Shown here: positions 1 to 64,000 of the stretch, piece after piece
How the letters are laid out: each line of letters begins with the position of its first letter
Position numbering within the stretch: the stretch's first letter is position 1
Assembly: GCF_000003815.2 (NCBI RefSeq)
Contig: NC_049979.1
Location: 25,767,978 to 25,831,977, forward strand
Source of the DNA: Branchiostoma floridae
Lineage: Eukaryota; Chordata; Leptocardii; Amphioxiformes; Branchiostomatidae
Direction of reading: 5' to 3'
DNA length: 64,000 nucleotides
Position numbers and translations under genes: made by a program
Notes under the pieces: generated by a model
Database searches by the model: none
What the model saw: only the letters and a program-made list of their open reading frames with translations
What the model was told of the DNA's origin: nothing

Positions 1-1006
1 CATATCTTCGCGCCAAACAACACCTGCCTAATGCTACATTTATAACTACCTAATAGACATTATATACGGATAGTGAGATACTGACCACTCCATGTATACA
101 CATGGCCACAATTCTGGGCTTAGAAGTTTATCCGGAAAGTTATTTGCAAACGTTGGGTTCAAGATTGTTTTGTCTAGTTTTCTGAACTCTTATAATCAAA
201 CGGTTGAGGGAATTTTGGATGCCAGGTCTTCATTTTTTCTTAACTGGAAAATTAGGTTCATCATGTGCTTGAACGATATCAAATCATATTTTAGAATGAG
301 GATTTTAATATGCGCTCGTAATATATTAAGATGTTATTGATGCTCAAAGTGAGCTGTAGGGTTTAAACAAATTGTCTATTTGTGTACTGTTTATTTTGTC
401 TGTTTTGTGTTGTTTTGGTTTCCTATTTTGCATACTGAATGTTTATTCGTCCCACAAATGAAATGTGTCTCTCCAGTCTACCCTTTAGGGGTATAGCTAC
501 AGGCTAACAGTAAAGGTTTGGAAATCCCCCCCCCCCCCCAAAAAAAAATGCCGAAGAAAAACTTGTATTACATTTCCATTTGGTGAATGTAACCTTACAC
601 GTTGGGCCTATGCCCATTTCTTGCAGATATATAGGAATATCAGATGTGCAAAAGAATTTTCACACAAAGAATTGGCATATGAAACTCGTATAGTCTTTCA
701 TCAAGATGGGGGGGCAACAAGTTTGAAGTTCATTGCCAAAAATTTCTGTTGACACATGGCCTATTGTATAACATTCAAATGATGCTAAATATTTGGAGAT
801 GTCAGATATTGACGCATCTATACTATGATGAAATTCATGGTTGGGGGACCGTTAGGAATTTTTTGCAATCATAGCAGCTAATTTGTCAGTTTTAGATATT
901 TTGGCGAATGTGTCATTTGTAACATAGGGAGGTTGTGGCCTAACAAAAAAAGTAGAAAACAAATTGTGAAGATATGTAATAAACGTTGGTGTTGTTTCCC
1001 GAACAG
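1..1006. other. Intron or upstream DNA of the gene ending at 1346
   Basis: No coding exon is recognisable. A homopolymeric C run followed by A runs lies near 527-547. The segment ends in a pyrimidine tract and a CAG acceptor at 1004-1006, so at least its right part is intron of the gene whose last exon follows. Confidence 0.6.
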
Positions 1007-1346
1007 AGACGACAGACACAGTGGATTGGACAGCGGAGATGAAGATCTGAAGGGTCATCTCAACGGCGACCTCTCGCACGACCTCTCCCAGCTGACCGCA
1101 CGGGTGGACAAGATGGACAGCAGCATAGCGACCACGCCGGTGCATGCGCAACAACAACAGGCGCATCTCCAACATCACCACAGCGCGCATGCGCACCATA
1201 TGGTAGGCTTGGACTTTCCCGGTGACGTCGAGTCCAAGTCGTGCGTCCCGACGCCTCACGAACTGCTCGGCTCGTGCTCGGCCGTGGAAACATCCGTACT
1301 CTGCACGCCTGTCAGTACCATCGTCAAAGGCGAGCCTCCACAGTAA
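1007..1346 (+). CDS. Terminal coding exon of a His/Gln-rich protein, probably a regulatory or channel protein tail
   Basis: This is the last exon of a gene that begins left of the window. It follows a pyrimidine tract and CAG acceptor; the first base completes a split codon (phase 2) and translation runs about 112 residues to TAA. GC rises sharply over the flanks, as expected for coding DNA. The peptide starts with an acidic patch (SGLDSGDED), continues with a short amphipathic stretch (DLSQLTARVDKMDSS), then a Gln/His tract (QQQQ, HHH), and ends IVKGEPPQ. VKGE fits the sumoylation consensus (hydrophobic-K-x-E). I do not recognise the family. The composition suits the C terminus of a transcription factor; the heptad-like stretch would also suit an ion-channel tail. 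Confidence 0.6.
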
Positions 1347-4300
1347 AGAGAAGAAAACAAACAAAAGAAAACAAGATCAAATCTCTCCACGTATCATTCC
1401 TAAAACTTCTCACTCTCCAAAAATGTATACTTCAAACACTCCATATTTTCTTTTCATAACTTTGAATTGACATGTCAATAGTCATTCCGATTTTATTTTG
1501 TTTGATTCTTTCTTTGTTGGCAGCATTTCTCTCCTGCTGTCTTTTCCTCCTTTCGTCCCCAAACATAAATATTGTACATACCATTTTAGTTAGGACGAGT
1601 TTTATTCCTTATGAAGTTGTGCCAAATACTTCTTCATGTGAGAGATGTAAAATGTTGTGCGTGTGCACGTGTTGTTTTGAGACCAGCAATGCGCATGTGT
1701 AGTAGGATCCAAGAATGGATGCTCTCAATCCAGAAGCCCCTCACATATATAGCCGTTTGGTTTGTATATTCTATATGTAATAGGAACTCTTGATGTTATA
1801 CGTGCAGTCTTAAAAACGTATTTTTGTTGTATGATATTACGGAACCTCTATGTCCCCTAGATATACTTTCTATGAAGGTTGTTCCAGTACTTGGAGGGGG
1901 CTTGTCTCTTTTGTATCACAGGGTTTCGTTTCACTGTTGTTTTTGCGGAGTTAGAAACACAAACACAAAGTTTTGACACCCGTATTCGAACTTTTCTCGT
2001 TATTTTGCCGTTCCTTGCCGTGTTTGACATGTAATTATCGGCAGTTTTCCGACAACATCAAACTTTCGCCTCTTGTGGAAAAAAAATAGGCCATCAGCCA
2101 AAGGCAAACATCATCGCCTTATATGGAAGTATCCAAGAGCTGTGATGTCGAATGTAGTTGAAAATTCGTCGCTGCACATTCATCTTAGTGACAACACCGT
2201 GCGAATCTGTGTTCAAATTATGCTTCCAGTTTTCCCTAGTATTTGCTTGTTCAGATTGCCGAACTGTTATCATTGATGTAATATTTGTATACCAAAGAAT
2301 CATGAAGTAAAACTTCATTGTGCAGAAGCTAGTAATTTTGGTGTGTCGCAAATATTTACGCACTTTCTTGCAAACACTGGTGCGGGGAAGGTGGGGAGGG
2401 GGGGCATTGCAGACCTAACCATTTGTCCGTCCATTCCCCCCATATGTTCAGGTGCTATCGCCTAAAGCGGAACTAAACGCACATGATAAATGCTGTTCGT
2501 CCATAACTGGAACTAGACAGGCCTCCTGTTGGTCGTTTAGATGCAATAAACATCCTATTGTAGTGCAACAAGCCCGTTTGGTGTTGATGCCCCCCTCGAG
2601 AATTGAAATAGATTTAGAAAGCCCCTGAGTCCTGCGATGGCTGTCACGATTTCATGCCATAGAAGGCACTACTTGCAGTTTCCACCAGAGCCACTTTCGG
2701 CCCTTTATTCTTTTCATTCATGACCCGGAGTTTTGGAGCTTCCTTTTTACCATATTGTATACATTTGGGGCCCCAGCCCCCGCATGCATGTCCACGCACA
2801 ATAAAAAAAGGAGGCTCTTTAGCCTGTTTTGTGATGTTAGTAGTATTGCCTGCAAAAGCTAAGGATGCGTGCTTGACAATCATCACATGAAAGGCTTTTT
2901 TTCCATTGAAACATTAAAGATTTACTTGGCCACCGTCTTTTAATACTAGAATATCAAAAGTGCCAATTTTAAGTGACATCCAAGAGCGTTTGTTATTGGA
3001 TAGGCCTTTCAGAGCATCTCTTATGAACAGGGGGATGTGTAGGCGACTCTTTCCATGTTGAGACCTTGCTGTGCGCCTGCGAAAAGTACACATCGGGGAT
3101 AAGAAGAACTGTGAAGCTCTCGTCATGGGGGTAAACGTCAATGTGGTCTTGTACCACCCCAGGAGTACAGACTACCTCTGTTGTAGCTTGTTTTTGGTAG
3201 AGCTTATCGACTGAAGGGGGGTTCAACATACATATCGGATGAGGTAATGCTTCTGCTATTCACGTGTGTGATGACTCTCGCTTCCCCTCTCTCGACCCCC
3301 TTTGGGATCATCTAACCCTAACCTTGGGCTTCTGACTCCTCAGACCTGACGACTTTTATAGGCAGGCCCTTTTCATGACACCGTCGCCTCCAAGTTTTCC
3401 TTCCAACAATGCCCCGCAAACGGACTAACTCGAGTTCCCAGCGAGTTGTAAGAGGAGGATGGCTACAAATCGATATAGGCTGCTGGGTTGACGGAGAGAC
3501 TTTAGATAAGGAAAGTCTGGCATACAATGGGTCCATGTAACCGTACACGTTCATCCACCGTTGCGTCTACACGCGTGAGGGGAGCAAAATCTGCCATTTG
3601 AGAAGCTAATTGATCCGAGGTGCTGACACCCATTTCACGGGATTTATGATAGATCGGATTATAATATACGCTCCGGCTCCCATCTTTAGAAACCCTACTC
3701 GCTACCGAGACACCGAGGGGAACCAGGGGAATAAACCTAGCGGAAAACATGTTCACCATTATTGATTTGTCAAGAGTAAGTCATTGAGATGTAAATGTAT
3801 ATTGTACTTCCCTCCGTATACAATGACATAACAATACGGCCATTAGTGAGGAACGGCAATGGCAAAGCAGACGGGACCAGAGTTGTTGTGTGTATACACG
3901 AGTGTATTAGTAAATGGAGACGCGGGGAATATAACGGGGTAACTTGTGTCATTGCACCTGAGATTGGAGAGACATTCGAGACAAGTCCCGTCTTTTTGTT
4001 CTACTCATTCCCCGCCAGTCATAGCAAAAGTCAAAGCTGACTTTGAGTAGTAACGCGACTCCAAAAAAATCTTTTTTTCTTTTATGACTTGGAGGAAAGT
4101 AGTGAGCACCATCTGTCACATTGATAGGTGTAGAAAGGCCCGCGACAATGCGCGTGCGGTGATTATGACAAATTTTCCAATTATACAGTGAAGCAAAATG
4201 GACGCATACACCGGAACGCATCATTCTTATGGTGTAGGGAAGGAAAAAAATGTTTTTTGATACGGAGATTTAAACTGCAAAGTTTCCAGTGGTTTTTAAA

Positions 4301-7300
4301 GTAACAATCTCTTATATTCCTCCCTTTGTGAATATGCTGAATGTTTTGTAAAATATCTTCGCAGGGATTTGGAAAAAAATTCTTGGTAGTTACTGACATT
4401 AGGTATAAATTACTATAATAAAAATACCTTTTTCGCTACATGTGTGCATTGTTAGCGATTTGTATCTACATTTTGAGACAAAAGAGCATGTTCGCCGGAA
4501 CTTGAAGTCAAATCACAGAGTATCCTTCCGATCTAGGTACAATATATACATACTCCGTGCAAATAGTTCACGTTAAACAGTGTAGTGCAGGATTTGCAAC
4601 CACACAATTTGTGTATAAAATCGAGGACACATTATATCCGTTTGTAATGTCCTTTGGAAAATGATGGACACAGAAGCATTGTACCTGAAATGTTATTTTT
4701 TTCTTCAATGCAGAAGGTTTTCATACTTGTTCAATAACGTCTGAACACAGGAACATGTTACTGATTTCTGTAATCTTACTTCGTACTTGATTCAGAAGGG
4801 ACATTTTCCTTTTTCTTCTTCTCAAACAATCTTTTTTTCTTCTCGAAGCAATATTTTTCTGTGTTTTTTACTTTAGTGAGTATGCTCAAAACATCTCACT
4901 GAAAGAAATCCTTTCCATTTGGCAAGGCCAAATGCGTCCCTCATGCTTTTCATTGCCAGACCCCCATGGGCAACCACGATCTCATTTTCTGCAGGTGTGC
5001 GAGTGGGGGGTGTAGGGCTGGGATTGATTCTTCTAGCCTGGTAGGGATCTAATTCAAGGCATGATACCGTGATCGAGAAGAGAGCCAAACATACAGTAGC
5101 TAGGTAAATACAGCGCGAGCAAGGCTTAGCCAAAACGCAGCCACAAAGCGTAGCTTGGGCAGTAACATTCTTGGTAGACGGACAGATTTTGAGGAAGGGT
5201 TTCTCAGAAAAATTTGTTTTCTTTGCACCTGTTCGTTTGAAACCACAGAGAACCACATCGGAGTCGATTTGCTTGCAGAAACTTGGAGGGAGCACAGCGA
5301 TACCGACTTTGGTAAACGCTTGAACCAAAATCTTGACTTCTGCCAAACTCTTGTAATTAGAAGGCGGTTTAGAACAGTCGAGTGAGATACAAACCAGGCT
5401 TCCTACGATAAGGCCAACCTGTGGGTCAAATTAGGACGCAGAGCAGGAAGCCAAGTTCAACACAAGTCTATTTACGGGGTGGGACCCCTGGCAGAAAGGT
5501 AATTACGGCGGAGGTGTGTGGCTTTTGTCCGGTAAAGTAGTCCCAGACGGCCGCTCCTCGCGATGATTGACAGCCCGACAGGACGGTAGCGAACGGGGCG
5601 AACAGAACACGGACACGGTCCTCTGCAAGTTCCATATGGGCCCCGTGTTTGCCTTCTCTTGCTAGTGCAAAGTGTACACAGGAGTCGCACTCAGTCCTAA
5701 TGGGTTGTGGACCCAGCAAACATCGATCAAGATAGTCTCAGTTCCGTCAGCACCTTAAAGACAGGCTAACAACACGGCTTCTGCGTGCGTAAAGCTGCGA
5801 AATACATTTTAAAGCTTCTAGGAAACCCCAGATCAGCCAGACTGGGCGCAACTACTAAATTGCAGCAACTCAACTGAATAAAACGTCTGCTATCCAAGAC
5901 TTGGTAGGCCCTATGGTAAAGATTGAAGGAATGTTGATAATGGTACCGGTGTTACACCGGCATTTTAAATGTCATCTTTAATCTGAAAGATAGAATATTT
6001 CCCTGCAAGGTGCCGCAAATACTAGTAATAACTGACAAAAATAACATGTAAATGAATGAAATTACAATGAATGAAAGTCTTTGCGAAAACTAAATGTAAA
6101 TTACGACATTTATATTGATGCAGAATGTTCTTTTCGATAAAAAATAGCAATTTTTTCACTAAGTTAATTCATTCAAAGTAGAAACTGAGGCCTGCAAAAC
6201 GCTCCGTGGTAGATTCTTAATGTTGTAGCCTGGTTTTAAAGATATGTCCAGATCTGACAACTGTTTACAAATGTAGACGTTAACTTGATTAGCAGATCGT
6301 TACTCGAAACTATCGAGTCTACTATATATAGTATTGCTGGGAAGAATATGGGTTGGATACGGACCATTGTTTGCATTTTGACATATGTGTATGTACCTTT
6401 TTTTTGTCGCATGTGGACATATTTTTGATAGAACTAGAATACAGATGTATGTTGTAAAGGTCTTTTTTTCTGTCTCTCCGGCAAAATAAACGGGGAAAAC
6501 TATCATTTCTAATTTCTCATGATTTCATTATACAAACTCTCAGCATGGCCGAAGACTATCAAGTTGCGAATAATCGAAGTTTTATAAACTTTTGTGACGG
6601 GGAAACAAAGCTATGAGTGACCTCGGTGAGAGAGAGAGCTGTGACATTGTGTTGTTCTGGAATTTCAGCTGGCCAAAACGTGCGCACAGTATGGAGTTAG
6701 GAACCATAGTGTGTGTGATATATTAGATTTGACCACTTTCTCCGTCTCACTTTCACCTACGCAGCACCGCGCCCAAGCGTAATAAGCGGGCAGGATGAAG
6801 GCACAGAAATGCAAATTGTTTTGACAGCAGAATGTGCCACAAGTGTTTAGCAAATGGACAGAAGCCGTCTCCTGACCCTAGGATCAAACACGTACAAAGC
6901 TAACACTCCACAAAGGAAGGCAAGGCATGAAATTCTATACACCACCAGGGGCTGTTGCATACATTGTCCGCCTGGGCCCTCATATGAAAAGCGTTTCAAA
7001 AGAAGCTGGATGTTTCTTTGCACAAGACTGTGCCTCTCAAAGCCGTAAGATCCGTCCTACAACATTTTCTGTTCGAAACACCCGTGTCCTTTCAGAAATA
7101 AACCTGAAGAAAAAGTAGGATAGTTTGTTAACGAGCGCTTCGGACTTCTTGTTCGTTTTGCCCCTATGTCTAGGACGTCCCCATGCGAGCTGCATCACCC
7201 AAAGGAGAGCTTCCTCCTTTTTGATTTCAGGCCGCTTTGTCAATGTTTAATTTTGCCCAACAAAAGCCTGATGCCGTAGTACGAGTGCGGCCGGCGACTG

Positions 7301-7821
7301 ACACTGGAATAAAAGGTCTGTACACACCGTTATGGGGTCCGTATTCACCCCCAATAGGATTAACAGGGACTCCGTACTTTATCCATCCAAACGGCTAATA
7401 CGGGCTGACGTCCAAATTAAACTTGTCTCAGAGGAGGTGGGAGGGACCACGCTCCCGAGATTAGCCCAATTTCCCGCGGTAAAAAAAGTCTGAATCGGCG
7501 GTCGCTAATTAGGCGAGTTTGTTTTGTGCGTGTGGTTCAAACACGGTTGGTATGAAATGATGAATGGCTTCATAGTTCACACAAACGGAATGTACAGAAT
7601 AAGGTACACCCCCAGGCAAAATTTAATATGACACCTTTAGTTGAAATAGAGATTTGGTGAATGCTTAGATTCGCCAGTTTTAACGTAGGGTGGATAAACT
7701 CAGTGTTTTCTTTTAGTTCTCTGATTGTCGCTGTTATCTCGATCATGACAAGGCCTATGATCTAAAAATGTTGATTCTTAAACGTCGTTCCGTACATTTT
7801 TTCGGTAAAATATATTTTGAG
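1347..7821. other. 3' flank and gene-poor DNA
   Basis: The first part is presumably the 3' UTR of the preceding exon. Beyond it, ORFs are short, mostly lack ATG starts and match nothing I recognise. GC-richer patches near 3300-3760 and 4900-5720 carry open frames of 80-157 codons on the minus strand, but they have no ATG, domain or convincing splice frame. Confidence 0.5.
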
Positions 7822-8095
7822 TCTATGTACATGACTCCTTTTTTTCTTGGAAAACTTGATAGACAAAAGAACTGAAATTCTTTGCTAAAAAAGGCAAGAA
7901 AAATGAAAGTCTTTCTGAGTGGTGTTTGCTTTTGATATTTCTTCAATTTGTAGATGTCTTTGTACATGACTCCCTTTTTCTTTGAAAACTTGATAGACAA
8001 AACAACTGAACTTCATTGCTAAAAAAGGCAAGAAAAACGAAAATATTTCTGAGTGGTGTTTGCTTTTGTTATTTCTTCAAAGTTTAGATGCTTTA
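7822..8095. repeat. Two-copy tandem duplication, ~135-bp period
   Basis: The motif TGTACATGACTCC recurs at about 7826 and 7961. Each copy continues with the same order of landmarks: CTTGATAGACAAAA, GCTAAAAAAGGCAAGAAAAA, then TGAGTGGTGTTTGCTTTTG. The copies differ by scattered substitutions and small indels, so the duplication is not recent. No coding frame follows it. Confidence 0.8.
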
Positions 8096-8429
8096 GGTTG
8101 TAACGTTATTAGATATAATATAGCGATTTTCAGCAATTGTGTTCTTATCAAATCTACATTTTCGCTTCTCACAGAGTCATAAAGGAGTTACAAAACGAGG
8201 AATAGAACACCTAGGCATATCTATGACCCAAAGGGCACGTTAAATGACGAACAAAGATGGGAATACGAGAAGAGGCTATGAAATGAAAGTGTTGTGTTGT
8301 GTAGTGTGTAGTAACTTGATTCTAGTTGAGGACCAACTGTTGGCTCGAAAATATCACCTGGCCTCTGGCATCCCTACGGTGGAAACCCTGTGGATCTGAT
8401 TACTGGGAATATTCCAAAAAAACTCAGGG

Positions 8430-8795
8430 GGTCATTTTACAGAAGGTCTGCGGGGCCTGGCGCACCTTTTCATGCTGTTGTCGATGCGCTCCGCACGGAG
8501 CCTCACAGAAAAGACCTTCTACGGTCTGCTGCGCTCCTCCCCGTCGCGATGGCACACAAACTCCCAACACTGGCTCGGCGATTCGATTCTCTCCGCGACC
8601 GAGGGTGCTTTTCTGGCGTCCTACCCCGTCGCAGTAAGCCTCTGACACCGGCTTCTCACATCAGAGCGACCCCGTCAGGGCGTCAAGTTCAACAACGAGC
8701 GGTCGATACGAGACATTGAACCCGCAGAGTACTACCGAACGTCCGGTGCGGAGTTCTCGCAAGTCGATGTGACCAGACAACAGGTATGACACCAG
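8430..8795 (+). other. GC-rich coding-like stretch, unresolved
   Basis: GC content jumps here relative to AT-rich flanks. An acceptor-like TTTTACAG lies near 8441 and the following frame is open for about 64 codons (includes SLTEKTFYGLLRSS and SATEGAFLASYPVA) up to GCAGTAAGC, which resembles a donor near 8633. Another frame is open from about 8662 (includes RDIEPAEYYRTSGAE) up to ACAG|GTATGA near 8784. The gap between the two frames is only about 30 nt, too short for an ordinary intron, so this may be a gene with an indel, a decayed gene, or chance. I do not recognise the protein. Confidence 0.25.
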
Positions 8796-11700
8796 AAGAA
8801 AAAACTTGACACACGCTGTACGACCACGAAATGATTGATGTGAGATTCCAACAGAGGGGTGCAGTTGCCATAGTAACCCATACATCAATTGATAACAAGA
8901 CAAGCGTCTGGGAAAGACACTCACAGATATTTGAAGTTAAGAATGAAGTTCCTCATCTTCTGAATTTGATCGGGACTTCCTTCACGAACCAACGCAAAAT
9001 TTCCGAGGATCTCGGGACCCTTTGATGGTCTGCCGCGGGGAGACAAAGTTTGTGTGGTGTGTGTTTGACAAACCCTCCCCCTTTTTCTTGTAGACTTCTC
9101 AGTGCCAGCTTCTTTTCTGTCAATAGTATGGCTCTTACAAACGAACTCGTCCACAGAAAGTTTCATGGACAGAGCGATCACTCTTTTCTAGGAATTCTGC
9201 ATATCATCTACCAAAGTTACATTCAGATGTATTTATTTGACACGTTTGCAGTAAAATGTAGCTTTTTCGAAAATTTTAATAGTTTTTTTCCTCAGCTGAA
9301 GATGCGCTTTCCTAATTTTCTACATGATCTAGATACAAAATAGTCGAAAATGTAAGATTTTCTGTCACCCAAAGTTGTGTATCAATGAATATTCTTTACC
9401 TTACCAGCACAAGTCGACGTCAAACAGAGGCGGATCGAAAGAGATTTGATTCACTTCAACGAATCTGGCTTTTCGTATGAACAAAAGTCTGGCATATTCT
9501 GTATTTTCAACTATCTGGTATTTGTTTGTATGTTTTAGATGTATAGCGCAATTGTTTTGGGAGTCTTTATAGAAAAGCATCAGAATTATATACAACTGCG
9601 TAAAAATTTATAAGCTATTTTTATTTTGCTGTTGGCATGGGATCTGTTCTGTATTACTTATTGCCCATATTACCCGGAGTCATTACAGCAAAGTACATCT
9701 CGACAGATATTGAGCATAAGTTGGTATAGTACATAACTTTTATATATTCGAGGAGAAATGGAAAGCAATATTTTGAGAGGTCGTTTTCATGTTTTCCATT
9801 TGGTCACACTGACCTGATATATGGATGCCATCCACTTTTCGTACGAAAAAAAATGAGCAAATACATGCCGAATAAATTGTAAGAATACATTGGAAAATGC
9901 ATAGGAATGCATCGTAGATCGCCTCTTTTCTTTTTGTGAAACGAATGATTTTTTGTCGTCAACTGACTCCTTGCACATTGAACATTTTATGTTTGTTGCA
10001 ATTGACAGTGAAGAGTTGCACAGCATAGCGGATACTGACCCTCTCAGTAAAGATTTGAACCACTATGACCTCTTTGCAAGGTACACAAAAATGTTTTGGT
10101 GCAATTGATTTTATCGCAATTTGTACCAGTACAGCTGAAAAATCTATGTCAAACCCTGAGCAAAGCTTTCCTCGATCCAAAGTTCAAGAAAACATGAAAG
10201 AACAAGAATTGAATGTTTAGTATACCGTGTTTAGCATATCATTTGTTCAATCTTCCTGGCCACTTTTATTCGCCCGCTCGCAACATTTTTGGGGGATGCC
10301 CAGGGAATGACATACAGATACAGTGTGAATTTATCCTAAAAAAATAATCTACCTGAATTTGCTGCAAGCAAAAGCATCCTAACTTTGCACAAAAATACGA
10401 AGGAGATCCAGAAAAGAATGGTCCTAAACTTAAAACTACTCGTATTAGACCCACTTTCCACTAGACGGCGATCGCGTTGCGCTCTCACTGCGACCTAAAT
10501 AGGATATGTGTAACCTTGGCTTTCACACTGGGTATATCATACAAAACGTTAGAGTGTGACCGAGAAGACAACAAAACTCACAAAGTGTAAAAAGATTCGT
10601 TTCTTTTCTAAACAATTCGTTGAGCGATATTTCAAATTTGAGGTCGCAGAGAGAGTGCGGCGAGAGCGCCTTCCTAGTGGAAAGGGGGTATAAGGAAGGG
10701 AGGAGATTGATATTGTACATATCTTTACATACTCATTACAGTTCAATTTTCAGCTGCTAGAGTGGACTGAGGTGTAACAGTGGTACCAAGTGAATTCAGA
10801 GTCGTAATCAAAGTCCTGAATACGCCTTGTGTTCATTCAAATTTATTGTAGACAATTTTCCCGTTAACTAAAAGAAACAAAAATTTGTACACTTATTGGA
10901 TACATGTATTGAAATAATAATACATTGTATGTGTATTTTGACATCATTTATCCAGAAAGAGAAAAAAATTCAATTTCTTAGATACCATAAACAACACATT
11001 GGATTTCCTATCAAACTATTATGTTTAAGTAGATGAATGTCTTTGTATCTAACTCGGAGACAAATAATTAGGAAACTTAGAAAAATATTGTGAACTAGAT
11101 TCTATATCAAAAACATAAGCGAGTGTATGTCTTGTCTTGAGGAAAAACAATGTTGATGTAATTTTTTCCATTTTCGCAAAAGATTGGTTTTAGATAAGTT
11201 ACAGAAATATTAACTTCAGTAAAGATCAGCTTTTGGTTTTATTTGTTCTTTATTTTAAAAATAAATCTATTCAACAAACATCCCAGGCTTTATGAGCCTC
11301 ACAGTTAATGTCCTAATAGTTACATGTTGAGACATCATAGAAACTAGTGTATTTTTTAATCTTAATTAATCTAAATTTTAGATTGGGTTATGCTTTCGTG
11401 TGGGGCCAGAAACCATTGTTACAAATATACGAGATAAATAAACATTTAATGAAATGTTTTTTGCCATAAAACACTGAGGGAAATTAAACATTTGAAAGTT
11501 ACAAATGTAAAAAAACTCGTCTCTATTAATTTCTGCATGGTACGTTTCACTTACTGTCTTCATCAATATTAAGAATTCATTTGAGAACTATAATTTGTTT
11601 TCCATAGGGAACTAAATTCATAGCGTAATGATTTATCATTAATAATCCTGACAACATTTTTACATCAATAGATGAACTCAATCTAATGTATATTTTCCAC

Positions 11701-12268
11701 GTTTTCTGTCCAAAATATGAAAGTGTACTATACATGTCAATGTTGCAACTTTAGCAATTCCTAACCTAGCTGTACGAAACAAAAATTACGCCGCCATTTG
11801 ACAGAAGCGTTATTCGTTATAAAAGTGTTTTCATACAAATTGTTCTCTGAATTGTATATTTGTTGACACCTAAAATTTGCGTATTAAATTTTTATGATAT
11901 TTTCAGCTGCGATCCGTCTCTTCTATCCGTTTTCATTTTGATTTTAGTTTGTGTTGATGTCATTATTCATTCTCAAAAGTTCTCAAAACTTTTGTATACT
12001 TTCAAGTGATTTTCTTTTATAGGAGACGGCCAATTGTATTCCCCGAATTCATGCCACAAATTCATGGTGAAACAAACATACAAACAAACAAGCAAACAAA
12101 AACAGGAAAATATATATATACACTTAGGCCTTATGATATACTCAAGGATAACGATTACATATAATACTACCTGTATTGTAGATTATAATTCTTGGCTCTG
12201 CTTATTCAGTTATTGTAGCTATCATCATCTGTCGTCCCTGGTGGGCGGGGTGATACGTACCCCTCGCA
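8796..12268. other. AT-rich gene-poor DNA
   Basis: Apart from the MITE near 10.5 kb, I see no exon, RNA gene or ordered repeat. Open frames are short and rich in Phe, Ile, Lys and Asn, as expected of AT-rich noncoding DNA. Confidence 0.5.
10452..10686. mobile_element. MITE, ~235 bp, GATCGCG family, copy 1
   Basis: The left end reads CCACTTTCCACTAGACGGCG and then GCTCTCACTGCGACC. The right end has the inverse order, GGTCGCAGAGAGAGTGCGG, then GCGAGAGCG and CTAGTGGAAAG. The ends therefore form imperfect inverted repeats of about 45 bp. A second copy with the same ends and similar interior lies at 21343-21578, so this is a dispersed non-autonomous element. Confidence 0.75.
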
Positions 12269-12368
12269 NNNNNNNNNNNNNNNNNNNNNNNNNNNNNNNN
12301 NNNNNNNNNNNNNNNNNNNNNNNNNNNNNNNNNNNNNNNNNNNNNNNNNNNNNNNNNNNNNNNNNNNN
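12269..12368. other. Assembly gap (100 N)
   Basis: Exactly 100 N, the usual placeholder for a gap of unknown size. Retrotransposon-like sequence directly to its right suggests that a repeat broke the assembly. Confidence 0.95.
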
Positions 12369-12370
12369 GA

Positions 12371-12555
12371 TTTTCGCCTAATGTGAGGGGGATAAGGCGA
12401 TGCACAACATCTCTCCACAGCACTCGGTCTTTCATAGCTGCTCCTAAGTCCTCAGTATCAATCCAGTGTCTCTGGAGATGGCTGCTGGGTAAGTGAGCTT
12501 TCTCGAGTAGGTCTGTCCCCTCGGCCTCCAGGTTCTTACTATACTGATGAGGCAC
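12371..12555 (-). pseudogene. Non-LTR retrotransposon ORF2 C-terminal remnant
   Basis: On the minus strand a frame of about 60 codons includes HLQRHWIDTEDLGAAMKDR followed by VLWRDVVHRL. A Trp, then about 10-14 residues, then D-R-x-x-W-R is typical of the extreme C terminus of non-LTR retrotransposon polyproteins, after the reverse transcriptase. The frame runs into the assembly gap. Recognition is by motif style only. Confidence 0.5.
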
Positions 12556-12894
12556 ATTTAGGTTAAACGTCGGCTCTTCAAAAGCTAGAAGAGAATTACT
12601 ATGATTTGCTAATAAACTTTAATTCACACACACGGCTTAGCGTACATTTCGCAAAATCTGACAGGTATAAAATATTGCAAACCCTTACCTTTCGATACTT
12701 TTGAATACTGTTTTTTTGTCTGTTGTCCGAACACATCATTACCAAATTGTAAGTTTGAAAATTCATAATTGTTAGTCTTGGTGTATAGACATTATCTTAT
12801 CTTCTTGCCAAGTATACATGTATTGTAAGGCTGTCGCTTGAAATTAACTTAATTCAGCCATCAAGGTATTACTGACTGAAATATTGTTTTAGTA

Positions 12895-12926
12895 TACGTA
12901 TGTATGTATGTATGTATGTATGTATA
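12895..12926. repeat. (TATG)n microsatellite
   Basis: About six to seven uninterrupted copies of the tetranucleotide GTAT/TATG. Confidence 0.9.
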
Positions 12927-13703
12927 TACTCTACAGTATGTATGAAATAAACTATTCTCTGTTTTATATTTGGTAGCCGTTGCAATTTGTGACAATACAC
13001 TCTATACTGTAAATGTATGTACCATGCGTGTGTTTTTTAACCCACAAGGTTTATGTATACTTCTCAGCTTTCATGGACTTTACAGAGTCGTAAATATAGA
13101 AAAATAAAAAAAAGAAGACACGACGTTACTATAAACATTGTCTCAAGAGATTGGCGAAAAAAAACTCCGTACTTATTCAAGGGGCGGCGATGGAGGGAAG
13201 TGAAGTATTACAAGATGTACAAAGAACATCTTGAGAAGCAACACCAAGTAGCAGTGTTATTTTCAAAACTCCCAGAACCCCTACCATCATCTTTACGCCA
13301 ATTAAATCGCAGGGGAAAGGTCTGAAAGATTTACAACATCATGTAAGGCCACAAATTTTACAAAACATAAAAAATACGACTGGGGTCCCCAAGGGGGTAA
13401 AAGTAAAAATGAACACGACAGAGACAAGAAATATTGATAAATCTCTGCGCGCAAGTGGTCGAAACCCGACTCCTCCGCTGCAGTGAAAGGGCGGTGGAAA
13501 CTGGACCCCGCCGACCAGCTAAACTGGTGAAAACTGATTCTAACTGCTCACGACAGGCGAGGAGGTAACCTGACCCGACCATCTGGCCCTTAAAATGGCT
13601 GGGCGCTGCCAAAACTCTACAGATGAGAGTGGCAATGTTTGTGACTCACACACCTGCATTGGGGGAGGACCTAGATAGTGACTGCGGTCTAGGGATGCGT
13701 ACC

Positions 13704-14216
13704 TAAGGCCACAGCAAGTAAATCTTATGAATGGCATCAGAACGCTCATTAATTTTCGCCTGATTTCAGAAAAAAAACAAAATTTTTTCCTCCCCGGAAA
13801 TGGTTAGATAGACCAAAAAGAGGCAAACATGTTGCGTTGCAGCCTAATAATCATACTTGTAGAAGTGACACTAGGGAGGTAGCCATGAGTATAGTCGCAG
13901 AAGTGAATCCTGTTGGATAGTTGTAATATGGAAGCCATGCATATGACTGTAGTTGCCAGCTTGGCAAGTGATATCAGTGTACCACACTAGTATCACTTTT
14001 TACTACACTAGTTCACTTCTTTAATACAGGAATAGATGCCTTGTTAGTTGTGATGCCACGTTTTGTCACTTCAAATCTTGTTACGACGTTTATGGTGTCT
14101 ATTTTGAAAATTTCGCCATTTTGTTGCTGTTTTTTACGTATCTTGTTTTTTTTCCGCGCTATCTTATTATCTTTGCACTCTGCATAGGATCCATAAAATT
14201 TACTTGCTGTGGCCTA
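13704..14216 (+). mobile_element. MITE family A (AAGGCCACAG ends), copy 1
   Basis: Starts AAGGCCACAGCAAGTAAAT and ends with the inverse, ATTTACTTGCTGTGGCC. The interior holds A-rich and T-rich tracts and short GTGACACTAG / CTAGTATCAC motifs also seen in the other copies. There is no ORF, so it is non-autonomous. Confidence 0.8.
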
Positions 14217-14633
14217 AACGTAACGCACAAGCACAGTAATCTGTTACAGAGGTTTAGGTCCGGACCTGTAACTGTATCTGAACAACTTGACAAACTATAA
14301 AACTGGTTTTCATTGAGGCCAGAGACATGACTAAACAGTGCGCAGAAAGTTATTAAGGCTCCAGGTGTCGTGTGCACAAAGACCTTGCTTTCGAGAGAAT
14401 CTCAAAACAAAAGATAGAGCTAAATTCAATGCATACAAAACTGTGCAGCAGTAAATGAACCCTACAGTGTCGCACCGGTGCCCCAAGTGCAGTGAGAGTC
14501 CACCTTAAATGTGACGGAGTCAAAGTGAAATCCACCAAAAGATAGCAGTTCGATAGATGATTGGGACATTTTTTTGCAAAGTTGGATGAGCCACGTGTAC
14601 GTAACCTGGAATCAACGTCATCTCGTTTACGTA

Positions 14634-14743
14634 TGACGTCATGACGTCCTCGGGTCTCCCTCGTTGTCCCCTTTGCTCAGACGATGTGTCTCTTTCTGTA
14701 GACAAGTGGAGATGTCGTCCGGTTTGATCGCCTCATGACGTCA
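14634..14743. promoter_or_regulatory. Pair of full CRE palindromes with an overlapping half site
   Basis: TGACGTCA occurs at 14634-14641, is followed at once by TGACGTC (14642-14648), and occurs again at 14736-14743. The octamer is the full CREB/ATF site. No exon is recognisable nearby, so any enhancer or promoter role is inferred. Confidence 0.35.
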
Positions 14744-17222
14744 TAACCAAACGACATACCACCCATCTTTCTGGCATGTTACACAAACTAATCTGAGTGA
14801 AAACTCCTTGCACAAATGAAGCTTTTTCTTGCGGCCGACGTCACATTTCCAAACTTGGGTCCCGGTCGGACAGCTTTCGGGAATAAAAAGTATGCATAAA
14901 AGACACCAAACTACACAAGACGTAAAGAGAATAGTCGTGGACATGATTTGTGTACATTTTTACGTATACATTTCTATTCTTCGTTTCCACAAGCAGCCCG
15001 GCAAACAAACAAACAAACAAGTCTGATATGGGACGATCGATGTAAGGTCATTATTTGATATCTTCTGTATTGATTTGACGGCTCATAAAGCAAAAGCGAC
15101 CCCTAGCGCCAATCCAACGATCCACGTACTACTGCAAATACATGTGAAACATTCCGCAGATTGTGTAAGATAAAAGAGCGCTTACTACACATAGTGTGAT
15201 CTCTTGTACAAATTCACGTACGTCTTCAAAATCAAGTCAAACTAAGAAATATATCGTCTTACGCTTTTCTAAAACAACATGTTTAACTACAGAAGGGATT
15301 GATACCCGAAACTTGTCATTTTGGTTTCATATCACACGCACTACTGCTGTCAAGACAAAACAAAATTGTTTTGGAGACACTAAGCTCAATGTTTCAATTA
15401 CTTGAAGATAAATGTTTTTTTTTCATAATTTCATTTACTGACATGTGCAATGTTTATTTGTCATAGAAGAAAGCAATGGACACGTGTTATTGCCTCGTGA
15501 GTTAGTGTCACCAAGACTCCGTACACTCCATTGTAATGCATGAGCAGATTGTATAATGTTACACTTGGATATGCCACACATAAGTAGTGTTTTTTCCCCA
15601 ACAAATTATTGTACATTCGCCCGTGGGTAAGTAAGCTATCCGGACGTACCGGGCATCACCGCAGGCATCGAATTCGAAAGTTGGACCGTATAGTAATTTC
15701 AGTGGATGGGACGTACGGATACGGCGATCAAGAACACATCGTTTTCTGCGTGCGTGTGCGTGTTGTATTTGACATTAAACACCTCCCTTACTTACTAGTA
15801 CTTCTTTGCGTGCTGTGCTTGCTATTTTCCATTAAACACAACGGAAACCATTTATACGATGCATCGGGCATGTTGCAAGTCGATACTCTTCTCAGCGACC
15901 ACCTGTCCAAATCGATCGCTTTTGCTCGGTCCCCCGTCTTGGGCAGGTTTGACTGCCAATCGGAAAAGAACACTACCTTTTGGACTTAAGGAGTCCTTTA
16001 AATGTCTGTGTTAGACGGCAGGCTTTGTCCAGAAAATAGAAAACGATAGCTACGTATGCGAACCGTGAAAAACATTTGTCAGCGTCAGGACCATGTACAG
16101 GTACAGTATAGTTGTATATCTGGCAGATGTGGTGTTCAGCACCAAGGACAGAGCCCTTACTGGCCTTTGTAAACTGGTCCACAGTTTCATCGTGTTCTGA
16201 GTTATAAATCCAGATTTTGAAACTCAGATACAATCAGCAAGTTACGCCATCAATGAAAAATCGTATGTAATAGTAAAGGCTTTGTCCTCATGGATACAAA
16301 ACGCCACCTAGCAATGTTTACTAGAACTGCATATGTTTGCGGTTAGGTATCATCCTGATGAAAAGCATAGTCCTGAAGTGCTATATGGACATACATGCAC
16401 AACAACTTCTCAATACATGTTAACACGTTTACTATACCGGCGTCAACAATAGACGAACTGCTTTCCTGCTTTATGGCAGACGACAAAAAGCCTGTCATGA
16501 AAATTAGAGAAACAAAACGACATCTTCAGCACCATGAAAAGGTGTTTTCGTGTAACGTTGTCTCACAGATCTGGTGTTTAATATCAAGTCCGGGTATGTT
16601 TGTGTGTACGTTGGAGTGGATGTCTTTACGTGTAATTTTGTTTGTGTATTTAATTAGCGTTCATCACCAATGATAGATCGCATGCTTATGTGTGAGTGTG
16701 GACAACTGTTCTGATTGAATATTTTGGTCAAAAAGTAAAAGTCGTTTTGCAACAGCAGTGTAAAAGTTATTTGTGGATCAAAAGCGTCGTCTGGCAGTTC
16801 TAACCAGAACTGCAACCATGAACTGTCTCAGCTTCAGTTTCATAGATCAACATTTGCGGTGTATACGTAGTTTTTTTCTATGTACGTCCCTTGATCACAC
16901 CGTGGGAGTTCATCTGTCGTCGGTATAACCGCACGTCTAATTCTAAAACGTTGAACGTGCACAGCAAACTCCTTTTCGACAGCATAACGCCCTACTACGA
17001 AGTATTGTAGTTGTAATAATAAGCATCGCTTGGTGACGATTTTGATCCACGAACTATTAAGATGCCACAGCAGAAGATATACTAGTACTTCTCACTGACT
17101 ACGAAAGCTTTTACCTTCGTTAAGTAAGCTATCTGTCCTTGGTGTTGAACACTATTTGAATACGAAGACAAACAGTAACCATGACCAAACATACCTGTCC
17201 TTGGTGCTGAACACCACATCTG
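14744..17222. other. Gene-poor DNA
   Basis: No supported gene. The largest frame (15609-15989, plus) has no initiating ATG context, domain or matching splice sites. The motif TGTCCTTGGTG(T/C)TGAACAC is repeated at about 17144 and 17193, just left of the foldback element. Confidence 0.45.
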
Positions 17223-17682
17223 CACCCCCGTTAAACTCCACCTCCCGGTTACGCCGGGACACCTCCAGTTTAGCCGAGACACCTCCGGTTTTGCCGGGAC
17301 ACCTCCGGGAATTTCGAAATAAGCGCGCGCTCCAGCAATACTTCCTGGTCAGCATCGTGACGGGAGGTCAGGGGTGTCAGCGAGAACTCCCGGGTCTTAG
17401 ACCGCCAAACTTGGCAAAAACTCGGAAAAAGGTGCTAGCCAACGAAATGGAGGCAAAGGATGACATCAGGTTTCTCTGTTTTGTTGGTATGGGCGATTTT
17501 CTGACTTCTGTCGTACCAAACTGCTGATGCCATAACCGGAGGTGTCCCGGCATAACCGGAGGTGGATGCGGCATAACCGGAGGTGTCCCGGCAAAACCGG
17601 AGGTGTCCCGGCAAAACCGGAGGTGGATGCGGCAAAACTGGAGGTGTCCCGGCGTAACCGGAGGTGGAGTTTAACGGGGGTG
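17223..17682. mobile_element. Foldback transposon, 460 bp, with 5-bp target duplication
   Basis: The ends are inverted: CACCCCCGTTAAACTCCACC on the left and GGTGGAGTTTAACGGGGGTG on the right. The perfect direct repeat ATCTG flanks it at 17218-17222 and 17683-17687. Inside each end are short tandem units of about 16-18 bp built on CCGGAGGTGTCCCGGCAAAA (right) or its complement (left), about four on the left and eight on the right. Long, internally repetitive inverted ends define foldback elements. Open frames across it are repeat artefacts. Confidence 0.85.
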
Positions 17683-17720
17683 ATCTGTCAGACACAAAAA
17701 TCTACCCACATTTGTAGGTG

Positions 17721-17732
17721 ATACACACAGAC

Positions 17733-17765
<33 letters not shown>

Positions 17766-17800
17766 CACACAGACACGCACACACACTCACATGCACATTC
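17721..17800. repeat. (CA)n/(CG)n alternating purine-pyrimidine tract
   Basis: CA dinucleotides surround an uninterrupted GCGCGCGCGCGCGC core. This alternating purine-pyrimidine order is the classic Z-DNA-prone composition. Confidence 0.9.
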
Positions 17801-18439
17801 CAGCAAACAATAGTTTATCATTGATACGCCATGGATTTTACTCGCATATCCAGTGAGAATACACCAAACACTCGAATGACGAATGTGAACATTTTACTTG
17901 ACTCAGGGGCTTCCCCATAAAGGTATCAGTGCCTTGTTTATTCCGCCTGGGTTTCACGGTTTTTTTCACTTCAAATTGGCAGGAGCATTTGAGGACATCG
18001 TTGGAAGTGATGACGTCAATTCTAACATGCGCGGTATAGATTAACCAAGGCCTAAAATTACGGTAGTGCCTTGATTTGACTTATCCACAGAGAGTAGGAA
18101 ATTAAAGACATAATTGTGGGAGCGTTGAACTTTAACTGATGTTTACGTTCGCCGCAGGTTACAACTATCGCAGTTCCAATAAAGTTACCGGTACTCATGG
18201 GAATATCAAAATGTGCGGGGGGGGATGTGGTCGGGTTGTATCTCTCAAGACTGCTATATAATAGGTATGGTATGTGGGTAGCTATAGGATTTGGGAAGGC
18301 AAGGTCAAGCAAGGTCAAGAATGGGCATACTAGTTGTTGCCTAGTTGCATAATCAATGCGAAAGTGCCATAATTCATCTAAGTGGTAAATTACAGGAATT
18401 TCATACTTGTCACATGAGTGTGTTCGTTGACTGATTCGT

Positions 18440-18620
18440 TGGTTAATTATATATTGATTATTACATTCATTAATAATGCAAATTATGAACTTATTTGCAT
18501 AATTGGTACCTTGTTAATGTTCCACAAACTACATATTTTACATGCATTTGAGTCATTTAATGGCAAACAATATAATTTAGATTTTCCTCATTAATCATGC
18601 AAATTATTTGCATACTTTGC
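18440..18620. repeat. AT-rich repeat carrying octamer motifs in both orientations
   Basis: ATGCAAAT and its complement ATTTGCAT each occur twice, near 18476, 18493, 18597 and 18605, in inverted pairs within TTAAT-rich DNA. The octamer is the POU-factor site, but here it looks like part of an AT-rich dispersed repeat. Confidence 0.5.
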
Positions 18621-18663
18621 ACTTCATCATGTACATCTCTATCTAAGCTCACTGCATACTATT

Positions 18664-18835
18664 ATCATGAAAATCCGTCGTTCCTTTCTTCAGTTATTCT
18701 CCTTGAAAGATTTTGACAAAAAAGTCCCTGCAGTTCCTGAGCAAGCTGCTAGGGGGGCCAAACCTACACAATTTTTCCTTATATCACAAGCTATCTGAAC
18801 CAAATATCAAGACCATAGCACGTCAAAATACACCA
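18664..18835 (+). repeat. Dispersed repeat, shared with ~40150-40300
   Basis: The ordered landmarks CATGAAAATCC, AAGATTTTGACAAA, CCCTGCAGTTCC, ATCACAAG and ATCAAGACCATAGC occur here and again at 40150-40300 with many substitutions. The segment runs into a G tract and the assembly gap at 18883. No coding potential is evident. Confidence 0.7.
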
Positions 18836-18882
18836 AAAACAGACGTTCTGTTGCAGTACCAAGGTCACATACGGGGGGGGGG

Positions 18883-18982
18883 NNNNNNNNNNNNNNNNNN
18901 NNNNNNNNNNNNNNNNNNNNNNNNNNNNNNNNNNNNNNNNNNNNNNNNNNNNNNNNNNNNNNNNNNNNNNNNNNNNNNNNNN
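18883..18982. other. Assembly gap (100 N)
   Basis: Exactly 100 N directly after a run of G, a common cause of sequencing failure. Confidence 0.95.
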
Positions 18983-19348
18983 ACTTATCAAATATCGTTA
19001 CAAGCCATCCAGAGGTTCAAATGTTATGTTGATCACAAATGTCTGGAAACAAGACAATATCTCCATTTTTCATGGAGATATTGTTTTGGGTGTATCTGTG
19101 TGTGGAAAGTCCGTCAAAACTCACTTTAGAGGTTTACACTATGGAAAACTCACACTGGCAACGTAATACTATTTAGTGATTTTGAACATATTTTCAAAGG
19201 TGGAAAGTTTAGCGCCACCATCGAGTCAAACTCCGACCAGAAATGAACATATCCAAACTGTACTCTAGCGTGTGCCAGACATGACTGAAAGCATATTTTC
19301 TAAAATAATAAAATAGCCAAAAGCCTCACCTATAATTTGAAATAACAA

Positions 19349-19622
19349 ATTTTCGACTGAACAGCACCAGCCTTGTCAAGGAATGAACAATCCACTTCTG
19401 TCGTGACGTCATGTTCGTGCAGGTTCGTGGTTTGCAAGAAGTCTATGGCGCCCACCGTCTCTGTTCATGGATGACTGTAAAGCTCTGATGTAGATGGCTT
19501 CCATGATCCCTCCTACGATCAACTGCTTACTGAGTCACGTGTTCTATCTGCATAACGTGACATCACAACAGCAGTAGATTGTTCATTCCTTGACAATGAC
19601 TGGTGCTGTTCAGTCGAAAATA
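19349..19622. mobile_element. MITE with ~45-bp inverted ends, ~274 bp
   Basis: The left arm holds TTTCGACTGAACAGCACCAG, then CTTGTCAAGGAATGAACAAT. The right arm is its complement, ATTGTTCATTCCTTGACAA then CTGGTGCTGTTCAGTCGAAA. The loop carries a CRE palindrome at 19404-19411. There is no ORF. Confidence 0.8.
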
Positions 19623-20044
19623 GTTCAACTATTTCAATAATGACTTCTACCAACACAGATGAACGTTCAAGTTAAGAAAAAGGCTTCTTAGGTCCGCTCT
19701 CTGCGCACGTCACCGTGTTATTCATTTCCGTAAAAAAAGTACGATAGTGCGTTTTCATGTTACGTCATAGGGACACCCACAAATCATCTGGCCCTCTCAG
19801 ATAACTCGCAGTGTGTAACTTGTGTCGCTTATTTTCAGGTGTGTATATTTAAGGTTGTAAATTTCTTTTGAGGGTTGTGTGTTAACGTTAGTTCTTACAC
19901 CTTTCGTTATTGACAGATAATTGCAAGCGCATACACTGTGACGCTTAATGGTATATAGAAGGAAACTGAATAATTCACGATGACTTCGTTGACATTATAA
20001 TTAACTCCATTTCATTTCAACTGGAGTGACATTAAGGCTAAGTA

Positions 20045-20140
20045 AGGCCACACTGCCTTAATTTTATTGATGACATCCACGCGCGCATTGATTTTCGCCT
20101 GCCTCAACAAAAAAATTTATGAAAAAAAAGAATATAAGAA
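20045..20140 (+). mobile_element. MITE family A, left-end fragment
   Basis: AAGGCCACACTGCCTTAATT followed by GATGACATCCACGCGC and ATTTTCGCCTG matches the left end of the family seen complete at 24031-24560. The rest is missing or diverged. Confidence 0.6.
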
Positions 20141-21342
20141 GCAATATAAACACGATTGAACTGGCGACGGCTGGGATTTTGAGTACTAACGTTACTTTCA
20201 ACAGTAAGCAAGATAACCCTGACCAAAAGCGTTCCACCCGGGAACTCTCAACCGCCAGGCCAGATTCAGAATTACTCGTTCCACTGTGGGAATACCACAA
20301 ACATAACACACCTATATGACCCCGTGTCCAACTCTCCCTTTTTCCAATCTACATATTTTTCCTGACCACTTAAAATTCCGATTGGGTCTTGGTCCGGAAT
20401 TGAAATTTCCTTGTTCTAAATTTGGGTTCGTTATTCATTGCAGCCATTGCACCGCCCAAGACGTTATTGAATGGGCAATAAGAAACTCAGGTACGGGGGG
20501 AGATAAAAGGGGAATAATGTTCACTTTCGCAGAATATGTCAGCTACTCCAAATCATAGAAACAGAGGTCTGAGAGAAGCTTTTCGAATATCACGGCACAA
20601 ATGAAATCGCTGTAACGTTGTCTTGCTTTGGAAAATGCCCATATACGTTTTTGTGGGCTTTTGGAAAGTCAGTGCAGAAGACCTTTTTACTTGAATGGTT
20701 TTCTGTGCTTAGTTGCAAAACTATTCTAGTTTCGCTAGATTTGGCGCCAGGACCTACTCTTCCTTTAGTCTTTCTGTCGAAATTCTAGAAAGATGTTTTG
20801 CAACGTAGATTGTGCTTCCTGCACTTCATACTTTAAACTTAAGGGGGCGTGACTTACAGTGTGAGAATACGACTTAAATGGAAGCCTGTTGAAGGAGACA
20901 TAACCAAACCTGATTTTTAGATTCTCCCGTTTTGTGGCAATGTATAAAACAAACACTTCATCCCGGCAGCATAACCCCTTGTGATTTACGTTTACAGGTG
21001 CATATGGTTTGTTTTTCAACTCCACAACGGGACTCAGGAGTGATTGTAACCACAAACTGTCCTTCCGAGTGCCAAATGTGCAATCACAACAGTGGAAAGA
21101 TATAAGGTCCGAAGTCCAACATACATTCTTATCAGTTACTATATAGTCGTCTCCAAGACAGAGGCAAGACGCGTGATGAATACAAAAGATATATTTTGTA
21201 TGACTACTGAAAAGGAAATCGTATTATAAGTGCGAGACCCAAAACACATTTCTATTTTCTGTTTTCCTGTTTTCTTCGCAGAGAATTTTGTTGAATATAC
21301 ATAAAGGTTCGCGCCCGGAATGATATGCATGCACTTTTCGGC
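20141..21342. other. Gene-poor DNA
   Basis: A minus-strand frame of 96 codons (20765-21055) is the longest. It has no recognisable domain and no supporting splice context, so I do not call it a gene. Confidence 0.4.
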
Positions 21343-21578
21343 CCCCTTTCCACTACATGGCGATCGCGCTGCGCTCTCACTGCGACCAAAATAGTATGTG
21401 TAACCTTCGCATTCACACTGGGTATAGCATACAAAACGTACAAGTGTGACTAAGAAGACAACAAAACACACAAAGTGTTAAAGATTCGTTTCTTTTCTGT
21501 AGAATCCGTTGAGCAATCTGTCAAACTTAAGGTCGCAGAGAGAGCGCGGCGAGAGCGCCGTCCTAGTGGAAAGAAAGA
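21343..21578. mobile_element. MITE, GATCGCG family, copy 2
   Basis: Left end CCCCTTTCCACTACATGGCG then GCTCTCACTGCGACC. Right end GGTCGCAGAGAGAGCGCGG then GCGAGAGCG and CTAGTGGAAAG. Same structure as 10452-10686. The shared interior includes CACTGGGTAT and GAAGACAACAAAAC. Confidence 0.75.
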
Positions 21579-22103
21579 GTCACACAGACACAGTACGGTA
21601 TCTCGTATACAACTGAACAAGACCTGTATAAAACCTGCGAACGTTAACATTATTTTTCCCCCCTACAAAGGTCACTCCATTCCCCTTTGAGACATGTTGA
21701 CGTCATAAAGGTGAAACTGGTCAGGTAATTAAATCTGTAACGCGGCCCTGTTTGTATACAAGCCGGTTGGTTGATGATCACGCCTGCAGTGTTTCCGCAC
21801 TAAGTGCTTGTGATTTGTTGAAGGACTAGAGAAAGGTTTTCACACCGCAAGGTTTTGGAGGGAAAATGAGAGAGGAATCCACCCCAAAGATATGTCGTCG
21901 CCAACGCTACGTTTCTGCTTATGAAACACCACTGGTTGGTCCCCGATGTTGACCATTGGTGTAGCATAGTCCATAATAACAACAACACGGGTGGATAGGT
22001 TTACCAAAACAGGTTTAACCCACCACCCCTGTCCTCAAGAGGCCTTGGGGCGGCTCAGCGCAAATAAACACCCCTCTGTACACCCCGCCAGACAATTACC
22101 AGT

Positions 22104-22111
22104 TGACGTCA
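22104..22111. promoter_or_regulatory. CRE palindrome upstream of the ankyrin gene
   Basis: A perfect TGACGTCA about 255 bp upstream of the ATG at 22366; another full site lies at 21698-21705. The position suits a proximal promoter element. Function is inferred. Confidence 0.35.
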
Positions 22112-22365
22112 CGAGCGGCGTGCAAACCGGGAAACTTCTGGCCTTCCGCGGCGGCACACACACACAACTGGCTTCACTCCAACATGTTGGACGGTGGCTT
22201 GCACGAGTGAAACGACATTTTGTTGCTCTTAGTGCGTCCTGATTGACTTGCAGCTGCTTTTGGGATGCCAAGCTGTTGGACCTGGGATCGATTCGGGAGG
22301 CCTTACGTTGGGGTTGAGCCCTGAAATGACGTGAAGACTGGGGGTTTGTTAAGAGGCAACCAGCG

Positions 22366-23088
22366 ATGACCTACCCTATGGAAGGGAGAAAAATCGCCTT
22401 CCCTTTGGACGTGGTTCTCCACTCGGTCGTGCACGAGGGCGACGCCGCCGAACTTGGCCGGATTCTTACGTTCCGGCGGAACACCGTGGACGTGGACGCC
22501 ACCACGCACACGGGGCTGACGGCGGTACACCTGGCGGTGTTACAACACGACGTGGACTGCGTCAAGGTGTTGTTAAGCCACGGTGCGGACTGTAACATCC
22601 AGGACTCGAATGGATACACCCCTCTTCACACGGCCGCTGCCGCAGGGTTCGTCGACGTTGTCGGCTTGTTGTTGTTGCACGGGGCCGACCTGTCCTTGCA
22701 AACCATCGAGGGGGACCTCCCTGCAGACCTGGCCGCAGACCACAACATGGCACGGTTATTGGACGACGAGTTACGAGCCCAAGTTCAACGAGAACTTCTC
22801 ATACAAAGGTACTGGCTTTGGGACAAAGTGCTCTCTTGGAAAGACTACACATGGACACGCTTGCAGACATGGGGCCAAGCGACATTACAGCTTGTAGGGA
22901 ATGTCGCACTAAACGTTATACGAGGCTATCGTAGAGCTTCGGTAACAGATCGTAGGGCTTTGGGCACTGACCCCGCTACGTCACGACGGGGCAGCTTCGA
23001 ACGGTTTTACCAACTCAAAGGGGAGTTTGTCGAACTAAACGCCGGCTGTAAGCGGAGGAAAATAAGCAAAGATTGGAATCCGAGATAG
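22366..23088 (+). CDS. PPP1R27-like ankyrin-repeat protein, predicted PP1 regulatory subunit
   Basis: An uninterrupted 240-residue frame from ATG to TAG in GC-rich DNA. Residues 9-12 read KIAF inside RKIAFP, fitting the RVxF motif ([KR]-[IV]-x-F) that docks regulatory subunits on protein phosphatase 1. Ankyrin repeats follow: a divergent one at about 17-45, clear ones at about 48-78 (TGLTAVHLAV) and 81-111 (NGYTPLHTAA), and a partial one (EGDLPADLA). The order RVxF, then HxAVxxG/D and PLH ankyrins, then GDLPxDL is that of vertebrate PPP1R27, which is about 154 residues. This protein has about 95 extra C-terminal residues, Trp-rich then basic (KRRKISK), which I cannot assign. A MYPT-type relative is the alternative. 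The absence of introns may reflect retroposition or simple gene structure. Confidence 0.8.
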   Translation: MTYPMEGRKIAFPLDVVLHSVVHEGDAAELGRILTFRRNTVDVDATTHTGLTAVHLAVLQHDVDCVKVLLSHGADCNIQDSNGYTPLHTAAAAGFVDVVGLLLLHGADLSLQTIEGDLPADLAADHNMARLLDDELRAQVQRELLIQRYWLWDKVLSWKDYTWTRLQTWGQATLQLVGNVALNVIRGYRRASVTDRRALGTDPATSRRGSFERFYQLKGEFVELNAGCKRRKISKDWNPR

Positions 23089-24030
23089 TCTTCACTCGCC
23101 ATTGTGTTTAGGAAGATTCGGTCCAAACATTCAAACAAAAGAGGCAGTAGTTACTCTTATTGTCCACCCTTAGGGTATGCTACACCTGCAAAACATATTT
23201 GACAGGAACAATGGTGTTAAAGTGACCGCGTAGGTCTTTTCCTCAGGGCTTGTCAAATACTCCAGCCTAAATGGTGTACCGACAACAATTGTATGTGCGT
23301 GACCCTGGAAGGCTTCTCAGTGTGCAATTTCACCTCTTGGCGACCTTCTGAATGACCACCTTTGACCACAAGTACCGCCTTGAATGGGCTACGATTACAG
23401 GGGAAGGTAAAATACAGCCCCCGTACGAGGTATGTACGTGCGTTGAACAACACAACATCGGCGGCAACAAGCCCCTCAAGTATTATTGCACTCCTTGTAA
23501 GTCGCTATATAGTGTACGGCTGTGGAATATATCATGGCAATTTACAGTGCACGTACTAGTATTAAGCGCTATCACTTGTTGTGAGTGGATACCCTACAGG
23601 GTACTCGCACTATCTTCGTTTTGCACAAGCCGACGAGCAATTTATTGCAGATCCCGCCAGATATTAGATTCCCATATTTCATTAGAACTCCCAGGAGTGC
23701 TCAATGGGAAACATGCATCTGACTCAAGTGGGAATTTAGTGACGCATTCGTGTGACCCGATTTAAAGATAGGAGAATATTCAACGAAAACAGTGGATTTT
23801 GTAAGAGCCCTCTCTCTCTCTCTATCTTTGTCATATTGTTTTTTTTTACTCGCAATACAAATCATTTTATGTTGATGAATTTTTAGCCATCTCTTTTCGA
23901 AGATAATCTGAAGTTTAAGAAATTATGAGCATGCTAAAAAAACGTTGTATCCTTCCTGTCATGAACGTTTGCGTCCGCTGAGTTAGTTTACGTCGGCCCA
24001 AATTGCTTTTCCAGCGGTGCTGTTCCTTGT
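23089..24030. other. 3' flank, no further gene seen
   Basis: A 137-codon plus-strand frame at 23352-23765 has no domain and lower GC than the ankyrin gene. I do not support it as a gene. A short (TC)n tract lies near 23806. Confidence 0.45.
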
Positions 24031-24560
24031 AAGGCCACAGTAAGTAAAATTTATGGATGACATCAGCGCCTGATTTCAGAAAAAAAAACAAGAATTTTTT
24101 TCTTCTGCAGGGATGGTCAACATGACGATAAAGTACCAAAATGAGCAAATATGTTGTATTGTAGCCTAATAATTGTACTTGTAGAGGTGACACTTGCAAG
24201 GTACCCAGGGCTGTAGTTGTAGAAATGAAACTTATTGGATAGTTGTAAAAGTGACACCAATATGGAAGCTATGAGTGTGGTTACGCGGACTTTGTTTGTG
24301 ATGCCAGTCTAACACACTAGTGTCACTTTTACCACACCAGTACATATCTTGAATACAGGAATGAATGCCGTCTTGGCTCTGATACCATGTTTTGTCCCTT
24401 TAATTCTTGTTAAAACATTCATCACAACTTTATGGTGCCTATTTTTGAAAATGTAGCCATCTTGTTTCTTTTCACCCATCTTGTTTTTTTTTCGCCCTAT
24501 CGCACTATTTTTGCAGTCTGCAGAGGATGTCATCCATGAAAATTACTTGCTGTGGCCTTA
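24031..24560 (+). mobile_element. MITE family A, copy 2 (best-preserved ends)
   Basis: Begins AAGGCCACAGTAAGTAAAAT then TTATGGATGACATC. Ends GATGTCATCC then AAAATTACTTGCTGTGGCCT, giving inverted ends of about 35 bp. The interior contains GTGACAC and AGTGTCAC motifs, A-rich and T-rich tracts, and no ORF. Confidence 0.85.
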
Positions 24561-25967
24561 GTTGTGATTACGGATTGCATGTTTATTGCATGAATATCCA
24601 TCCCATGCTTAATAATAACGCATTGACTAAACACCGAAACTCAGGCCACTACTGATAATAAATTGTGCTCGCAGTGATATGATATACCATGTATGATACG
24701 ATGGAAATGAAGGTCAGTAATATAAAATATTTAAAACACGAGGCTCTACTCCTAGTGTCGTTTTTCTGCAATGTTTTAGTTCCATACTATACCAGACGAC
24801 AAGAAAACGCCCGAACAACTCAATACAATCCGATAAAAAAACGGCTCAACAAGTTCTTCATGGTTTTCATTTCTAGAGGGATATGCACCAAAATGATCTA
24901 AATTGTCTCTTGTGTGCGTTATCGTTAACGCTAAGTTGCAGCAAAGCCATTGACAAGCGGACTCCATCCCTGAATTGTGTTTTAGATTGCCTGTCAGCAT
25001 TTGTTTATTGGTTTGAGTGTTCAGCACACACAGCAAGGGCCAAGTACCCTGTGGCTATTACATACGAGTATATCACAATAGCTATCCGTGCTGACATAAC
25101 AATTGACAATTGGAAATGGAATTTGACATGAACAGGATTATAAAACAGTAATTCAACAAAAGTTATCCATGATATCCCTATAAGATCAATCAATAAATGA
25201 ATACATATTTTTATGTTTTCCTTGGTAGGGAATACATATCGTTTTTTGCTGGTGTGTTCTTTTTCTTTCTTCTTCTGTCAGTAGCCAATCAGAGCTTAGG
25301 TTAGATACTATCTGTTGTTGCAAATTGACGAGCCTAATGATGACCTGGTCCCAAAACAAGTAAAAATTTCCTGTTTATTTTTACTCGCCAAAATAGTATT
25401 GTGTGTTCATAGCTTGACAAAAGGCTACTGGGGAAAAATTCTGCATTTTCGCAAAAATGTTTCCTTTCTATTTTTGTTTCAGTGTGTCATTTTGTCGTCA
25501 GATTTGTACTTTATTTGCTTTTCTTTCTGTAACGAACTTTCCCGCCCTTATGTAAATGTCCCCAATGGGACACATCTCTTGTACAAAATGGCGATCACTT
25601 GTAGTTTCTCGTATAGAAAACGACCTTGAGGTGGCTTCCACCTCCTGACAGTGCTTTTAAATTGTGCCACTAGAGTAACATTAAAAGCACCCATACCTCT
25701 CACTCAAATATATATATCATTACAGTATTAAGGCTGGGCATTTTGAATTATGAAAAAATTATGATTGAACTTCATGATTGAAGCATTGACGTATTTTGTA
25801 AACACCTGACATGCATGGATACAAATACAACAGCTGCCTGTCATTCTTATCATATGAATTTATCCATCATCCCATCCTTTCTGACACCAGATTTTTTTTA
25901 CGTCTTTGTTCAAAATTAGCCCTACCGATATCCAAAAACACACAACCTTGTTGGAAATTCGCTGGAT

Positions 25968-26174
25968 GTAACGTTAGTTCACCTTTATCCGTGGGCTAAC
26001 CTATATCCGTTGTATTTAAAAATATGTTATTTTGGGATCGTCAAGTCGAAAGACGGTAGTTTCACATTGCAATATTTTGAAAACGTTACAATTTAACCTG
26101 AAATCCCAAGATACATAGTCTTTTAAATGCAACGGAAATAGGTTACACCACGGATAAAGGTGACCTAACGTTAC
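25968..26174. mobile_element. MITE with GTAACGTTAG ends, ~207 bp
   Basis: Left end GTAACGTTAGTTCACC then TTTATCCGTGG. Right end CCACGGATAAAGGTGACC then TAACGTTAC. Related single ends lie in sulfatase introns near 58922-58955 (ATAAAGGTGAA) and 61199-61215 (AGTTCACCTTTATCC), showing a dispersed family. Confidence 0.75.
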
Positions 26175-26403
26175 GTGCTGGGAGAAGACTCCAACCTTTA
26201 ACAATATCAAAAGGTAGACTTCTGGTTACAAGTGTAGAATTCTGGAAGTTCGTCTATACAATTTGGCACAACTTTAGAAGCAACACAATCAGGTCATTTT
26301 CCAAAGCTAGCGCATCCATATTATGAGGAGGTGTTATATATTTTCCTCAGGCGTCAAAGGAAAGTAAATCCGCTGTCTTGGACCGTGCGAATGATTTATT
26401 TCA

Positions 26404-26925
26404 TAGTCCACAGCAAGTAAATTTTATGGATGACATCAACGCGCTCATTAATTTTCGCCTGTTTTCAGAAAAAAAAACAATAATTTTTTTCCTCTTTGGG
26501 GATGGTCAGATAGACAAAAATAGGCAAACATGTTTTTTTTTGTGTGTGTTGTAGCCCAATATATACTTGTAGAAGTGACACTAAGGAGGTAGCCATGAGT
26601 GTAGTTGTAGAAGTGAAACTTGTAAAAGTACAAATGTACCACCAATATGGAAGCCATGCATGTAAATGCCAGCTTCGCAAGTGATACCAGTGTACGACAC
26701 TAGTATGAATTTCACTACACTAGTTCACTTCTTTAATACATGAATGCCTTGTTAGTTGTGATTCCACATTTTGTCACTTCAAATCTTGTTATGACGTTTA
26801 TGGTGTCTATTTATCATTATTTATTAATTTAGCAACCTTGTTTATTTTTTAACCATTTTTTTTCGCGCTATCTCATTATTTTTGCATAGGATGTCATCCA
26901 TAGAATTTACTTGATTTGGCCTTAT
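26404..26925 (+). mobile_element. MITE family A, copy 3
   Basis: Left end TCCACAGCAAGTAAATTTTA then TGGATGACATCAACGCGC. Right end GATGTCATCCATAGAATTTA then CTTGATTTGGCC. Same interior order as 13704-14216, including the GAAGTGACACTAAGGAGGTA stretch. Confidence 0.8.
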
Positions 26926-27673
26926 CGCAAACGGCTTACGATTTGAACCTCTGTTGTTGAAAAACTTCGTATTATTTCTGAAGATCGCGAGGGTCACCCA
27001 CACCATAACTCTAGAACACAGTCAATGCCGTCTCAAAACATTCTTAGCATAGTTGACACTGGTCCTATGACGTACTTTCTTCGTCAGGCATTGACAGGGA
27101 GGTGGAAACAAAGGGCCAAGAAACAATACACAAAGCACGGACGTAAAGGAATGAGGTTTTACAGGCACAAAAACTGACAAGTCACAAATAATTTCTGACT
27201 CAAACTAGTGCAGTAATGTTGATCAACATGTCAGTCCTATGTGTACAGATTCCTTGGAAGGAAAACGGAGAAGGAAAAAAAGATGGATGGTAATAATATG
27301 TGGTGTTTTGTTGAGCCTGGAATGGCCAGGCCTACAAATTCCCAATGTATGATGTCATAACTACGTATATCATAAATATACAAGTCAAATTTATAAGCCC
27401 ACGTCAAAAACGTTGAAGTCACGTGATTGCAAACGCCTATAGAGGGACTCCAAAGTTGACGCGTGCGCCCAGACCCAACGGTGAGAGACTGAAATAAAAA
27501 CATGGCACTTAACTATTGAAAACCCTTTCTTGATGAGATATTATGTGAAATTTGGGCCGTTTAGGGGTAGATGTGATAGGAAAGATTCTTTACTTGTTGA
27601 ACCAGTTGTAAAAAATGACATACTAGTATCTCCATCTTATGAGATATACAGTGGAATCATCGCCAAATAGCTT
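26926..27673. other. Gene-poor DNA
   Basis: No exon or ordered repeat recognised. Confidence 0.45.
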
Positions 27674-28000
27674 CATATAGTAAGGTTCTTTTGGCACAAC
27701 CAAGGATTAACTTACGTCCAACGTTTCGATGTCTATCAGACACCATCATCAGGGTAGAATGACTGGAAACTACTTCTTGCTACTACTAGTTATAGCCGAT
27801 GTAGGTGGCGCTGCAGCAGTAAGAATGCCGTCCCAAACGTGGCTCAGCTTGTATCCCCCCTCGTCTCTGTTCATGACTGGAGCTGATTTTTTTATTCACC
27901 TACATCGGCTATAAGTAGCAGCAAGAAGTAGTTTCCAGTCATTCTACCCTGAAACGTTGGACGTAAGGACTTGGTTGTGCCAAAAGAACCTGACTATATG
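27674..28000. mobile_element. Palindromic Penelope-like element fragment
   Basis: The arms are complementary over about 130 bp: CATATAGTAAGGTTCTTTTG on the left and CAAAAGAACCTGACTATATG on the right, continuing inward through CGTCCAACGTTTC / GAAACGTTGGACG and TATAGCCGATGTAGGTG / CACCTACATCGGCTATA. The left arm alone carries an extra ~24 bp that completes a hammerhead-like core. Part of the centre (GATGTAGGTGGCGC) recurs inverted at about 35599-35612 beside another such core. Tail-to-tail or inverted terminal copies are usual for Penelope-like elements, hence the assignment. Confidence 0.55.
27723..27752 (-). ncRNA. Hammerhead-ribozyme-like core
   Basis: On the minus strand the sequence reads CTGATGA, then GGTGTC-TGATA-GACATC, which can form stem II with one wobble pair, then GAAAC. 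CUGAUGA, a short hairpin and GAAA are the invariant core of hammerhead ribozymes, which Penelope-like retroelements often carry in their terminal repeats. I have not folded stems I and III, so activity is unproven. Confidence 0.5.
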
Positions 28001-28004
28001 TGTA

Positions 28005-28557
28005 CGAGGGGTGATCAATAAGTCCTCGGCCTCACCAACAAATAACAAGCTTTACCGAGAAATAATAAGCTCAGCTCAGATTTCGAAGCATAAATGTCAA
28101 GTATAAAGTCTTATATAAATTTGTACCAAAATTCAAATCATTGTGATCATTACTTTGCAGGCGACACCCAGTAACGTTAGGTGAGGGAGAAGGAAAAAAA
28201 CGTGGACAATTGACCTGACCTGAGTGTGCGGGTCAATTTGCGCTGCTGGAAGTTAGAAACCCAATTCTTTTTGCTTGAAATAGGTAGAGAATCATTATCA
28301 AACATTTTGACAATGTCTTTTGTTAATTTACGGCATGGGGAACTTGACCCACACATGTCTGATCACAATTCACACCACTTTTTTCTCGCCACTTACCTTC
28401 TAATTTAGAAAAAACGAATGCCTGGAAAGTAATGACTCCAATGATTTGAAATTTGGAGGATATTGATAAAAGACTTCATACTATAAAGTTTCGCCTGAAA
28501 ATCTGAGTTGTGCTTGTTATTTGTTGGTGAGGCCGAGGACTTATTGATCACCCCTCG
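28005..28557. mobile_element. Mariner-type MITE, 553 bp, TA target site, copy 1
   Basis: Inverted ends CGAGGGGTGATCAATAAGTC and GACTTATTGATCACCCCTCG, each followed inward by CTCGGCCTCACC or its complement, lie between TA dinucleotides at 28003-28004 and 28558-28559. CGAGGG-x-TGATCAATAAGT ends and TA duplication are characteristic of mariner elements. No transposase frame remains. A second copy is at 36518-37045. Confidence 0.85.
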
Positions 28558-28652
28558 TATATGTATAATTGCCAACCCGATGAAGTTATTTTCGGACGCC
28601 AAATAGCTGTTTTGAACCTACAAGAACAATGCAAGGTATTTGATGGGGTGTG

Positions 28653-28684
28653 GTGTGTGTGTGTGTGTGGGGGGGGGGGGGGGT
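28653..28684. repeat. (GT)n followed by a G tract
   Basis: GTGTGTGTGTGTGTG followed by about 15 consecutive G. Confidence 0.9.
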
Positions 28685-28974
28685 GCAGACAGTCATATGC
28701 ATATAGAATGTATTTTATGAGAGTTGAAAAAGCAGGTTAGCATTTGAGGGTACGTATTTGTCGTTGGAAGTTTTGATCTTTGAGGTAATACATGAGCCTT
28801 TTCCTACGCTTTCCAATAGCACCACATGCATTACCTGCATTGCCATTATAACTGGCCGAAGTCTACACAGTTCCACCATAGGCAAGTGCGCGAAGGAACG
28901 CACCTGTGCCGATTAACATTTCTAGGCACACAAAAGTGTAGAATTGCGTGGTGAATAAATGTTGACTTAGGTGG

Positions 28975-29215
28975 TTAAGTCGCCTCTGTGCTTTCAATCT
29001 CTGCTTTCAACCACCCTGCTACTTGGCTGGCATCCGGAATGAGTATTAACTGAAGGGAAAATTTTGAGCAGAAAGTGACAAAGTTCAACCTAACAAAGTA
29101 ATCTGCAGATCGATTACATTCACCACTATACAGAATTACGTATTGAATGATAGATTTGAGAAAAGTACCATAATGAATTGATAGCAATGGGTCGAGGATA
29201 ATCCTTGAGGGACAC
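28975..29215 (-). pseudogene. Decayed reverse-transcriptase fragment
   Basis: Reading down the minus strand from 29215, GVPQG appears in one frame and ILDPLLSIHY directly after it in another, matching the RT palm motif GVPQGSILGPLLF with a frameshift. About 55 codons later comes VAGWLKAEIES, similar to the WLKANKL motif after the catalytic region of non-LTR RTs. Stops and frame changes show that it is dead. Confidence 0.4.
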
Positions 29216-30022
29216 CGGATATGGAATGTGTAGAATTCACCAAGCGCACAGTGTCATTTTTAAAATTTGGCATGGTTCCTTTATTATTTGCTTGAAATCA
29301 ATGTCATGAGAAACCTTGTACACCGCAGTTTAAATATGTAAAATGGTGAAAAAAAACATCTCATGGCTTTTCCATTTTACCTCCCCAGCTGGCTACTTTG
29401 CATAACGATTTAGACATATCACCATGCGCACGGTCTGCATCGTATGTGCCAGCCTTTGTGCCCATTTAGGGATTAACAGATGAAGAGTATCAAATACGTT
29501 CCACAAATCCCACAACTCAAACGATTTATTGATCTGCAACAAAGATGGCTGAGTTTTAAAGGCAGGATAAGATTTATGATTCAGGGAAAGTCGTAGGAGG
29601 TGGTTTGATCTTATTGTTAATGTATATGCAGCAGCGGTTGGGATCGTGGGGAGAATAGTCGGTGGCTTTGAGCGTCGTTTCACTGGTAGAGTATGCCCAC
29701 AGAGCCAGCGACAGGGGTGTGTGGAAGGCTGTTACTGGATGTCACTATGGCCATATATAATCCCCAATCCCCAGGTATGGGGATGGGACTAGGTATAAAA
29801 AGTAAAGTAACGCGCTCCACTCTCTCTTATAGAGCATCTGTCCAGAAGATGAGAGCACATTCGATGTTCTGTGTAACTCTTACAGAACTGACAGTCAAGA
29901 AAAACCTACGGCTGGACTTACGTACAATATTAATACACTTATCACTGTCTCAAGATTACAGTCATTTTTCTGTCAGTTGCCGTGCGATGTGACCGGCCAA
30001 GCCCGTGCACGTTGTTTCCTAC

Positions 30023-30390
30023 TAAGGCCACAGCAAGTAAATTCCATGGATGACATCCTCTTAAGACTTCAAATTAAATGCGAAAGGGTGATAAGAACAA
30101 GATGGTTAAAAAAGACAAGATGGTTTGATTTTCATTAACGTTGTAACAAGAATTGAACCACAAAACGTGGTATCACAGCCAACAAGTCTTTTATTTCTGC
30201 ATTCAAGAGGTGCACAAAGCGTCACTAGTTTGGTAGACCGGATTCAATTAGCAAGTTTACAACTACAACCACTTTTACTATTGAACTAGTCCCGGAGGTA
30301 AAAATATAATATATTTCAATATCCATGAAAAAGTGGAAAACCAATGAGCGTGTTGATGTCATCCATCAAATTTACTTACTGTGACCTAAA
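30023..30390 (-). mobile_element. MITE family A, copy 4 (inverted, shortened)
   Basis: Ends AAGGCCACAGCAAGTAAATT and AATTTACTTACTGTGACC. The interior order (AACAAGATGG, then GTGGTATCACAGCCAACAAG) is opposite to the 24031 copy, so it is inserted in reverse. It is about 150 bp shorter. Confidence 0.75.
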
Positions 30391-30983
30391 TATGAAATTT
30401 TTTAACTCTAAATTCGTAATTATCCCAGTAATCACCAACCGCTGTCAGACCGTGACAAGCCTACAGGGACCATGCGGCACTTGGAACATATTTCTACACC
30501 AATTACGTGGATCGTTACCTCGCAGAAACTGATGGGCAGTTGAGGACCAATTACAAGGGTCGTAACGGCGTCGGTGGTCAAAAATACTGTAGTGATAACG
30601 CGGGAAACATGCAAATTGATGTCACGTCCTATTTGAAACGCTGTCATCATCCTCCTTCAAACAACTCATTCAGGATTTAAAAAAAAAATGACAGCTGACA
30701 AGTGTACGCCATCTGAGGAACCCAGCTCACCATCATACTGAGAATACGAAGCAAAAATGTGACAAATCGTGACTAAAAAAAACAAAAAAAAAGTGTAATC
30801 GGCAGCTTTGTTTCAAACCAAACGTCTGGTACACTGAGACTATAGCTAAGGACAGTGCAATGACGAACGCTGTGGGGTGTGGAGATGCGGGAAATTAAAT
30901 TGATAAAGCTGTTGTTGTCTATGGCGATGGGGTCACACTAGATTGATATCACCCAGACCCTCCCCTAACCGTCCTGTTCGCTA

Positions 30984-31380
30984 CGGCTACAGCAAGTGAA
31001 TTTTGTGGATGACATCAGCCTGATTTTTCGCCTGGTGTGCCCTCCAGACATGGTCAACATTACGAGGGGGTACCAAAATGGGAGAATATATCATGCAGTT
31101 AGCCTTGCTTGTACTTATAGAAGTGACACTAGTGAGAAACATGTAGTCATGACTGCAGTTGTTAACTTAGGAAATACTAGTCCACTGTTGTGTCACTTTG
31201 TGTAACTCTTGAATACAGAAATGAAAGACTTGTTGGATTTGAGACCACGCTTCAAGCCTTGTTTAATACAACGTTTATGGTGTCTGTCTTGAAAATCCTG
31301 ATATTCTTGTGTTGTTTCGCACTCTGTCACTAAATCTGGAGTCTGCAAAGATTTCAGCCATAAGATTTATTTAAGCCTAA
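30984..31380 (+). mobile_element. MITE family A, copy 5 (diverged)
   Basis: Left end GGCTACAGCAAGTGAATTTT then GTGGATGACATCAGCC, followed by the family interior (GTACCAAAATGGGAG, GAAGTGACACTAGTGAG). The right end is eroded to TTTCAGCCATAAGATTTATT. Confidence 0.65.
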
Positions 31381-31984
31381 CCTTCCACCATTGGAACAGG
31401 GCAATGATTGTTTTTGCAGCCCTTGAATATCTGAAGGGTAAACCACATAGGTTGATTAATTTCGCTGCGTTTGATTGGTCGTCGTCGTGGCATTCTATCA
31501 ACCAGGACAGCCTTGTATACAAGACAAGGTCACCACTGACACATCGGTTTCACGATTTAATCAACATTTTGAGACAGATACATGATGGGTGAGTTCCCAT
31601 GGGTTCTCGGGACAGGCAAGGTTTCGCTCGCTAGGGTCGAGACTTGCAGTTCTGTCGTAAACTGCAAGGTGGCGTCTCCAGATGGGCTGGAAGCGACTGC
31701 ATCCTCATTTCCTTTTTTTGCCTGCGACAGAAACATACGTAGATTTCCGTATTCGTGACAATAGCAAGCCATCTATCAAACAGCACTTATCTATACGAGA
31801 AAATACGCAATACAATTGATGTAATTCTTTTGCAGTCTATTATCCTTTTTCAAAGTACCCTTTCAGTCCATCTCGTGATATCACCATTCACAGTAGTTCC
31901 TGTGTAATATGTTCAGAACAAACGGTAACCCTTGAAACCATTGCTTTACATGAGTACGAATATGTTCTTATTCATTTGTATTGT

Positions 31985-32337
31985 AAGGCCATGCTGATTT
32001 GATTATATGGATGACACCCTCTGGGAACCCCAAAACTGGTGCGAGCGTGCGAATAAAAACAAGTTTGGCCAAAAAAAGTTGCATTCGATATGAAATCTAA
32101 GTGGTCAGGAAGGTGGAACAGATGACTAAACATGGTGAGTACGGTCTTGTTCTTTCACATATTCTTCTTTGACTCTGGAATTTTCTTTAGCATTCTATGA
32201 ACTTAGCATCCGTTATCCGATCTTTTTCCAAATTCATAGCTGCTTTAAATGATACGATTTACAGTATTGTTTTTGGAAACAGACACATATTAATGTGTGC
32301 GTGAATGTCATCCATATAATCAAATCAACATGGCCTA
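31985..32337. mobile_element. MITE family A relative abutting the peripherin stop codon
   Basis: Left end AAGGCCATGCTGATTTGATT then ATATGGATGACA. Right end TGTCATCCATAT then AATCAAATCAACATGGCC, giving inverted ends of about 32 bp. Outer GGCC and GATGACA blocks match family A, but the interior differs. Its right end lies about 30 bp from the stop codon of the minus-strand tetraspanin, so that gene's 3' UTR must run into it. Confidence 0.75.
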
Positions 32338-32366
32338 AGTACGGACTCGCAATGACATTAGATTTG

Positions 32367-35300
32367 TTATGGTGGTGGCGGTGGGGGCGGTGGGGCCGGG
32401 GCGGCCGGGGCTTGTTCTGCGTCCGGTTCGTTTTCAAAACTGCTATCCGAAGGGTCAAGTGTCCACTCAAGTGGCTCCTCATCGGGGACCTGGTCGTAAT
32501 CCGGCTCGGGGGGAACTGGCTTCTTCTTGTTCTTACCGAATTTCCCCGTGATCTTACCAAATTTCTTCGTTTTCTTCGATTTCTGCTGTTTGCCGCCGCC
32601 CCCGCCTTCCGTGTCTTTGTCTTTTTTGGCGGGTGAGGCGAAGATGTGGCCCTTTGAGTCTCCTTCAGGATCTGAAGGGTCGATGCTTCCGATGGCCGTC
32701 TGTAGGTACCTGACTCCAAAGGTCACGGCCAGCTGAGGGCGGGAAAATAGTGATAGAAACAACAGTGACGTCACCAAAATAATAGTAAAGTACAGACAAA
32801 CCTGTGTTAGCGGCCACCTTTGCATAGCAGCCACCTGGCCCTAGTGGCCACTTTTTGTCGGTCCCTTGGATTCGTAATGATTAAGAAATAGGCTTAGCGG
32901 CCACCTGTCCAACACGGCCACACGATTTCCGGTCCCGTTGATACAGAAACACTGCCTTTGGCAACCATACTGCAGCCTTATGTCACCCTGCACCGAGTTT
33001 GAAATTGTAGTTTGCGAGGATTTGGAGTTCCTGACAGGGTCATTTTGGTGGTAGCAGAAGGTATGCATGCCTTGAGCATTAAAGTGCAAGTCTTTGTCGG
33101 TGAATTTACCGATCGAGACAATGTTACTTGGTGAGAAAGATAGGTGGGAACTGAAATCATGTGTTGCTTGCTCATGGTCAATTGATCAACATTTTCTCTA
33201 TAGTGGCCACCTGTTTATAGCGGCCATATTTCTCCAGTCCCTTGTGTGGCCGGTATAGACAGGTTTGACTGTATATTGCAAATTCTTGCCCGTGGGCTAA
33301 TTGCAGGTGGCATGAGAGATTCAAACAGTGTAAAAACAATATCACAAGTGTCTTGTCTAAAACTAGTAAAAGCTAACTCTAGATCCTGGGTTATTGGGTT
33401 CGACTCCTTTTTTAAAAAAATGAAGACGAAAGATCCCACCTTTTCTATTATGTGGGTTTTGTGATGTTGTGTGGGTTTTGTGATGTTAGAAGGAGAATTG
33501 ATTTCTTTTTGTTAGTGAATGTGAAGAAGTTTGGGTGGAATTTGGTGGCCTCTTCAAACAGCTCTTTCCTTTCGTGATCGTAGAAAGAGCAGTTTGACAT
33601 AAAATGTGTTCCGTCTTCCACCACGTTTGACGTGCATTATTTGCACGTTCTTTCACACACGGGTAGAATAATCTGTGAAAGGGGCGCAGTCACGTGACGA
33701 TGACGTCATTGAATCTCCTTAATGTTTCTCCAGGTCATAACGTTGCTACAAACCAAAATAAAAACTCTCAGATGCTTTGCATTCATTTTTATCATCAACA
33801 AACCGATTCACAGCACCTTCCATCTGCTCCTCCTAGCCTCTTGTAGCCTATGTAGCCTAAGCCTACATTAATGCTGTTTTTATAGATTCCAAAGACATGT
33901 ATAGCCTATTGTAGCCTAGTAGCCCACATTTGCTTCTCATTACTTAGATTTCGACCTCTGACCTCCCATAGATATGTTACTTACTTTTAAGCTTCCGTAG
34001 TATTTTATTTCTCATCTCTCTAATACCATTTGTACATACCGTCTTATCTAAATTTGTCTTGTACCACTGTAAGTTTATGTTATTTGTAGACCTATGTTAT
34101 CAGCTGTGCTGCCTATAGGTCTGTGTAATGTACTCGTCGCATTTTGAATAAATGAATAAATAAGATAAATAAAATAAAAATGAATCAGCTTCATAAATTG
34201 TATACTAGTATAGAAACAGGCAGGTCCGAGACATGCTTAGTCCTAGTCTCGTTATCTCGCGAGACTAGGTCACTCCGTGAACAAGATGTGCTGCTGCTAG
34301 ACATCGAACATTTGAAGGTACGTGTTTATGCCTTTCAAAAGTGTCACTGAAGAATATTTTATTCACTTGATTCATACGTGACGGATGAACGAAAGCTATA
34401 CAGCTGACGAAAGGTTTTGCTTATTTTGCCAAAGCAAATTAAAAATGAATTTCACTTTCATTTCTCGACCGAGGCAAGAAGAAAAAGATGTACATCAGAT
34501 TTCAAGAGACTCGATTGATGCTACAGACAGATTTTTAGATGTAACAACTACCACAATGCGAAAATGGGCAATATAGAATCATATTGCTTTGTTATTAGCA
34601 AAAAATACCGAAACTAGAGTTCCACGACCTCATACCTTTGCCAAATGATCTTAACCTTTACAACTGGTGTATCAAATGTGTTGTCATTAATTATGGAAAT
34701 ATGGTCCTCGTTTGCATAAACTATATCAGCTAATAATCTCCTCTGCCCAAATAAGAGTTGTGCAATATTCTTCATTCAGTAGAAGCCAATTAATTGCACA
34801 ACAGATTAACGCAAGAGGTGCGGTCCAGCTAGATAACTTCGCATTATTGCACAAGCCGGGTGATTGGCAAATAGGCCGTGCAATTAAGCGTCTTCTACTG
34901 TATCTTCTTCTTACGTTGAAATACGGCTTACCTGAAAGACCCAGATTACCATGATGGTTCCCCCGACAGTCTCCAGAACCTGTCCGCCGAAATAGTTCAT
35001 GAGCGCCTCCTTGCAGCCCGTCTGATAAATGATGTGTTTCTGAGCTCCTTCGTACTTGAAGTTGTAGTGTGTGCCTGCCGCGGCACCGGTGAGGCCGTGG
35101 TGGATACACGGGCGATTGTAGCGCATGTTGCAACAGCTAAATGGAACGTCAGAGGTCAAATATCGTCCATCGCTCATTTTCCTGAGGCAAAACAAAGGCA
35201 AAGAAAGACCTAAGGCATAAAGACAATAGTCTTGGATGCTGTAAAGCAAATAACGGAATGAAGAAGGTAGACTATTTTGGTAAGTTACAACCATGAAGCA

Positions 35301-38300
35301 AAATTTACTGTCACTATAACAGATAATAGCATTTTTTTAATTTGAAAGGCTTATTTTGATATACAGTTAAACTATCAAGTAACCACGAAGGTTTCACAAA
35401 TAAGACATGAAAGCAAAGATTGATTGCATGATGCTATAGAAAAAAACACAAGTACAACATTGTAAAAATCAGCAGTGACGGGCCACATTGACTGTGAAGG
35501 GGCCAAGGGCATAGACAGAGAAGACAACCCCAGTGATGAAACAGGACGAGGGGGGATACGAACGTGCACGTTTAGAATTATGTTCTCGGTACAAAAGCGC
35601 CACCTACATCAGCTACATATAGCTAGCGGCGAGGAGACATCTCAGTCAGAAGCTCTGAGGAGATGTCTGACGGACCCCGAAACGTAAGCAAGGTGAGCGA
35701 CATTACTGGATGTGTAAAAGAAAACTCCCAAATATGTTCCACCAACCTGATTACATCACTGAAAAAATGNNNNNNNNNNNNNNNNNNNNNNNNNNNNNNN
35801 NNNNNNNNNNNNNNNNNNNNNNNNNNNNNNNNNNNNNNNNNNNNNNNNNNNNNNNNNNNNNNNNNNNNNCTGCATTTTGAACCAGTCCTCTGGTCCCTCC
35901 GACCCGCAGCAGTGGTACTCCGTCTGCAGTATGTCCACTTCTATCTTGAGAGATCCGCCATGCTGGTATTGGTTCATGGCCTTGGTGATACCCTTATCAA
36001 AAGCCTGTGAAAACAAAAGTTTATCTATGGCCACAGTAATTTTTTTGATGACATCCTCTGCAGACTGCAAAAATAGTGCGATAGGGCGAAAAAAAAAAGA
36101 TGGGGAAAAAAACAAGATGGCTACATTTTCAAAAAATAGGCACCATAAAGTTGTGATGACTGTTGTAAAAAGAATCAAATGGACAAAACATGGTATCAGA
36201 GCCAACAAGGCATTCATTCCTGTATTTAAGACATGTACTGGTGTGGTAAAACTGACACTTGTGTGGTAGACTGGCATCACCAACAAAGCTTGCATATTGG
36301 TGTCACTTTTACAACTATCCAATAAGTTACATTTCTACAACTACAGTCCTGGGTACCTAGCAAGTGTCTAATGACAATATTTGTTTTGTTGTTGTCGTCG
36401 TATGATTTATACGGAGGCTAGTATACAACAGAATAGACTGTTGACTTCTGTCAAAAGACAACTAACTGAATTTTCTACAGACCCCACAGACTATCCCAAA
36501 AATGCTCTCTATTTCTACGAGGGGTGATCAATAAGTCCTCGGCCTCACCCAGAAATAATAAGCACAACTCAGATTTCGAAGCACAGCTTCACATCCTCCA
36601 AATTTCAAATCATTGCAGTCATTAGTTTCCAGGCATTCGTTGTTTATTAAAATTAGAAGGTAACGTTAAGTGGCGAGAAAAACAAGGGTGAATTGTGATA
36701 AGACACGTGTGGGTCAAGTTCCCCATGCCGTACATCCTTTGTCATAAACAAAGCTGTCAAAATGTTTGATAATGATTCTCTTTCTATTTCAAGCAGAAAT
36801 AGGTGGGTGTCTGACTTCCAGCAGCGCAAGTTGACCCAAACACCTCAGGCCGCAGCTCAATTGTCGACGTTTTTTTCCTTCTCCCTTACCTAACGTTACT
36901 GGATGTCGCATGCAAAGTAATGATCATACTAATTTGAATTTTGGTACACATTAATATAAGACTTTATACTTGACATCCATGCTTCGAAATCTGAGTTGTG
37001 CTTATTATTTCTGGGTGAGGCCGAGGATTTATTGATCACCCTTCCTATCGTAAGAAGAACGCGCACTCACACTTTGCAGGTGCATCTTGTGAGCAAACGT
37101 TGTAATTCCTGCACAGAACACTAGGAGGCAGAACAGCGCTGTGACTGCCATGTAGATCACTAGTCCCTTGGACCGCGTTTCAGGGGACTTCGAGTCAGAG
37201 CTGACCTGTTGGAAGAAATACCAAGGAGTAATCATCACAATCGTTACAATCGTATGGACTCGAAAAAAATTCCAATCACTGTTGTACACTTTCCTGTTTT
37301 TCTTGTTCTTCTCTTTTTCCACCCCAATCCACACTTCTCTGCTCTTCTCTACATAACGCGGCTACTCTACGCTACTCTTCGCTATTGTACTCTACTGTAC
37401 TCAAATCTACTCTACTCATATTCTACTCTACATTACTCGGCCACTCGCTACGCTTCGCTACATTACTCTACTCTACTCTACTCTACTCTACTCCCCTCCC
37501 CTCTACTCTACTCTACACTCTACTCTACTTTACTCTACTCTACTGTAAAGTAGACTCGGCCACTCGCTACGCTTCGCTACATTACTCTACTCTACTCCCC
37601 TCTACTCTACTCTACACTATAGTCTACTTTACTCTACTCTACTCTAAAGTAGACTACTCTATGCTACTCTATCTACACTACACTACGCTACTCTACTTCA
37701 CTCTACATTACATATATACTCGGCTACTCTACGCTACTCTTCGCTACTCTGCTCTTCTCTAGTCTACTCCCCTCTACTCTACTCTACTCCCCTTTACTCT
37801 ACTCTACTCTACACTAAAGTAGACTACTCTATGCTACTCTATCTACACTACACTACGCTACTCTACTTCACTCTACATTACATATATACTCGGCTACTCT
37901 ACGCTACTCTTCGCTACTCTGCTCTTCTCTAGTCTACTCTAGTCTACTCCCCTCTACTCTACTCTACTCCCCTTTACTCTACTCTACTCTAAAGTAGACT
38001 ACTCTATGCTACTCTATCTACACTACACTGCACTACACTACACTACACTACACTACTCTACTTCACTCTACATTACTCGGCTACTCTATGCTACTCTTCG
38101 CTACGCTACTTTCCTCTCCTCTACGCTACTGTTGTCCGTAAGACGTCTTGAAATGTCACCATGACCGACCCTATACACCTTTCTCACGCAGCGGCCATGA
38201 TTGATCTAAAACGAGTTCAATGAGGCAAACAAAAGACTGTCCATCATAATCAGCAGTTCAACCAAAGATAGCCTGTCAATTAGGAAATAGACCACTGAGA

Positions 38301-40593
38301 GAATGGCTGCATGTCCGTCAAATATTTGCATTATTATGCTTTTATTTTGCATCTCTTAAGAGACTATGGGATCAGTCTATGCTACTCTAAATTGCTATAT
38401 CTTTCGGTTATAATATTTATTATTTGATCTTATATTGTGAAAATTTGTGTGGTTTGAGTGAAAACTAAATGGAAGCTGATTTTAGAAATAAGTTTTGTCT
38501 GTTTGCCTCATTGACCTCGTCTTCTCACGCTCCCTACCTTCATCCCGAACAGGTTCAGGCCGACTCCTAACACTCCGAATGCCATGAGTGTGTAACAGAG
38601 GCCGTCTATGTTTCCATAATCTTCAATGAGAGCCACTTTATCTTCGACCCTGAACTGCGAAGATGGAATAGTAGAAATATTAATCACATAATTGTATAGT
38701 GTGAGGTTTGCCTTTGCCCCCACTTAACAACTGTTCCTTGAAACTGTAGTACTACACAGCTTAGGCCCAATTTACACTTAAGTCTTGTCATTTTAACGGT
38801 AGCACTACACATCGTAGTCCACAACTGCAGCTTTTCTTCTGGGTGAAACGAGAAATAAAGCGTAGTCTACTAACGTTACACCCTTCGAGGCTGAATAAGT
38901 GCTGCACTGGGTCATGTTAAAGACAACCATATGCGATATCAGTCGAACCGCAGAGCTCTAAGCGCATCCGATCTGCTCAGCCCTTTCTTCGATAGGTCAT
39001 ACGCCGGAACACAGTTTGTCCTGGTTTGACCCCGCTGCATGGGTGTAAGCTAGCGCATGTTTTGCAACAAAAAGACCTCAGACCTACATAATCTTGTACT
39101 TTTTTTTAAATCTGCAGGCTTTGCCCAGTACAACCATGTAGATATTTCATGCATTACAAAATGACAGCGAACGCTGTAGCTTTCGAAACATTTAATTGGC
39201 AATTTTTGCCGGTTTATTTGTGGTAGTCTTTTTTGCAGTTCACCTTGATCCCATCAGCTAACCACATCATGTGATAGCCCAGTTCCTCACCTTTACATTG
39301 ATACCAATTGCAAAGTTTCTCGGTTAATTTCATAACGGTAACGGTAACGGGTTTGCCCCGAAATTATCTGCTAAAGCGCAAATTACGGTGGTGAAGTTTC
39401 AGTCTGGTTGTAGCTACCCACACACACTACCCTGCGTTTTGACTGTATTTCTATACATTTCGCATGGTGTCACAGACCTCATTTCTTGGTACGAGAAGCG
39501 GAATGGGCCCGACTGTCAGATGCAATATATATAGAATACAACACGGTGTATTCCGTATCACCCGAGGTCCCAGCCCGACCGCGGGTCGGATCGCCCGACG
39601 GCCGAAGGCTTCAAAGGTTTTACACACCGGGAAAAATATTTAGAAACTTCAAATAGCATTCAAAATATTTCTAAATTATGAAATCTCCTAGACATATAAT
39701 TGAAAACAATTGAAAACATTTGTAAATGGTGACAATGGCAACCCTTGCGGTGACTTGGAATCGTACTTCCAACTGAACGCGTGTTCCATTTGGGGCCATT
39801 TGGGGTCATCTGTGGTCATTCGCTAGTTTCCACCTCTGAGTTTCCACTGTAGTTTCCTGGGTGTCTCGCATCAGAAAAAAAACTACTTTTTCACAAATAT
39901 AAAGCAAGGATATTTTGTAGGATGTACTTGTATAAAGCGTGCAACTGCTGAAATTCCCGCTAGCAATATTTCAAAGGTCACAGCAACAGGTCACATGGGT
40001 CACTACGTTTTCTCGGAAATCGAGGAATAGCATGCAGGTGCCCTGCTAGGCTTCCTGTCAGTGAGTGTAAAGCGGACGCGAATCTGTAGTCTAGATCTAC
40101 TGGAGAAATAGACTACGGTGTATAGTACTACAGTTTCAAAGAAAAATGTCATGAAAATCCATCATTCCTAGACTCCGTTATGCTTCTTGGAAGATTTTGA
40201 CAAAATTGCCCCTGCAGTTCCAGAGCAAACATACACCACTTCTTCCTTTATACATCACAAGATATCTGCCACCAAAAAAAAATCAAGACCATAGCCTACC
40301 GAAAAACTAAATACAAGAAGCAAGCAAGGAAACAAATAGAAAGCAGGTTTAACAGTAAACTCGTATTAACAGTAAACTCGCTCAAAACAAACACAGACAC
40401 AAGAGAAGTCAAGGGCACAGACAAATGAATACACTATAAGCAAAATGACGGATGAATGTTGATGACTGTTTACCTTGATGAATAACCCCCCTGAGATTAA
40501 GAAGAGAGAACAAAGTGTAGAAAGCGCGTTGAAACACTGCAGTACGGTCGCCAGGCGGACACGTTTCTCCTCGGTGAAATTGATCACGACCAT
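32367..40593 (-). CDS. Peripherin-2/ROM1-type tetraspanin (photoreceptor disc-rim family homologue)
   Basis: Six exons read by eye: 40474-40593, 38538-38654, 37071-37205, 35870(or lower)-36004, 34932-35181, 32367-32732. Splice phases agree except that exon 4 runs into the gap at 35770-35869. About 373 residues are visible (human PRPH2: 346). MVVINFTEEKRVRLA leads into TM1; TM2 and TM3 lie in exons 2 and 3. The large loop has DILQTEYHCCG, DWFKMQ, DGRYLTSDVPFSCCN, RPCI and TGCKEAL; TM4 is followed by GVRYLQT. This order is diagnostic of peripherin/ROM1, whose oligomers shape outer-segment disc rims. The last two introns match human PRPH2 in place and phase (2, then 0). Where human has Cys150, about 15 residues before CCG, this protein has Gly/Ser. 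The tail is Lys-rich, then acidic, then ends in consecutive prolines, unlike vertebrate tails. About 20 loop residues probably lie in the gap. Confidence 0.9.
32791..33273. mobile_element. MITE with GCGGCCACCTG repeats, in peripherin intron 5
   Basis: Ends TACAGACAAACCTGTGTTAG and AGGTTTGACTGTA are inverted and begin and end in TA. Next to the ends are several GCGGCCACCT / AGTGGCCAC units. The CAGTCAAACCTGTCTATAGCGGCCAC type of end is widespread in invertebrate MITEs that target TA. There is no ORF. Confidence 0.75.
34255..34264. promoter_or_regulatory. TCTCGCGAGA (CGCG) element within a hairpin
   Basis: The palindrome TCTCGCGAGA, the BANP/ZBTB33-type CGCG promoter element, sits inside a longer inverted repeat (CCTAGTCTCG ... 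CGAGACTAGG, 34242-34269) in intron 5 of the peripherin gene. About 55 bp downstream, TTTGAAG|GTACGTG near 34316 looks like a strong plus-strand splice donor. This could mark an antisense transcript start; no ORF supports it. Confidence 0.3.
35655..35683 (+). ncRNA. Second hammerhead-like core (degenerate)
   Basis: CTGAGGA, then ATGTC-TGAC-GGAC, then GAAACGT on the plus strand. The conserved CTGA(T/G)GA, a short hairpin and GAAAC match the hammerhead core with one change. Sequence 45-60 bp upstream (AGCGCCACCTACATC) is the complement of part of the element at 27674-28000, so both derive from one Penelope-like family. It lies in peripherin intron 4 beside the assembly gap. Confidence 0.4.
35770..35869. 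other. Assembly gap (100 N) interrupting peripherin exon 4
   Basis: Exactly 100 N. Coding sequence ends at its right edge after DWFKMQ, so the gap hides the 3' end and donor of exon 4. True size is unknown. Confidence 0.95.
36025..36368 (-). mobile_element. MITE family A, copy 6 (inverted, truncated), in peripherin intron 3
   Basis: Begins TATGGCCACAGTAATTTTTT then GATGACATCCTCTGCAGACT. The interior is the reverse of the 24031-24560 copy (AACAAGATGGCTACATTTTC, GGTATCAGAGCCAACAAGG). It breaks off after CTGGGTACCTAGCAAGTGTC without a matching end. Confidence 0.75.
36518..37045. mobile_element. Mariner-type MITE, copy 2, in peripherin intron 3
   Basis: Left end CGAGGGGTGATCAATAAGTC after TA. 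Right end GATTTATTGATCACCCTTCC before TA. The interior is a rearranged or inverted relative of 28005-28557, with shared GGTCAAGTTCCCCATGCCGT (and complement). The right end carries substitutions. Exon 3 starts only about 26 bp beyond it. Confidence 0.8.
37341..38130 (+). repeat. (CTCTA)n pentanucleotide satellite, ~790 bp, in peripherin intron 2
   Basis: CTCTA/CTACT units with higher-order blocks: a segment from AAAGTAGACTACTCTATGCT through CTCGGCTACTCTACGC is repeated at about 37640, 37816 and 37991. Frames of 114-125 Ser/Thr/Tyr/Leu-rich codons through it are repeat artefacts. Confidence 0.95.
40150..40300 (+). repeat. Dispersed repeat, second copy of the 18664-18835 family
   Basis: Shares CATGAAAATCC, AAGATTTTGACAAA, CCCTGCAGTTCC, ATCACAAG and ATCAAGACCATAGCC in order with the first copy. 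It lies in intron 1 of the peripherin gene. Confidence 0.7.
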
Positions 40594-40870
40594 GGCGACG
40601 TCTGGGTTTCCGCCTCCTACGCATCTTCCACCATCGTCGGCAGGCGGCGTGCGTTTGTTGTCACGTCAACAACATCACAACGCCACGGGTAGTTGTTGTT
40701 CGAAACGGCAGAATCATTGTTCGAATAACGGATAAAGAGCGTAGAACACCGCCTACCGGTTGGTTCTGGAACTGAAATAGTCATCTTACAGTGACTTCTT
40801 TCCAACAAGTTCACTGACGTACAAGTTGACCGACGAAGGAAAGAGAAGAAATAGTCGATCTTCAGACTTT

Positions 40871-41032
40871 ATGGGCTGTTGTTGCTGCCGGCCTATCTTC
40901 AGAACGACCTTGATCGAGGATGACCAAGGTCAAGGAGACAACAATGCACATGATGATGTCGTCAGAATCCCACGTCAGACAATGGTGATTGGGATCATAA
41001 CAGAAGACGACGACATTGTCGTTGGTGTTTGA
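40871..41032 (+). CDS. 53-residue Met-Gly-Cys micro-ORF, predicted lipid-anchored
   Basis: ATG-to-TGA frame of 53 codons starting MGCCCCRPIF. Gly2 followed by four cysteines is the arrangement of proteins N-myristoylated and then palmitoylated for membrane attachment; position 6 is Cys rather than the favoured Ser/Thr, so myristoylation is less certain than palmitoylation. The rest is acidic and hydrophilic, with RIPRQTMVIGIITEDDDIV near the end. It starts about 280 bp from the divergent peripherin ATG, so the two could share a promoter. A donor-like AGTG|GTGAGT follows the stop (about 41047) and an acceptor-like ACTGACAG lies near 41330, before the second Met-Gly-Cys ORF. It may be a real micro-protein or an upstream ORF in one transcript. 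I recognise no family. Confidence 0.45.
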   Translation: MGCCCCRPIFRTTLIEDDQGQGDNNAHDDVVRIPRQTMVIGIITEDDDIVVGV

Positions 41033-41345
41033 ATTTCAACAGCGAGTGGTGAGTTTGCATCGCCGTTGGACGTCGCAGGGCGGCGTGCGCAGAGCGAGTG
41101 ACTTACACAGTAGCTAGGTGAAAAACACTTTTCTGACAGGGCAAGGAACCTCCTTGGACAGAGTGAGTTGGAAGGGAGTTTGCAGAAGACGTGCAGGGAA
41201 AAGGTGACGAAAACTAACATTGCAGTTAAGTGAGATAAAAATCTTTTCAACTGACAGCCGCCACCACGCAGTGTCTTGGTAAGATTTTCAGAATTGCAGC
41301 TTCCTCATATGTAACGTCTGTATCAACTGACAGTTTTGAAGACAT

Positions 41346-41555
41346 ATGGGCTGTGCTACAAGTAAAGTCACCGCAGGCCCAACCATACCTGAGGACCCAA
41401 GACCTTACCGGGACATGGCGGTACCCTCTGTGATCGTCACTAACTCCTCTGTAACAACCATTGAAACTCTCAACCTGTCAACCAACGACGAGACGGAAGC
41501 TGACGACACAACCTCCGACAAAGAACAGCACAACGCTGACGATGCAAACGCTTGA
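41346..41555 (+). CDS. 69-residue MGCATSK protein, predicted N-myristoylated and palmitoylated
   Basis: ATG-to-TGA frame of 69 codons starting MGCATSKV. This is a textbook acylation signal: Gly2, Cys3, Ser6, Lys7. The remainder has no membrane segment or known domain. It holds a Pro-rich stretch (PTIPEDPRPYRDMAVPS), a Val/Thr-rich stretch (VIVTNSSVTTIET) and an acidic tail rich in Asp, Glu, Asn and Thr. It lies 313 bp downstream of another Met-Gly-Cys ORF on the same strand; beyond the N terminus and acidic character I see no convincing alignment. An acceptor-like CAG about 15 bp before the ATG suggests an upstream 5' exon. An AATAAA at 42191-42196 could end the transcript. Function unknown. 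Confidence 0.5.
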   Translation: MGCATSKVTAGPTIPEDPRPYRDMAVPSVIVTNSSVTTIETLNLSTNDETEADDTTSDKEQHNADDANA

Positions 41556-42190
41556 CGAATCGCCAGAGAGCGCTTTTTTACAGAACTGAAGTGAAGGAGG
41601 CGTACGTAATCAGTCAACATTACAAGGGTCTTTGTATATGTGATATGTACTGCGACATAACTGTACCTAGCTAGGATACAATGGAGATTTTCAAGCATGG
41701 AACCAAGAATGTAAGTGTCACTGCTGGAAAAAGTGGTTGAAGTGGTAAGGCGATTTGACAGTGACTTTCTTACAAACCGCCTTCCCACATAAAACACACA
41801 TTGCTTTATGCTGATTTAGTGGAGATATAGATTTATTTGTTGATTAATATTCCATCTCACTCGCTTTGTTAAAAGAAGAAAGTGAAACCACCGTGAAATT
41901 AAATCGCACGCCAAGTAAATTGAAAGCTAGGTGTGCCGTAACACATTTCTTTCTAACGTTCTTTCCACCAGAGTTATGATTTATGGCTTTTTAAAAATGC
42001 ATGCTATATCTACGGACTACGGTGCCTCTTTATGGCAGCTGATCGTAAGTTCAAAACAGACAATTAAGGTGAAACAGCTGACACTTAAGCTGATAATACA
42101 TGTACTAATGTAACATGTTATATATTATATATACTACCAAGGCAATGACCGTGTACACATGTACAAATGACACGAAGAAACTGCTATGTA

Positions 42191-42196
42191 AATAAA
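42191..42196 (+). terminator. Candidate poly(A) signal for the Met-Gly-Cys transcript
   Basis: AATAAA about 635 bp after the stop at 41555 on the same strand. The distance makes the link tentative. Confidence 0.3.
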
Positions 42197-42472
42197 AAGC
42201 AAACACAAAAGGTTATGGTGGGATGTCTTGTTTATTTCGACTGCGTTACAGTGTCATTATAATGTGTGCTTTCATACAGTGCCATCATCATCATCATCAA
42301 TTCATCTATCATCCTCTTTAAAGAGGTGCAGCAAGTAAAGTTCGTCTTCCAGAACTGTCTGTCTTTCATCGCTGTGAGAAGCTCCAGGCCCTGCAGATCA
42401 GTTTCTGACTCTACAGTGTCATTATACATCTTAATGTTCAAGATATGTCTGTTAAGACATGAATGCATTTCA

Positions 42473-42616
42473 TAGCCTCCATAGCAGGCTCTCTATGACC
42501 TTTTTGGCACTTTTGCTGGCCATTTCTTTTTGTACTGGGTCGCTGATTGCTGGCCTTTTCTGACAGCCGGCTGTCAAGTGCCAAAAAAGGCCATAGAGAG
42601 CCTGCTATGGAGGCTA
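42473..42616. mobile_element. hAT-type MITE, 144 bp, with perfect 8-bp target duplication
   Basis: Arms of about 40 bp are near-perfect complements: TAGCCTCCATAGCAGGCTCT on the left, AGAGCCTGCTATGGAGGCTA on the right, with one mismatch and one indel further in. GCATTTCA is duplicated exactly at 42465-42472 and 42617-42624. An 8-bp duplication is the hAT hallmark. It would form a strong hairpin if transcribed. Confidence 0.9.
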
Positions 42617-43118
42617 GCATTTCAATTCTATTGAAAAAAAAAACCCTGTTAGAACAGAACATCCAATGAAAAGGATTGAGCATTGAGAAGTTGTTTCTTG
42701 TTACCTTTTGAATCTCATCAACAACATAATCTTCACTTTTATAAATTAGACCTTGTGGTAAATTTTCAAACGAAATAGGTTTGGTACATGCAGATCATAC
42801 TATAGTTCTTAGCAGCAGAATATGTCCACAGACTGTAAATTTGTAGACAATAAAAAATTCTTGAACACAATCAATGCATTTATAGTATATTTGAGCAATT
42901 ATCTTTTGATTCTGGCACTTCCAATATCATATATTAATTACAAAGATATATATTGCAGTGTCTTTGGACAAGCACAAGTAAACCAATAAACTGAACAAAA
43001 AAGCACAATGTTTATTATATATCCTTGCATTATATGAAATACAATCAATACATCGTTGTATAAAATACTGGAGGTAAGTTTTCAATTTCATCACTCACTC
43101 AGATCGAAAGGTTTATCA

Positions 43119-43454
43119 GGGCTCAAAATACTTTTTTCTGTATACCTGCACTGGTGCAGGTAACACTGAAAATTACCTGCACCTGACAAATTTTACCTGC
43201 ATCACTCTAGATCTGAATGTAGGAAGTATGGATTATACTAAAATTGTTGAGGAACCATTGCTATTTTTTTAATACTTGTGGTAACAGTCAATGCAGCTGA
43301 TAACAATCCACATACACCTACATCATAAGACATTTACGTATAAATCCCAGTACATAGTCCAGTGCACGTTAGGTACAGGTAGAAACCAGAAATACCTGCA
43401 CAGCTCCAATTTTACCTGCACTAACCTGCATATGCATGTGTTATTTCGAGCCCT
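43119..43454. mobile_element. hAT-type MITE, 336 bp, GGGCTC ends, 8-bp target duplication
   Basis: Left end GGGCTCAAAATA, right end TATTTCGAGCCCT. The octamer GTTTATCA flanks it exactly at 43111-43118 and 43455-43462. Inside, ACCTGCAC / GTGCAGGT motifs repeat several times in both orientations. CAGGGCTCGAAATA-type ends are common in animal hAT MITEs. Confidence 0.85.
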
Positions 43455-44047
43455 GTTTATCATGTTATGTACCTTGCCAGCAGTCAACACAAACATACCT
43501 AGGGAGGGTAGGTTTGTGCTAGAGTCAGTGAAGTAACAGGAAACACATTTTTTCCCTTGCCCCTTACAGTTCTCTTCCACAGACATCATTTGAATGGTCA
43601 GGATTTCATCATAAGCTTTACACTTGTTTTGTACATTGTTATTATAATTAAAACTCCTTTTTTTTCATTTTCACATTCAAATGGCGATTTCCATATTTTA
43701 GGGGCGTATTTTAAAACAAACATCAGGAAAATAGTACTGCCCCCTAGTATCAGCCTAGTAGTGAAAACTCTGAAAGGACACATTCCTTTGCTACATGTAC
43801 CAGAAAATCTGAAAAAAGAAGAAAATCTGAGATTTTGAACGCATAGGGCTGGCACAAAGCAACATTGCTAAGGCCTAGGAAAAATGTTGTTTTTCCTGTT
43901 TCAGTCCTGAAAAAGATATGGAGGGAGGGAGGGAGGGAATCGGATGGTCTTTTATGATTTCTTTTTTAGACTTTGGCCCAAACTCTAGTGATACAAACAA
44001 CTTGCAGTTTAACAAACTGAAAGTAATACTGAAATGCATGAGGACAC

Positions 44048-44053
44048 TTTATT
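44048..44053 (-). terminator. Poly(A) signal for tubulin cofactor C
   Basis: AATAAA on the minus strand, about 260 bp beyond the TAA at 44314-44316. Confidence 0.45.
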
Positions 44054-44313
44054 ATATATTTGGATCTTTAATTTCATGCATAAGGTTACAAATCTGTGGG
44101 CATATCTATGCTTCATTAGATAGGACAAGTAGTTTTTCTTACTTGATGAGGAAGCAGACTAGATCAAAATTCTACTGGAAACTACTAGTATGTGACTCAA
44201 CTGGCTCACCCCCCAAAAAGGCTAGGGTCTACAGGTTTTTCAAGGGTAGGTTACTAGGTAAGAAAACAGAAAACACAACATTTTTTCCCTAGGCCTGAGC
44301 ACTACAAAGCTGT

Positions 44314-45384
44314 TTAGGGTTCCCAGCTGCTCACTCTATCTTCTTCATTCATCACAGCCCAGTTTGGGGAGTGTGCATCAGAGGCAAGCCAGTTAAAATC
44401 ATCTATATCATCCCACGTGTTTCTATCCTTGTCTAGTCCAGCCTTCTTGTAGTGTTCTCCCATATCTGGATACGCCCAGTTATAAGGCGCAAAAAGAAGC
44501 CGGGTACTATCCTCTATGATCCCGCGGCTTGTGACATGCAGGTAGAAGCTTGTATCCAAGGTGTGGTGGACTCGTAGTTGCTGACAGGCTATCACCAACA
44601 CAGTGTCCTTACAATCGTCCACGAAGATAGACCTGGAGACGGGTCCGGTGAAGATACGGCATCCGGTTACGTTAGAGATGTGCACGGTGCCGGCGGAACC
44701 GTACAGTTTCACCGTACAGTTCGTCAGACGTGCGAGCGAGACGTCCTGGTTTTCGATCTCGCGTGGTTGTAAAGTCAGGGTTTGAGAGTCTTTATCAGCG
44801 AATCCACACTCTATCTGAACAACTGACGCCACCTGTACCCCGGGTTTTACTTCTGTGGCTACCTTAGTTGCTTTCTTCTTAGGCTCTTTCACTCCTTCCT
44901 TCTTTTTCTTGAAGGCGAATTTCTTCTTGGGGATGAGTTGCTCTCTCTTCTCGGTCAGGGCGGCCTGTAGGTTGCCGATCGTATCCTGCGCCTGGCGAAC
45001 GTCGTAACTCGGTAGAAAACTTGTAGAGTCCGTCACAAACTTCTGCAGTTTCTGCATGGCCGCCGTGATGACATCAAAATGATCGGAAAGGCCATCTTTA
45101 GGGGTGGAGTCTGACTCGTCGAGTAGCTTCTCTATGGCGGATTTCTCTTTCCGGAACGTAGTCGCGAAGAAGTCGGACGTTTCGTCTTCTGCCGACGTCT
45201 TTTCTTTCTCCAGACGCCTCTTCTCTCTCTTTTCTGCTAGCTCCTCCTCTCTCTTCTGTATCTTGTCCACCACTGCCCCTTTTTTCTCTTCGTAGAGAGA
45301 ATTCTCGGTGGTTTCCCATGTCTCGCCAACGATCACTACTTCTGATTCCGCCCAGGGGGAATTTGCATATATCCCATGATGCAC
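44314..45384 (-). CDS. TBCC: Tubulin-binding cofactor C (TBCC), GTPase-activating chaperone of tubulin folding
   Basis: A single open frame of 356 codons. TBCC stimulates GTP hydrolysis by beta-tubulin in the TBCC-TBCD-TBCE complex and releases folded alpha/beta dimers in the cytosol. Residues about 30-90 form the charged N-terminal coiled coil (KIQKREEELAEKREKRR, then DFFATTFRKEKSAIEKLL). Residues 117-160 match the spectrin-like region (LPSYDVRQAQDTIGNLQAAL, PKKKFAFK). The C-CAP/TBCC beta-helix spans about 200-345, with NCTVKLYGSAGT, ACQQLR (Arg271 is the expected arginine finger), FAPYNWAYP and DDFNWLASDAHSPNW. Size and single-exon form match human TBCC (346 aa). Odd point: the 5' boundary given is a GTG. 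There is no in-frame ATG between the upstream stop and Met110, so the true start needs a spliced 5' exon, a non-AUG codon or an assembly indel. Confidence 0.92.
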   Translation of the reverse strand: MHHGIYANSPWAESEVVIVGETWETTENSLYEEKKGAVVDKIQKREEELAEKREKRRLEKEKTSAEDETSDFFATTFRKEKSAIEKLLDESDSTPKDGLSDHFDVITAAMQKLQKFVTDSTSFLPSYDVRQAQDTIGNLQAALTEKREQLIPKKKFAFKKKKEGVKEPKKKATKVATEVKPGVQVASVVQIECGFADKDSQTLTLQPREIENQDVSLARLTNCTVKLYGSAGTVHISNVTGCRIFTGPVSRSIFVDDCKDTVLVIACQQLRVHHTLDTSFYLHVTSRGIIEDSTRLLFAPYNWAYPDMGEHYKKAGLDKDRNTWDDIDDFNWLASDAHSPNWAVMNEEDRVSSWEP

Positions 45385-45434
45385 CGCGGTCTCAACTATA
45401 TATACGCTCGAGCCGTGACGTCATCATTTGAAAA
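45385..45434. promoter_or_regulatory. Compact bidirectional promoter with full CRE and TATA-like tract
   Basis: Only 50 bp separate the extended TBCC frame from the ATG of the divergent gene. The interval holds TATATATA at about 45397-45404 and a perfect CRE, TGACGTCA, at 45416-45423. An octamer ATTTGCAT (45361-45368) lies just inside the TBCC side. TSS positions are unknown. Confidence 0.5.
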
Positions 45435-48201
45435 ATGGCGGGTTCCGGTGATGGTAGCATCCCGGGAGCTCCCGTAAACACAGTGTTTACGGTTGAACCA
45501 AAGCTGTTGCAGGACGCTCCAGAAGTTTTACTTTGCTGTGTAAACACTCACCAGTTCCCAATCCATTTCTCGGGGGTTTCGTGCATCGAAATAGTTACAC
45601 GGCGCTGTCACATAGCAGTACCGGGCGACCCGCCGTCAGTGCGCCGGCTGTGCTTGATGCCTGATCGGAACCTGGATAGCCTGTTCGCCGGGGTGACTTC
45701 CCCAGTGAAACTACGGATCAAGTCGAGTTCTACCATTCATGTAAGGTTTACTTTATTTCGTAGATCTTTTAGGGACCTTCAGTATTTTTGATGGTTCGAA
45801 ACAGGAATAATTTTACAGCAACAGAAAGGCTACGAATTATAGGGGGCATGTAACGTAACGTACAAATTTTATCGACTTTGTCATGTTTTCCAGTGGCACT
45901 ATATTCCTTTTTAACTCTGATTCAAATCGAGTTCTATTATAGTTTTATGTACTAGTATTTGATAGTTATTTCTTCATTTTACATCACCACCGGCGATTGT
46001 TTTGTTGTCGAGTATTTTCACAGAAAAAAGGTACAAAGTGATGTGGGACACATGTAATGTATTTTCAGCGTTGAGTCAGTAACGCTAACTTAATCGTTAA
46101 TGCTTTTCCTTTTGCTTCAAAATATTACTGGGTATTTGAATAGGATTGAAAAACGTGTATAATGTGAAAGGTAATTTTTCCCAGCCACTTTATTTGTAAA
46201 AATTATTTGCTGTCAATGGTTTTAGTTTTACATCATTTCAGTGTTTGGGTATTGGAAGGGGATAGTTTTTTTTTACTGAAGACTCGCTAGCAATATTCAA
46301 TTATCTTTTAAAAATACAAATACTAGAGTTTCACGACCCCATACCTTTGTCAAACAAATCTATCTTTACTAATAGTAGAAATCATGTCTGTCTGAGAATT
46401 GAGGCATTTACAAAAACTTGTTTCTCACTACAACCATTGTGGAATGGAACATGTTGTGAAGTATGTACATGTATAGGGTAGAAGCCCCCTTGTTAGGTAG
46501 CTTTAAATAATAATGCTTGGAACTTGGAGTTAAATAGAAATGGCTTTCTTTCAACACAATTGGTTAGCATAAAGTGTTGTGTTATAGTGACATATTGGTT
46601 GATTGCTGAATAAAAAGTTCTAAACAGAACTATGCGGCTCCAGCTGTGTCTCAGAGTCTGAAGGATGTTTGCAGTGTAACTGTAAGACTGTTGGCTTGAG
46701 GACCGGTAGTTCCCCCAGACAATGTTATTGCCGTAAGTTACTTAGTTTGCACGATAAAGGGATTCAGTGTGCATGGTTTTGCCCCAAGATTTGAGACCTT
46801 TGACCCATACTCGAAGGCCTAACATGTTAGCACCATGTGTGTGTTTCAACATATAGTTAGTGTGGTGTGACTGTGACAATCTTTAGAAATATTTACTAGT
46901 AGTTACTTTGCTACAATCTTTTTACTAGTTTTGGGATATTCTCTCTGTACGTTGTCCTTAATAACTGATATACGAATGAATGCTGTATACTCTCAACATT
47001 CAAAGGTCATAACTTAAAGAATGTGCATTACTTGAATTAGATTGTAGAAATCATCAAGTGGTAGTGGAAAGCCATTTGACTTGAAAAAGGTGTGTCACGG
47101 ATTTGGATAGCTACAGATTTTAGACGATGTGACGACAAGATCATGCGGTTTGCGATGCTGCTGTTTTCATTTCTTCTGCTGTTTGCGTTACAAAATATGT
47201 CAAGACATGTATCAATTAGCCATGCCCTCAGAAGTAGGACCTGGCTCTGCCCCCAGACAAGTGATGACGAAAAATCATGTTTTGGAATGGGTCACGTCTT
47301 GGAATGCAGCTGGCATTCAACTTCGTGTTAGTTCAAATCATGTTTTGGAATGGACAGAGTTTTGGAATGCAACAGGGTTAACAGTTACAGAACAATCATC
47401 TCCAAGCAGATTCTGCTTTTCTTACAGTTCGAATGCTCTAAAGATGCTGATAGGCAGCAGGCCAGAGGTACCCTTCTTTGGGACACAGAGATACTGCCAA
47501 CAGACAGTGCAGCCTTCATACTTCCAGCAGTGACGACAGATATCCCGGCTGACTTACCGTACGAGACAGACATTCAGCCTGTAGACCCCAATCTACCATA
47601 CCCTGACCATTGCAACTGTCAGATGTCTGAATCTGTACAGTCACCTCCAATACTTTGCGACATGCAAACAGAGTCACAACTAGACCCTCTTGTATGTAGC
47701 TTGGAGGACTTGCATTTTTCTTCAGATGGGGGGGAGTCGGATGACCAAGATCTAGATGCAGAGTTGGAAGAAGACGAAGACACAGATAACCATGCTGCAA
47801 ATCGTATGAGTGGGCAGATTTTTTCTGTTGTTGGCTCTACGTGGCATACTAGTTGTCAGGCTGTGCTAGATAAGTGTGAAAAACTGAGAAGGGAGGGAGA
47901 AGATGTCAAAGTCCAGGTAGCCTTTGAGCCCACCAATATCAAGGATAGGAATGCCATCGTGTTTGAAATGTTCATAGAAAACACTTGGCAGATAGTGGGT
48001 TATTGCCCAGGCCCCAAAGTCCCCAAACTGACAAGAGCAATGAGAAATGGTTTCATCACTGAGATTGCGATGCACAAGTTGACTCATTCCTTCTGCTTCC
48101 CTGCAAAGAAATTCATGTACAAAGTTCAGGTGAAGATTGTGAAGAGAGGGATTTGGGAAGGCGATGCAAAAGACTACAGGTTCAATTCGGTCATTGTATA
48201 A
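45435..48201 (+). CDS. Uncharacterised protein with C-terminal HIRAN-like domain
   Basis: Exon 1 is 45435-45740 (ATG overlaps the YY1-like ATGGCGG), ending IH|GTAAGG in phase 0. The last exon is 47428-48201, after CTTTTCTTACAG, in phase 0, ending TAA. A 54-nt internal exon at 46628-46681 also fits phase 0 at both ends, giving about 377 residues (359 without it). Exon 1 encodes a strand-rich, Cys-containing region with no domain I can name. The final exon has a long acidic linker (EEDEDTD) and a 131-residue C-terminal block with VQVAFEPTNIKDRNAIVFEM then WQIVGYCPGPKVPKL. The EPxNxxDxNAI...W..GYxP pattern resembles HIRAN domains (HLTF/Rad5 and stand-alone forms), which bind DNA ends, but similarity is partial. 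It shares its promoter with TBCC and converges on the large minus-strand gene ending at 49251. Confidence 0.6.
46628..46732 (+). other. Alternative reading of the internal exon: cysteine-rich frame
   Basis: Between an AAACAG acceptor and the strong donor ATTGCC|GTAAGT lie 105 nt. In one frame they encode a Cys-rich peptide with CGSSC, CLQCNCK and RQCYCRK, like CXC/Tesmin-type zinc-binding motifs. That frame is phase 1 at both ends and does not fit the phase-0 exons either side. The phase-0 frame uses an earlier donor (ACT|GTAAGA). Both cannot be right in one transcript. Confidence 0.3.
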
Positions 48202-48404
48202 AAAGTATAACGAGGCAACAACCCATCAACTCGATTTGATCTGTAGTTTTATTGGGAATTTTGTTACTCGCTTGTGCCTCCACTCTTAACTTTCTGCCCT
48301 GACTCACTATATTATTAGTGGAGGGCGATACCACATTGCGACTGCAAAAAAAAGTGGTCGCTGGTTGGATTAGGCAGTTGGTTGCTGGGAGAAAGGCAAA
48401 AACT

Positions 48405-48985
48405 GATATCTTATAAGGTCAGAACCCGTATAACACTTAGGACTATGTCTATACATGTTCTCCTCTTTCCTGACTTGCAACAAAATAACATCTTTTATGA
48501 GTATCATTGAGTAATAAAACTTAAGGTTCTGAAGAAAACAAAATCTGAAGAGCATGCCTCATAAGTTCAATAACTAGTTTGACAGTTACAATAACTAGTT
48601 ACAATAACTAGTATAACACTTGCAACAATGTATATACCTGAGTTCTCTTCTTTCTTGACTTGCAACAAAATAGCATCTTTTAAGTATACATTCAGCAATA
48701 AAACTAAAGGTTCTGAAGAAAACAATATCCGCAGTGCTTGCCTCATATATACAATAACTAGTTTGACAGAAGGATACTTCAAAGCATAACTAGGCAAAAA
48801 CCTGTATAACACTTGCGACAATGTCTATATATACCTGTGGTCTCAAGATCAAAAACTGATTGTCATATAAGGTCAATACCTGTATAACACTTGCAACAAT
48901 GTCTATACCCGAGTTCTCTTCTTTCCTCACTTACAACAAAATAGCATCTTTTACAAGTATACATATACAGAATAAAAAGTAAACA
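48405..48985. repeat. Diverged tandem repeat, about three copies, between convergent genes
   Basis: Landmarks TGTATAACACTTGCAACAAT, GAGTTCTCTTCTTTC, ACAAAATAGCATCTTTTA and GGTTCTGAAGAAAACAA recur in order from about 48420, 48610 and 48880, with spacing of roughly 190-270 bp. AATAAA (48513) in the first copy could serve as poly(A) signal for the plus-strand gene. Confidence 0.7.
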
Positions 48986-49250
48986 TACATAAAATAAAAG
49001 ACTTAGATATATACAACAGTGGTGACAGGTGGAAACAAGTGGCTACAGGCACTTTCTTCTGTAAAAAAACAAACAATGCTTGGTACCATGACTAAAAAGT
49101 ACATTTATATCAAAATCTCACTCATCAAAAAATCGGGCAAGTGGGGTAGGACATGAGCTTGCCCAATCAGCACTTTCACTTGGCTAGGACAATAAAACTT
49201 TTGGACTTGTCCAACCCTGGATGTGGATATAACAGTTTAAAAGTAATCTT

Positions 49251-52200
49251 CTAAACAGGTGGCAAGCTATTTGGGACCTCAGGCAGTGGCACTTCTGGTC
49301 TGTGCAGTATCTGCCTGATGGTCCCCCTGTTCCTGACCGGCAGGACACCCCTTGCAGTTGTGAAAATCGAAGCGTCTTCCCTTCTACAAGTGCGCAGTCG
49401 GTGGAGGCGCAGACGACCATCCTCAGGGTCATCATTGAAGGATGGGTAAGTGTCTTCTGCTTCCCTGAACCTCTCACTGATTGTCCAGTAGTAGAAAGGC
49501 AGGTCCGGGTCAATTCTCTTTGAGAATTCCCTGTGAAAGACAAATAAATAATTACAAACCTGTTCAAGTGAAATAATACATGCCATGGACACAAGAATTG
49601 TGCCCATACTGCCCATAATGACCTGTCCACAAGTGATTTGTAATGTACGTCGCAAGTACAATGTGAGTACATGAAATCTTTCAATAATTTTACAAAAAGA
49701 CCATACTGTAAATGTTTGAAAAGATAGTTAAATACCTGACTTCTGTAGGCCATCGAGCATGCAACTCCTTGAGGGTAAAGGTGTTTCCCATGTGTCGGTG
49801 AAGTCCAGCAAAGAAACACTCTACATCGTCTGTCGTGCTCGCTCTTGGATGCTCTTCATAGCCAATTGTCGCACTCTCACTTCTCCGCAGCTCCATTGAC
49901 TCGATATTTGTTGTGACCGCGATGAGGGTTTCTCGGCTCCACCCAAGTACTCCTCGACCGAACCTAAAAAAAGCGACCAGAACAAAGATATTCATTTCAC
50001 TGGGTCTTTAATCCATCTAGGCATTCTCGAGTTATACTATTTGGTAAAGCCCCTATCTCACTGGATTTGCAAGTTAAAGAGAGCGGTTACTGCATTTTTT
50101 ATATCTAATCATATTCATTGTGTAGGGTTTTCTTGCCTGTTGATGTCAAGAGTTGAGAAGTCTGGGGGGTAACGGCGCCATGGGGGGGAACGGTGATATG
50201 GCATCAGCTCATCAAGGATCATGTCCATCATGGCTGTGTTCTTCTCCTTCCTCTCTTCCTCTGAAAGCCCTCGGCCATCAGCTGCTTCATGCCATCCAGC
50301 AACGACTTTGATATAGCATGCTTCCCGGTGATACCCTCTGTGTCGGAGAAACCTGACCATGTTGTAGGACAGCAAGATCTCTGCATCGGTGACAGACTGC
50401 TTTCGGAAACCAAACAGGGCTGCCTCTGTTAGCCCTGGCTTGGGCTCACCATCTTGCGGATGGAGCGCTTCTTCGAGAGCATGGTGGTCAAACCACCGGG
50501 GAGGCTCTTTTCTGAGGTGACCAGCAATTCTCTTGAGGAGATGGCAATGATCTTCTCTTCTGTGAAGGTAGTTGAGGCCGTCTTTCTCTGGGACATACAT
50601 GTGGTGTGTGAAATCAACCCCCTCAGTTCGAAGTTCCTCTATTCTGAGACGGTATCTGTATGTGGCCATTATTGATCGCAGCATGTCAGCCATGCACTCA
50701 GGCGAGTTGGCACGGAAGGTTGAGGGGCCACAATCTGGGGGCACGAGTTGTCCACGCAGTCTTACTACAGCATCCTCCTCTCTCATCTGCTCCACTGTTG
50801 TGAGTTTGTGGTATTCTTCAATCACTTCTGGTGGGATAGCCTTCTCCCTCATCTCTGTCAATGGCATGCCATTGTCATCCTCTGCACAGTGAAACCACAA
50901 TCATCAATTAGTACAAACTGATGGGGAGTTCAGAGTCTATTGTGACATAAGCTGAACACATTTGGTTCGACAAGGGCAGAATTTGTGAGAAGATACAAGA
51001 TGGCTTCACCATATTCCCCCTGCAGAATATCCCTGAAATCAGGTGAATTTGTTGCATTGTAAGTGTACTTGGGCCAAAGATATATCACACGGATAAAACA
51101 TACTAATGTCAGTGGTACTGCACAGTCTGATATAATAGAGAGGCCAAACATTAAAGTCAAGTCAGCAGAGAAAGAAACTAACCTCCAACTTTCCGGAGTG
51201 ACTTCAGCACAGTGTCAGAAGCCATCCTCCTGACACTGTCTTTCACCCCACGAATGATTTCATAGAGATGAATAGGGCGCTTGTTCCCAAGCGTCCTTAG
51301 GGAGTTGAACTCTCCATCCGTAACATCACCTGACAACAAATCACAAAGCACCACATCACTGATAGATTTGCAAAATGAAAAAGCTCTAAATGGAAAATTA
51401 GCTTTGAGTACCTAAAAAAGCCCCCAGCGCACAGGCTCTAGGGCCAACCCACTAGCATTGCACCAGAATATACCAATGGTCAACACCTCAGCAAAGACTA
51501 CAGTCTACAAATGGACTTTATCATGAATTTTCGTTGAAATGTCTCAATAAAAAAGACAAATTTTCCTATAATGGATTTTGTTCAGCTTTGCATCATTCAA
51601 CAGAAGCACTGTCATATTACAAAAAACAGACAAGAGTAACACTCTACTTTTACTTTTGTGCTTTAACTTCAACTTTTGTCTTTACTATGTTTATAGTGGA
51701 GTTAAGCTTCACATGTAAAGGATAGACTCTTACCAACAGGTACCAGTCCCAGCTTCTTGGCCTCCTCATGGCACTTGTCCAGGAACTGCTGGAGGAACTG
51801 ATCCCGGATACTGTGATATGGAATGAGCAGGATTGGCACAGCATAGGGCTTCTGATTTCGTCTTTCGTCAGACACCAAAACGACCAATGCATGATCAGCA
51901 GCCACTCTCTTCTTCTTGAAGAGATTGTGCAAGTAGGTTTGTGTCTTTTCTCTCAGTTCCACCAGACATTGGGCCACACGGCCAGGTGAGGGGAAGCAGT
52001 TCCAAGAGCTGCCAGCAGCCTTTCATACCTACATAATATAGAAAGCATGTGCATGAAGGTAAAGGTAAAGCAGTCATCCTCAACTGATGTGAAGCATAAA
52101 TTGTGCTTTTTCAAGTAGCTCAGGTACATGTAGTTGTGCAATGCGGCTTTGCTAACTACTTGATTTATATAACTATGCAGACAGAAAATTGAAGTCAATA

Positions 52201-55200
52201 TTTCTAAAAGTCACCTTTCATAGAAGGCTTTGGCCTGCTCCAGAAGGGTATTGTACTCTACCCTGTCCCATGCCAGGTTTTTCAGCACATCTGTAGATGA
52301 GTTAGCCTGCTCGAATTTCTCCTTATACCTCTTGTTTGCTGCCTCAAGGCCACCTTTCAGCAGATCAATGTCTTCTCCAAGATCCTGAAGGAGACTGAGG
52401 AGACAGGCCTCTAGATTGCGTGGCACGCAGGACTTCCCAGCTTCCCTGACAAGGACCATGCGTCTGTCGTTGTCAGCCCTTAGCTTCTCCAGGCTTCCAT
52501 CCCCAAGATCAACGTCTCCAGCCCATTTGCCCTTTGTAGATGTCTGCAGGGCAACCTTCAAATCACAAGCATCAGCCTTAAACCAGACACGTGCTCCTGG
52601 CTTCATCTTGGCAAAGGATTCCAGTGCAGCGATCTGTATATAACAGAACAAACTTTACTGTATACTAATCTGATATGCATAAAATAGTAAAAGTTTTCCC
52701 AACGTCCATGTCTATTCTTTAGTAGTGTGTCTACCAAATGAAGCTCAATAATTTCCATTCATAGACATCACAAGGAGCAGAACTGCTGATACTAGTAGTA
52801 TTATTGCCAAGAAGAGAATGCCTCTGGAACAATTTTTCTCTTTTTTTTGAAGGTTTGCAAACTCACATGGATACTGGAGTTGCCATCAAACTTCTCATTC
52901 TGTGCCAGTCTGTACATGGTGTCCAGGGAGGGGGCGGCGACATTAATATGTGCCTGTCAGAGAAGGAAGAGAATCATATGTCAAATAAGACATGACAAGT
53001 AAAAAAAAAATAGACAAAAATTACACAGTAACAGAACAAGATGTACTTTCTTCAAATGCACAGTATTTAAGTGCCCCTAATTCTTTCACAATTCATGTTA
53101 TCATACTACTCAAGGTAAATATCACTCTGAGCCAGCCTCCTTAGTACTGTACTAACTTAGGGAATCTACTGGAATAACCAAGATAAAAGCTCCTTGGAAT
53201 AACTAAGTATGTCAAATACATACAAAATGGAATTGAAAAGGTATCGCTATTATGGCAAATATTCAGATACTACATTAAGTATATGGACTGGTTATCATCA
53301 CAATTGAAAATTTGTGAAACATAAAAGCCATCTTTATACATGTAGTAACCTTCAATGGGTCCAAGTCAGTGCTTTCCAGGCCACTCCACCCTGGCCCCCG
53401 AAACAGCCTCAAGAACCTGGTTGGAAACTCAGCACACATGCTCTCCAACCAGCTGGCATAATCTGGAGAAATGCTGACCTACAGAACATACATGAGTACC
53501 ATTGTATAAATTAATACCATAACAAGTTGGACATAACACTGTCTCTTGCTATGAAGTCTGCAATCTTCATCATATCTGATATCACCATAGATAATTTGTT
53601 CACACCCTCCTACCACAATGAACAAAGTTCCTGATCACACTTCTAATTGCCCAACACTACATGGCTTGGGGCCTGGCTAATTGCACAGGAAGATGGTAGC
53701 AAAAATGAATTGGGGTTTTTGGAAAACCCTGTCCAGTCCAGACAGGGAAATGGGGCGGAAAACCCTGTCCAGTCTGAAAAGAGGGTCTGCATAGGGGTTC
53801 CTGGCAATGCTTAAAAGTATTGCTTCAGACAGCACTTACACAGCATAATGAGTGACCCAAAGGTGCAATATGCATGCACACAAAGTCAGTTCTGTCAAAT
53901 GCAAAGTACCCAATTAACACTTATCTGGTAGGACATGAGGGGAGAGAATTGTCAATCAAACAATGGATAGTGAGTGTCCGTCAATTTCGGGTTGTTAAAT
54001 AATGGCAATACATTACAAAGACAGGCTTTGAAAGGTTTTCTTTAAATGATAAGTGCGCAGCACTCATTTTGAGAGCTGGTCTGTTTAAATCCTGGTTTAA
54101 TAGAATGACTGCGAATGGTTTCAATATCAACACGACTTTAGTACACAATGTTATAACATTACAATATATTTTACAATGCACTACAATAAAGCCGAGATGG
54201 CATTTTTCAAACGATAGTACAAGTTGTGAGCTATATAGAACTATGTATCCTTTTAAAAATAATGTGTTTTATTTGCAAAATTATGCCGTAAGGCTAATAG
54301 CATGTTCAGTCTCAAAGACTTAAAGAGTAGACGTTTTTTATATGATGAGAAGTAACAATGATGGATGATTTTTGTTAAGTAATAATTTTTTTATGACATT
54401 GTGCCACACTTCAAGTTGATGTTATTTCTGTGCTTAGCCGTATTAAAGATAAAAAAAAATGTTGTTGTATACTAGTACTTAGTAGCTTACACCGTATACC
54501 CCCATGCAGACCCTCTTTTCAGACAGCTTACAATGTATACCCCCATGCAGACCCTCTTTTCAGACTGGACAGGGTTTTCCGCACTCCGGACTGGACATGT
54601 TTTTCCGAAAACCCAAATGAATTGAGGTAATTAGTTACAAAATTAGACAAAACTAGCCAAAACAACAAACAAAAAACTAAGAAGGCATTCTTTACTGGAA
54701 ATGCCATCATTTTAAATTAGTACATCAGATAAGTATCTTTATATACTGATGCTAACCTGATGTACATTGGTGGCACTGAAGAACTCCATCTGGTATTGTA
54801 GTAATCCAAATGGCATCCTGTCAATTTGGAGCAGAGGGGTGGAGGTGCCAGGCCTGTTGGTGCTCAAGATGTGGGCAAACTTGTACAGGATGTTGGGCTT
54901 GTTGTGTTCTTGTAGGGTGGACATGGCATTGATGGACTTTGAAAAGAAGTCGGTTGGGTATGTGGAAATATTCTTTGCTGTAGCTACAACTGAGAACAGT
55001 TTATCACCAAAGGATAGAACTGAAGATGATTGAACGATTTGAGGAAGCAGCATAAGCATGAAAGAATCAAATTCTGATTGGGTCAGGGCCTTGCAAGAAG
55101 ACAGTACTGTTGTGACATCATCCTGGCAGCTATGTTCAGTTTGTGTTTGCTGGTCCACAGTCAACTTCTTTGTCTGGCATCCCCTGCTGACTGTTTCTTT

Positions 55201-56294
55201 GGTTTTCTTTGCACGGCTGATTGAATTCGTCTCAAGACCAAAAGACTTCACAGCAGCTTCAAGGGATTCGTCGAATTTCGTCCTCCACTTCCTGCACCTG
55301 TTCCTCACTGTGTTTGCTGTGAATAGAAAGAGAAACAGTGTGTCACTTAAGAGAAACCTTTGCTATTGACAAAGTATGACTTCATATCCCAACACCTTGA
55401 GGGACTACACTCACACTAAATGTGAGAAATAATAGAACTTCTTTTGATTTCTATCAGTTCTAAACTTGTTGCAATAATCTATCAAGGTAAAGACAGCAAG
55501 AGCCATTGTTTTTCACTGACCTGAAAGAAGTTCACTGCTCCTGGTTGCCGTCTTGATTGATGTTGCAGCCTCTGTCCAAAAGGGACTGTTAGCGTGCCTC
55601 ATTGGCCAGGATGCTGTGTCAGTGACATTTTCATCCTGATCAAGGTGGCTTAGATCCAAAAACTGGATCAATGCCTTGTCCTCCTTATCAGTCCACTGAT
55701 GGTGTTTCACAGGCCGAGGGGACTTGGCCAGTTGAATCTTTGGGGTGAGCATGTGCCCCAAAGATCGTGTTATCTGTTGCAAATACAGGATACATGTAAT
55801 TTGTAGCAAGGAGAAACTATAGCAAAGTTTGCTATAGTTTAACTGGTACTGAGTGTCATCATCAGTCTTGGCTCACCAATCTTACTCGACTTCTGAATAG
55901 TTTCTGCAAGGAGTCATGATGTAATAAACATACTATGAAATTACATCACATCAGTGCACTATGAAATAACATCACATTAGTGAAATAATTGTATTAATGG
56001 TATAATTGACAACAGTAAAACTGTCCTTAGCCTGTAAGGTCATCAGTGAAACCTAACAATTTGTAAATTTGCTACATCCTGTTGGACCATACCACAACAG
56101 CCAATGATGATCTTGATCGAGGAAACATTTTCTGTCTTATGGCAATTAATCACCTTAGGACTTAGGAAAGAGAGAGGTCGGCGAGCTCCTCCATCTTTCT
56201 TTCCATGTTTGTGCTGCCTCCTCTTCCCAGACGGGGTGTGACCACTCCCGCCAACATGTGGCCTCTTTTGGGGCGTTGATGGAGTTGACATCAT
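49251..56294 (-). CDS. Large Myb/SANT-like protein with RNase-H-like core, candidate domesticated transposase
   Basis: Eleven exons, high to low: 56154-56296 (ATG at 56294), 55521-55773, 54757-55316, 53350-53478, 52867-52953, 52215-52633, 51734-52008, 51183-51329, 50137-50881, 49736-49963, 49251-49530. Every junction keeps phase, giving 1,087 residues. The start is the first of two tandem ATGs just after an acceptor, so a noncoding 5' exon is expected. Residues 1-47 are basic and Ser/Pro-rich. A Myb/SANT-like domain spans the exon 2/3 junction ([38 protein letters not shown]). Residues about 570-640 read [20 protein letters not shown], a helix ([18 protein letters not shown]), then [13 protein letters not shown]. 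That strand-helix-strand with Asp578 and Asp626 is what I would expect of an RNase-H-fold transposase; I could not place a third acidic residue. The C-terminal third ([20 protein letters not shown]) is unassigned. The exon 9/10 intron uses a GC donor (CAG|GCAAGA). Confidence 0.7.
53713..54614. mobile_element. Non-autonomous DNA transposon, 902 bp, with 10-bp target duplication
   Basis: Inverted ends of about 95 bp: GGGTTTTTGGAAAACCCTGT on the left, and TGTTTTTCCGAAAACCC at the right end. Both continue inward through CTGTCCAGTC and AAAAGAGGGTCTGCAT(A/G)GGG or complement. AAATGAATTG flanks it exactly at 53703-53712 and 54615-54624. Long inverted ends and a 9-10-bp duplication suggest a Mutator-like origin. 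The interior is AT-rich without a transposase. It sits in intron 3 of the Myb/SANT gene. Confidence 0.88.
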
Positions 56295-57179
56295 GACTGA
56301 GGGAAACAATATTGGACAGTCTAAGATGATTTTTACCCTTTTATAGAATATATTTCCTTGAGGTATTTCAATGAAGTTATTGATGACACTTTGCTCACTT
56401 TGGGAGAATGAGACACAGTTATTGAACATGTCAATAAAGAACCAAAATTAAAGCAAAATGTACCTTTAACATTACAATTTAGGATAATTTTCTATCTATG
56501 GATGTCCCATAAGATATAAACTGGTCTGGTATGCAATTTTTTTCTGTTTCATTGGCAAGGATTAAAAACTCTCGAAAATAAACTATGATATTCATAAACA
56601 TCACTGCTAACCTGGGGAATCAACAATAATCCATAAATTACAAATCTTACACACCACTGCACCACTTGATAACTTACAAATTCTGACAGACTCTCAAATT
56701 ATGAAACTGAAAGACTACAACTACTTTTTGACAAGATTTATTGGTCCAAATATCAACGACAGTACGTATATGACAGTGAAGGTGAAAATGTAGATCAGAC
56801 TCCTTCGTATAACTCACAAGCAAGCCTAACCAGTCAATAATGACAAGATAGGTAAACAAGTTCTACGGCTATGTGATCCCGAGCGACCGTCTGTTTAGCG
56901 AATATTAAGCCCACAAACGCCCACCCTTGAAAAGTCTGTGCTACATAAATCTAGTTCTTTTGCAAGTACAGTAATACGTTCAGGTTGGGCTCTCATGAGT
57001 TTCAAGTGAATTCATCGACCCGAAGTACGAAAATCCATCTTGGTAACTTCCGCCTTTGCGACATATACGATACCCACTCACCTCCGCATTTTAAGCGAGT
57101 TTCCAGTCCAACCAACAACATTTTCCGTTTGAATAGGTTTTCCCTGAATGTCTGCTAAGTCCCCATACTGTAACAATCT

Positions 57180-57320
57180 TTCCAAACTTTCTAAATTGCT
57201 TTAGGAAGGTAAAACTACGGCGCGTTCGTGTTTGTTTACGTGTCCGCCATCTTTTCTTTACCGGCTTATTTGCATATGTTAATGAGTTTAAAGGGCCTCC
57301 GCGCGACTGTCAGGCGTATG
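57180..57320 (-). promoter_or_regulatory. Probable promoter of the Myb/SANT gene
   Basis: A local rise in CpG (GGCGCGTTCG, CCGCGCG) around CCGCCATCTTTTC at about 57246-57258, which is a YY1-type site. It lies about 0.9 kb upstream of the first coding exon on the minus strand, consistent with a noncoding 5' exon near 56.3-57.2 kb. A second CpG-rich patch with CCGCCATTTTGG at 57720-57830 may serve the plus-strand sulfatase gene or a separate start. Confidence 0.4.
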
Positions 57321-58331
57321 TAAACACGACCAACCATGCGATCCTGCGCGGCTGTTTTCGTGATCTTCCTATGAGTGCTTTTTGGTGCTTTTCGTTTTTT
57401 TAGACACACAATCAATCTACCATACGTAAACTACACTTTTTTTTAAAAAGCACCACTATTTGATTAACCAATGCGGAAGATTTGATAGCACTATATGCAA
57501 ATCTCCAACATGCGACAACGGGATTTACGCATGAGAAGTCTATCGGCATTTACCTCAAAATTAAACATGTTCCTCGGGTATCACACACATCAACACTTTT
57601 CATGGAAAACTACAATTCCCGAACTCTAAAAAATGACGAAAATTACCCACCTAATTCTCTTGGCTGCTGTCCAACATGGCCAACATCTTGAAGATGCCCA
57701 TGCCCTACATCTTGGGCTTTGCAGTTCCGGGTTTGCCGGCGTTCGCGCGGAAAATCGAACGCGATCGAAAGTAAAGTGCATCATGGGATATATGCAAATC
57801 CCCCCTTGGATTCCGCCATTTTGGTTTTGAATACGGAGCATGCGCAGTGGGGGTTAATAGGTTAACAGGTTAAAGGTCAGGTTTGTATTGAAGTGACTCA
57901 GCTGCTCACAGATTACTAGTGCTCTATATTTAACCCTGATTAGACCAAAACAACGTTGATTTACATGACTCACATAATAGATGTGACCTGGGAGACAGCA
58001 GAGGGTCTGCATGGGGGGATCCTGGAAAAGCTCTGGAGGCTGGCAAAGCTTAACCGGTGGATTCAAGAGCACCAACAACGTTTTAACCCTAACCTCCTTG
58101 CTTTAGCGACCAGTTTACTTGTTTTGGAACTTGGGCTTTTGGAAACGAGTTAATGCAGGATTGTTTCAGTGTATTCGTGTGGTGAACGCAACCGCAGGCA
58201 CTTACGGCCGTGACTTTGGGTAATCATTGTGTTTGGCCAATTACTTTTCACAAACGATTCGACAAAGCTTAACGTTGAATTAGAGCAAGCAAGATACAGT
58301 AAATCAAAATAGCTTGCTAGTTGCACCTCTC
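57321..58331. other. Intergenic and 5' region of the arylsulfatase gene
   Basis: CpG-richer DNA at 57660-57840 with YY1-like GCCAT motifs; otherwise no exon with a recognisable product. The GAGGGTCTGCATGGGG motif near 58002 matches the inner end of the 902-bp transposon at 53713-54614. Confidence 0.45.
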
Positions 58332-61300
58332 ATGGAAAAAGGCATGCAAACCCTGAAACTACTACTGCTGTTTCTGTTGCATCATGGGATAAAAGGGAAG
58401 CTCAAGAGCAACAAGGATGGAGTTGAAGCCATCGTCACCATCCCTGCCCAACCTAACATCATCCTCCTGGTGGCTGACGACATGGGGTGGGGGGATCTGT
58501 GCAGTTACGGCCATCCTACCCAGGAGTGCGGTGAGATAGACAAGATGGTGGCGGAGGGGATGCGCTTCACGCAGTGGTACAGCGCAGACTCACTGTGCTC
58601 CCCTAGCAGGGCAGCGTTATTGACAGGTGGGATTGTCTCCATAGGAGTAATATTTCATATTTCTGTTCTCTTCCTGGTGAATTCTCCTGCTTAATTGTTG
58701 AGTCTGATTTCAAAGTATGCATTTCATATGGCAACCGTAACATTTGCCATTATTAGTTATATTTGGTATTTATTGAACTTACTGACAATTTATTGAAAAT
58801 GACGACAATATGCCGTGATACAAAATTAAAGTCATTTGGTCCAAATATGAAAGAGTGGATCCATTTCACAATAAGGGCAGGAGGAGGCGATGCATCATTA
58901 AAAATAAAAGGTATTAAAAAACAACGGATATAGGTTACCCTGCAGATAAAGGTGAAGTAGTCATGATATGTTCAATGCAAGAGTGAATTCTAGTCTTAAT
59001 TTGCCTCCCATCTTAGGTCGGCTTCCCATCCGTGTTGGTGTATGGGGTGGAGAGAGAGTTTTTGCAAACGATGGCAGCGGAGGCCTGCCTAAGAACGAGA
59101 CAACCATCGCTGAGGTGCTAAAGGATGCTGGGTACGCCACGGGCATGGTCGGCAAGTGGCATCTAGGTTCGTCCTGATATATTCTCTGGTGCTGATCTTC
59201 TAGTATTTGTGACATATACATTCAAACCTTTTGGTGGTTATGCCAGTTGATGAGCGAAATAAGGAATGGGTTGTAGAGCACTCGTTTGATGACAACAGGC
59301 CCTCCCGCTAGTGGGCGGAGGGCTTGTCTGGTGTTGGAACACCTGTTCAAACGAGAGCTTGAACCAATTCCTTACTTTGCTCATTTGTAGGGACCAATCA
59401 GCGCCTGCGTCCAAAATTTGGACGATTGCAGACGTTATTCATTGTCAGGGTTCCCACAACTTCCCAGACGGTATAATATTATTAGTGTACAATAAATGTC
59501 AGTGAGAAGCGGCTATATATAGTATATAATGAATGCTGGAGCGAACTACTTTCCAGATAGTACCCAGAGTAGTTATGATAATAATTATATACTGCACCTT
59601 GCCGTAATTTCACAATCTTACCATGACTTAAGATTGAAAGTCACGGATTCTACTTTTTTTACAAAATAAATGGATGTCTGCATTGTGCATACCTCAGGAA
59701 TCAGTGATGGTGCATTTTAGTAGATCTCTTCAAATTCACATTCAATGTGGCTGTCCTCTATGTACCCAGCAGAATACTGTATGAGGATTAATGTTATGTT
59801 ATTTTGTAAAAGTCTACTTATAAGTAGAGTATAATCAAAATTTGTTTTTTCCTCTGGATGATCATAATTATGTTACTTTTGCATTATGGTTTTTATCCAA
59901 TGCTGTTCTTAAGTCCAGTTCAGTTCGGTTCATCCTTAGAGAGGTGATACTATTCTAAAAGCTCACTAATATTAAAGTAGACAGCAAGACTGTATTGATG
60001 TTAAGTTGAGAGAAAGTTGATACTTATGCCATGGCTAAAATCTCATACACAGGTTCCTTATTAAGATATTGACAGTTAAATTACAGTTGTGTTATATCAT
60101 ATTCCACAGGTATTAATGAGTTTTTACCTGGTGACGGAAGACACCTGCCTCACCACCACGGGTTTGACTTTGTCGGAACCAACCTTCCATTTACCAACCA
60201 CTGGGCTTGCGACGAATCCAAGGTTTTCTGCAAAATAATTACTAAATACTATTTTACCTGTGGCCTTTTGATTCAATTGGCACCAATCTGGCAAAAGGCC
60301 AAACCATCTTTTCTTTCATGTCAATATTATAAATCATGTTTGTCACATATGCTAGACTATGTTACATGTTCGCTCTAGCCCTGCTGATACAAAATACGGC
60401 AGTTTGAAGGCACTGTCTGTTGGGTTAAGAATGACCATATTCTTTTTTAGGGGGTGACCTTAAGTTTATTCTGCAACTATTATCTTGCCGCTGATTACCT
60501 TTTGTACTACCCTGGGTACCATTTGGATAGTAGTTCGTTCCTATGTTTGCTTCTGCTATCCGTCTGGAGAACTGCACATTCAAGCTTCTTGGTGGTGATA
60601 CCTTGCCCACATCCGCAAGGATGCGGAGGGCTTTTCCGGTGTTGGAACACCTGTTCAAACGAGCGCTTGAACCCTTTCCATAACTTGTTCGTGTAGGGAC
60701 CAATCAGTGCCTGAGTCCAAAATTCCAGGCGTTCAGATTCTCAGACGGAACAGCAGAGAAGTGACTGCATATAGTGTATAATGAACGTCAGAGCTAGAAG
60801 CAACTGTATATAGTATATATAATAAACGCCGGAGCGAACTACTTTCCAGATGGTACCCAGGCTACATTTGAACAGTAAAAGTTGTTGAAGATGATTTGGT
60901 GTATATTATCAGTCATTTTCTTTATTGTCTTTGTGTAGGTTCACCTGGCTCACCCTAACCCCATAAAGTGTTTCCTGTACTGGAACGCCACGCTGGTCCA
61001 ACAGCCCTTCAGACACGACAACCTGACGGCCTCCTTCCTACAGGACTCCGTAGCCTTCATACACAGCAACAAGGACACGCCCTTCTTCTTGTACCTCTCC
61101 TTTGCTCACATGCACACTGACATGTTCTCTGCACCCAGGTTTAGGGAGACATCGAGGAGAGGTAGGGGCGAACATTCTTACACACTTTCTTGTAATGCCA
61201 GTTCACCTTTATCCACGGGTAACTTACATGTATATCAGCTATATTTATAAACGGGATATTTAGGGATCTATCAAGTACTTGGACAGTGGTGCCAACATTC

Positions 61301-63321
61301 AATAGTTTCAAAACATTTGAAACCAACGTCCATCGACCTGATATCCCTGAATTTCTGATAAAAAGTTGAAAATATGTGCAGGTAGTCCTAATGTCACCAG
61401 AGATCAATGTTTAACCCAACTCAGACAGCGGTTGTGTGCCATTCATTACTGTAAATGTACTTTTAAGTTTGCGGGGATTCAATTATGTGGTAGCGGTTAA
61501 AAGGACTTTTTGTTGTGGTTTTCAGTTCGCAGTAGCACCATATGCATGCACTGTAGTCTTTTACTGCCATGGAAAATGTTTGCAGTGTTTTTGAGATCGC
61601 AATGAAACAGCCACCGCAAAAACCGCGAACATTAAACCTCCGCAAAAGTTTCTGCATTTTACAGTACATCATTTTCATTGTTTCACGCTGTTACCAAATG
61701 GATAACAGAAGCTGAAGCAGGTGTTGATTAAGGGTTAATAATCCGCCCTGATTCACAGTCGGTTCCTATAACCTGAGGGTACGAACACTACTTGGTTTAT
61801 GGACACTACTGGGGGTACACTTAAACACTACTGGGGGTATGGACACTACTGGGGGTACGGCCACTGCTGGGGGTACGGACACTACTGGGGTACGGACACT
61901 ACTGGGGGTACGGACACTACTGGGGTACGGACACTACTGGGGGTGCGGACACTACTGGGGGTACGGACACTACTGGGGGTACGGACACTACTGCGGGTAC
62001 GGACACTACTGGGGGTGCGGACACTACTGGGGGTACGGACACTACTGGGGGTACGGACACTACTGGGGGTGCGGACACTACTGGGGGTACGGACACTACT
62101 GCGGGTACGGACACTACTGCGGGTACGGACACTACTGGGGGTACGGACACCATTGGGTTGAATACTATGGGGCAGTGGGCGGTAACGGTTGACACCGGAT
62201 AAGTATTTTCTAAAAGTATTTCTTGGTTCCCTTCTGTTGTTAAGTCCACCCCAGAATTGTGATAGCTCACATGATGAATTACTGACAAGACGGGGGTGTT
62301 CGATATCATATACCTTGTATTTAACTTTTGTCTGTGGCTGTTGCAAGAAGATGAAATCTCATGCCTTATGCTACACCGATTTCTAATCTTTACCCCAGGT
62401 AGATATGGGGATGGCCTACGTGAGCTGGACTGGGCTGTAGGAGAGGTGCTGAAAACACTCGTCAGTCTGCAGATCCAGCACAGAACCCTGGTGATCTTCC
62501 TGTCGGATCACGGGGGGCATCTTGAGATCTGCACAGAGGGGGGATCAAATGGGATACTCAAAGGTACACTTTCTTATCAACATAGCATCACTTTGTCTGT
62601 GTCTTTTCTTTGGTCTTGAATCTTTGAAAAGGCTTAATTTCGTTTCGTAACCACTACTGCTGTTGTACGTTTCGCAGGTGGCAAGGCATCCACATGGGAC
62701 GGAGGGTTGCGTGTCCCTGGAATAGCCTGGTGGCCAGGTGTTGTTGCACCTGGGCAGGTGTCCCAGCACCTGGTCAGCTCCATGGACGTGTTCCAGACAG
62801 CTGCTGAGCTGGCAGGTGTGACTCCGCCGAAGGATCGCATCTATGACGGGAAAAGCCTGGTTCCAATTTTGCTCGAAAAGGCGCCGGCTGTTCCAACAAG
62901 TAAATTACCTCCCTCTCCGCGAACCCTGTTTCACTACTGCTCTGATAGACTGATGGCTGTTAGGTACGGGGAGTACAAAGCACATTTCTACTCAATGGAG
63001 CTGCCTACTAATTATACAGAACACTGTCCAAGTGGTGTGCCAAAAGTAGAGTACTACACATCATTTGATTGTTACGGACCTCACATCACGCATCATGAAC
63101 CACCCCTACTCTACAACATAGATAGAGATCCTGGAGAACTTTATCCTCTGCCTGTAGGACAATATGATGAAGTTATAGCAAATATACTTGCAGCAAAACT
63201 TCAGCATCAAGCCAGTTTAGTGCCTGGAAAGGCCCAGTGCAAAGAGACATCTACAACATTACAACCCTGCTGTAACCCTCCCTTTTGTTATTGTAATTAC
63301 AAGCCAGCAAGTCATAGATGA
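58332..63321 (+). CDS. Arylsulfatase of the steroid-sulfatase/ARSD-E-H type, without membrane hairpin
   Basis: Six exons in phase: 58332-58626, 59017-59166, 60110-60222, 60939-61161, 62399-62563, 62678-63321; 529 residues. The chosen ATG precedes a signal peptide; Met5 ([15 protein letters not shown]) is an equally good start. Sulfatases hydrolyse sulfate esters with formylglycine made from Cys in C-x-P-x-R: here CSPSR at 89-93. Other active-site parts are present: VADDMGWGD (metal), [22 protein letters not shown] (metal) and [15 protein letters not shown]. The second half ([56 protein letters not shown]) matches steroid sulfatase and its X-linked paralogues more than ARSA. Exon 3 ([10 protein letters not shown]) joins exon 4 ([10 protein letters not shown]) directly, where STS has a two-helix membrane hairpin. 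I therefore infer a soluble luminal, lysosomal or secreted enzyme. Several N-x-S/T sites are present. Substrate cannot be told. Confidence 0.92.
59222..59580 (+). repeat. Dispersed element in sulfatase intron 2, copy 1
   Basis: Shares with 60582-60870, in order: GGAGGGCTT, GGTGTTGGAACACCTGTTCA, TAGGGACCAATCAG, GCGAACTACTTTCCAGAT and GGTACCCAG-like ends. Short internal inverted motifs (CTCGTTTGA / TCAAACGAG) suggest a MITE or SINE. It contains no gene. Confidence 0.7.
60582..60870 (+). repeat. Dispersed element in sulfatase intron 3, copy 2
   Basis: Second copy of the 59222-59580 element with the same landmark order and many substitutions. It accounts for part of an 80-codon hydrophobic frame here, which is therefore not a membrane exon of the sulfatase. 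Confidence 0.7.
61796..62160 (+). repeat. 18-bp minisatellite, ~20 copies, in sulfatase intron 4
   Basis: Unit GGACACTACTGGGGGTAC repeated about 20 times with point variants (GCGGGTAC, GGGGTGC) and occasional one-base deletions. Since 18 is divisible by 3, several frames stay open on both strands (VRTLLG on plus, SSVRTP or VVSVPP on minus) without implying coding. Confidence 0.95.
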
Positions 63322-63676
63322 AGATATGGATGATAAAGTCATTTTTTCTTTCTGTTTATTACTATGTTAGGTACATTGTACTTAATATGAAAATGCACAA
63401 AGTGTTGTATACAATGTATTTATGATTGTGATTATCACCTATTCAAGCCAAAGTGAGCTAAAGCTTGTAGTTTGTTTATTGTCATTGGACATTAAGAAAG
63501 CTTTATCATCAGTGCTATGTATCATGATTCTTGACAGCAGTGAACATACACATATACCAAGGACGTTATATCAGCCTTGCATATACAAATACACCCTACT
63601 CCCACCAAAGTACCTTTATTAGCAATGCCATGTTAAACTGCATGATGATTTCACTCCAACATACCAATTGAAAGAA

Positions 63677-63682
63677 AATAAA
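63677..63682 (+). terminator. Poly(A) signal for the arylsulfatase gene
   Basis: AATAAA about 355 bp after the TGA at 63319-63321, in AT-rich DNA. Confidence 0.55.
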
Positions 63683-63824
63683 TGACATAACTTAAGAATC
63701 ATACAGTCCGTTGTGTTACAAATCATTCATTTCAAAAGCACATCTTTCTGTTAGAGAACGTAATAATAATCTGTATGATGTTTTGTCACTTTTATTAAAT
63801 GTACATGTACGTCATGAATATGTC

Positions 63825-64000
63825 ATAACCACTAATATTACTTGTATTTGTCACATGTGAATGTATGTTATAACCACTAATGTTACTTGTATTTATCACA
63901 TGTATGAATGTACGTTATAACCACTAATGTTACTTGTATTTATCACGTGTGAATGTACGTTATAACCACTAATGTTACTTGTATTTATCACATGTATGAA
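63825..64000 (+). repeat. 45-47-bp tandem repeat reaching the window edge
   Basis: ATAACCACTAAT recurs at 63825, 63870, 63917 and 63962 (spacing 45, 47, 45). Each unit continues with GTTACTTGTATTTATCACAT and TGTACGTT. The array is cut by the window edge. Confidence 0.9.

What the first reader, a model, noticed from the sequence alone, without database searches (positions are those of the whole stretch)
49251..56294. Eleven-exon gene joining a Myb/SANT-like domain to an RNase-H-like core: candidate domesticated transposase
All ten introns keep the reading frame over 3.26 kb of coding sequence, which decayed transposons do not do. The N-terminal third has a Trp-based Myb/SANT-like motif. The middle has a strand carrying D (VSDE), a helix, then a strand carrying D ([10 protein letters not shown]), the expected start of a DDE/D RNase-H fold. 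No flanking inverted repeats or target duplication were noticed around the gene. I infer an old transposase now serving the host, or an undescribed nuclease-like family.
Basis: partly seen in the sequence, partly recalled or inferred. Interest (0 to 1): 0.75.

Follow-up and report, generated by a model that had tools for sequence, protein, structure and literature searches.

The report
Recently mobile two-gene DNA transposon
The eleven-exon gene is not a tamed host gene but the enzyme gene of a 12.5-kb jumping DNA element with near-identical copies elsewhere in the genome; this copy landed in a tubulin-folding gene and cut off its start codon, and its proteins resemble known transposon proteins so faintly that it may be an undescribed type.

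Summary
The exons are real, but the reading is wrong on two points. (1) Inverted ends and a target duplication exist. The gene lies in a 12,456-bp element (45353-57808) with 32/33-nt terminal inverted repeats and a 9-bp duplication GATTCCGCC; it splits host gene TBCC at codon 4. (2) The genome holds six near-full-length copies, 98.4-99.95% identical where aligned. Five of six have perfect 9-bp duplications, as does a 758-bp internally deleted copy. The transposase frame is open (1,094 aa) in four of six copies. A second, convergent gene encodes a protein with a C-terminal HIRAN domain and keeps its place in two divergent relatives. The transposase has no Pfam match above cut-off; weak hits point to a P-element-like RNase H core and Myb-like N-terminus. 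Ends, duplication length, transposase and HIRAN partner fit no superfamily I could test, so it may be an undescribed lineage. Repbase could not be checked.

The parts
45353..57808 (.). Whole transposon, 12,456 bp, no N
   Evidence: near-full-length copies
45344..45352 (+). Left copy of 9-bp target-site duplication GATTCCGCC
57809..57817 (+). Right copy of 9-bp target-site duplication GATTCCGCC
45353..45384 (+). Left terminal inverted repeat (CAGGGGGAATTTGCATATATCCCATGATGCAC)
   Evidence: the 23-nt core has 22 exact hits in the genome (2 of them in the window), backwards control 0
57776..57808 (-). Right terminal inverted repeat (CAAGGGGGGATTTGCATATATCCCATGATGCAC)
49251..56294 (-).
57651..57775 (-). 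Inferred 5' non-coding exon just inside the right end (donor AG|GTGGGTAA; a matching acceptor lies 2 nt before the ATG at 56294)
   Evidence: sequence only; not tested by RNA
45435..45740 (+). Second gene, exon 1 (ATG 82 bp inside the left end)
   Evidence: 71% and 74% identical open homologues in copy C15 and relative C233
47428..48201 (+). Second gene, exon 2; C-terminal HIRAN-like domain (359-aa protein in all)
53713..54614 (.). Small inverted-repeat element nested in intron 3, 10-bp direct repeat AAATGAATTG; aligned through in the five other near-full-length copies
44317..45352 (-). Host gene TBCC, most of the coding sequence
   Evidence: Pfam TBCC 2.7e-40, TBCC_N 5.8e-32
57809..57819 (-). 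Host TBCC start codon and following bases (ATGGCGGAATC), cut off from the rest by the insertion

Best explanation
A cut-and-paste DNA transposon with two convergent genes, read inward from its two ends. The minus-strand gene encodes the transposase: a Myb-like N-terminal DNA-binding region, then an RNase-H-like catalytic core (proposed D411, D626, E967 in the 1,087-aa numbering) interrupted by a probably helical stretch between the first strands and by a large insertion before E967. Its likely action is to bind the 32/33-nt ends, cut them, and join the 3' ends to target DNA 9 bp apart, giving the 9-bp duplication. The plus-strand gene encodes a HIRAN-domain protein, which probably binds the single-stranded or 3' DNA ends formed on excision or gap repair. 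Shown: the element boundaries, duplications, copies, one deletion derivative, the conserved two-gene order, and the disruption of TBCC in this assembly. Inferred: the catalytic residues, the chemistry, the transcription and the role of the HIRAN protein. The family moved recently, but this copy is probably not self-sufficient because its transposase exon 7 is frameshifted (or mis-assembled).
For: Inverted ends abut a perfect 9-bp direct repeat; removing the element (flanks joined in a script) gives MAESEVVIVGETW... in frame with a complete 346-aa frame, whose domains score TBCC 2.7e-40 and TBCC_N 5.8e-32. Six near-full-length copies including the window's, 98.35-99.95% identical over aligned blocks. 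Perfect 9-bp duplications at five of six; the sixth (C9) has none and borders an assembly gap. A 758-bp deleted copy carries both ends (100% over 68 bp, 99.9% over 692 bp) and a 9-bp duplication. The end core has 22 exact genome hits, control 0; 18 of the 20 outside the window were looked at and all 18 sit in element ends. Transposase frame open to the end in 4 of 6 copies. The HIRAN gene lies convergent 3' of the transposase in copy C15 (a diverged version) and in relatives C233 and C1:31.7 Mb; HIRAN passes the Pfam cut-off in the last (1.8e-5, 24.9 against 24.7 bits). Nei-Gojobori dN/dS against C233: 0.157 (868 codons) and 0.206 (357 codons). In alignment A1, D411 (3 rows), D577 (4), D626 (5), EDHxH (6) and E967 (4) are kept in every row that covers them.
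Against: No Pfam, PHROGs or PDB sequence match for the whole protein at E<=10. The RNase-H call rests on sub-threshold hits to TNP-like_RNaseH_N: 0.18 for a window fragment, 0.0061 for a construct from which I removed the stretch between the first strands, 0.011 for a second such construct whose best stretch did not reach back to D411, 0.10 and 0.005 for two natural relatives. Other families that are surely chance score alike: pPIWI_RE_REase 0.014 on the first construct, NleF_casp_inhib 0.0087 on a relative. In the window's second gene DUF6691 (0.0078) scores better than HIRAN (0.016). A profile of six relatives finds nothing relevant in the PDB. D577 is as conserved as D411. Broken relatives outside A1 depart from these motifs (L045, L046). 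In the window alone, 4 of 77 exact inverted pairs have an 8-bp or longer direct repeat near their ends within the offsets allowed, so that single observation is not unique. C9 lacks a duplication. No expression or transposition data.
Confidence: 0.93

Rival explanations
1. Domesticated transposase serving the host.
For: A long multi-exon gene beside host genes; low dN/dS against a relative, which active transposons can show as well.
Against: Six near-identical copies with inverted ends, five of six with target duplications, and a deleted derivative. The window copy is frameshifted. The insertion splits a host gene.
Confidence: 0.02
2. Member of an established superfamily of the hAT/P/MuDR group, most likely a far-diverged P-like or Mutator-like element, with the HIRAN gene a later acquisition. 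(This is a rival to the 'new superfamily' reading, not to the transposon reading.)
For: TNP-like_RNaseH_N hits; C/DxxH-type motif at D781; the 9-bp duplication fits Mutator (8-11 bp, PMC6446971 passages).
Against: P elements make 8-bp duplications and carry THAP (PMC7776569 passages); no THAP, MULE or hAT family in the lists at E<=10 (HMMER's filters drop most hits above 0.1). Spacing D411-D626 is 215 residues against 73 between D230 and D303 of the fly P transposase (PMC8230255 passages).
Confidence: 0.45
3. The two genes are unrelated neighbours that happen to lie inside the same inverted ends.
For: The second gene diverges far more than the transposase in copy C15 (53-71% protein identity against about 98% DNA identity for most of the rest).
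Against: Same convergent order in C233 and C1:31.7 Mb, whose second genes are 50-74% and 34% identical to the window's (in the latter only the C-terminal domain was found).
Confidence: 0.05

Closest known systems
P element / THAP9 (P superfamily)
   Same: Short TIRs (31 bp in P; PMC7776569 passages), RNase-H core with an insertion domain before the last Glu (PMC8230255 passages), weak TNP-like_RNaseH_N match; introns (recalled)
   Different: 9-bp not 8-bp duplication; no THAP domain found; Myb-like N-terminus; about 120 extra residues between the first and second core strands; second HIRAN gene
Mutator-like elements (MuDR/MULE)
   Same: 9-bp duplication; extra ORFs known in some (PMC6446971 passages)
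   Different: TIRs 32/33 nt rather than commonly hundreds; no MULE family match in Pfam
hAT
   Same: Termini of CAGGG type and a large insertion between second Asp and Glu (both recalled)
   Different: Duplication 9 bp rather than 5-8 (PMC12730594 passages); no hAT family match in Pfam
Zisupton / KDZ
   Same: Large eukaryotic DNA transposons (recalled); 5'-CA..TG-3' termini in Kyakuja
   Different: Zisupton 8 bp, Kyakuja 7 bp without TIRs (PMC12730594 passages); sequences not compared here
PIF/Harbinger
   Same: Two genes and a Myb/SANT domain in groups such as Nuwa (PMC12730594 passages)
   Different: There Myb/SANT is a separate protein and duplications are 0-3 bp; here a Myb-like region is fused to the transposase

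Membership tests
Cut-and-paste TIR DNA transposon | Terminal inverted repeats at both ends of an intact copy | tested here: met
   6 of 6 near-full-length copies
Cut-and-paste TIR DNA transposon | Fixed-length target-site duplication | tested here: met
   9 bp in 5 of 6 near-full-length loci (two of them only at the outermost ends of composites) and in the short derivative; C9 none, beside an assembly gap
Cut-and-paste TIR DNA transposon | Multiple dispersed near-identical copies | tested here: met
Cut-and-paste TIR DNA transposon | DDE/D RNase-H transposase | tested here: inconclusive
   conserved acids in a plausible order but only sub-threshold RNase-H matches
P superfamily | 8-bp duplication | tested here: not met
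   9 bp
P superfamily | N-terminal THAP domain | tested here: not met
   no Pfam THAP hit listed at E<=10
P superfamily | TNP-like RNase-H domain above cut-off | tested here: not met
   best 17.6 bits, cut-off 24.6
Mutator | 8-11-bp duplication | tested here: met
   9 bp
Mutator | MULE transposase domain | tested here: not met
   no Pfam match listed at E<=10
hAT | hAT transposase/dimerisation domain | tested here: not met
   no Pfam match listed at E<=10
Zisupton/KDZ | Transposase sequence similarity | not tested
   no named KDZ sequences were at hand to compare
HIRAN domain (second gene) | Pfam HIRAN above gathering score | tested here: inconclusive
   met in the C1:31.7 Mb relative (24.9 bits, cut-off 24.7); not met in the window copy itself (15.4) or C15 (16.2)
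Domesticated transposase | No transposon ends, single or few conserved host copies | tested here: not met

The most novel reading that the evidence does not exclude
An undescribed superfamily of animal DNA transposons: a Myb-like fusion transposase with a P/hAT-like but highly expanded RNase-H core, 9-bp duplications, CA[A/G]GGG ends, and a regular partner protein carrying a HIRAN domain that handles 3' DNA ends during excision, integration or repair.
Probability: 0.4. Interest if true: 0.65.

Novelty: new variant of a known kind. Interest (0 to 1): 0.5.

Why it matters
It shows that a candidate 'domesticated' gene is a young mobile element whose insertion split a host gene for tubulin folding. 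If the lineage is undescribed, current family libraries miss its transposase (no Pfam match for the whole protein at E<=10), so such genes would be annotated as uncharacterised host proteins. A transposon that brings its own HIRAN protein would make it testable whether mobile DNA supplies its own end-processing or fork-remodelling factor.

Tried and rejected
Domestication: rejected. Promoter motif: I first thought the 23-nt core a shared promoter element, because it lies just upstream of both genes; rejected once it proved to abut a 9-bp duplication and 18 of 18 genomic hits examined outside the window (of 20) sat in element ends. VSDE as first catalytic Asp: kept as possible; D411 preferred because TNP-like_RNaseH_N aligns from D411 once the intervening stretch is removed (0.0061; the second part alone 0.11; four controls with other N-parts: none, 0.20, 0.082, 0.23). 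A second construct with longer margins scored 0.011 with a best stretch that did not include D411, and the constructs were my choice, so this is weak support. Prokaryote, viral and PHROGs searches found nothing, as expected for an animal element. Fold prediction of the HIRAN region and exon 6 gave pLDDT 45 and 43 without an alignment; a PDB fold search of the former gave nothing credible. A profile-to-PDB search gave chance hits only. Papers: 'HIRAN domain' with transposon and transposase returned 2 papers, unrelated by their titles and abstract starts; the listings for 9-bp TSD and Branchiostoma terms showed nothing recognisable as this element; Repbase itself is not held. Whether an intact TBCC or an empty allele exists elsewhere in the assembly was asked and never answered.
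Full report
What is there. The minus-strand gene at 49251-56294 is real: eleven exons join into 1,087 codons, with one GC-AG intron. Coding GC by codon position is 0.55/0.42/0.55, and introns are 36% GC. The window lies in a 513-Mb assembly of 431 contigs.

The element. A 34-nt inverted pair at 45351-45384 and 57776-57809 was 94% complementary. Trimmed to the abutting direct repeat, the element is 45353-57808, 12,456 bp. It has ends CAGGGGGAATTTGCATATATCCCATGATGCAC and CAAGGGGGGATTTGCATATATCCCATGATGCAC and a perfect 9-bp duplication GATTCCGCC. Joining the flanks gives one open frame, MAESEVVIVGETWETTENS..., 346 aa. The same frame as it stands in the window is tubulin-binding cofactor C by Pfam (TBCC 2.7e-40, TBCC_N 5.8e-32). 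The insertion therefore lies in codon 4 of TBCC and separates its ATG from the rest. As a control, of 77 exact inverted pairs of at least 14 nt in the window, 4 have an 8-bp or longer direct repeat within the offsets allowed. So the ends alone would not prove the case; the TBCC restoration and the other copies do.

Copies. A 786-bp query from exon 9 found nine matches (the tool calls such counts lower bounds): the window, five further full-length matches at 99-100%, one partial copy in two pieces (C168), and one 69% relative (C233). The five others are near-full-length elements of 12,386 (C9), 12,454 (C7a), 12,454 (C7b), 11,860 (C15) and 12,210 bp (C2) with exact end cores at both ends; C168 showed one end in the stretch fetched. 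Pairwise identity over aligned blocks (longer than 300 columns, gaps not counted) ranges from 98.35 to 99.95%; C15 aligns over about 9.8 kb only, because its second-gene region is diverged. The window copy is 99.80% and 99.82% identical to C7a and C7b. Duplications of exactly 9 bp flank the window copy, C7a and C7b (TAGCAGGTG, ATCGTGGCC). C2 and C15 show none at their inner ends, but their outermost ends, 17,401 and 15,594 bp apart, have GGACTGACC and TATTAGGGC; these are composites with an additional internal end. C9 shows none and borders an assembly gap. The 23-nt end core occurs 22 times exactly, two in the window, and its backwards control 0 times; I looked at 18 of the 20 others and all 18 continue as element ends. 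One pair on contig C7 at 16.605 Mb bounds a 758-bp internally deleted copy (68 bp of one end at 100%, 692 bp of the other at 99.9%) with 9-bp duplication GGGCCGTAC. This is the signature of recent mobility, including mobilisation in trans.

The transposase frame. Another AG lies 20 nt upstream, more pyrimidine-rich by my own count, and is identical in all seven copies printed. With it, C9, C7a, C7b and C15 are open to codon 1,094, while the window copy stops at codon 555 and C2 at 76. Exon 7 is 295 nt in the window and 296 in C7a, C7b, C2 and C168 (C9 and C15 were not matched by the donor string used there). So four of six near-full-length copies keep an open transposase frame, and the window copy carries a frameshift or an assembly error.

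Protein architecture. No family matched the whole protein. The exon 7-8 fragment gave TNP-like_RNaseH_N, the P-element/THAP9-type core, at 0.18. Two natural relatives gave 0.005 (C10) and 0.10 (C1:31.7 Mb), and two shorter or different pieces of relatives gave no such hit; all are below the curated cut-off, and unrelated families score alike in the same lists (NleF_casp_inhib 0.0087). Removing the stretch between D411 and the second strand raised the window match to 0.0061 with the alignment starting at D411; a longer variant gave 0.011 without reaching D411, and controls gave 0.08-0.23 or nothing. Divergent relatives in the same genome (44-71% identical to the first row of A1) keep D411, D414, D577, E578, D626, the EDHxH at 780-784 and E967 in every row that covers them (row 1 is a composite); some broken relatives do not. 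In the P superfamily D1 lies on strand 1, D2 on or after strand 4 and Glu in helix 4, after an insertion domain (PMC8230255 passages). [quoted passage not shown] the window protein has four C/DxxH strings, of which D781 is the one in the invariant EDHxH. I therefore propose D411/D626/E967 (1,087-aa numbering), with D577 as an alternative for the first. A low-confidence exon-6 model puts D411 just after a strand (pLDDT 43). The Myb-like N-terminus scores 0.33 in the window and 0.021 in C233.

The second gene. Two exons, 45435-45740 and 47428-48201, encode 359 aa. Its frame is open in the window, C9, C7a and C7b, and in C2 (one codon fewer as placed). C15 carries a divergent open version (71% and 53% identical over the two exons, plus a further fragment), as does C233 (74% and 50%). 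In C1:31.7 Mb only the C-terminal domain was found, 34% identical and convergent, and it passes the Pfam HIRAN cut-off narrowly (24.9 against 24.7 bits, 1.8e-5). In the window copy HIRAN scores 0.016 and another family, DUF6691, 0.0078. HIRAN of HLTF binds single-stranded DNA and fork junctions and is reported to recognise 3' ends (PMC4666394 passages). Hence the proposed role at exposed 3' ends, which is inference.

Selection. Nei-Gojobori dN/dS between window and C233 is 0.157 for the transposase (868 codons) and 0.206 for the second gene (357 codons). It is 0.176 for the second gene against C15 (358 codons). Blocks with stops in the subject were dropped, dS is 1.5-1.7 (near saturation), and two other comparisons were saturated. 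Among near-identical copies it is 0.63 (C2, 631 codons) and 0.58 (C15, 608 codons), probably inflated by the frameshift region.

Filing. It is a cut-and-paste TIR transposon by the structural tests run; the catalytic fold itself remains unproven. It is not shown to belong to P (9-bp duplication, no THAP found), hAT or Mutator (no domain match), though Mutator's duplication length fits (PMC6446971 passages). KDZ and Repbase comparisons were not made. I rate it a new variant, possibly a new superfamily. Claims about what is in print rest on the searches only, of which I saw listings, and on the passages named from PMC8230255, PMC12730594, PMC4455052, PMC9587614, PMC7776569, PMC6446971 and PMC4666394.

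Noticed in passing
window 53713-54614: A 902-bp inverted-repeat element with a 10-bp direct repeat AAATGAATTG nested in intron 3, aligned through in the five other near-full-length copies; a stretch resembling its subterminal part lies at 58000-58032.
   Followed up: partly
window 28286-36795 (also 28180-36890): Another far-apart inverted pair (27 nt exact) with a 9-bp direct repeat GAAATAGGT near its ends; could be another large element or chance.
   Followed up: no
C2:20998749-21016149 and C15:14923235-14938828: Two copies are composites with an extra internal transposon end and a 9-bp duplication only at the outermost ends, as if nested or fused elements had moved together.
   Followed up: partly
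C15 copy, element positions about 1-3000: The HIRAN gene region is strongly diverged (53-71% protein identity) while most of the rest is about 98% identical, suggesting exchange of the partner-gene half between element lineages.
   Followed up: partly
window 58284-63321: Arylsulfatase-like pieces (Sulfatase, Sulfatase_C) with an 18-bp tandem repeat array at 61773-62150.
   Followed up: no
window 37362-38130: Long CTACT-type pentanucleotide array near a tetraspanin-like stretch at about 35.9-36.3 kb (just below cut-off).
   Followed up: no
contig C6, 19.7 and 25.6-27.7 Mb: Ten of the 25 protein matches lie on contig C6, nine of them within about 25.6-27.7 Mb, five of the ten with stops inside: a cluster of decayed relatives.
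   Followed up: no
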